A stretch of DNA of 38,388 nucleotides, from NCBI RefSeq assembly GCF_005771525.1, contig NZ_VAVZ01000036.1:239-38626 (forward strand), read 5' to 3'. Both the position numbers and the translations under genes were made by a program. Numbering within the stretch: the first letter of the stretch is position 1; each line of letters opens with the position of its first letter. This DNA comes from Nesterenkonia salmonea. GTDB lineage: Bacteria > Actinomycetota > Actinomycetes > Actinomycetales > Micrococcaceae. Below the pieces are notes generated by a model. It did no database searches. It was not told where the DNA came from and saw only the letters and a list, made by a program, of their open reading frames with translations. Below, piece after piece: positions 1 to 38,388 of the stretch.

Positions 1-95
1 TTGGTTTTCAACAAACTTGGCACACTATTGAGTTCTCAAGCTACGACTGCCACCGGCACCATCAGAAGAAACCCTCTGAATCGCTCCGGAGCAAC
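1..95 (-). promoter_or_regulatory. Ribosomal RNA operon leader with boxA-type antitermination element (partial)
   Basis: Read on the minus strand, this stretch contains the palindrome TTGAGAACTCAA (28-39) followed by TAGTGTGCCAAG. This is the signature of the transcribed leader between an actinobacterial rrn promoter and 16S rRNA (the mycobacterial boxB-boxA-boxC antitermination region has nearly the same sequence). It lies directly downstream of a strong promoter (102-130) and of tyrS, the usual neighbour of rrn in this group. The 16S gene should begin just left of base 1 and is not in the window. The same motif also occurs in 16S-23S spacers, but the promoter immediately upstream favours the leader. 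Confidence 0.8.
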
Positions 96-101
96 TTCTC
101 A

Positions 102-130
102 AACTTACCGGACCTCGTTGTGGCTGTCAA
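102..130 (-). promoter_or_regulatory. Strong sigma-70-type promoter of the rRNA operon
   Basis: The minus strand has a perfect -35 TTGACA (125-130), a 17-base spacer and a -10 TAAGTT (102-107). Transcription would start near 95 and run left into the boxA leader. A/T-rich tracts lie upstream of the -35 (about 131-150), as in UP elements. Confidence 0.8.
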
Positions 131-195
131 ACTCAGCGTTTCCGCTTTGTTTTCAAGCACACCACTCTAGGTCCGATTCCTTGAGGAGTAGTTTT

Positions 196-209
196 GGGGT
201 ATTTACCCC
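196..209. repeat. Short inverted repeat GGGGTATTTACCCC between tyrS and the rrn promoter
   Basis: Five-base arms (GGGGT/ACCCC) flank ATTT, about 65 bases upstream of the rrn -35. It could be a weak transcript-ending hairpin for tyrS or a protein-binding site. Apart from this, the promoter and the hairpin at 309-327, I see nothing in 131-329. Confidence 0.35.
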
Positions 210-308
210 GATGTGCCGCTCAGTTTCCCTCGGGCACAGGAGATTACTTTACACACACTCGGAGCGACCGCGCAAACCGCGAGACCGTGACCCTCGCCAC
301 ACCTCAGA

Positions 309-327
309 GGGGTCTCCCAGAGGCCCC
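309..327 (-). terminator. Stem-loop just after tyrS
   Basis: GGGGTCTC and GAGGCCCC pair over 8 bp with one G-T wobble around a CCA loop, two bases after the tyrS stop. There is no T-tract, which is common for actinobacterial terminators. It would insulate the rrn promoter from tyrS transcription. Confidence 0.55.
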
Positions 328-329
328 GT

Positions 330-1646
<1,317 letters not shown>

Positions 1647-1680
1647 CCGATGTACGTTACCGCAGAAGATCGACCGACGC

Positions 1681-4005
1681 TCAGAACCCAGCTGGCAGGT
1701 CTCGGGATGCGACCACGCGCAGCGACTGCGTCGAACGGGTCATCGCCACATAGAGGCTGCCGACTCGTCCATTGGATTCTTCAAGCAGCGCGGCCGGTTC
1801 CACCAGGACCACACCGTCGAATTCCAGGCCCTTAGCCTCATCGGCGGTCAGGGCCACCACATCCTGGGCCATCGAACCGGCCCCTGCCCCGAGTCGTTTG
1901 CCGAAGGTGTTGCGCAGAGACCGCCGAATCCCACCCACCAGGTTGACCGGGGCGATCACTGCGACCAGACCTTCACCCAGCCGTTGCTGCTCGGCAGAAA
2001 CGGCGTCTGTGGCCGCAGTGACTAGAGCGGAGGCGTCGTCGTAATGCTCAATGATGGGCTCATACTCCCCGTCCCTCACTGTGCGAAGTTGAGTGGTCTG
2101 CAAACCATTGGCGGCAGCTACTCGTTCGGCTAGTTCCACAATATTGCGCGGAGTCCGGTAGTTGACAGTCAGTTCCTCAACTCTGAGGCGATCATCAGCG
2201 AAGGGGGCGAAAGCCTGCTCCCAGCTGCTCGCCGCCGACGGCGATGAACCCTGAGCGATGTCCCCCACAGCGGTGAAAGACTTCATGGGGCAGCGCCGCA
2301 TGAGCACATTCCACTGCATGGGTGAAAGTTCCTGAGCCTCATCGACCACGATGTGGCCGTAGGTCCAGGTGCGGTCGACTCCAGCACGTTCAGAGGCGGT
2401 CATCCGTTGTCCGCCGTCGGCATTCATGTTCGCAACAGCCTCCGCGTCCAGGAATCCTTCGATACCCATCTCCTCAAGCTGCGGCGTCGCGTTCTCCACG
2501 GCCTTGCGGGCGTTTTCGAGGTCCTTCTCACGTGAGAGTTTCTTCCGGATTTCGTCCCGACCGGCCGACTCGTCCAGATCGCCCAAGAGCTCAGCAGCTT
2601 CATCCAGCAGTGGAGCATCAGCAATGGTGAAGGCGCTGCCCGGTGATCGCTGAAGTAGTCGGCGCTCATCCTTGGTGAGCTGGGGTGCGACATCGGCCAA
2701 GTAGTTCGGCTTAGAGAACAGATCTTCCAGCAGAGCCTGGGGGGTCCTCGGCATCCAGCAGAGGTTGAGCAGCACTCGGACATCGCGGGCCTGGCGGACT
2801 TCCTCATCCAAGTAGCTGCGATCAGCATCATTTCCGGCCGAGCGCTGCTGCAGGATGCGCTCCAGCTTCTCGGCGATCTCCCTGACCATGACTTTGACGA
2901 ACGTGGAACGGGCCTCGTTATAGGGCTTTCCGGTGGCTTTCGCCCGTTCGATCCCCCGCTTGATCATTTTGGGGGTAACAGTGACCTTCACACCCTCGAC
3001 AGTGACATCGCGGGGCTGGGCAATCGTGCGGCGGCGGTGCGCGACGGCATCAGCAATGATCTGCACCCAGTCCAAACGCCCCTTGATCGCAGCCACGTGA
3101 GGATCGGGTTCCTCCACACTGCGCACACCGGGATAGAGGTCCGCGAGTGAGGACATCACCACGCCGGTCTCACCCAGTGACGGCAGAACCCGTTCAATGT
3201 AGGACATGAAAGTAGAGTTCGGCCCCACGATGAGCACCCCAGCTGACTTCAGCCGCTCACGGTGGGCGTAGAGCAGATAGGCCGCGCGGTGCAGGGCGAC
3301 CGCGGTTTTTCCCGTGCCTGGGCCTCCCTGGACCACCAGCACTCCAGAGCGGTCAGCACGAATGATGCCGTCCTGCTCCGACTGGATGGTGGCGACGATG
3401 TCACCCATCTGGCCGGTGCGCCGTGCTTTCAGGGCTGCCAGTAGTGCGCCGTCGCCGTGGTTTTCGGTGCCTTCGTCCAGCACTGTGGCGTCGAGGACCT
3501 CATCTTCAAGCCCTTGGACTGCCCGCCGCTTCAGCATCAGGTGCCGGCGCCTGCGCACACCTTGACGATCGAATGCCGTGGCCTGGTAAAAGACCCCGGC
3601 TTCTGGCGCCCGCCAGTCGAGCATGAGCCGTTGCCTGGCCTCCGAGGTTAACCCGATACGGCCGATATAGCGGGAGTCGCCATTGTCCAGATCCAGCCTG
3701 CCGAAGACGAGCCGGTCATCAACCGCGCTGAGCTGGGCGAGCCGGTCTTCATACATTGTGGCGAAGGCATCCCGCTCCGAGATGTTCTGCATAGTACCCA
3801 CTGCTCCGGTGGCGCGCACTTTCGACAGCTGCTGGTGGTTTTCTTCGCGCAGCTGATCAAGCCTGCGGTACAGGGCAGCGACGTATTCTCGCTCCTGCTC
3901 GATACCAGCGTTGATCGAGGGAAGGGCGATTACGTCAGCGTGTTCATCGCTCTGGCGCCCGTTCTGACTGGCTGCTGCTGATGGCTTAATTTTAGATTCA
4001 CTCAT
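1681..4005 (-). CDS. helR: UvrD-like helicase of the HelD/HelR class, RNA polymerase recycling ATPase
   Basis: Superfamily 1A helicase-like protein (774 aa). A charged N-terminal coiled-coil arm (about 30-65) is followed by Walker A GGPGTGKT (227-234). Farther on come the Walker B region VDEAQELSPMQW, motif V VALTADEAKGLEFDGVVL and motif VI VAMTRSTQSLRVV. The EREYVAALYRRLDQLR arm is typical of actinobacterial HelD-type proteins, which remove stalled RNA polymerase from DNA and, in the HelR branch, counter rifamycins; assignment to HelR is from family knowledge. I chose ATG 4005 (MSESK), with GGGAG about 14 bases upstream. A TTG at 4044 would add 13 residues but falls within an inverted repeat and right after a -10-like TAGTAT. 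No rifamycin-associated element was recognised upstream. Confidence 0.85.
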   Translation of the reverse strand: MSESKIKPSAAASQNGRQSDEHADVIALPSINAGIEQEREYVAALYRRLDQLREENHQQLSKVRATGAVGTMQNISERDAFATMYEDRLAQLSAVDDRLVFGRLDLDNGDSRYIGRIGLTSEARQRLMLDWRAPEAGVFYQATAFDRQGVRRRRHLMLKRRAVQGLEDEVLDATVLDEGTENHGDGALLAALKARRTGQMGDIVATIQSEQDGIIRADRSGVLVVQGGPGTGKTAVALHRAAYLLYAHRERLKSAGVLIVGPNSTFMSYIERVLPSLGETGVVMSSLADLYPGVRSVEEPDPHVAAIKGRLDWVQIIADAVAHRRRTIAQPRDVTVEGVKVTVTPKMIKRGIERAKATGKPYNEARSTFVKVMVREIAEKLERILQQRSAGNDADRSYLDEEVRQARDVRVLLNLCWMPRTPQALLEDLFSKPNYLADVAPQLTKDERRLLQRSPGSAFTIADAPLLDEAAELLGDLDESAGRDEIRKKLSREKDLENARKAVENATPQLEEMGIEGFLDAEAVANMNADGGQRMTASERAGVDRTWTYGHIVVDEAQELSPMQWNVLMRRCPMKSFTAVGDIAQGSSPSAASSWEQAFAPFADDRLRVEELTVNYRTPRNIVELAERVAAANGLQTTQLRTVRDGEYEPIIEHYDDASALVTAATDAVSAEQQRLGEGLVAVIAPVNLVGGIRRSLRNTFGKRLGAGAGSMAQDVVALTADEAKGLEFDGVVLVEPAALLEESNGRVGSLYVAMTRSTQSLRVVASRDLPAGF

Positions 4006-4023
4006 CCGGTGGCGAGACTCTCC

Positions 4024-4039
4024 CGTTTTGGTCAAAACG
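4024..4039. promoter_or_regulatory. Inverted repeat upstream of helR, possible operator
   Basis: CGTTTTGGTCAAAACG has 7-base arms around GT, 18 bases upstream of the chosen helR ATG. A -10-like TAGTAT on the minus strand lies a few bases farther upstream (about 4047-4052), so the repeat would fall in the early 5' leader. It may be a repressor site or a leader hairpin; the binding protein is unknown. Confidence 0.4.
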
Positions 4040-4116
4040 ATCAACCAATACTACTCCCCCGCGGATGAACAGAAGGTGACGGGCAGTTGGCGAACTTCCC
4101 AGGGCCGGAGAACACC

Positions 4117-4782
4117 TCATGTGACTCTGACCAGCGTGAAGCCGTCCCAACCCTTCGCGCCCACTGTCTGCAGTGCTGTTGCCGTGAGCCGGCTATCGGC
4201 AGAGATCATGTCCATGAGTCGACGAGTGCCGATAATATCCGGGTCATGGGAGGACGCATCCACGACCCCACCGCTGCGCACTGTGTTGTCGATGATGATC
4301 ACGGTACCGGGCCGACTCAGCTGCACGGCGGCATCCAGATAGTGGGGGTTGGACTTCTTGTCCGCGTCAATGAAGACCAGGTCGAACGGTTCCGCACCCT
4401 GGCTGATCAGCGCGTCCATCGAGTCGGCGGCAGCGCCGAGCATCACGTGCACACGATCAGCGAGGCCTGCGCGTTCAATGTTTTTCTGGGCGACGTCAGC
4501 GTTGGTCTTTTCCAGTTCGCACGTCACCACCTGCGCTCCGGGGCCGGCAGACCGCGCCATCCAGATGGCCGAGTACCCGGCCAGTGTCCCAATCTCTAGA
4601 ATCCGGGTGGATGCAGTGATCTGGACCAGCATTCCCAGAAACGCCCCCATGTTCGGCGTGACATCAATACCGGGAAAAAGCGTCTCCCCAGAGCTCTCGC
4701 GGGCAGATTGAAGTGCGTGATCCTCATCGATAAACTTCTCCACCAGGTACGTGTCCACTTCTGCCCACTGCTCTGTGCTCAT
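4117..4782 (-). CDS. SAM-dependent O-methyltransferase (COMT-like family 3)
   Basis: Class I methyltransferase of 221 aa, the usual size of the bacterial catechol/caffeoyl-CoA O-methyltransferase-like family. The SAM-binding motif I EIGTLAGYS is at 63-71. FIDADK (137-142) and IIIDNTVRSG (about 157-166) carry the acidic residues that bind the divalent metal in this family. No signal peptide, so cytoplasmic. The physiological substrate cannot be told from sequence; relatives methylate small catechol-like compounds. It sits between the DNA glycosylase and helR on the same strand with small gaps and may be cotranscribed. Start ATG 4782. Confidence 0.9.
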   Translation of the reverse strand: MSTEQWAEVDTYLVEKFIDEDHALQSARESSGETLFPGIDVTPNMGAFLGMLVQITASTRILEIGTLAGYSAIWMARSAGPGAQVVTCELEKTNADVAQKNIERAGLADRVHVMLGAAADSMDALISQGAEPFDLVFIDADKKSNPHYLDAAVQLSRPGTVIIIDNTVRSGGVVDASSHDPDIIGTRRLMDMISADSRLTATALQTVGAKGWDGFTLVRVT

Positions 4783-4849
4783 GCATGTCAGCGTATCCGC
4801 GAGCTGGGCCCGGGTGGAAGACCCCTAAGAGAATCACTCGACGGTGGCA

Positions 4850-5515
4850 TCAGGCGGGGTTGGCCGGCAGTTTTCCGGGCCGGTACTGCGAGACCGTGGG
4901 ATGAGCGTCAACCCAGAACCTCCAGGGAAAGGCCTCCGTCCCGCCTGTCCCAGAGACACCTACCCGCGGGCCAGTGCGCACCGAGTACGACGACGCCGCC
5001 GGGATCAGTGCCATAGTCGCCTCAGTCGGCGCTGCAGGTGGGTCTGGTATGTAGCCGGGCTCTGTGATGCGAACGTCCGTTCCATCCATGGGCAGGGTGA
5101 TGCCCAGTCCCTGACCCAGCCGTCCGGGGCCGGAGAGCAATTTGGCGCTGGTGTCCTTCCCGCCACGGCGTAGCACCGCAAGGTCCCGGCCCTGGGTGAC
5201 TTCCCCGGCGCGTAGCAGAATCCCCCCGGCCTGTTCAGCACCGGCCACCAGGTTCAGACACCGGTGGATCCCGTAGCTGCGGTAGACGTACGCCTGCCGG
5301 GGCGGACCGAACATGGTCGCGTTGCGCAGAGTCTGCCCTCGGTAGGCGTGGGAGCCCGGGTCTTCTCCGTGACCGCCGTATGCCTCCACCTCAGTGAGCC
5401 GGACGCTGACCGTGCCGTCCTCAGTGGTGACACTGAGCTCGCAGCCCAGCAGATGCGGTGCGAGCTCCACGGGGTGTTGATCGAACAGGGTGGTCAGCTC
5501 CACGGGGCTGATCAT
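4850..5515 (-). CDS. DNA-3-methyladenine glycosylase (AAG/MPG type)
   Basis: Base-excision repair enzyme that removes alkylated purines. The family signature is clear: EVEAYGG (42-48) with the catalytic glutamate E44 and active-site Y46, then SHAYRGQTLRN (55-65) with H56, and MFGPPRQAYVYRSYGIHRCLNLV beginning at M68, where VYRSYG lines the substrate pocket. The 221-aa length fits the bacterial family. I chose ATG 5515 with GAGGAG about 12 bases upstream; the longer reading frame from 5572 would overlap the transglycosylase gene and adds no conserved residues. It follows that gene by 16 bases. Confidence 0.93.
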   Translation of the reverse strand: MISPVELTTLFDQHPVELAPHLLGCELSVTTEDGTVSVRLTEVEAYGGHGEDPGSHAYRGQTLRNATMFGPPRQAYVYRSYGIHRCLNLVAGAEQAGGILLRAGEVTQGRDLAVLRRGGKDTSAKLLSGPGRLGQGLGITLPMDGTDVRITEPGYIPDPPAAPTEATMALIPAASSYSVRTGPRVGVSGTGGTEAFPWRFWVDAHPTVSQYRPGKLPANPA

Positions 5516-5531
5516 GGTGTGACCGCGCTCC

Positions 5532-7707
<2,176 letters not shown>

Positions 7708-7750
7708 TCATGCTCCCCGTTTGCCGTCATTCTCTGCCCGCCAGCATAAC

Positions 7751-7782
7751 TGTGGGGTGAGCCCAGACAGGCCCACCCCACA
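7751..7782 (-). terminator. Stem-loop in the argG-argH intergenic region
   Basis: TGTGGGGTG (7751-7759) pairs perfectly with CACCCCACA (7774-7782), extended by 3 more pairs across a mismatch, with a 6-base loop. There is no T-tract. It begins 16 bases after the argG stop. It could be a partial terminator or an mRNA-stability element setting the argG:argH ratio. Confidence 0.55.
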
Positions 7783-7798
7783 CGTCGTTGTGCCGTAG

Positions 7799-9034
7799 CT
7801 ACTTCTCGACCCCAGCCCCGGAGAGGTCTGGTTTGCCGTGCAGGCGCTCTTCGCGCTGTGAAGCGGTCTTGGCGGATAGGCCGTAGATGTCGATGAACCC
7901 GCGAGCGCTGGACTGATCGAAGGTGTCACCGGTGTCGTAGGTGGCGAGGTTGAAGTCGTACAGACTGGTCTCTGAGCGGCGGCCCAGGACTGTAGCGCGT
8001 CCGCCGTGGAGTTCCAGGCGGATGTCACCGGATACGTATTTCTGGGTTTCGTTGATGAAGGCGTCCAGGTTGGCCTTCAGCGGGGAGAACCACTGGCCGT
8101 CGTAGACCAGCTCGGTCCAGCGCTGGTCCACGGTCTTCTTGAACCGGGCCTGCTCGCGCTCCAAGGTGATGTTCTCCAGTTCGCGGTGGGCGGCGATCAT
8201 GGCCATGGCACCGGGGGCTTCGTAGATCTCGCGCGATTTGATGCCGACCAGGCGGTCTTCGACAATGTCGATCCGGCCCACACCCTGAGCACCGGCGCGG
8301 CGGTTGAGCTGCTCGATCGCCTGCAGTGCGGTCACAGTTTCGCCGTCGAGCGCGACCGGTACACCCTGGTCGAAGGTGATGGTGACGACGTCGGGTGCCG
8401 GAGCGAAGGCGGGATCGTCGGTGTAGTCGTAGACATCCTTGGTGGGACCGTTCCAGATGTCCTCGAGGAAGCCCGTTTCGACGGCGCGGCCCCACACGTT
8501 CTGGTCGATGCTGAAGGGGTTCTTCTTGGTGGTTTCGATGGGCAGTTCGTGGCGTTCTGCGTAGTCGATGGCTTTATCGCGGGTCAGCGCGAGGTCGCGC
8601 ACTGGTGCGATGCACTTCAGCTCTGGCCCGAGGGTCTGAATGCTGACCTCGAAGCGGACCTGGTCGTTGCCCTTGCCGGTGCAGCCGTGGGCCACTGTGG
8701 TAGCGCCGAACTGCTGAGCGGCCGCCACCAGGTGCTTGGAGATGATGGGGCGGGAGATGGCGGAGACCAACGGGTAGGCGTCCATGTAGAGTCCGTTGGC
8801 GCGCAGGGTTGGCATGCAGTACTCCTCGGCGAACTCATCCCGCGCATCGGCCACATAGGCTTCCACGGCGCCGCAGTCCAAGGCGCGCTGACGGACCGTC
8901 TCCAGGGACTCGCCACCTTGCCCTACGTCGACGGCGACGGCGATGACTTCGGCACCGGTGGCCTCCGCGATCCAGCCAATGGCCACTGAAGTGTCGAGTC
9001 CGCCTGAATAGGCCAGAACAATACGATCGGTCAC
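7799..9034 (-). CDS. argG: Argininosuccinate synthase
   Basis: ATP-dependent condensation of citrulline and aspartate to argininosuccinate. The N-terminal PP-loop AYSGGLDTS (8-16) binds ATP, and [14 protein letters not shown] and [14 protein letters not shown] are hallmark family blocks. Length 411 aa, normal. The start is GTG 9034 with AAGGAG five bases upstream. ARG-box-like sequences lie 50-80 bases upstream, so it is probably repressed by ArgR. Here argG starts a transcription unit separate from argCJBDFR, whereas many relatives have argR-argG contiguous. Confidence 0.97.
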
Positions 9035-9082
9035 TGATGCTCCTTGATATGAAGTCGAATCGGCTTAGCTCGCCACATAGTC

Positions 9083-9114
9083 TACATAAATATTCATACC
9101 TATGCATACTTATC
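9083..9114 (-). promoter_or_regulatory. Tandem ARG boxes (ArgR operator) upstream of argG
   Basis: On the minus strand TATGAATATTTATGTA (9083-9098) resembles the ARG-box pattern TGAAT-N4-ATTCA. A second site with TGCAT ... ATA (about 9101-9114) lies 3 bp away, the spacing typical of paired ARG boxes bound by an ArgR hexamer. The block is strikingly A/T-rich for this genome, and a -10-like TAGACT lies just downstream. Confidence 0.7.
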
Positions 9115-9258
9115 GTCGTGCGGGGGTCTGTCGCCACACTGGCGTACCCCACCGGCGGAAATCAGGCCGTCTTTGAGAATTCAGGTTCCTGTGGCGCCCT
9201 GATACCTCAACACCTCCCTGATTTATGGGCAACGCACCCCGGCCGAGCGGCAGCCACG

Positions 9259-9264
9259 TAAACT
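9259..9264 (+). promoter_or_regulatory. -10 element for a leaderless ankyrin-gene transcript
   Basis: TAAACT ends 6 bases before the ATG at 9271, the geometry of actinobacterial leaderless promoters. No Shine-Dalgarno is seen. The -35 region is not convincing. Confidence 0.45.
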
Positions 9265-9270
9265 TGGACC

Positions 9271-9699
9271 ATGGCAGATGACCAACAGAGCGGCCGCGCA
9301 CCCGAGCTGACCGATGAGCAATTGGAGTTTCTTCACTCCATGTTGGACCTCGCCCGATCCGGAAAGTCTGCCGAGCTCCTGGACTTCATTGATCAGGGGA
9401 TTCCCGTCAATCTCACCAATGCCCAAGGTGACTCACTGCTGATCCTGGCGGCCTACAACGACCACGCGGAGTTGGTGCGCGGGCTGATTGAGCGCGGTGC
9501 CGACGTCGACCGGGTCAACGACCGGGGCCAGACAGCGCTGGGCTGCGCGGTCTTTCGACAGAACCAGGCGATCACTGAGAGCCTGCTGGCTGCCGGCGCA
9601 GACCCGCATGTGGGCGGCCAAAACGCCTACGCAGTGATCGACATGTTCGGCCTCCACGCCATGCAGACCCTGCTGGAGGAGCACCACGGCACTCCTTGA
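9271..9699 (+). CDS. Ankyrin-repeat protein
   Basis: Small cytoplasmic protein (142 aa) made of about three ankyrin repeats. Visible repeat units include NAQGDSLLILAAYNDHAELV with LIERGADVDRV, then NDRGQTALGCAVFRQNQAIT with LLAAGADP, preceded by a helical LTDEQLEFLHSMLDLARSGK cap. Such proteins are protein-binding scaffolds; in bacteria single small ankyrin proteins are sometimes linked to oxidative-stress enzymes, but the partner here is unknown. The next gene, a small membrane protein, starts 31 bases later and is likely cotranscribed. It is divergent from argG. Confidence 0.9.
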   Translation: MADDQQSGRAPELTDEQLEFLHSMLDLARSGKSAELLDFIDQGIPVNLTNAQGDSLLILAAYNDHAELVRGLIERGADVDRVNDRGQTALGCAVFRQNQAITESLLAAGADPHVGGQNAYAVIDMFGLHAMQTLLEEHHGTP

Positions 9700-9730
9700 A
9701 CGGCGCAATATCGGTGAATAGGCTGAAACG

Positions 9731-9943
9731 ATGGAGACGCCACAGAAGGCACCTGATACCGCGGTCTGGTATTTCATCGGGGCGACATTCATGTTCGCAC
9801 TGGGCCCGATGGTCTTCAGTGCCGGAGACCCCGGCGCCTGGCAGGTCGCGGTGTTCGTTATCCTCGGAATGGTCGTGATGGCATGTGGTGTGGTGGTCTT
9901 CGTTAGGGAGCGCCGGCGGCGCAAACAGACCAGAGGACGCTAG
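9731..9943 (+). CDS. Small two-helix membrane protein of unknown function
   Basis: Seventy residues with two predicted transmembrane helices: about 12-32 (VWYFIGATFMFALGPMVF) and 37-58 (WQVAVFVILGMVVMACGVVV). A positively charged tail, RERRRRKQTRGR, would remain in the cytoplasm. I do not recognise a family; similar small membrane proteins are common in Micrococcaceae. It follows the ankyrin gene by 31 bases on the same strand. No strong ribosome-binding site is visible before the ATG. Confidence 0.65.
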   Translation: METPQKAPDTAVWYFIGATFMFALGPMVFSAGDPGAWQVAVFVILGMVVMACGVVVFVRERRRRKQTRGR

Positions 9944-9975
9944 AGACCAATCGGCCGGCCGCCAAGGATGCGGCC

Positions 9976-10530
9976 TCACTCCGACCGTGTGTGGAACCGT
10001 GCACCTGTCTCATTGAAAATACTGATCACTTCGGCGCGTTCCGGGCCAAGTGCGGTGAGCGCATGGGGCGTGAGCGTATCGAACTCCGCCGCCTCTCCTT
10101 TGTACAGAATCGTTTCCTGCTCCCCCAGCTGGAGCCGCATTCTGCCGCTGAGCACGTAGAGCCACTCATAGCCGTCGTGGATCTTCAGGTCATCGCGCGC
10201 AACGGCTGGCATGGGGCTATAGCGAATTTTGTACGTGTGCACTGGAGAGGACTCCACCGACAACGGATGAACTGTGATGCCGCCCGTTTCCCACGGCTCC
10301 CGCCGAACACGCGGATCATCGGGGGTGGCAACCACCAGGTCATCCAGACCGATACCCAACTGACGAGTCAAGGGCAGCAGTAGCTCTAAACTGGCCTGCC
10401 GCTTGCCGCTTTCCAGCCGGGAGAGAGTACTGGCAGAGACATTGGCTGCTCCAGCCAACCGTTCAAGAGTCCACCCACGCGCCGTCCGTGCCGCTTTCAA
10501 CCGCAGTCCCACCAGAGTTAGCTCATCCAT
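9976..10530 (-). CDS. XRE-family transcriptional regulator with C-terminal cupin
   Basis: The N-terminal helix-turn-helix (about 6-60: LRLKAARTARGWTLERLAGAANVSASTLSRLESG) is of the Cro/C1 type, and the C-terminal half (about 100-180) is a cupin beta-barrel (HDGYEWLYVLSGRMRLQLGEQE ... FDTLTPHALTALG) expected to bind a small ligand or metal. This is the common XRE-cupin repressor architecture (184 aa). It is divergent from the flavoprotein at 10607, with a 76-bp shared intergenic region holding an inverted repeat, so it probably controls that gene and itself; the direct control is inferred from position only. Confidence 0.92.
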   Translation of the reverse strand: MDELTLVGLRLKAARTARGWTLERLAGAANVSASTLSRLESGKRQASLELLLPLTRQLGIGLDDLVVATPDDPRVRREPWETGGITVHPLSVESSPVHTYKIRYSPMPAVARDDLKIHDGYEWLYVLSGRMRLQLGEQETILYKGEAAEFDTLTPHALTALGPERAEVISIFNETGARFHTRSE

Positions 10531-10565
10531 GGCACCAGTCTGAGCGGTTCTTGCAGATTTGGCAA

Positions 10566-10581
10566 ACTATATTTCGATAGT
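10566..10581. promoter_or_regulatory. Inverted repeat between the XRE regulator and the flavoprotein gene
   Basis: ACTATATTTCGATAGT has 5-base arms (ACTAT/ATAGT) around a 6-base centre. It lies midway between two divergent starts and could be the operator for the XRE-cupin protein. Confidence 0.45.
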
Positions 10582-10606
10582 GGCATGTTGGGTCCATGCT
10601 TGAATT

Positions 10607-11635
10607 ATGAACACCACAGAACACGTAGCTGCCGTAACACTGCTCGACCTGCCCATTGCCGCCGAAGCCGAACTGTGGGACAGCATCATTATTGGCGGAG
10701 GTCCAGCCGGACTCAGCGCCGCGCTTTCCTTGGGTCGCTCTTTGCGGCGAACAGTCATCATTGACGCTGGCCAACCACGTAACCGCTTCGCGTCCCATAT
10801 GCATACTGTGCTCGGCATGGAAGGCATCCCGCCGCAGGATCTGCTAGACCGCGGCCGCAGAGAGCTCGCTGAATATGGAGCGATTCTGCATCAGGGTTCA
10901 GTACGCGATGTTCGAGAATCCACCAACACCTCAGGGCCCCGCAGCCTCATTGTGAGCCTCGACGGTGGCCCCCAGCTGCGGGCCAGAACGGTGATCGCAG
11001 CCTCTGGACTCTCTGACCATCTGCCGGATATACCCGGTTTAGCCAAACACTGGGGTAAGACCGTGCTGCACTGCCCCTACTGCCACGGCTGGGAGGTGAG
11101 AGGTCAACGTCTGGGAGTGCTGGCCGCGGGACCCATGGCCTTGCACCAGGCCGAACTGCTGCGCCAGTGGAGTGACCGACTGACGTTCTTCAGCGCAGCC
11201 GCTGAACCACTCGACGACGCCGTGGCACGCCGACTTCGAGCTCGAGGAGTGACTATTGAGCCCTCCCCAGTCGTGGAAGCACTCGGCACCAGTGAGGGAA
11301 TTTCAGGACTGCTCCTGGAGAACGGTCAGCGGATCGGACTCGATGCGCTCTTCACTGCGGGGAGGATACAGCCGCATGACAGTTTCCTGAGCACGCTGGA
11401 TCTGAAGCGGACGGAGAACCCCATGGGCTCATTCCTCACAACGGACTTCACCGGACGAACCAGCCATGAACGGATCTGGGCTCCGGGCAATATCTCTAAC
11501 CCTGCTGCCAATGTGCCTCTGTCGATCAGCGCTGGAACGTTCGCAGGCGCCACAGCGAATATGGCTCTGGTGAGCGAGGACTTCGATCTGGCAGTAGCGG
11601 CTCAGCCCCTGGATTCGGCCAGTGCGGTGAAGTAG
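10607..11635 (+). CDS. Thioredoxin-reductase-like NAD(P)/FAD oxidoreductase
   Basis: Flavin disulfide reductase of 342 aa. The FAD-binding GGGPAG is at 30-35, preceded by a 24-residue extension. The redox pair C156-P-Y-C159 sits in HCPYCHGWE, the position of the CxxC in thioredoxin reductases and GliT-like enzymes, and an NAD(P)-binding region follows (about 165-270). IWAPGNISNPAANVPLSISAGTFAG is the C-terminal FAD contact. The CPYCHGWE variant marks a subfamily usually annotated only as an oxidoreductase; the disulfide substrate is unknown. It is divergent from an XRE-cupin regulator. Its 3' end overlaps the converging argR by 34 bp. No clear Shine-Dalgarno is seen at ATG 10607. Confidence 0.88.
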   Translation: MNTTEHVAAVTLLDLPIAAEAELWDSIIIGGGPAGLSAALSLGRSLRRTVIIDAGQPRNRFASHMHTVLGMEGIPPQDLLDRGRRELAEYGAILHQGSVRDVRESTNTSGPRSLIVSLDGGPQLRARTVIAASGLSDHLPDIPGLAKHWGKTVLHCPYCHGWEVRGQRLGVLAAGPMALHQAELLRQWSDRLTFFSAAAEPLDDAVARRLRARGVTIEPSPVVEALGTSEGISGLLLENGQRIGLDALFTAGRIQPHDSFLSTLDLKRTENPMGSFLTTDFTGRTSHERIWAPGNISNPAANVPLSISAGTFAGATANMALVSEDFDLAVAAQPLDSASAVK

Positions 11636-12099
11636 TCAGCGATATCCTGACCACCTTCGGGGTCTTTGGCAATCACCATGATGGTGTCATCGCCGGCGAT
11701 GGTGCCCAGAATCGACTTCGACGCCGAATGATCCACCGCGCTGGCCAGGAACTGCGCGGCCCCTGGCGGGGTACGCAACACCACGAGGTTTGCACTGGCT
11801 TCTGCGGAGACCAATAGGTCCCTGCACAGCGAGGCCAGCTTAGCGGTAGTGGTCTCCGCAATATCCGCCTGGAACTCGCGATCGTGGCCCTCCGCAGGCA
11901 CAGCGTAGATCAGTCCACCATCCCCGGTGCGCACCCGGGCTGCGCCGATCTCCACCAAGTCACGGGACAGTGTGCCCTGGGTGACCTTCACGCCCTCGGC
12001 AGCGAGGTCCCGGGCAAGTTCAGCCTGCGACTTGATCGACGACCGAGAGATGAGCTCCCGGATCTTGGCGTGACGAGCCGTCTTTGTGGTCGGGGTCAT
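11602..12099 (-). CDS. argR: Arginine repressor ArgR
   Basis: Arginine-responsive repressor of arg genes. The N-terminal winged helix has SQAELARDLAAEGVKVTQGT (24-43) with the recognition segment TQGTLSRDL (40-48), and the C-terminal oligomerisation/arginine-binding domain has GTIAGDDTIMVIA (about 134-146). Length 165 aa is standard. I chose ATG 12099, whose ATGA overlaps the argF stop by 4 bp; the 23-residue upstream extension lies in argF and is not conserved-looking. It is the last gene of argC-J-B-D-F-R and so is probably autoregulated through the argC operator. Its 3' end overlaps the convergent flavoprotein gene by 34 bp. Confidence 0.96.
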   Translation of the reverse strand: MTPTTKTARHAKIRELISRSSIKSQAELARDLAAEGVKVTQGTLSRDLVEIGAARVRTGDGGLIYAVPAEGHDREFQADIAETTTAKLASLCRDLLVSAEASANLVVLRTPPGAAQFLASAVDHSASKSILGTIAGDDTIMVIAKDPEGGQDIADYFTALAESRG

Positions 12100-13070
12100 G
12101 CGCTCTGCGCCTGGCGCACCATGCGGACAGTCTCCTCGTCGGCCAGACCGGACTCCACGAGCAGCCAAGCAATAAGCGCCTTCTGGACGTGAAGCCGGTT
12201 TTCAGCCTCGTCCCACACCACCGACTGAGGGCCATCGATCACCTCGGAGGTGATCTCGACCCCCCGGTAGGCCGGCAGACAGTGAAGCACCACGGCGTCG
12301 TCGTTGGCTTTGGCCATGGCCTCCGCGTTGAGCTGATACCTGCCAAAGATCTCCCCGCGCTGGGCCTCCTCCTGCTCCTGCCCCATGGAGACCCACGTGT
12401 CCGTGGCGACCACATGAGCATTCTCCAACGCTTCACGAGTATCCGAGGTCACCGTGACCTTACCGCCGGTCACGGTGGCGCGCTCCTGGGCGGTCTTGAT
12501 GATCTCCACAGCGGGTAGATGGCCTTCCGGTCCGGCGATCCGAACGTCCATTCCGGCATTGACGCCCGCTAGCAAATAGGAATTGGCCATGTTGTTCGCC
12601 GCATCACCCATATAGGCCAATGCCTTGCCCTGGAGCCCGCCGAGGTGGTCACGCACGGTCAGCAGGTCAGCGAGCAGCTGGCAGGGGTGGTAGTCGTCTG
12701 AGAGCGAGTTGATGACTGGGACACGGGAATGCTGGGCCATCTCCTCCAGGTCAGCTTGGGCGTATGTGCGCCACACAATGAGGCTCACCTGCCGATCCAG
12801 CACCCGTGCAGTATCCGAGATGGACTCCTTATGCCCCAATTGCGCCTCACCCGGATTGATCACCAGCGGATTGCCGCCAAGAGCCGCGATCCCTGCGCTG
12901 AAGGAAACGCGCGTCCGAGTGGAGGTCTTGTCGAAGATCACCGCTGCGGTCTGAGGCCCACCAAGGGCCTTGACGGCGTAAGGGTGGTCGCGCATCCACT
13001 GCGCCAGGTTAAGTACTTGGTCCAGTTCCTCAGGGCTGAGGTCCAGGTCATTGAGAAAGTGTCTAGTCAT
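12096..13070 (-). CDS. argF: Ornithine carbamoyltransferase
   Basis: Makes citrulline from ornithine and carbamoyl phosphate. The carbamoyl-phosphate loop STRTR is at 50-54, HPCQ at 128-131, the ornithine-binding region around D224 and SMGQE (228-232), and the catalytic HCLPAYRG at 263-270. Length 324 aa, intact. The start overlaps the argD stop by 4 bp and its own stop overlaps argR by 4 bp, so it is translated as part of the tightly coupled arg operon. Confidence 0.97.
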   Translation of the reverse strand: MTRHFLNDLDLSPEELDQVLNLAQWMRDHPYAVKALGGPQTAAVIFDKTSTRTRVSFSAGIAALGGNPLVINPGEAQLGHKESISDTARVLDRQVSLIVWRTYAQADLEEMAQHSRVPVINSLSDDYHPCQLLADLLTVRDHLGGLQGKALAYMGDAANNMANSYLLAGVNAGMDVRIAGPEGHLPAVEIIKTAQERATVTGGKVTVTSDTREALENAHVVATDTWVSMGQEQEEAQRGEIFGRYQLNAEAMAKANDDAVVLHCLPAYRGVEITSEVIDGPQSVVWDEAENRLHVQKALIAWLLVESGLADEETVRMVRQAQSA

Positions 13071-14356
13071 TGGTTCCTCGTTCTCGCATCGGTGAATGCA
13101 GCCCGCAGGCGCTCCAATGCCTCATCGGCCTCTGCCAGCGAGAGGTTCAGTGGAGGGGCTAGCCGCAGGGTGGTCTCTCCGGTGGCGTTGATGATCAGGC
13201 CGTGGCGCTCCCGGGCGGTGGCCACCAGGTCCTTGGCAGGAGCTTCCACACCGGCAACGGGGATAAGATCTACTCCGATGTGCAGCCCGAACTGACGCAC
13301 CTGACTCACCTGGGGCAGCTCCCGCAGCGCCGCGGCGAGATGCTCTCCTACGGTGTTCACATGGGATAGCAGCCCGCCGGATTCGATCGCGTGCAGTGTC
13401 GCCAGTGCTGCGGCAGTGGCAGGTGGGTTCCCCCCAAAGGTGGTGCCGTGCTGGCCTGCACCCATGAGGGCGCTCACCGGCTCGCTGAAGGAGAGCAGCG
13501 CTCCGATCGGAAACCCTGAACCCAGGCCCTTGGCCAAAGTCATCAGGTCAGGTACGACGCCGCCAACAGCTTGGTAGCGGAACCACTGGCCTGTGCGCCC
13601 CACCCCTGTCTGGACCTCATCGAGCACCATGAGGGCATCCGAACTGTGGGTGAGTTCACGTGCGCGCTGCAGATACGCGTTGTCTAGGGGCAGCACGCCG
13701 GCTTCGCCCTGGATGGGCTCAAGGAAAATACCAGCCACGTCCGCGTGCTCGAACGCTTTCTCCAGGGCGTCGATGTCATTGAAGGGCAGGAACCCCACCC
13801 CACCGATCAGATCCCCGAAGGGTTCCCTGTAGGCAGGCTTATGGGTGAGCGACAAGGCCCCTGTGGTCCGGCCGTGGAAGCTGCCCTCAAGGGCTAGGAT
13901 GCGCTGTTTTCCGGTCGTTTTGCGGTGCCGCAGGACTGCCTTCAAGGCGGCCTCATTGGCCTCGGATCCGGAATTTGCGAAGAACACGCTGGAGCCGGCT
14001 GGAGCCTTCGCCAGGCTCAGCAGCTTCTCCGCCAGGGCTACTTGAGTCGGCGAGGTGAAGAGGTTTGAAATATGACCCAATGTGGCCTGCTGAGAGCTGA
14101 TCACGGAGGAGATCAGCGGGTGAGCATGCCCCAGGGCATTGACTGCAATACCGCCCAGGAGGTCCAGGTACTCCCCACCCTCGGCATCCCAGACTCGTGC
14201 TCCCGAGCCGCGCACCAGTACAGCTTGAGGGGTGCCGAAAACTCCGGTGAGCGAGCTCTGATACCGGTCCAACAGCTCCGCGCTGGTGGCCGCACCGGTC
14301 TGATGCTGTTCAGCGAGGGCAACCGACGTGAGGGAGGCGTCGTCGTACTGGCTCAT
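13067..14356 (-). CDS. argD: Acetylornithine aminotransferase
   Basis: PLP-dependent class III aminotransferase that converts N-acetylglutamate semialdehyde to N-acetylornithine. Visible features: [15 protein letters not shown] (125-139), which binds the cofactor phosphate, [12 protein letters not shown] (245-256) with the pyridine-contacting Asp, and [14 protein letters not shown] with Schiff-base Lys276. Length 429 aa, normal. It overlaps argB and argF by 4 bp on each side. The same family can act on succinyl-diaminopimelate in lysine synthesis; here the arg context settles the main role. Confidence 0.96.
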
Positions 14357-15294
14357 AGCGTGTCCTCATCAGGGACAACTTGGGTGCCCACACCAGCAGA
14401 AGTGACGATCTCCAACAGCATCGAATGCGGTTGCCGGCCATCGACGATATGCGCCCGGGGCACTCCGGAATCCACAGCGGCCAGGGCGGCAGCCATTTTG
14501 GGGATCATGCCGGATTGGAGGTTTGGAAGCATGGCGCGTAGGTCGGCGGCCGAAAGCGATGAGATCAGCGAAGACTTATCCGGCCAGTTCGCGTAGAGAC
14601 CTTCGACGTCAGTGAGCATCACCAGTTTGGAGGCGCCGAGGGCGGACGCCACAGCTCCGGCGGCCAGATCAGCGTTGATGTTGAGGACCTCCCCTGTGGG
14701 GTTGCCTTCAGAATCGAATTCGGGGGCGATGGTGGAGATGACGGGGATGCGCCCGGCGTCCAGAATGTCCTGGACTGCCTCAGGGTTAACGCCGGTGACT
14801 TCTCCCACCAGACCCAAGTCGGTCTCGACGCCGTCGATCTCGACGGTCTTCCGCCGGGCTTGGAGCAACGCTGCATCCTCCCCCGACAGGCCCACAGCGT
14901 AGGGTCCGTGAGAGTTGATGAGGCCGATCAGTTCGCGTGAGACCTGCCCGGTGAGCACCATGCGGACAACATCCATGGCCTCGGCTGTGGTTACTCGGTG
15001 GCCGCCGCGGAACTCGGACTTGATCCCGAGTGCCTCCAGCATGGCGTTTATCTGTGGGCCGCCACCGTGCACCACCACCGGGTCGACTCCCACATGGCGG
15101 AGAAACACGACGTCTTCGGCGAACGCGCGGCGAAGTTGGTCGTTGACCATCGCATTGCCGCCGTACTTGATGACAATGGTGGACCCGGCGAACTTCTGGA
15201 TCCAGGGTAGCGCTTCGACCAGCACCTCCGCCTTGTCAGCAGCGGCGGAGAGAGTGGATTCATCGCGTGGGAGCACGGTGGGGTTTTCAGTCAT
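14353..15294 (-). CDS. argB: Acetylglutamate kinase
   Basis: Phosphorylates N-acetylglutamate, usually the arginine-feedback-inhibited step in organisms with ArgJ recycling. The amino-acid-kinase fold is marked by the ATP-phosphate-binding IKYGGNAM near the N terminus (about 43-50), [10 protein letters not shown] (substrate loop) and [28 protein letters not shown]. Length 313 aa. The N-terminal helix [19 protein letters not shown] is of the type that forms the hexamer contact in arginine-sensitive enzymes. 4-bp overlaps with argJ and argD. Confidence 0.97.
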
Positions 15295-16472
15295 GTGGAG
15301 TATGCGCTGTTCTCGTGGACGTAATCATGGGTGAGGTCGTTGGTGAGGATGGTGGCCTCCGACTCTCCGGCGTTGAGGTTGATGAGCACCCGGACGGTGC
15401 GTTCTGAGAGGTCCACCAGTGACCGGTCTTCACCGATTCCTCCGCCGAGGCAGATCCAGACACCGTTGACGGCAACATCAACCCGGTTCGGGTCGAACTC
15501 CACCTCTGTGGTGCCCACCGCTGAGAGGATGCGTCCCCAGTTTGGGTCCTGGCCAAAGATGGCTGTCTTGAACAGGTTGGACCGTGCCACAGCGCGTGAG
15601 ACAGTCTCCGCATCTTCCTCTGTGGGCGCGTTGATGGTCTGCACCTCGATGGTGTGGGCAGCCCCCTCGGCGTCGTCGATGAGTTGGCGGGCCAGGTCCC
15701 TGCACACGGTGGTGAGTGCCTGCTGGAAATCCTCGAGGTCCACCCGGGTATTTTCGGCCTCTGGGTGCGCTCCGGAGGCCATGGCGATGACCGTGTCATT
15801 GGTCGACATGCACCCATCGGAGTCAGCCCGGTTGAAGCTGAGGCGGACGGCCTCGCGCAGTGCGGCGTCCAGGTCCGTCTGGGAGATGACCGCATCGGTT
15901 GTGATGACCGCGAGCATCGTTGCCATCCCGGGTGCAAGCATGCCCGCACCTTTGGCCATGCCTCCCACAGTGAACCGTTCGGCGCTGAGGCTTGCGACCT
16001 TATAGTGCGAATCGGTGGTCATAATGGCTTCAGCTGCGGCGATGCCGCTTTCGGCCTCTGGGGACAGCGCGGCAACAGCCTCATCCACTCCGGGAAGCAG
16101 AGCCTCCATGTTCAGGCGCTCCCCGATCAGTCCAGTGGAGCACACCGCGACATCGGTGGCGGAGACATCGGAGCCGGCAGCGTTCAGTGACGCGGCAAGC
16201 CGCTCAGCGGTGGCGTGAGTGTCCTGAAAGCCCTCCGGACCCGTACATGCGTTGGCGCCACCAGAGTTGAGTATGACGGCGTCGGCTCGGCCGTCACTGA
16301 TGACTTGCCTAGACCACAGCACGGGAGCGGCAGCGAAGCTGTTGGTGGTGAAGACTGCGGCAACCTGCCTGCTGGGCCCGCTGTTGACCACCAGCGCCAG
16401 GTCCCGGCCGGTGCTCTTCAGGCCCGCGGTGACACCCGCGGCGGAGAATCCTTCGGCTGCGGTAACGCTCAT
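15291..16472 (-). CDS. argJ: Bifunctional ornithine acetyltransferase / N-acetylglutamate synthase
   Basis: Transfers the acetyl group from acetylornithine to glutamate, giving the cyclic acetyl pathway; bifunctional forms also use acetyl-CoA. The precursor self-cleaves before the nucleophilic Thr: here MAT at 183-185 in [15 protein letters not shown] gives Thr185. The motif [12 protein letters not shown] (70-81) forms the oxyanion region. Length 393 aa. Whether it has the acetyl-CoA activity cannot be read from sequence; no argA is seen in this window. 4-bp overlaps with argC and argB. Confidence 0.96.
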
Positions 16473-17500
16473 GGTGCTGCTCCGATCATGGTCAATCCGG
16501 TGGTCTCTTCCAGCCCGAGGGCAAGGTTCATGGACTGCACTGCTCCCCCGGCGGTGCCTTTGGTGAGGTTGTCTGAGGCTGAGACAACGACCACGCGACC
16601 TGCCCTGGCATCCAGGGCGAGCTGAAGGGTGACATGGTTGGTTCCGAGTACCTGTTTAGTGGCTGGCCACTGCCCTTCTGGCAGCAGATGCACGAACGGC
16701 TCCTGGGAGTACTGTTCCGCATATGCTTCACGCAGTTGGGCTTCGGTGACCCCTGCGGTGACCCGCGCGGTGGAGGTGGCCAAGATTCCCCGAGCCATCG
16801 GAGCCAGGGTCGGGGTGAAGGAAATCTGGACGGGTTGGTCGGCGACCCAGCTGAGCCCCTGCTCGATTTCCGGGGTGTGCCGGTGGACACCCCCGACTCC
16901 ATATGGGCTCATTCCACCCATGACTTCGCTGCCCAGCAGGTGTGGCTTCAGAGATTTACCGGCCCCCGATGTGCCTGTGGCGGCCACCACGACGACGTCC
17001 CTAGGCTCCACGAGGCCGGCAGCGAACGCCGGTGCCAGCCCCAGCAGGATCGTGGTGGGGTAGCAGCCCGGCACGGCGATGCGCCGGGAGCCTTCCAGCT
17101 TTACTCGCTGACCCGGCAGCTCAGGCAACCCATAGGGCCATGTCCCTTGGTGCGCGGAGGCATAAAACTGCTCCCAGTCAGAGGACGACTCCAAACGGTG
17201 GTCGGCGGCGGCGTCGATCACGAGTACGTCATCGCCGAGCTGAGCGGCCAGCTCACCAGAGGCTCCGTGCGGCAGTGCTAGGAAGACCACATCGTGTCCG
17301 GAGAGGTTCGCTGCGGTGGTGTCAGTCAACACTCGGTCGGCCAGCGGATGCAGATGCGGCTGCAGCTCCCCCAGACGCTGGCCAGCGTTGGAGTGGGCCG
17401 TGACAGCACCGATTTCGACCTCTGGGTGGTGGGCCAGAAGCCGCAACACCTCCCCGCCGGCGTATCCGGAAGCGCCTGAAACCGCGGCTGTGAAAGTCAT
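16469..17500 (-). CDS. argC: N-acetyl-gamma-glutamyl-phosphate reductase
   Basis: NADPH-dependent reduction of acetylglutamyl phosphate, the first gene of the arg operon. The N-terminal Rossmann motif [15 protein letters not shown] is at 8-22, and the catalytic cysteine is in VPGCYPTT (C146). Length 343 aa, as expected. I chose ATG 17500, which has AGGA eight bases upstream and gives the family-like [19 protein letters not shown] 17509 is three codons earlier. The promoter and ARG-box-like sequence are immediately upstream. Confidence 0.96.
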
Positions 17501-17518
17501 GAACCTCATCCTATGCGA

Positions 17519-17548
17519 TTTTATGCAGGTATATCAATATTTATGCAA
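17519..17548 (-). promoter_or_regulatory. argC promoter overlapped by ARG-box operator
   Basis: The minus strand has -35 TTGCAT (17543-17548), a 17-base spacer and -10 CATAAA (17520-17525). The spacer and -35 form an ARG-box-like TGCATAAATATTGATA (17532-17547), and a second half-matching TATACCTGCATAAA follows. ArgR binding here would block RNA polymerase directly. Confidence 0.75.
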
Positions 17549-17655
17549 TGCGAGCTGGCGTTCCGCTGAAGACCTACGCTCCGGTACCCTCGGGGAGTGA
17601 GTGGGCCGGCTCTCTGGCCCAGCCCACATCTGATGAGACGGGAAGCGAGCGAATA

Positions 17656-18660
17656 ATGACCGAATCGACAATGTTCGAAGAAGACCTCCCTGACGCGGCC
17701 AAGGTAACTCGCGCCCGCGAGGCCGGCGGCTCCGATGTCTTGGAGACCGTTGAAGTCGAAGCCCCCACTCCGGGGCCAGGTCAGCTGCTGGTCAAAACGG
17801 CCGCAGCGGGCGTGAACTTCATTGAGACCTATCAGCGCTCCGGTGTCTACCCGGTGGAGTACCCGTTTGTGCCCGGCGCAGAGGGTGCCGGTGAAGTGGT
17901 CGGTCTCGGCGAGAACGTGGAGAGCTTCAGCACCGGCCAGCGGATCGCCACCGCGGAAGCCTCCGGCACCTACGCAACACACTTCCTCGTGGACGCAGCC
18001 AAGGCTGTTCTTGTCCCGCAGGAGGTATCCGATGAGCAGGCCGCAGCCCTTCCCCTGCAGGGTGTGACCGCGCACTACCTGATGAACTCCACCTACCGAG
18101 TCTCCCCCGGGGAAACGGTTCTGACCCATGCAGGTGCCGGCGGTGTAGGCCAGATCCTCACTCAGCTGCTGAAGGCCCGGGGTGCCCGGGTGATCACCAC
18201 TACCTCGACTCCGGAGAAGGCGAAGATCGCGGAAGCTGCCGGGGCTGACTATGTGCTGGAGTACCAGGGCTTCGCCGAGAAGGTACGCCAGATCACCAAT
18301 GGCGAAGGCGTCTCGGTGGTCTATGACGGCGTGGGGAAAGATACATTCGTCGGGTCATTGGATTCCCTGGCGGTCCGCGGGACTATGGTCCTCTTCGGCG
18401 GTGCATCCGGACAGGTTCCGCCTTATGACCTGCAGGACCTCAACAAGCGCGGCGGGCTCTACATCACTCGGCCGTCCGTGCCGTGGTATCTGCGCAATGC
18501 AGAGGAGCGCACCTGGAGGTTCACCGAACTGTTCGGCGCACTGACCTCAGGGGACCTCAAGCTCGACATCGGCGGCACCTACCCTCTCGAAGAGGCGGGC
18601 CGCGCCCATGACGACCTCGAAGGGCGCCGAACCACCGGTAAACTCCTGCTGGTGCCGTAA
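17656..18660 (+). CDS. NADPH:quinone oxidoreductase (zeta-crystallin-like, MDR superfamily)
   Basis: Medium-chain dehydrogenase/reductase without the zinc ligands. The N-terminal GroES-like domain has AAGVNFIETYQRSGVYPVEYPFVPGAEGAG, the quinone-reductase signature, and the Rossmann motif HAGAGGVGQILTQLLK follows. Length 334 aa from ATG 17656 (MTESTMF), chosen because of the purine-rich GGAAG ten bases upstream and the family-like N terminus; the open frame back to 17548 runs into the argC promoter. It reduces quinones or enones with NADPH, probably as detoxification. Monocistronic, followed by a strong terminator. Confidence 0.92.
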   Translation: MTESTMFEEDLPDAAKVTRAREAGGSDVLETVEVEAPTPGPGQLLVKTAAAGVNFIETYQRSGVYPVEYPFVPGAEGAGEVVGLGENVESFSTGQRIATAEASGTYATHFLVDAAKAVLVPQEVSDEQAAALPLQGVTAHYLMNSTYRVSPGETVLTHAGAGGVGQILTQLLKARGARVITTTSTPEKAKIAEAAGADYVLEYQGFAEKVRQITNGEGVSVVYDGVGKDTFVGSLDSLAVRGTMVLFGGASGQVPPYDLQDLNKRGGLYITRPSVPWYLRNAEERTWRFTELFGALTSGDLKLDIGGTYPLEEAGRAHDDLEGRRTTGKLLLVP

Positions 18661-18691
18661 CAACAATCCTGGGGCCGTATCTGCTACCGAT

Positions 18692-18759
18692 AATCAGGGG
18701 GCTGTTGGGAAATCAGTGTGCTCGAGGCACCTGACTTCTCAACAGCCCCCTGATTTTTT
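18692..18759 (+). terminator. Long intrinsic terminator between the quinone reductase gene and pheT
   Basis: AATCAGGGGGCTGTTG (18692-18707) pairs perfectly with CAACAGCCCCCTGATT (18740-18755) over 16 bp. An inner hairpin is possible in the insert (TCAG...CTGA and GTG...CAC arms), and a T-run follows to 18759. It ends the plus-strand gene and lies 18 bases after pheT's stop on the other strand, so it may act in both directions. Confidence 0.9.
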
Positions 18760-18776
18760 CGGCGCTCCTTGATGTC

Positions 18777-21317
18777 TCAGCCGCGTTGAAGGGCTCCGTG
18801 CCGCTCGCCGGTGAGAGCCACCGCATCCGAACGAGCAGCTGAGGCTTCTTCCGCCGTCAGGGTCCGGTCGGCTGCGCGGAAACGCAGAGCAAACGCCATG
18901 GACTTCTTCCCTTCACCGATGCCTTCGCCTGAGTAGACGTCGAAGAGCTCAACACTCTCCAGCAGATCCCCGGCGCCCTCAGTCAGGGTCTGGCGGAGCT
19001 CCCCGGCCGTGACCGCCTCGTCAACGATCAGTGCCACGTCTTGTGTGGTCGGCGGGAAGGTGGAGATGGGCTCAGCGATGGTTTGTCCCGTTGCGGCCGC
19101 GATCAGAGTGCCGAGATCGAGCTCCATCACACTGGTGCGCGCAGGCAGGTCCTGCTGCTCCGCGACCTTGGGGTGCAGTTCCCCTGCGTATCCGACCAGC
19201 TCGCCCTTCAGCTGCAGCTGTGCTGTCCGGCCCGGGTGGAATGCTTGATGTTCGCCCTGAAGGACGTCGAGTTCGACCCCCAGCAGCTGCGCCACCTTCC
19301 GAGCAGCCTCCACCGCATCGGCCCAGTCGCGGGCGCGGCCGGGCCCACCGACGTTGTCCACCGGCTCCTGCCCCGAGACGGCCACCGCCAGGTGCAGCGG
19401 CTGATGGGGAATGCCCGCCCGAAGCTCCTCAATGACATCATCGCCGGGGTAGAATCCCAGACCTGGGATCTCCTCACTGCCCATCTTCCCGTCCGGCCGG
19501 AAGACTGACCCGGCCTCAAAAAGCGCCACGTCAGTGAAGCCGCGGGAGACGTTCCGGCGCAGGGAATCGAGGATGCCGGGCAGCAGTGTAGTGCGAAGCG
19601 TGGGGAACTGGCTGGCGATAGGGTTGGCCAGCCGCACCATTGGCAGCTCCTCAGCACCGTTCGCACGGCCGAAGAGCTGGTTCGCCTCCACAGAGTAGAA
19701 CGGGTACGTGAGCACCTCAGTGAAACCGGCAGCGGCAAGTCCGGTGAACACCGTACGACGACGCTGCTGCGCCTCAGTCAGGCCCCGGCCAGCAGGTGCC
19801 ACAGGCAGCCTCGAAGGAATGGTGTCATAGCCCACCAGTCGGGCGATTTCCTCGACAAGAGATTCCGGGATTGTCAGGTCAGGCCGCCAACTGGGCGGTG
19901 TGACACTCAGCATTCCGTTGTCCTGGGCCTGGATCGCGCAGCCCACCGCAGTCAGCGCTTCGGTGACTTGCTGAGCACCATAGGGAACACCGACGATGCG
20001 CTCCGGCAGGCTGGGGTCAAGAGCAATCGTCTCCGGAGTGATGGGGTCACCCACATGGGTCACTTCGCCGGTGTCTGTGCCCCCGGCCAGCTGGACCAGC
20101 AGATCCACCGCGCGCTGAGCGGCAGTGGTCGGCAGGAGGGGGTCGACGCCGCGCTCATTGCGCTTGGCGGCCTCCGAGGGCAGTTTGTGCCGACGTCGGG
20201 TCCTGCTCACGGAGATGGGATCGAAGTGTGCGGCTTCTATCAGCACCGTGGAGGTGGCTTCTGACACTTCAGTGCTCGCTCCGCCCATGACGCCAGCGAG
20301 TCCGATCGCGCCGCGGTCATCGGCGATCACGAGGTCTTCGGTGTTGAGCGCACGCTGTTTGTCGTCGAGGGTGGTCAGCTTCTCCCCCGGCGCGGACCTG
20401 CGGACCTGTATGGGGCCGTTGAGTTTTTCCGCGTCGTAGAAATGGAGGGGCTGGCCCAGTTCCCACATCACATAGTTGGAGATGTCCACTGCCAGACTGA
20501 TGGGCCGGATGCCGGCCAGGCGCAGCCGAGCAGCCATCCATGGTGGGGTGGGCGCCGAGGCATCAACCCCAGTGACGGAGCGGGCAACGAAGGTGTCGCA
20601 ACCGGGAATTCCGTAGATGGGGGCGTCGTCGTTGAGGACCACCGGGTGGCCTGGGCTGCCGTCCTGCAGCGGGGTGACCTGGTGAGCCGGGTCCGTAAAG
20701 TCCGTACCTGTGGCGTGGCTGTACTCCCGCGCCACCCCCCGGATGGAGAAGGCATAGCCGCGGTCAGGGGTGACGTTGATCTCTGCTGCGGAATCACTGA
20801 GTCCGAGGAGCTCTAAGGCATCGGTACCGGGTTCGGGGTCCAGGCCAAGTGTGCCGAGCACAAGAATGCCGTCGTGGTCCTCACCGATTCCCAGTTCTTT
20901 GACCGAGGCGATCATTCCTGCGGAAACATGGCCGTAGGTCTTGCGGGCAGCGATGCGAAAATCCCCCGGGAGTACAGATCCGGGGAGCGTTACGACGACT
21001 TTATCGCCGACCTCGAAGTTATCGGCACCGCAGACGACGCCCTGAACCCCTGAAGGATCGATCCCATCCCCTGTGAGGGTCTGAGTGTGACCTTTGGCAA
21101 CGACGCGGACCTGACACCAATTGATGGTCTTGCCGTTGGACTGCGGCTCGGGAGTTTTTTCCAGCACTTCGCCGACCACAATGGGGCCGGAGAGACCGTT
21201 GGTGTGGACTTCCTCTTCCTCAAGTCCTACTCGAACCAGTTCCGCCATCAGGTCCTCGGCGGTCCCATCGGCGGGGAACTGTGTGTACTCACGGATCCAA
21301 GACAGCGGGATGCGCAT
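18777..21317 (-). CDS. pheT: Phenylalanine--tRNA ligase beta subunit
   Basis: Large subunit of the alpha2-beta2 PheRS. The N terminus MRIPLSWIREYT leads into the EMAP/tRNA-binding domain (about 40-150). The B3/B4 editing region and the B5 domain follow in the middle, and the FDX-anticodon-binding domain ends the protein (PISTFPPTTQDVALIVDE ... SMAFALRFRAADRTLTAEE). From ATG 21317 it is 846 aa, normal. GGAGG lies 10 bases upstream, inside the end of pheS; the in-frame extension back to 21512 overlaps pheS and is not PheT-like. Five bases separate pheS and pheT. Confidence 0.97.
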   Translation of the reverse strand: MRIPLSWIREYTQFPADGTAEDLMAELVRVGLEEEEVHTNGLSGPIVVGEVLEKTPEPQSNGKTINWCQVRVVAKGHTQTLTGDGIDPSGVQGVVCGADNFEVGDKVVVTLPGSVLPGDFRIAARKTYGHVSAGMIASVKELGIGEDHDGILVLGTLGLDPEPGTDALELLGLSDSAAEINVTPDRGYAFSIRGVAREYSHATGTDFTDPAHQVTPLQDGSPGHPVVLNDDAPIYGIPGCDTFVARSVTGVDASAPTPPWMAARLRLAGIRPISLAVDISNYVMWELGQPLHFYDAEKLNGPIQVRRSAPGEKLTTLDDKQRALNTEDLVIADDRGAIGLAGVMGGASTEVSEATSTVLIEAAHFDPISVSRTRRRHKLPSEAAKRNERGVDPLLPTTAAQRAVDLLVQLAGGTDTGEVTHVGDPITPETIALDPSLPERIVGVPYGAQQVTEALTAVGCAIQAQDNGMLSVTPPSWRPDLTIPESLVEEIARLVGYDTIPSRLPVAPAGRGLTEAQQRRRTVFTGLAAAGFTEVLTYPFYSVEANQLFGRANGAEELPMVRLANPIASQFPTLRTTLLPGILDSLRRNVSRGFTDVALFEAGSVFRPDGKMGSEEIPGLGFYPGDDVIEELRAGIPHQPLHLAVAVSGQEPVDNVGGPGRARDWADAVEAARKVAQLLGVELDVLQGEHQAFHPGRTAQLQLKGELVGYAGELHPKVAEQQDLPARTSVMELDLGTLIAAATGQTIAEPISTFPPTTQDVALIVDEAVTAGELRQTLTEGAGDLLESVELFDVYSGEGIGEGKKSMAFALRFRAADRTLTAEEASAARSDAVALTGERHGALQRG

Positions 21318-21322
21318 ACGGC

Positions 21323-22378
21323 TCAGACCTCCATTCCGAATTGAGTGCTGAAGCGGATGTCGCCTTCGATCATGTCGCGCATATCCGGAACATCGTTGCG
21401 GAACATGAGGGTTCGTTCCACGCCCATTCCGAAGGCGAAGCCGGTGTATTCGGGGTCTTTGATTCCGGCAGCAGCCAACACATTGGGGTTGACCATGCCG
21501 CATCCGCCCCATTCAATCCATTGGGGGCCGCCCTTGGCCCCAGGGTGCCACACATCCATTTCGGCTGAAGGTTCGGTGAACGGGAAGAAGCTGGGCCTCA
21601 GCCGGATGGCGGCCGCAGGCCCAAACATCTGCCGGGCGAAGTGCTCCAGGGTTCCCTTCAGGTCAGCCATAGTGAGCCCTTTGTCCACGGCCAAGCCTTC
21701 GAACTGGTGGAACGCGGGAAGGTGGGTGGCGTCTAATTCATCGGTGCGGAACACTTTCCCCGGTGCCAGCACGTAGACTGGCAGCTCCTTATTGAGCAGT
21801 GCACGGATCTGCACCGGCGAGGTGTGGGTACGGAGCACGAGGTGAGCCTCAGAGGGCTCCACGAAGAAGGTGTCCTGCATTTCACGAGCCGGGTGGTCCG
21901 GGGCGAAGTTCAAGGCATCGAAGTTGAACCACTCAGATTCCAGCTCTGGCCCTTCTGCTACCTCCCAGCCCATGGAGGTGAAGACATCCACCACTTTCTC
22001 CTGCAACCTGGTGATGGGGTGACGGGCGCCCAAAGGTCGACGCCGCGGCGCTGCGGTGACATCGACAGTTTCTTCCACGAGAACCTTGGCTGCGTGCTCT
22101 GCCTCGAGGACCTCTGTGCGGGCCGCCAGTGATTTCTGGATCCGGCCACGCGCTGTGCCGAGGAGCTTTCCGGCCTCTTTCTTCTGGTCTTTGTCCAACT
22201 CTTTGATCTGCCGGTTGGCCAACACAATCGGAGCTTTGTCTCCGGTGTGGGCAAGTCGGGCAGCCTTAAGCTCATCCAGAGTTCCGGCGGCGTCGAACGC
22301 GGCCAGCGCCTGTGCGACGCACTGTTCAATGGCTGCCTCGTCCAGGGGATGCGGTACTAGTGCGTGCTCGTCAGCCAT
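21323..22378 (-). CDS. pheS: Phenylalanine--tRNA ligase alpha subunit
   Basis: Catalytic subunit of PheRS, class II synthetase. An N-terminal coiled coil (about 15-105) for tRNA binding is followed by the catalytic core with motif 2 [21 protein letters not shown] and motif 3 [15 protein letters not shown]. Length 351 aa from ATG 22378 (MADEHAL), which has CGGAG four bases upstream. A TTG seven codons earlier is an alternative. First gene of pheST; an upstream hairpin at 22442-22460 lies in its leader or promoter. No phenylalanine-rich leader peptide is evident. Confidence 0.97.
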
Positions 22379-22441
22379 ATTGCTCCGTGGTTCAGTCAAG
22401 ACGTGTGAGAAGAAAAGATCCTGCGACAGTTTATGCCCATG

Positions 22442-22460
22442 GAGTCCGCTATGCAGACTC
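22442..22460 (-). promoter_or_regulatory. Hairpin in the pheS upstream region
   Basis: GAGTCCGC and GCAGACTC pair over 8 bp (one G-T) around the loop TAT. It is about 65 bases upstream of pheS and about 110 bases upstream of the divergent oxidase gene. It may be a leader structure or an operator for either gene. Confidence 0.4.
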
Positions 22461-22468
22461 TATGACGC

Positions 22469-22484
22469 AGTGACACACATCACG
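22469..22484. promoter_or_regulatory. Crp/GlxR-like site upstream of the flavin oxidase-Etf operon
   Basis: AGTGACACACATCACG has the symmetric core GTGA-N6-TCAC of the Crp family (consensus TGTGA-N6-TCACA). It lies 87 bases upstream of the oxidase ATG, in the region shared with divergent pheS. A similar site precedes the lactate permease (27539-27554). Confidence 0.5.
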
Positions 22485-22570
22485 GTGGTACCTTTCGTGA
22501 AGACCCCAGATCCGGCCTGGCTCAACGCCGTCAAAAGGCTGCCACCCAACCCAAGCGAGGAGTCTCTGTT

Positions 22571-23950
22571 ATGTCGTGTGAAGACCTGGTTTCCGCACTC
22601 CCGGAAGGCCGCGTGATCACGGAACCGGCCACTATGGAGAATTACCGTTGGGACCGCGCCAACGATCCCGATGCCGGTACACCACTGGCCGTCGTGCGAG
22701 CAGAGTCCACTTCAGACATCCAGACAGTTGTGCGCTACGCCGCGGAACGCGGCATTGCAGTGGTTCCCCGCGGCGCCGGGTCAGGGCTGTCCGGAGGCTC
22801 CACCGCAGTCGAAGGCGGGATCGTGCTGTCCATGGAGCGAATGCGAGAGATCACCGTCGATCCCCTCACACGCACTGCAGTGGTGCAGCCAGGTGCTTTC
22901 AACTCGGAGGTGAAAGCTGCCGCCGCCGAACACGGCCTCTGGTATCCGCCGGACCCCTCCTCCTACGAATTCTGCTCCATCGGTGGGAACATCGCGACCA
23001 ATGCCGGTGGCCTGTGCTGTGTGAAGTATGGAGTGACCACCGACTATGTCCTCGGCCTCGGCGTAGTGCTGGCTGACGGACGGTCGGTGCAGCTGGGCGG
23101 CCCGCGCCTGAAGGATGTGGCCGGGCTCGACCTCACCAAACTGTTCATCGGCTCCGAGGGCACTCTGGGGGTGATCACAGAGATCACCCTGCGGCTGATC
23201 CCCGCACAGCGACCCCCGACGACGCTGGTGGCCACCTTCAAGACCCTCGACGCCTCGACCGACGCGATACTGGCAATCTCCTCCTCAATGCGGCCTTCCA
23301 TGCTGGAGTTTATGGATCGCCCCACGATCAACGCAGTCGAGGACGCCACCCGAATGGGGTTGGACCGCGAAGCTGCCGCCATGCTGGTCGTCCAATCCGA
23401 CGAACCGGCTGAATTCGCGGCCCAAGAAATCGCCAAGATAGAGGCCCTCTGTCATGAGCACCAGGCCGACGAGGTCTTCTCGACCACTGATCCTGACGAG
23501 GGCGAAGCGTTTGTGGTCGCGCGCCGGATGGCGATTCCTGCCGTGGAGCAGAAGGGGTCCCTTCTGCTGGAGGATGTGGGCGTTCCGCTCCCGAAGCTGG
23601 GCGACCTAGTGCGCGGAATTGAGCGAATCGCCCAACAGCGCGATATCGTCATCGCCGTGATTGCCCACGCCGGAGACGGCAATACCCACCCACTCCTGGT
23701 CTTCGACCCGACCGATCACGAGCAGAAGGAACGGGCACATCTCGCCTATGGTGAGGTGATGGACCTCGCTGTGCAGCTGGGTGGCACCATCACTGGAGAG
23801 CACGGCGTCGGTCGCCTCAAACGGCCGTGGCTGGCAGGCTATATAGGAGCGGACGCGCTGGATCTCAACCATCGCATCAAAATGGCACTAGACCCGCTGA
23901 ACGTTCTGAACCCCGGCGCGGTCCTGGACCCCGCTGCATTGAAGTCCTGA
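22571..23950 (+). CDS. FAD-linked 2-hydroxyacid oxidase/dehydrogenase, GlcD/D-lactate dehydrogenase type
   Basis: Soluble flavoenzyme of 459 aa in the FAD_binding_4 / FAD-oxidase_C family that oxidises D-lactate, glycolate or related hydroxyacids. The PP-loop for FAD phosphate is PRGAGSGLSGG (67-77), with IGGNIATNAGG (137-147) and GSEGTLGVITE (194-204) as further FAD contacts. HAGDGNTHP (366-374) supplies the metal/substrate histidines and GEHGVG (409-414) the C-terminal FAD contact. GAGGAG lies eight bases before ATG 22571. It has no iron-sulfur domain and no GlcE/GlcF neighbours; instead etfBA and a cytochrome b follow, so its electrons probably go to Etf. Lactate is the favoured substrate because a lactate permease follows, but glycolate is not excluded. 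Confidence 0.92.
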   Translation: MSCEDLVSALPEGRVITEPATMENYRWDRANDPDAGTPLAVVRAESTSDIQTVVRYAAERGIAVVPRGAGSGLSGGSTAVEGGIVLSMERMREITVDPLTRTAVVQPGAFNSEVKAAAAEHGLWYPPDPSSYEFCSIGGNIATNAGGLCCVKYGVTTDYVLGLGVVLADGRSVQLGGPRLKDVAGLDLTKLFIGSEGTLGVITEITLRLIPAQRPPTTLVATFKTLDASTDAILAISSSMRPSMLEFMDRPTINAVEDATRMGLDREAAAMLVVQSDEPAEFAAQEIAKIEALCHEHQADEVFSTTDPDEGEAFVVARRMAIPAVEQKGSLLLEDVGVPLPKLGDLVRGIERIAQQRDIVIAVIAHAGDGNTHPLLVFDPTDHEQKERAHLAYGEVMDLAVQLGGTITGEHGVGRLKRPWLAGYIGADALDLNHRIKMALDPLNVLNPGAVLDPAALKS

Positions 23951-23960
23951 AGGAGAAAGA

Positions 23961-24392
23961 ATGTCTCATTACACGAATATCCCGGCTGTCACCTACACCA
24001 CAGCCGCAGAGGCGATCAGGCACACCATCGATATCGGTGCTGAGCAGGGTGTGAAGCTCTGCGCCACCGTCGTGGACCCCGCCCTGGGGTTGGTGGCATA
24101 CGGCAGGGCCGATGGCATGACCCCGCACAGCGTCGAGACTTCTCGACGCAAAGCCCAAACAGCCGCCTCCACCCGGAAGCCTTCCGCCGCGGTCCCGGCC
24201 GAATTGGCCACCGCGATGGAAAACGGCACCGGGGGGCTCCTGACCCGAATCCCCGGCGGCGTGCCGCTGGTATTCGACGGTGTCCTGGTGGGCGGACTGG
24301 GTGTGGCCGGCGGACCCCCCGCAGAAGACGCCAAGGTCGCCGATGCGGTACTCGAGGCGCTGGGCGCGGCACCGGTAGGAGATGTGGGATGA
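23961..24392 (+). CDS. GlcG/HbpS-family protein
   Basis: 143-aa protein of the GlcG/HbpS (DUF336) family. The characteristic helical N terminus (TAAEAIRHTIDIGAEQGVKLCATVVDPALGLVAYGRADGM), the RRKAQTAAST segment and the glycine-rich end GGVPLVFDGVLVGGLGVAGGPPAEDAKVADAVL are all present. Some members bind haem and sense redox state; GlcG is encoded with glycolate oxidase subunits but its role is unsettled. No signal peptide, so cytoplasmic here, unlike secreted HbpS. AAGGAG precedes the ATG. It lies 10 bases after the oxidase and overlaps etfB by 4 bp, so it is part of the operon; a maturation or haem-handling role is only a guess. Confidence 0.88.
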   Translation: MSHYTNIPAVTYTTAAEAIRHTIDIGAEQGVKLCATVVDPALGLVAYGRADGMTPHSVETSRRKAQTAASTRKPSAAVPAELATAMENGTGGLLTRIPGGVPLVFDGVLVGGLGVAGGPPAEDAKVADAVLEALGAAPVGDVG

Positions 24393-25162
24393 GAATTGCT
24401 GTACTCGTCAAAGAGGTTCCAGACAGCTACGGTGCGCGTCGGCTGAACCTGACCACAGGACTGGCGGAGCGCGAAGCCAGTGACAGAGTGCTCGATGAAA
24501 TCACCAGCCGCGCAGTCGAGGCCGCAGTCTCCCATGCCGAGTCGGCCGAGGGCGTTGAAGTCGTCCTGGTGACGATGGGTCCGGAGTCAGCGGAGTCCAT
24601 GCTGCGAAAGACTCTGGCGATGGGTGCCGACTCCGCCCACCACGTTTTGGACCCGGGGCTTCTCGGCGCGGACATGACACTCAGCGCAGAGGTGTTGGCC
24701 GCGGTTCTGCAGCGCATTGGCTGTGACCTGGTCATCTCAGGGGACGTCTCCTCCGACGGTACAGGTGGAGTGATACCAACCATGATTGCAGAGCGGATAG
24801 GGGCAGCCCATGCCACGAGCCTGGACTCACTCACCATCACTGACTCTTCGGTGACCGGAAACCGTGAGACCTACGGTGGAACTGTCACCGTGGAGGCCCA
24901 GCTGCCCGCAGTGGTCTCTGTCACCGAGCGTCTGCCTGACGCCAGGTTCCCTGGATTCAAAGGAATCATGGCTGCTAAGAAGAAGCCGTTGGAGACCTAC
25001 ACCTTGGCCGATTTGGGGATTGATCCGGCCGCAGATGTGCCACGTTCCATCTTGCTGTCGGTGACCGAGGCGCCGGCCCGGACAGCCGGTGAAAAGATCC
25101 ATGACGAGGGCGATGCTGGCAAGAGATTGGCTGAGTACCTCATCGACAAGAAGCTGGTGTGA
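24389..25162 (+). CDS. etfB: Electron transfer flavoprotein beta subunit
   Basis: 257 aa. The N terminus MRIAVLVKEVPDS and the nucleotide-binding SSDGTGGVIPTMIAERIG (121-138) are typical. FPGFKGIMAAKKKP (187-200) is the recognition loop with which Etf docks on its partner dehydrogenases. With EtfA it holds FAD plus AMP (or a second FAD in bifurcating types; I cannot decide this from sequence). The ATGA start overlaps the GlcG gene, and EtfA starts 3 bases later. The location beside a hydroxyacid oxidase rather than acyl-CoA dehydrogenases suggests a dedicated Etf. Confidence 0.93.
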   Translation: MRIAVLVKEVPDSYGARRLNLTTGLAEREASDRVLDEITSRAVEAAVSHAESAEGVEVVLVTMGPESAESMLRKTLAMGADSAHHVLDPGLLGADMTLSAEVLAAVLQRIGCDLVISGDVSSDGTGGVIPTMIAERIGAAHATSLDSLTITDSSVTGNRETYGGTVTVEAQLPAVVSVTERLPDARFPGFKGIMAAKKKPLETYTLADLGIDPAADVPRSILLSVTEAPARTAGEKIHDEGDAGKRLAEYLIDKKLV

Positions 25163-25165
25163 AAT

Positions 25166-26143
25166 ATGGCTCAACAGAAGATTCTGACCTACCTTCCGGT
25201 TCTTCCCTCCGGAGAACTGATGGGATCGGCAGCTGAGCTGCTCGGGGCGGCAGCCCAGCTCGGCTCTCCCGTGGGCGTCATCGTCACCACTCCCGGAATG
25301 GCCGAAGCCGCGGCAGAATCCGCAGGGGAACTTGGCGCTGCCACCGTTCGCGTAGCAGAGCACGAGGCGGTGGGCACCACGCTGACGGAACCCACGGTGG
25401 ATGTTTTCACCACCGCATGGGAAGACCTCCGACCCGAGGCGGTGCTAGTGCCCAATGACATCGACGGACGTGATCTAGCTGCCCGGCTCTCCGTGCGCAC
25501 ACACAGCGCCATCGCCGCGGATGTGGTGGGAGTGCATCGGGATGAGGAAGGCATCGTCGCTCACCATTCGGTCTACGGCTCCACTTTCACGACGGAATCG
25601 GCCACGACTCACGGAACACTCATCATCACGCTCAGAGAGGGCGCCGTAGACTACCGGGGCCAGCCGGTGACTCCAGAGATTCACCGGGTTGAGCTCGGAG
25701 AGCTGCCCCCTCAGGCTGCGTCGATCACGGAATTCTCCGCTTCCGTGGAGGCTTCGACCCGCCCTGATCTCCGCGGGGCACCAACGGTCGTCGCCGGGGG
25801 ACGGGGATTGGGTTCGGCGGAGGGCTTCGCCCTGGCCGAACAATTGGCCGACGCGCTCGGAGCAGGTCTCGGTGCCTCCCGCGCAGCCGTAGACGCTGGC
25901 TACGCACCACACTCACTTCAAGTGGGACAGACCGGAGTGACGGTCGCGCCAGATCTTTATATTGCGCTGGGAATCTCCGGGGCCGTACAGCACTTGGCCG
26001 GCATGCAGACGGCAAAAACCGTAGTGGCCATCAATAAAGACCCTGAGGCGCCGATCTTCGACATCGCCGACCTGGGAATCGTCGGTGATGTTTTCGAGGT
26101 GGTGCCGCAGCTGATTGAGACGCTCAAGGCCCAGCGTCCATGA
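25166..26143 (+). CDS. etfA: Electron transfer flavoprotein alpha subunit
   Basis: 325 aa. The C-terminal FAD domain (about 205-310) is clear: VVAGGRGLGSAEGF, GASRAAVDAGYAPHSLQVGQTG, YIALGISGAVQHLAGM and AINKDPEAPIFDIADLGIVGD. The N-terminal third is the Etf alpha/beta fold. Carries one electron at a time from a flavin dehydrogenase to a membrane quinone reductase. Its stop overlaps the start of the cytochrome b gene (ATGA), the strongest sign in the window that the cytochrome is the partner that accepts Etf electrons. Confidence 0.94.
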   Translation: MAQQKILTYLPVLPSGELMGSAAELLGAAAQLGSPVGVIVTTPGMAEAAAESAGELGAATVRVAEHEAVGTTLTEPTVDVFTTAWEDLRPEAVLVPNDIDGRDLAARLSVRTHSAIAADVVGVHRDEEGIVAHHSVYGSTFTTESATTHGTLIITLREGAVDYRGQPVTPEIHRVELGELPPQAASITEFSASVEASTRPDLRGAPTVVAGGRGLGSAEGFALAEQLADALGAGLGASRAAVDAGYAPHSLQVGQTGVTVAPDLYIALGISGAVQHLAGMQTAKTVVAINKDPEAPIFDIADLGIVGDVFEVVPQLIETLKAQRP

Positions 26144-27504
26144 TCGGAGACTCCGGACACCGCAGGCGGGGCCTTCCGCGAACCGAGCAGGAGGCTCAGG
26201 CGCCGACACCCTTACCGCCTGAAGGTGACGTGCCGTCAGCCGACACCCCAGCTCCGCCACGACGCCGCAGCGGGCTCCCACGCACGGTCGACGCCCCGGT
26301 CAAACACACCGCCGAGCCAAGGGCCGCTAAGCCGGACGCCTCGGAACAAACTGCCTCGGAACGGACCGCCCCCACGCCGAGAGCAGTTGACCACACCGAG
26401 CAGGCAGCTGAGGCCGACGCCGCGGCGCATGCGCCCCCTGCCGAGCCAGCCGTGTCGCGGCGGCGTTCCGGTCTGGGAAGCAACCCCACGCCCGGTCCCG
26501 TCTCAAGTCCGAAGCCTCCTCCCGAAAGCACAGCCTCGGCGACACCGGAGCCGGCTGCACCGGATTCGGCGCGGGCCCGTCCCGCGACCTCGGCCGAGCG
26601 ACCGGTCGCAGTCTCACGCACTCGCAGTAAAACCGCCCTATGGTGGGCTGCTGTAGGTATCGGCGGGGTCGTCATCCTGGCGGCAGCCATGGTCATCGCC
26701 GCGCAGTGGTTCCTGGGCACCGAGGCCGGGCGCAACTTCCTCAGTCGCTACCCCGGCCAGTACGAGCAACCCGACGCGCCGGGCGGATATCCCTGGTGGC
26801 TGAACTGGGCCCACTTCTTCAATGCGTTTCTCATGGTCCTGGTCATCAAGACCGGAGTCCAAATCCGTCGCGAAATCAAACCGGAGGCCTACTGGACTCC
26901 AAAGTGGGGCAGGCAGCGGCGAATCAGCCTCACGATCTGGACTCACAACGCACTGGACCTGCTCTGGGTGCTCAACGGGCTGGTGTTCGTGACCCTGCTG
27001 GTCGCAACGGGCTACTGGTCCCGCGTGGTGCCCACCAGTTGGGAGGTCTTCCCGAATGCGCTGTCGGCGCTCGTGCAGTATGTCTCACTGGATTGGCCCA
27101 CGACCAGCGACTGGGCGCACTACAACAGTGCACAGGAGCTGGCGTACTTCGTCACGATCTTCGTTGCCGCGCCTCTGGCAATCGCCACCGGAGTGAGAAT
27201 GTCCGGGCTCTGGCCTGGGGATAAGCCGATGCTCAACAAAGCTTTTCCCGTGGAATGGGCACGTGCTGTGCATTTCCCAGTCATGATCTATTTTGTGACG
27301 TTCATTCTCGTGCATGTGATTCTCGTCTTCGCAACCGATGCATTGCGGAACCTCAATCAGATCTACACCGGCCAGGACGCCACCAATTGGACCGGGTTCT
27401 GGCTCTTTGTCCTTTCCCTGATTGTCATCATCGGCGCGGCAGTAGCTGTCCGACCCGTCCTCGTCGCGCCGCTGGCGAGCCTTTTCGGGCGAGTAGGTCG
27501 ATAA
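26140..27504 (+). CDS. Membrane cytochrome b (formate dehydrogenase gamma/b561-like) with long disordered N-terminal tail
   Basis: 454 aa in two parts. Residues 1-165 are low-complexity (Ala, Pro, Glu, Thr, Arg) with three copies of an arginine motif: RRRGLPR (8-14), RRRSGLPR (41-48) and RRRSGLGS (107-114). Residues 166-454 hold about five transmembrane helices (about 168-190, 223-240, 270-293, 333-350, 379-400, 418-437 are hydrophobic). Membrane-region histidines H225, H269, H327, H378 and H392 are candidate ligands for two b haems, as in FdhI-like cytochromes. No iron-sulfur or CCG domain, unlike EtfD-type Etf:menaquinone reductases. The start overlaps etfA. I infer it passes electrons from Etf to menaquinone. 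Confidence 0.82.
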   Translation: MIGDSGHRRRGLPRTEQEAQAPTPLPPEGDVPSADTPAPPRRRSGLPRTVDAPVKHTAEPRAAKPDASEQTASERTAPTPRAVDHTEQAAEADAAAHAPPAEPAVSRRRSGLGSNPTPGPVSSPKPPPESTASATPEPAAPDSARARPATSAERPVAVSRTRSKTALWWAAVGIGGVVILAAAMVIAAQWFLGTEAGRNFLSRYPGQYEQPDAPGGYPWWLNWAHFFNAFLMVLVIKTGVQIRREIKPEAYWTPKWGRQRRISLTIWTHNALDLLWVLNGLVFVTLLVATGYWSRVVPTSWEVFPNALSALVQYVSLDWPTTSDWAHYNSAQELAYFVTIFVAAPLAIATGVRMSGLWPGDKPMLNKAFPVEWARAVHFPVMIYFVTFILVHVILVFATDALRNLNQIYTGQDATNWTGFWLFVLSLIVIIGAAVAVRPVLVAPLASLFGRVGR

Positions 27505-27538
27505 AAGTCCACGATGCGAAAAGTCCCCACTAAATAAA

Positions 27539-27554
27539 TGTGGGATGTGTCACA
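27539..27554. promoter_or_regulatory. Crp/GlxR-like site upstream of the lactate permease
   Basis: TGTGGGATGTGTCACA differs from the Crp-family consensus TGTGA-N6-TCACA at one position. It lies 70 bases before the permease GTG, within the 119-bp gap after the cytochrome b gene, beside an A/T-rich stretch. A further inverted pair, GTCAC-N10-GTGAC, overlaps it (27549-27568). A second Crp-like site is at 22469. Confidence 0.5.
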
Positions 27555-27623
27555 CTCATGTCTGTGACGTGAACGTGCACTGAGGCGGGACAAAGGCTCG
27601 CCCGTCGAAAGGACGTTATCAGC

Positions 27624-29429
27624 GTGGATAACTTGGCTCTTCTTGGCATTCTGGCGATCGCACCAATCCTCCTGGCAGGGATACTCCTGGCGGGTTTTCG
27701 ATGGCCCGCGAAATACGCAATGCCGCTCAGCTACATCGTGGCGCTGGTGATTGCATGGCTCGTGTGGGAAATGCAGCCAACCGCCCTGGCAGCCGCTTCG
27801 ATCGAAGGCCTGATCGTAGCTGGGACGCTGCTGTACATCGTCTTCGGAGCGTTGCTCCTGCTTTCGACCGTCACACTCTCAGGGGCCATGGACCGCATCA
27901 AGGGAGGTTTCAACCACATCTCCCCGGACCGACGCATCCAAGCAATCATCATCGGCTGGCTCTTCGGAAGTTTCATCGAGGGCGCATCGGGCTTCGGCAC
28001 CCCAGCGGCCATCGTGGCCCCCCTCCTGCTCGCGATGGGCTTCCCAGCTATGGCTGCGGTGGCCGTCGGCCTGATCATCCAGTCCACCCCGGTGAGCTTC
28101 GGAGCAGTGGGCACCCCCATCCTCGTGGGTGTAGGAAATGGTCTGGGTGAAACCCTGCCCGGCGTGCCGGAACGCATCGACGCACTCGGCATGGACTACT
28201 CCGAGTACGTTGCCCACATCGGTTTTCAAACTGCTCTGATCCACATGGCTGTGGGCATCCTCATCCCACTGATACTCGTGTGTCTTCTCACCGGGCTCTT
28301 CGGTGAGAAGCGAAACTTTGCGCTGGGCCTCAAAGTATGGCCGTTCGCTGTCTACGCCTCGCTGGCTATGACAATCCCCTCGGTGGCTGTCGCATACCTC
28401 CTCGGCCCCGAATTCCCCTCACTGATCGGCGGACTCGTCGGCTTGACCGTGGTGATGCTCACCTCGTCGAAGGGCTTCCTGATGCCCAAGGAAACCTTCG
28501 ACTTCGGACCGCGGGCAACCTGGGAAGAGCGTTGGATGGGCCGGATCGCTCCAGGTGACGTCAAGGAGAGCGGCGAGGCTCAGACGATGACTATGGTGCG
28601 CGCCTGGTCTCCCTACGTCATCCTCGCAAGCCTGCTCGTGCTGACCCGGCTCATCGATCCCGTGACGGAATTCCTGACCACTCCCGGCGTGACGCGCCTA
28701 GCGTTCTCCGACATTTTGGGCGTGGAGGGCATCAACGCTGACGTGGATCTGTTCTACTCCCCCGGTTTCGTTCTGATCTTTGTCTCTCTGGTCTCCTACC
28801 TCATCTATCGGATGAGCGGCAAGCAAATCGCGACAACGTGGAAGGTGTCCGGAAAGCAGATCGCCGCAACTGCAGTAGCCCTGCTGTTCGCCGTGCCCAT
28901 GGTGAGAGTCCTCATCCAGTCCGGCATCAATGAATCGGGCTTGGAATCCATGCCGGTGGTCCTCGCCCAGGGCGTGGCAAACGTCGCCGGGGACACCTGG
29001 CCGTTCTTCGCCCCGTTCATCGGCGCCCTGGGGGCCTTCGTCGCCGGGTCCAACACGTTGGCCAACCTGACGTTCGCTCAGTTCCAATGGGCGACCGCGG
29101 AGACGATTGGTGTCAGCCCTGAGACGGTGGTTGCGGCACAGGCGGCGGGTGGCGCCGGTGGTAACCCCATCGCGATCCACAACATTGTGGCGGCCTCCGC
29201 GACAGTGGGACTCTTCAATCGTGAGGGGGACATCATGCGCAAAACGGTGTGGATTACCCTCTACTACTGCATTGCGGCCGGCTCCGTTGCTTTCCTCGCC
29301 ATCCATGGGTTCGGCCTGAACATTGGCACCGGAGGACTGCTGCTGCTGATCGCTGCCCTGGTGGGACTCGGGTACTGGGCAGTGCGCCGGGGCGATGCCC
29401 CCAGGATGCAGCTCCCCTCGCAGAACTGA
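27624..29429 (+). CDS. lldP: L-lactate permease (LctP family)
   Basis: Polytopic membrane protein of 601 aa, about 13-14 transmembrane segments, that imports lactate (and often glycolate) with protons. Family blocks visible: [19 protein letters not shown] (74-92), [21 protein letters not shown] (115-135) and [16 protein letters not shown], and near the C terminus [14 protein letters not shown] and [23 protein letters not shown]. The start is GTG 27624 with AAAGGA ten bases upstream. It follows the oxidase-Etf-cytochrome operon by 119 bp on the same strand and may have its own promoter. It defines the likely substrate range of the upstream enzyme as lactate or glycolate. Confidence 0.95.
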
Positions 29430-29463
29430 GAAGCCGAAGACGCTGATCCTCGGTGGGGACCCC

Positions 29464-29493
29464 TTGCATTCGAATATGTGTTCGATTCATACT
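29464..29493 (+). promoter_or_regulatory. umuD promoter with leaderless geometry
   Basis: -35 TTGCAT (29464-29469) and -10 CATACT (29488-29493) are 18 bases apart. The -10 ends 6 bases before the ATG at 29500, so the transcript should start at or beside the start codon. The SOS box fills the spacer. Confidence 0.65.
29470..29485. promoter_or_regulatory. LexA (SOS) box upstream of umuDC
   Basis: TCGAATATGTGTTCGA matches the Gram-positive/actinobacterial LexA consensus TCGAAC-N4-GTTCGA at all but one arm position. It lies between the -35 and -10 of the umuD promoter, where LexA would block transcription. Confidence 0.88.
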
Positions 29494-29499
29494 GAGCAC

Positions 29500-29931
29500 A
29501 TGAGCATCCAAGACATCCGCGCCGTACCGGTGACGGGGCCTGCCATGGAGGTGCCGATGATGCCCACGGCGGTGCAGGCAGGATTCCCCTCCCCTGCGCT
29601 GGACTTCGTGCACGAAAGCATCAATCTGCAGGAGCACCTGGTCTACGACCCTCCGGCGACGTTCATCGCCAGGGTCAGCGGGGACTCCATGGTCGGCGCC
29701 GGAATCAGTCACGGCGACCAACTCCTGATCCATAAGGGAACGCGCCCCCGGGACGGGGACGTGGTCATCGCGGTGCTCGATGGCCAATTCACCGTCAAGC
29801 GGCTCCGCCTGACCGGAACCGGGGTGCGGCTGGAGGCTGCGAACCCGGAATACCCGGACATTGAGGTTCCGGAGTTGTCTGAACTGTCTATTTGGGGTGT
29901 GGCATATATGTGCCTCCATGGTTTGCGATGA
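29500..29931 (+). CDS. umuD: UmuD-type S24 peptidase, translesion polymerase V accessory subunit
   Basis: 143 aa from ATG 29500. RecA-stimulated self-cleavage is expected between A27 and G28 in QAGFPSPALDF, which mirrors the CGFPSPA site of E. coli UmuD. The catalytic pair is Ser63 in GDSMVGAGISHGD and Lys100 in FTVKRLRL. The longer open frame from 29395 overlaps the permease and lacks relevance. UmuD' activates UmuC for error-prone synthesis. The stop overlaps the umuC start by 4 bp; a LexA box lies in the promoter. Confidence 0.95.
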   Translation: MSIQDIRAVPVTGPAMEVPMMPTAVQAGFPSPALDFVHESINLQEHLVYDPPATFIARVSGDSMVGAGISHGDQLLIHKGTRPRDGDVVIAVLDGQFTVKRLRLTGTGVRLEAANPEYPDIEVPELSELSIWGVAYMCLHGLR

Positions 29932-31205
29932 GCAAGCACCTGTTGGCGCTCGTCGATGTCAACAGCTTCTATGTCAGCTGCGAGCGCGCCTTTGACCCCA
30001 CCTTGGAAGGGCGGCCCGTACTCGTCCTTTCCAATAACGACGGTTGCGCTGTGGCTATGAGCGCAGAAGCCAAAGAGCTGGGAATCACCGTGGGCGCGCC
30101 CTGGTTCAAGCTGGCTCCCAACGCTCAGCGGCACGGACTTGTGGCAAGGTCAAGCAACTATGAGCTCTACGGCGATATGAGTCACCGGTTTCTCCAGGTC
30201 ATCGGGGAACATTCCCATGAGGTGGAGAAGTACAGTATTGATGAGGCCTTCGCCGGATATGGCGGGCCCCTCCAGGGAGCCGGCCCGTGGGCGGAGAGAA
30301 TTCGGCGCGACATCGCTGAGCGGCTCAGCCTTCCGGTGGGCATCGGAGTCGGAGCCACTAAAACTCTGGCGAAATTGGCCAATCTGGCTGCCAAGCGGGT
30401 TCCCGGTATGAGAGGCGTCTGTGTATGGGATGGCTTGGACGCAGAATACCGCGACTGGGTGATGAGCCGACTTCCGGTTCAGCAGATTTGGGGCGTGGGC
30501 CCACGCTCGGCGAAGAAGTTGGCAGCACATGGCGTGACCACGGCCGCAGCGCTGCGGGACGCCGACGCTCAGTTCGTCCGCCGCCTGCTGGGCGTCACCA
30601 TGATGCGCACCGTGCTGGAACTGCGCGGTCAGCCATGTATCCAACTGGAGGAGGAACGCGAATTCCGTGACTCGCTGGTCTTCAGCAGATCCTTCTCCAC
30701 CCCCGTGAGCACCCGGGAGATCATGGCTCAGGTGATGGCCAGCTACGCTCAGCGGGCCTGCACCCGGCTGAACTCCCGTAGTACGGAGGCCAAGACACTC
30801 ACCGCCTGGGCTATGACCTCCCAGTTCAACTCGGCGGCAGAAGACTCCCCCTCAGCAACGTTGTCACTGCCCGCCCCCACTAATGACCCAGTCCTGCTCA
30901 CGCGAGCTGCCCAAGCTTTGCTGCCCCGCATGACAGAGGGCACTCGTTACACTAAGGCAGGAATCACCCTGACGGACCTTTCGCCGCGGGGCGCCCAACC
31001 TGCATTCGACCTCTTCGCTGAACCTCAGCAGGACAAAGGCATCGGGCCGCTCCTGCAGCAGGTGAGGGAGAAGTCCGGCACCGACGCCATCGGCATGGGC
31101 CGTGGAGGTATGCGCACAGCTGCCGAGTGGGAGATGCGCCGAGAGATGATGAGTCCGCGCTACACCACACGTTGGCAAGAGATGCTCGAGGTGCATGCCC
31201 GGTGA
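29928..31205 (+). CDS. umuC: Y-family DNA polymerase UmuC
   Basis: Translesion polymerase of 425 aa. The catalytic acids are D10 in LALVDVNSFYVSCER and D105/E106 in YSIDEAF. The steric-gate region is NSFYVSCE, helix-hairpin-helix IWGVGPRSAKKLAAHG follows, and the little-finger domain has SFSTPV with the C-terminal UmuC extension. QPAFDLF (357-363) is a probable sliding-clamp motif. ATG 29928 gives the UmuC-like MSKHLLALVDVN and an ATGA overlap with umuD. SOS-controlled with umuD. Confidence 0.95.
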   Translation: MSKHLLALVDVNSFYVSCERAFDPTLEGRPVLVLSNNDGCAVAMSAEAKELGITVGAPWFKLAPNAQRHGLVARSSNYELYGDMSHRFLQVIGEHSHEVEKYSIDEAFAGYGGPLQGAGPWAERIRRDIAERLSLPVGIGVGATKTLAKLANLAAKRVPGMRGVCVWDGLDAEYRDWVMSRLPVQQIWGVGPRSAKKLAAHGVTTAAALRDADAQFVRRLLGVTMMRTVLELRGQPCIQLEEEREFRDSLVFSRSFSTPVSTREIMAQVMASYAQRACTRLNSRSTEAKTLTAWAMTSQFNSAAEDSPSATLSLPAPTNDPVLLTRAAQALLPRMTEGTRYTKAGITLTDLSPRGAQPAFDLFAEPQQDKGIGPLLQQVREKSGTDAIGMGRGGMRTAAEWEMRREMMSPRYTTRWQEMLEVHAR

Positions 31206-31327
31206 CCACCGAATCCCTGTCGTTGAGGTGCGGGCACTCATCAGAGCTTCAGCTGATCCTTCAAGTTTTCCCAGGCAACCTGCAAGAATGGGGCTCTGCT
31301 GCGGCATGGACAGAATCGGAGAAAATG

Positions 31328-33727
31328 ATGGCTGAACTACTCACCGGGACACACCGTTCAGGCTCGGCTTCCCACACCGCGCACGAGCGCATCAGCGTTC
31401 GTGGCGCCCGTGAGAACAACCTGCGCAGCGTGGATCTGGACATCCCCAAGCGGCAGCTCACAGTATTCACCGGAGTCTCGGGCTCTGGGAAGTCCTCGCT
31501 GGTCTTCGGCACCATCGCGGCCGAGTCTCGGCGGCTGATCAATGAAACATACGATGCGTTCATCCAGGGCTTCATGCCCTCCATGCCCAGGCCCGATGTA
31601 GATTCTCTCCACGGCCTCACTGCCGCCATCATTATCGATCAAGAGCGCATGTCGCCGAACCCGCGTTCCACCGTCGGAACAGTCACCGACGTCAATTCCA
31701 TGCTGCGCACCCTTTACAGCAGGTTCGCCCAGCCGCGGATTGACTCACCGCAGGCGTATTCCTTCAACATAGCCTCAGCATCCGGGGCCGGCACCCTCAC
31801 CAAAGCCGATGGCACAGAGCACGCGGCAGGCTTCAGTGTCACCGGCGGCATGTGTCTCCAGTGCCAAGGAAGAGGACAAGTCCATGACGTCGACATCTCT
31901 GAGCTGGTCGACGAATCCAAGTCCCTCAACGACGGCGCCATCACGATTCCCGGGTACAAAGCGGGCGGGTGGTCGGTCCGTTTCTACAGCGACTCCGGTT
32001 TCTTCGACCCAGACAAACCCATTAGCGACTACAGCGTTCAGGAGCGCCACGACCTTTTCTACCGTGAACCTGCCAAGGTGAAAATCGGTGGCGCCAACAT
32101 GACGTTCCAGGGGTTGGTGCCCTCTGTGAAGAAGACGTTCCTCTCCAAAGACCGTGACGGTATGCAGCCCCATATCAGGGCGTTCGTGGACCGCGCCGTC
32201 GCTTTCACTCAATGTCCAGACTGTCAGGGCACCCGACTCTCACAGCAGGCTCTGGCCTCCCGGATTGCAGGGAAGAACATTGCCGAACTATGCGCCATGC
32301 AGATCAGCGATCTCATCGATTGGATTGAGAACCTCGACGACGCCGCGGGACTCGGCAGTGCCACACCCCTCCTAAGAGCCGTCACCGACATCCTCCGAAA
32401 CTTTACGGCGATAGGACTCGGCTACCTCTCCCTGGAACGCTCCTCAGGGACCCTTTCCGGTGGTGAGGCGCAACGAGTCAAGATGATTCGACATCTCGGC
32501 TCATCGCTGACTGATGTCACGTACGTCTTTGACGAACCCACTGTGGGACTTCATCCTCACGATGTTGCTCGCATGAACGACCTCTTACTCAAGCTCAGAG
32601 ACAAGGGCAACACCGTCCTCGTTGTCGAACATGACCCAGATGTCATGGCGATCGCAGACCACGTCGTGGATATCGGCCCAGCCGCTGGAAGCCACGGCGG
32701 AGAGGTCGTCTACCGTGGCGACTTCGCCAGACTGCGCAGCTCGGGGACTTTAACAGGCGATCACCTCGAAACCCGGCAGCCCATCAAGGCTCAGCCGCGG
32801 ACAGCTTCCGGTACGATCTCCATCCGCGGGGCGACAACACACAATCTGCGAAACGTCGATGTGGACATACCTAGAGGCGTCCTCGTCGCAGTCTCTGGAG
32901 TTGCGGGATCTGGGAAGAGTTCGCTCATTCACGGGTCTCTGGCGGCGCGCGAAGGAGTGGTTGCGGTCGACCAGACCCCGATCAAGGGTTCCCGCAGATC
33001 GAATCCGGCAACCTACACGGGCCTGCTCGAACCGATACGTAAGGCGTTCGCCAAAGCAAATGGTGTCAAGCCCGCCCTTTTCAGTGCAAACTCTGAAGGT
33101 GCCTGTCCGAACTGCAATGGGGCCGGAGTGATCTACCAGGACCTCGGCATAGTGTCGGGGGTTTCCACGACATGCGAAGAGTGCCACGGCAAACGGTTCC
33201 AAGCAGCTGTCCTGGACTACACCCTTGGCACCTTGAACATTGCGGAAGTCCTAGGAATGCCGGTGGATCGGGCCTTGGAGTTCTTTTCCGGAACGGGCAC
33301 TGGCGGGCCAGAAGTATCACTGCCTGCGGCCAGCAAGATTCTGACCAGACTTCGTGATGTCGGACTGGGCTACCTCACGCTGGGACAACCGTTGAGCACC
33401 CTGTCGGGCGGTGAGCGGCAACGCCTCAAACTAGCGATTGAGATCGGAGCCGATTCCGAGGTGTTGATTCTGGATGAACCGACTGCCGGGCTGCATATGG
33501 CGGACACGCAACGTCTCATCTCTATGCTCGAGAGGCTCGTCGAGGCCGGACGAACCGTCATTGTCATCGAGCACAATCTTGATGTGATTGCTCAGTCCGA
33601 CTGGGTCATTGATATCGGTCCAGGCGCAGGTCACGACGGCGGTCAAGTGGTCTTCTCCGGCACTCCGGCCGATCTTCTCAGCGCCAGCCGGTCGCTCACC
33701 GGGCTGCACCTCAGCCGGCACCAGTAG
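31328..33727 (+). CDS. UvrA-like ATP-binding protein, short (UvrA2/DrrC) class
   Basis: 799 aa with two ABC ATPase modules of the UvrA type. Module 1: Walker A GVSGSGKSS (49-57), zinc-type C176xxC179 and C296xxC299, signature LSGGE (376-380), Walker B FDEPTVGLH. Module 2: Walker A GVAGSGKSS (524-532), C593xxC596 and C616xxC619, signature LSGGERQR (692-699), Walker B LDEPTAGLH. Canonical UvrA is about 950 aa; this is the short class that lacks the UvrB-binding insertion and includes the drug self-resistance protein DrrC. It may remove intercalators or bulky adducts from DNA. I chose ATG 31328 (GGAG six bases upstream); ATG 31325 is possible. It follows umuC by 122 bp but has no clear SOS box of its own. 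Confidence 0.9.
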   Translation: MAELLTGTHRSGSASHTAHERISVRGARENNLRSVDLDIPKRQLTVFTGVSGSGKSSLVFGTIAAESRRLINETYDAFIQGFMPSMPRPDVDSLHGLTAAIIIDQERMSPNPRSTVGTVTDVNSMLRTLYSRFAQPRIDSPQAYSFNIASASGAGTLTKADGTEHAAGFSVTGGMCLQCQGRGQVHDVDISELVDESKSLNDGAITIPGYKAGGWSVRFYSDSGFFDPDKPISDYSVQERHDLFYREPAKVKIGGANMTFQGLVPSVKKTFLSKDRDGMQPHIRAFVDRAVAFTQCPDCQGTRLSQQALASRIAGKNIAELCAMQISDLIDWIENLDDAAGLGSATPLLRAVTDILRNFTAIGLGYLSLERSSGTLSGGEAQRVKMIRHLGSSLTDVTYVFDEPTVGLHPHDVARMNDLLLKLRDKGNTVLVVEHDPDVMAIADHVVDIGPAAGSHGGEVVYRGDFARLRSSGTLTGDHLETRQPIKAQPRTASGTISIRGATTHNLRNVDVDIPRGVLVAVSGVAGSGKSSLIHGSLAAREGVVAVDQTPIKGSRRSNPATYTGLLEPIRKAFAKANGVKPALFSANSEGACPNCNGAGVIYQDLGIVSGVSTTCEECHGKRFQAAVLDYTLGTLNIAEVLGMPVDRALEFFSGTGTGGPEVSLPAASKILTRLRDVGLGYLTLGQPLSTLSGGERQRLKLAIEIGADSEVLILDEPTAGLHMADTQRLISMLERLVEAGRTVIVIEHNLDVIAQSDWVIDIGPGAGHDGGQVVFSGTPADLLSASRSLTGLHLSRHQ

Positions 33728-33841
33728 GTCAGGGAATGAACCTGGGGACGCATCGTTGCTCCACATTTCGAATGTTCATTCTGACAGTTTCTTCACAGCA
33801 AACTGGAGTCGAATATATCTACGATTTCAGCTGTCGTGCTC

Positions 33842-33870
33842 TTGCGGAGGCGTAGAAGACGTGTTCTAAT
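33842..33870 (+). promoter_or_regulatory. Promoter-like pair upstream of two hairpins
   Basis: TTGCGG (33842-33847), a 17-base spacer and TCTAAT (33865-33870). Transcription would begin near 33877, immediately before a small GCGC...GCGC hairpin and then the large hairpin at 33893-33932. Confidence 0.4.
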
Positions 33871-33892
33871 GTGAATGCGCGATGGGAAGCGC

Positions 33893-33932
33893 GACGCGTG
33901 CAGAAGCCCTCCTCACTGCTTCTGCGCGCGTC
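33893..33932 (+). terminator. Strong 15-bp stem-loop
   Basis: GACGCGTGCAGAAGC pairs with GCTTCTGCGCGCGTC, with a single wobble, around a 10-base loop. TTCC follows, so there is no long T-run. It may end the UvrA-like transcript (165 bases after its stop) or a very short RNA made from the promoter-like pair at 33842. Confidence 0.6.
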
Positions 33933-34069
33933 TTCCATGTCAGGGGCCATACATCCTTGATTTGACGGGGATGCAGGGCTATTCGGGTTTAGGGGATGCG
34001 GCGGCCAGTGAGGCGTCGTCACACTCTATTCCCACTTTTCATCGGGAAACATGATCGCTGAAGGTCTCT

Positions 34070-34081
34070 GCGCCGGACACT
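34070..34081 (+). repeat. 12-bp direct repeat, copy 1 (upstream of the integrase)
   Basis: GCGCCGGACACT, identical to 35397-35408. It lies 48 bases before the integrase start; its end overlaps a possible -10 (CACTCT). Confidence 0.55.
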
Positions 34082-34129
34082 CTCACACCAGCCCACTGGG
34101 CAACGTTCGAGAGCTGTTTAGGAGAGAGA

Positions 34130-35356
34130 GTGCCACGCAAATCACTGAGACCCGGAACCCATGGTGAAGTCAACGTCAGGAAGGACAACTCCGGCGGATA
34201 CTTCGCCAGAGTCCTGTACAGGGATGCCAGAGGCAATCGTCGTGAGATTCTGGTGCGTGAGAAGACCAAAGGCGCCGTGCGTCGAGTGTTCAATGAGAAG
34301 TGGCACGGACTCTCGCAACAGATGCATACGACTGGATCACTCGAAGTCGTCACGATTGAGCGACTGTTCCAGGAGTGGGCCGAGTATGAAGACCAGAAGA
34401 TCAAGTCCTTGAGAGACCGGGGTTTGCCGCCCCACATTGAGCCCCACACCCACCACCAGTACAAGGGACTGGTAAGGAATCACCTCCTCCCCCGGGCAGC
34501 GAACTGGCAGCTTCGAGACATCACTGTCGGCAAGCTGGATCGCCTGTTTCTGGAGATTCTCAACGATGGCAGCAGCTCCGCTGCGGAGAAGATCCGGGCA
34601 ATTATGTCCCGGATGTTCCGCTACGCCATGCACCAGGACTGGATCGCCTCTAACCTTGTGCGGGACACAGACCCGGAACTCATACGAGGCAAGAAGACCA
34701 AGCCGAAAGCGCTCAAGCCGGAAGAGATCACGGCAGCACGCGAAGCCGCCAAGGCCTGGGAGAACGAACTCAACTCCAGGAAAGTCCCTATGCTCGACAT
34801 CATGGACCTCATGATCGGGACCGGGTGCCGTATCTCGGAGGCTCTGGCCCTGCATTGGGACGATGTGCACCTCGAAGCGGATGAGCCATGGGTCCACATC
34901 AGATACGCCGCCAAATGGCGAAGCGGCGAAGGGGTGGTCATCGGACCGACGAAGGGAAGGAAAGAAACCCGAATCGTCGTCCCCAAATACGTCGCAGACA
35001 TCCTGCTGCGCAGACGAATCAATTCTGAGCACGCCCTGGTCTTCCATAACCGCGACGGCCGTCACCTGCACCCCAGCTACGTCCGCAAGAAGCTCAAGGA
35101 GGCGATGGCCCAAGGCGGGGTGGATGCCTTTGCCGATGACGGAGGTTTCAAATCCCACCTGTTCCGCAAGACCGCTCTAACAGCGATCGAACGCACCTAC
35201 GGGCTTGAAGCCGCTGCCAGCCAAGCCGGACACTCACGTGTGGCAATCACCGAACGCAGCTACGTCGAAGAGAACCTGCAACCGGTCAACTACTCCTCCG
35301 CCCTGGACTCGTTGATACAGCGCGATCGGCAGACTAGCACGACAGAAACCTCCTGA
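34130..35356 (+). CDS. Tyrosine-type site-specific integrase
   Basis: 408 aa phage/ICE-type recombinase. An N-terminal arm-binding region (about 1-65, GEVNVRKDNSGGYFARVLYRD) precedes the SAM-like core-binding domain (about 72-180) and the catalytic domain. The catalytic set is complete: R234 in GTGCRISEAL, K275, H343 and R346 in SHLFRKTALT, H368 in AGHS, and nucleophile Y378. GTG 34130 has GGAG upstream. No tRNA adjoins it. The xis-like gene lies 60 bases downstream. It marks the edge of an integrated element extending right; which ends are att sites is not resolved. Confidence 0.93.
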   Translation: MPRKSLRPGTHGEVNVRKDNSGGYFARVLYRDARGNRREILVREKTKGAVRRVFNEKWHGLSQQMHTTGSLEVVTIERLFQEWAEYEDQKIKSLRDRGLPPHIEPHTHHQYKGLVRNHLLPRAANWQLRDITVGKLDRLFLEILNDGSSSAAEKIRAIMSRMFRYAMHQDWIASNLVRDTDPELIRGKKTKPKALKPEEITAAREAAKAWENELNSRKVPMLDIMDLMIGTGCRISEALALHWDDVHLEADEPWVHIRYAAKWRSGEGVVIGPTKGRKETRIVVPKYVADILLRRRINSEHALVFHNRDGRHLHPSYVRKKLKEAMAQGGVDAFADDGGFKSHLFRKTALTAIERTYGLEAAASQAGHSRVAITERSYVEENLQPVNYSSALDSLIQRDRQTSTTETS

Positions 35357-35374
35357 GAGTTCCCGGTCAAACCA

Positions 35375-35396
35375 GATGATGTCCCGTGGCATCATC
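35375..35396 (+). repeat. Inverted repeat after the integrase
   Basis: GATGATG and CATCATC arms (7 bp) flank an 8-base loop. It lies 18 bases after the integrase stop and directly abuts copy 2 of the 12-bp repeat. It is either a weak terminator or part of a binding site for Xis or Int. Confidence 0.5.
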
Positions 35397-35408
35397 GCGC
35401 CGGACACT
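35397..35408 (+). repeat. 12-bp direct repeat, copy 2 (at the xis promoter)
   Basis: GCGCCGGACACT, the same as 34070-34081. Here it overlaps a -10-like CACTAT (35405-35410) that ends 6 bases before the xis ATG, so the xis transcript is probably leaderless. Confidence 0.55.
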
Positions 35409-35416
35409 ATCCGGGC

Positions 35417-35623
35417 ATGACACAGAAACGCAAGATCGCCAAGACCGACCTCCCCGAACTCCTGACCCGAGCAGAACTCGCCGAACTCTACGGGATGAGC
35501 GTGAAAACCCTGGCCAACTGGGCCACGATGGGTATCGGGCCTTCCCCTATCAAGCTCGGCAAAGAGGTTCGCTACCACCCCGAGGATGTGTGGAACTATC
35601 TAGAGGAACGACGAGCCGCCTGA
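35417..35623 (+). CDS. Excisionase-like MerR-type HTH protein
   Basis: 68 aa winged-helix protein of the HTH_17/Xis type: LLTRAELAELYGMSVKTLANWATMG (15-39) is the helix-turn-helix and GPSPIKLGKEVRYHPEDVWNYLEERR the wing and last helix. Its place just downstream of an integrase suggests a recombination directionality factor, though close relatives are also small transcription factors. No Shine-Dalgarno; the -10-like CACTAT spaced 6 bases before ATG suggests a leaderless mRNA. Its stop is 6 bases from the end of the opposing lipoprotein gene. Confidence 0.85.
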   Translation: MTQKRKIAKTDLPELLTRAELAELYGMSVKTLANWATMGIGPSPIKLGKEVRYHPEDVWNYLEERRAA

Positions 35624-35629
35624 AAGACT

Positions 35630-36472
35630 TCAGTCGAACATGCCCGGATTATCCTCCTCATAGGAGACCTGCTCGCGGGAAAAGTCAGTGATCAGGGCGT
35701 CGTCACCGGTGGTCATTGAGTAGACATAGAAATGATCAGGGTCGGGGACGTCGCAGTCCTGGTCGGTAATCCATCGATACTCGGCAGCGATCTCGGTATA
35801 CGGGCTGTGACTGTCCTCGTTCGGTCCATCGAGAACCTGGGTGCGCACCTCGGCGTCAGCGTTGCACTCCATGGCCGGTTCCCACGCCGGGTCGCCGGAC
35901 TGGGGCCGTTCCGGGATGCCCGGCTGCTGGGCGCCGTCAGTGAGCAGGTAGTTGGCGCGCACAATAGCGACATCCTTGTTCCAGTCGCCGGCGCGGAATC
36001 CGGTCATCACTTCCGCGGCCCGCTCCATGATCACGTGGTGGCTCTCTATGTACTCCGCGAACTCGTCCGGGTCATCGAACTCTCGATCACCCCTGGCGTA
36101 CTCCGAGTAGTCCTCCTCAGAGTCCAGCTGCTCGGAGTCTTCGATGGCCCACTGATAAGCCTCCTCAGAGTCCTGCGGGAAGACGGCCTCCTCCTGCTCA
36201 GAGTCCTGCGGGGAAGCGTCCTCGTCCTCAGCTTCAGAAGTCTCTGGAGCACCCGATGGGGACTCGTCGGCCTCAGCTTCTTCCTGCTGGCCCTCAGTCT
36301 CGGACTCGTCGGACTCCTCATCCTCATCGGCGGAGGTGTCCAGCCCTCCCTGCTCATCGATAGGCACCGGTGACCCCACGGGGCCATCCTGGCCCTCCTC
36401 TTCACCCTGTGAGCAGGCAGTCAGCGCCAGGGCGGCGGTCAACAGTGATGCTGTCAGCGTTACAGGCTTCAT
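35630..36472 (-). CDS. Highly acidic lipoprotein of unknown function
   Basis: 280 aa with an N-terminal lipoprotein signal, lipobox LTAC with Cys20. Residues about 38-125 are an acidic, low-complexity linker (Asp/Glu/Ser) with recurrent DSE units including PQDSE twice; the corresponding DNA carries a short imperfect repeat around 36165-36218. The C-terminal part (about 125-280) looks folded, with aromatic residues (EYRWITDQDCDVPDPDHFYVYSM) and two cysteines that could pair. No family recognised. It lies 24 bases downstream of the transglycosylase gene on the same strand, so it probably works in the cell envelope with it. The ribosome-binding site is weak. Confidence 0.8.
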   Translation of the reverse strand: MKPVTLTASLLTAALALTACSQGEEEGQDGPVGSPVPIDEQGGLDTSADEDEESDESETEGQQEEAEADESPSGAPETSEAEDEDASPQDSEQEEAVFPQDSEEAYQWAIEDSEQLDSEEDYSEYARGDREFDDPDEFAEYIESHHVIMERAAEVMTGFRAGDWNKDVAIVRANYLLTDGAQQPGIPERPQSGDPAWEPAMECNADAEVRTQVLDGPNEDSHSPYTEIAAEYRWITDQDCDVPDPDHFYVYSMTTGDDALITDFSREQVSYEEDNPGMFD

Positions 36473-36496
36473 ACTTGATGAGTGTCCGGGGGAATC

Positions 36497-38287
36497 TCAG
36501 CCGGGGTCAAAGCTGATGTGCGGGTGGTTACGGTGGGCGGCGTTGTCCGCCCCGCTGCTCTCGATCGGGCCGTCGTGGTCTTGGCCGAAGCTGTCAGTGG
36601 GCGACCAGCCGGTCGCTGTCCCCCGATAGTCGTCCCACTCGTTCCAGGGCTTGGAACCGTCGCCGGCCATCCACTGCTTCTCCCAAAAGATGACCATGTG
36701 AACATTGAGCTCTTCGGCGTTGTCCATGTAGAACTCGGCGATCTCACGGCCGTACTCCTGACCCTGTTGGGACCAGTAGAACTGACCACCCTCGTACTGG
36801 TGGTCCAGGGCGACGTCGATCGCCCCGCCCCAAGGGTGGTCGTCGCCCACGGAGCTGGGGATCTGGGTGGTGACGTCGTCGGCCCCCCAGTTGTTTTCGC
36901 TTCGGGTTCCGAACGGAGAGTCCCCAGCAATCTGCGGCAGCTGCCCGTCATAGTCTTGGTGGAAGGCCACTATGCCGCAGGCCATTCCTCCGTGCGCCGC
37001 GGGATGCAGAGCATCTTCGAGGAGGATCGGGTATTGGGGGCCCTGCTGATAGTCATAGTGTGTGCCGGATTCGTAGGCTTCACAGTCAACATCGCTGAGG
37101 TCTGGCACATCATAATCGTCGCAGCCGCCGGACGAGGCGGAAACCACGAGGTCGCCACCGGCCTCGTTAGCCATCTCAGGGATCGCGACCACGTAGCCCT
37201 CGGTCTCCTCGAAGGGAGGTACGGACCACCCGTTGCTCTCTACCGCGCCGGGCCCGGCGTTGTAGGCGGCCAGACTCAGCTCGATGACACGCTCATCGGA
37301 GTCGGCATGTGGTTCGACCATCTCACGCAGGTGACGCATATATGCCCCTTGGGCCTCGATGGAGGCTTCAGGGTCGTCGATGTCGCCTTCACCGAACTCC
37401 GCCCAGGTGTCGGGCATGAACTGCGCGATGCCTTGAGCGCCGACGGTACTGGTGGCGTCGGTGCTCCATCCGGACTCCTGCTGGATCTGGGCGGCGATCA
37501 GCTCCGGAGGAAAACCGGAGTACTCGGCGGCGGACTCGACAGCCTGCTCATACTCGCTGGGGATCTCGACACCAGAGTCAGCGCCGCCACTGGCATCGGT
37601 ATCACTGTCATCCTCATCGGGTGAGGCCACGGGGGTGCATTTCCCGGTGCTGGATCCTTGCAGCGCCCACTGACGGGCAGTGGTGACGATATCTTCGGCG
37701 TAGTCCTCCACGTCTTCGACCGGCAGCTGGGAGACCGCGTCCTCCCAGTCCTGCTGCATCGCGTCCCGGACATCCTCCTGGCCCTCGACCGGCCCGCCGC
37801 CCTGGGAGAGCGTCAGATAGCCTGCGGTCAGGTCACGGGCGGCCAAGCCCGGGCCGATGTCGTTCTGAGCGTGGCGAAGCATGTCACCGATGTAGAACAG
37901 GGCGTCATCGAACTGCTCAACCTCACGGTCACTGGGCAGATCGCGTCCGTATTCGGCTCCCCACTGTTGGAGGTCGTCTTCTTCCATCAGCCCCATCGGG
38001 CCGCGCCCTAGACTATTTTCATCGACGTGATGCCAAACCGAGAGCAGAACCCAGAAGCTGGAACTGGTCTGCTGGGAGGCCGTCTGGAAGGGCATCGTGT
38101 CCCTGCCCAGGTCCGAGTCCGCCGGACCAGATTCGGCTGAGGCGACCTCAGCCTGGATTCCGGTGTTGACCGGTGTCGTCGCCCCGGCGGTCGTGGGCGC
38201 GGCGACCAGGGCGACAAACAGCCCCGATATCGTCGTCAGCCCCAGTGCTCGACGCATCCCCACCACCACTTTCGATCTCTCAGTCAT
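36497..38287 (-). CDS. Large secreted peptidoglycan hydrolase: SLT transglycosylase plus VldE/ARB_07466-like C-terminal domain
   Basis: 596 aa. Signal peptide about 1-36 (RRALGLTTISGLFVALVAAPTTAGA). An acidic region (about 85-240) precedes a lytic transglycosylase domain at about 250-375: IAAQIQQESGWSTDA with catalytic E271, GAQGIAQFMPDTW and LAAYNAGPGAV. The C-terminal domain (about 415-594) has DHPWGGAID (483-491), HMVIFWEKQW and a final NHPHISF, resembling the VldE/ARB_07466 C-terminal family with likely metal-binding His/Asp. Such two-domain wall enzymes are typical of actinobacterial conjugative elements. ATG 38287 with GGAGG upstream was chosen over the longer frame. Cysteines occur in the linker. 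Confidence 0.88.
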   Translation of the reverse strand: MTERSKVVVGMRRALGLTTISGLFVALVAAPTTAGATTPVNTGIQAEVASAESGPADSDLGRDTMPFQTASQQTSSSFWVLLSVWHHVDENSLGRGPMGLMEEDDLQQWGAEYGRDLPSDREVEQFDDALFYIGDMLRHAQNDIGPGLAARDLTAGYLTLSQGGGPVEGQEDVRDAMQQDWEDAVSQLPVEDVEDYAEDIVTTARQWALQGSSTGKCTPVASPDEDDSDTDASGGADSGVEIPSEYEQAVESAAEYSGFPPELIAAQIQQESGWSTDATSTVGAQGIAQFMPDTWAEFGEGDIDDPEASIEAQGAYMRHLREMVEPHADSDERVIELSLAAYNAGPGAVESNGWSVPPFEETEGYVVAIPEMANEAGGDLVVSASSGGCDDYDVPDLSDVDCEAYESGTHYDYQQGPQYPILLEDALHPAAHGGMACGIVAFHQDYDGQLPQIAGDSPFGTRSENNWGADDVTTQIPSSVGDDHPWGGAIDVALDHQYEGGQFYWSQQGQEYGREIAEFYMDNAEELNVHMVIFWEKQWMAGDGSKPWNEWDDYRGTATGWSPTDSFGQDHDGPIESSGADNAAHRNHPHISFDPG

Positions 38288-38316
38288 CAACCCCCTCCGT
38301 TGGCAAGTGTCCGGGC

Positions 38317-38388
38317 CTAGTTGTTGTGGGGCATGAGGTTCTTGCCACTGGTGCGTCGATGAGATGAGGAACGGGCTCCCCGCCACAG
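38317..38388 (-). CDS. Possible C-terminal end of an upstream gene (partial)
   Basis: A minus-strand frame is open from the window edge to a TAG at 38317-38319, ending ...SGKNLMPHNN, 29 bases upstream of the hydrolase start. The close spacing fits an operon, but 23 codons are too few to identify it or to be sure it is coding. Confidence 0.3.
   Translation of the reverse strand: MWRGARSSSHRRTSGKNLMPHNN

Follow-up and report, generated by a model that had tools for sequence, protein, structure and literature searches.

The window analysed here, a stretch of 38,388 nucleotides from Nesterenkonia salmonea, contains six genes which, according to the ORF calls, run head to tail on the forward strand in the order glcD-hbpS-etfB-etfA-cytb-lctP (Table 1). 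As far as cytb they are joined by gaps of at most 10 nt or overlaps of 4 nt, a layout that the first-pass annotation had described correctly. The same six-gene order is repeated beside pheS in five further loci (L031, L035, L036, L037, and L038), so the cluster is not due to chance. The permease scores above the NCBIfam cut-off of its family (TIGR00795, 361.6 bits against 341). The glcD product reaches 417 bits against TIGR00387 (glcD), under the cut-off of 568, and is for this reason called GlcD-type rather than GlcD proper. There is no CxxC in the GlcD-type, HbpS-like, EtfB, and EtfA proteins, and EtfA and the cytochrome have no Cys at all, so that none of these five proteins gives any sign of Fe-S sites. 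The earlier statement that all the Fe-S parts are missing holds for the cluster, where neither GlcE nor the Fe-S protein GlcF was found, but not for the genome, which has three FAD-oxidase_C ORFs (952-977 aa) bearing 4Fe-4S domains elsewhere. EtfD was not found in this genome, nor was Fer4_ETF_QO (PF05187, 0 matches), and a profile search for the CCG family also gave 0 matches; one 977-aa FAD/4Fe-4S ORF, scanned directly, had a CCG match of 21.9 bits, just above the cut-off.

Table 1. Genes of the cluster and copies of the tail motif (positions within the window).
Feature	Coordinates	Strand	Details
GlcD-type FAD-dependent 2-hydroxyacid dehydrogenase	22571..23950	+	459 aa; FAD_binding_4 + FAD-oxidase_C (Pfam); substrate module
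HbpS/GlcG-like protein	23961..24392	+	143 aa; PF03928 88 bits; 10-nt gap after glcD
EtfB, electron transfer flavoprotein beta subunit	24389..25162	+	257 aa; PF01012 108 bits; 4-nt overlap with hbpS
EtfA, alpha subunit, FAD-binding	25166..26143	+	325 aa; PF00766 117 bits; 3-nt gap after etfB
b561-type cytochrome b, proposed ETF:menaquinone oxidoreductase	26140..27504	+	454 aa; Ni_hydr_CYTB; 4-nt overlap with etfA
Tail motif copy 1, RRRGLPR	26161..26181	+	residues 8-14
Tail motif copy 2, RRRSGLPR	26260..26283	+	residues 41-48
Tail motif copy 3, degenerate, RRRSGLG	26458..26478	+	residues 107-113
LctP-family lactate/glycolate permease	27624..29429	+	601 aa; PF02652 378 bits; 119-nt gap; substrate module

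The conserved unit is the triad etfB-etfA-cytb, and GlcD is the variable part. Among the 80 nearest cytochrome loci, EtfA was found directly upstream of the cytochrome in 74 and EtfB upstream in 73; GlcD was present in 8, as was the HbpS-like gene, which accompanies glcD. The order glcD-hbpS-etfBA-cytb appears again in Nesterenkonia, Garicola, and Cryobacterium. L032 (Nesterenkonia) has lost or never had glcD, hbpS, and lctP at this site and carries only the triad there, in L033 genes of a CoA pathway lie beside it in place of glcD, and triads elsewhere have valine-degradation-type genes as neighbors. Scanning one representative per cluster (72 loci), we found neighbors of the acyl-CoA dehydrogenase type in 28 and of the enoyl-CoA hydratase type likewise in 28. 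The neighborhood search proposed in the first-pass annotation thus upheld the linkage of etfBA with cytb, but mostly not that with GlcD. The idea of a system defined by, and specific for, hydroxyacid oxidation was given up on the grounds of these counts, together with L032 and L033; the ETF-cytochrome b unit devoid of Fe-S parts, which had been proposed as well, is kept far beyond Nesterenkonia salmonea.

The nearest solved chains to the GlcD-type protein are 9qgz_A, which bears the name "Glycolate oxidase" (E 1.8e-117), and 7qh2_C (E 2.1e-66), the LctD of a lactate dehydrogenase-Etf complex. The enzyme probably oxidizes lactate-like acids, and the most likely reading is that it feeds the ETF of the triad as one dehydrogenase among several. 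Both ETF subunits carry the ETF domain (PF01012, 108.4 and 79.7 bits) and EtfA has PF00766 in addition (117 bits), all above the cut-offs. EtfA falls within the main clade of cytochrome-linked EtfA proteins (support 100/99).

The cytochrome consists of a region predicted to be disordered (residues 1 to ca. 150) followed, from ca. residue 162 on, by six hydrophobic helices. Its sole Pfam match is PF01292 (Ni_hydr_CYTB/prokaryotic cytochrome b561), with 33.0 bits against a cut-off of 30.1. Four histidines (His225, His269, His378, and His392) are invariant in 75/75 cytochromes and are the probable ligands of two b haems, a role that we take the four conserved His of PF01292-type cytochromes to have. 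CxxC occurs in none of the 75 homologs, though in 6 of them the last 300 residues include a Cys or two, and the CCG and 4Fe-4S cluster ligands of the EtfD/FadF/DgcB type are missing from the cytochrome of the window. The whole protein had no match among the PDB sequences at E up to 1, and Foldseek gave none under E 0.001, the absence of other families from these fold lists being uninformative. For two related proteins encoded on plasmids, the annotation goes no further than "cytochrome b/b6 domain-containing protein."

The most distinctive feature of this cytochrome, unmentioned in the first-pass annotation, is its cytosolic, disordered N-terminal tail with a repeated R-R-G-L-P-R-x-x-G-G-x-x-W-P motif. 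GLPR is found in 206 copies in 74 tails, vs. 0.9 in shuffles. Across 20 genomes the motif pattern had 59 matches and a reversed-pattern control 0; 11 of the matches lay outside cytochromes, of which five could not be placed and six were in an open frame, none of these running on into W-P. Against the PDB sequences the tail alone gave matches at E 2 or worse only. We read the repeat-bearing tail as a putative ETF-docking line. Two ETF-linked cytochromes are without it. The assumption that all homologous cytochromes are ETF-linked had to be rejected, as 20 of the 43 strong matches in the order lie more than 3.5 kb from any listed EtfA (listed down to E of about 3e-28). The 18 of these 20 that were examined had neither motif nor ETF in 5-kb stretches (18/18). 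Among the 20, G065 (= L147) has no motif and no ETF match, and G274 seems to be broken across contigs, since copies of the motif directly follow etfA on another contig.

Exclusivity with respect to EtfD was assessed on a sample of 198 genomes of the order, phylum-wide samples being too broad. A strong cytochrome match was found in 0 of the 59 EtfD genomes, and one genus splits 14/14. Neither of them is present in 52 of the 146 ETF-bearing genomes, and PF05187 appears in 12/198, as marginal matches. From the four His in 75/75, the lack of CxxC, the 0/59, and the 14/14 split we infer a haem-only ETF:menaquinone oxidoreductase, and the etfBA-cytb unit may stand in for the known Fe-S enzyme that passes ETF electrons into respiration.

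With a probability of roughly two in three, judged from sequence comparisons, the locus would be a 2-hydroxyacid respiratory branch built on such an oxidoreductase, to which ETF would dock through the tail. LctP would import lactate or glycolate, which the GlcD-type FAD enzyme, to go by its family, would oxidize in the cytosol, passing the electrons to EtfAB, for which the LctD-Etf complex and the D-lactate dehydrogenase of Fusobacterium offer biochemical precedent. The arginine-rich repeats would then catch reduced ETF and its electrons would go straight to the b haem on the cytosolic side, a putative step supported by the conserved linkage, the EtfA clade, and the distribution complementary to EtfD. 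The fold and the four invariant His suggest that the electrons would reach menaquinone by way of another b haem and a quinone site resembling that of FdnI/HyaC. The triad would be a general machine and glcD-hbpS-lctP one of several input modules, acyl-CoA dehydrogenases being among the others.

The GlcD-type enzyme might instead be separate from the ETF unit, reducing O2 or another acceptor and merely sharing an operon with an etfBA-cytb that serves acyl-CoA dehydrogenases. The few GlcD-linked loci, the triads of L032 and L033, and the name of its nearest solved chain agree with this, as does the O2-using lactate oxidase activity that PMC12630350 ascribes to the Fusobacterium D-lactate dehydrogenase itself. 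However, the tight spacing, the recurrence of the gene order in three genera, and known GlcD-family donors to ETF (7qh2 complex; PMC12630350) make it unlikely. We give even less credit to a cytochrome working for another donor or in transmembrane electron export, like the cytochrome b domains of molybdopterin enzymes, with a regulatory or structural link to ETF. Distant homologs, roughly 33-42% identical across half of the query, do occur in ORFs annotated as molybdopterin-dependent oxidoreductases, and there are cytochromes of around 42-55% identity that have no ETF neighbors, some in genomes without ETF_alpha; but no molybdopterin enzyme was among the scanned neighbor proteins, and most ETF-linked members have the private tail and belong to the EtfA clade.

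A bifurcating or confurcating ETF as in LctBCD, with lactate coupled to NAD plus ferredoxin and the cytochrome as a side arm, appears very improbable. The best solved matches of EtfB do include the bifurcating CarD and 4kpu_B, and at the position of A. fermentans Gly123, read off the EtfB alignment and, according to PMC12630350, invariant in bifurcating ETFs, Gly is found in the window and in 89/89 other cytochrome-linked EtfB. Yet the same Gly is present in 13/13 EtfB from genomes with EtfD (5/6 EtfB adjoining EtfD have A or S), so the marker does not discriminate here between canonical ETFs, with AMP in the beta subunit, and bifurcating ones, with FAD there. The LctBCD complex has a ferredoxin-type domain in its EtfA-like subunit, whereas EtfA here has ETF domains only (325 aa and no Cys, vs. 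418 aa in LctC), and among solved chains it matches best to 1efp and 1efv, which we take to be canonical ETFs.

Among known systems, E. coli GlcDEF shares the GlcD-type catalytic subunit, the GlcG/HbpS-like neighbor, and a Lct/GlcA-family permease, but has the GlcE and GlcF that the cluster lacks. FdnI and HyaC, di-haem cytochrome b subunits that reduce quinone, share fold and four conserved His with our cytochrome, but take electrons from Fe-S subunits, where the donor proposed here is a flavoprotein. In the literature drawn on here, ETF:quinone oxidoreductases are of two unrelated kinds, mammalian ETF-QO and EtfD/FadF/DgcB, both with Fe-S. ETF-QO, a FAD and 4Fe-4S protein, and FixCX have the function proposed here for the cytochrome, ETF to quinone, but are different proteins. 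Among the matches listed, open-licence PubMed Central titles and abstract openings yielded no described ETF-cytochrome b system. A GlcD-family lactate dehydrogenase is also encoded with ETF in Fusobacterium, where D-Ldh goes with a canonical ETF, and in A. woodii, as LctBCD (PMC12630350; 7qh2), but there the electrons end up in butyryl-CoA dehydrogenase or in NAD/ferredoxin instead of in a membrane cytochrome. Mycobacterial EtfD, homologous to FadF and DgcB, is according to PMC13083937 likewise a membrane protein tied to actinobacterial EtfBA that brings electrons to menaquinone via a b haem and has a long disordered tail with interspersed repeats; it differs in its cofactors, which are a single b haem, two 4Fe-4S clusters, and a further two that are CCG-bound, as against no Cys and probably two haems.

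We are inclined to see here, on the strength of sequence, a further and structurally unrelated class of ETF:menaquinone oxidoreductase, Fe-S-free and probably di-haem, that would accept electrons directly from the ETF flavin, dock through RRGLPRxxGGxxWP repeats, replace EtfD in several actinobacterial lineages, and serve interchangeable dehydrogenases, the GlcD type included. If true, beta-oxidation and the respiration of branched-chain amino acids and hydroxyacids would have to be reconstructed differently in Microbacterium, Arthrobacter-type, Agromyces, and Nesterenkonia genomes. It would also make testable the general question of whether weak ETF-oxidoreductase contacts are held by repeated motifs on disordered tails. 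For EtfD the tail-mediated contact is an AlphaFold3 prediction, and the tails of FadF and DgcB are short or absent (both PMC13083937). The EtfD tail is C-terminal, with KGLGIAxGAKRPG repeats (L141-L143), and that of the cytochrome N-terminal with another motif. A single docking motif common to both was not supported, the motif PSSM ranking EtfD tails (L141-L144) no higher than shuffles; their common ground is a loose [KR]-G-L core and the repeat architecture only.

Relatives of the cytochrome were sought in a contig collection with a 15-row cytochrome alignment (A1), which confirmed at least 586; we kept the best 80, a set biased to close relatives. Of these best 80 of at least 586, 74 loci have etfA immediately upstream in the same orientation and 73 have etfB, with a median of 4 nt between EtfA stop and cytochrome start (range -29 to 14, overlaps in 14/74). 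GlcD and HbpS were each present in only eight and LctP (>50% identity) in seven. Four of the six loci without EtfA start less than 900 bases from a contig end (L079, L103, L104, L122), and L128 and L131 have upstream sequence but no EtfA. The Etf-linked, cytochrome-b-terminated hydroxyacid oxidation system proposed in the first-pass annotation is plausible in its chemistry and holds for the etfBA-cytochrome linkage, but its scope was too narrow, with GlcD in 8/80 loci. The object of interest is the etfBA-cytochrome unit together with its tail, the cytosolic, predicted-disordered N-terminal part of the cytochrome.

For the 72 EtfB-bearing loci, neighbouring ORFs were grouped into clusters, and one member of each of ten clusters was scanned as its representative. 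By these representatives, acyl-CoA dehydrogenase and enoyl-CoA hydratase types each occur in 28/72 loci, the 3-hydroxyisobutyrate dehydrogenase type in 11, thiolase in six and, on the opposite strand, a MarR-type regulator in 14. In L041 and L043 a 3-hydroxyisobutyryl-CoA-hydrolase-type (ECH_2) gene lies 3' of the cytochrome. The gene run of L040 includes a DAO/GCV_T-domain gene, which we take to be dimethylglycine-oxidase-like, and suggests that this cytochrome family is served by a further ETF donor. Thus, several unrelated dehydrogenase types adjoin an ETF and this cytochrome.

Features located in the window and in the other sequences analysed
Sequence	Coordinates	Feature
Window	22571..29429	glcD-hbpS-etfB-etfA-cytb-lctP, + strand
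Window	26140..27504	Cytochrome, 454 aa
Window	29395-33727	Peptidase S24/UmuD-like, UmuC-like and two-part ABC (UvrA-like) genes immediately after lctP; adjacent ORFs overlap
L032 (G009:C12:19500-38500)	6412-12540	pheS / etfB-etfA-cytb / umuD-umuC at the window's site; natural variant lacking glcD, hbpS and lctP
L040	4685-9962	DAO + GCV_T gene, divergent etfBA and short-tailed cytochrome in one gene run
L041	9235-11070	ETF-linked cytochrome, repeat QRMAGYTPLRG
L043	8488-9924	ETF-linked cytochrome, repeat PSRMG
L048 (G000:C82)	6076-12467	Home genome's second ETF pair, near FMN-dependent dehydrogenase, glycerate kinase and FGGY kinase
L050	7002-9860	Fused FAD-oxidase/4Fe-4S ORF, home genome
L051	7497-10403	As L050
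L052	6957-9890	As L050
NZ_CP090424.1	11946-12737	Actinobacterial-kind cytochrome, 59% identity

The same unit is recognizable within the genus. The cytochrome membrane domain was matched in 18 of 58 genomes (own included), and in the nine genus genomes with a cytochrome of at least 73% identity etfB and etfA always precede it. GlcD adjoins in six of the nine (window, L031, L035-L038) and is missing in L032 and L033; the ninth, L034, is a 3.5-kb contig, too short to judge. L032 lacks glcD, hbpS and lctP but keeps the window's flanks, pheS upstream and umuD-umuC-uvrA downstream (93%, 95%, 92%, 86% identity), and loss of these three genes seems likelier than primitive absence. The region is rearranged there, since pheS and pheT are separated by 4.8 kb. 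Upstream in L033 are genes for an AMP-ligase, two CoA-transferase subunits, a thiolase, a thioesterase and a short-chain dehydrogenase.

In the window, ORF calls agree with the six gene positions annotated at first pass (spacings of 10, -4, 3, -4 and 119 nt). The names, too, are borne out by Pfam and NCBIfam, except that the FAD enzyme can be called GlcD-type only, because its 417 bits fall below the TIGR00387 (glcD) cut-off of 568. Its best solved relatives are 9qgz (chain titled 'Glycolate oxidase') and LctD of the lactate dehydrogenase-Etf complex (7qh2). No CxxC is found in GlcD, HbpS, EtfB or EtfA, and the cytochrome has no cysteine. Among named contigs the nearest, from Nesterenkonia natronophila, matches the cytochrome at 89% identity and the other five proteins at 91-95%. 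The home genome, a 3.28-Mb draft (98.5% complete), has two ETF pairs and five FAD-oxidase_C genes, counting the window's. The genome search gave no match to EtfD or to Fer4_ETF_QO, so both ETF:quinone oxidoreductases searched for are absent, nor any to the CCG domain. Fe-S flavoproteins do exist in it: in a direct scan three long FAD-oxidase_C ORFs all carried 4Fe-4S domains, one with CCG at 21.9 bits, barely over the cut-off of 20.6. These fused ORFs (L050-L052, 952-977 aa) presumably resemble D-2-hydroxyglutarate dehydrogenases and are a possible alternative hydroxyacid route.

The tails (74, of 95-498 residues) contain 206 occurrences of GLPR, compared with 0.88 on average and at most 4 in 200 composition-preserving shuffles, a descriptive count, as the motif was spotted by eye in these same tails; the checks are L150-L163 and a genome-wide scan. 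The consensus is [LV]-R-R-G-L-P-R-V-P-G-G-E-P-W-P-P-A, with three copies in 49 tails, two in 14, four in seven, one in three and none in L064. Copies are spaced by a median of 75 residues (n=133), the first mostly starting around residue 10 and the last a median of 128 residues ahead of the membrane domain. The window's tail has two RRGLPR-type copies and a degenerate one without the G-G/W-P half. All 162 six-frame matches to R[RQS]GLPRxxGG in the window and 80 loci fall inside the cytochrome ORF. When 20 genomes were scanned with the DNA pattern, 59 matches resulted, of which 48 lie between etfA and the cytochrome membrane domain (counting those of G274, just after etfA, where the cytochrome locus is seemingly split between contigs) and 11 elsewhere; the reversed pattern gave none, and the window's own genome had no match to the DNA pattern.

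In an evenly drawn sample of 198 genomes of the order, the cytochrome gave 43 matches at E <= 1e-60 in 41 genomes. A listed EtfA lies within 3.5 kb of 23 of them, all with open frames of 438-917 aa; 14/14 of the ETF-linked L150-L163 have two to four motif copies (12 new to the first set, L162 and L163 being contigs of L108 and L083). Of the other 20, 18 were fetched as 5-kb stretches (L201-L218), none of which matched ETF or contained GLPR in the cytochrome; the longest possible tail was 31-71 aa in 15, and the open frame 91, 198 and 387 codons in the others. Of the remaining two, G065 (L147) had neither motif nor ETF match, and G274 is the locus seemingly split between contigs. L201-L218 and L147 are short-tailed cytochromes of 42-55% identity lacking ETF neighbours; no EtfD was found in their genomes, and ETF_alpha is missing from five of 18 such genomes. 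The presence of the tail and its motif therefore follows ETF linkage, but not in every case: L040 and L055 are ETF-linked although just 44 and 37 residues precede their membrane domains, and the divergent L041 and L043 have long tails with other repeats, so that repeats persist while their sequence changes.

In an EtfA tree of 67 rows, 40 of them cytochrome-linked (window, L033, L041, L043, L055, L040, 20 of the 80 and L150-L163), 39 of these 40 are separated together, by a branch with 100/99 support, from the EtfA of EtfD genomes and the home genome's second ETF. The fortieth, L040, clusters with second ETFs of genus g12. The 39 represent a distinct ETF lineage.

Could the cytochrome have replaced EtfD? 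EtfD (E <= 1e-30) was found in 59/198 genomes, ETF_alpha in 146 and Fer4_ETF_QO, with marginal scores, in 12. No genome had both EtfD and a strong cytochrome match, weak ones (36-40% identity) occurring in four EtfD genomes (G231, G342, G356, G368); for the 23 genomes with an ETF-adjacent cytochrome a plain hypergeometric value, ignoring shared ancestry, is 1.6e-4. Each of 14 sampled g12 genomes has exactly one of EtfD (5), ETF-adjacent cytochrome (6) or orphan cytochrome (3), and in some f15 and f20 genomes EtfA and EtfD form one cluster, a parallel to the etfBA-cytochrome arrangement. Against replacement, the 146 ETF-bearing genomes comprise 58 with EtfD, 23 with ETF-adjacent cytochrome, 13 with non-adjacent cytochrome only and 52 with neither at the thresholds used and ETF-QO-type matches marginal at most.

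The most likely path in the window is from hydroxyacid through the GlcD-type FAD enzyme and EtfAB to b haems or a quinone site and menaquinone. The FAD enzyme would pass electrons from the hydroxyacid to EtfAB, these would reduce the cytosol-side b haem, and a second b haem or the quinone site would deliver them to menaquinone. Transfer from a GlcD-family enzyme to ETF has biochemical precedent (PMC12630350); for ETF-to-haem transfer without an Fe-S relay no precedent was found among the listed titles and abstract openings of open-licence PubMed Central papers. Through its tail the cytochrome may increase ETF concentration locally, as proposed for EtfD's disordered tail from an AlphaFold3 model (PMC13083937); EtfD and EtfB co-immunoprecipitate (PMC8593149). 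By PSSM, no motif is common to the two tails.

The NZ_CP090424.1 cytochrome lies on a plasmid labelled Stenotrophomonas maltophilia, a possibly mislabelled record.
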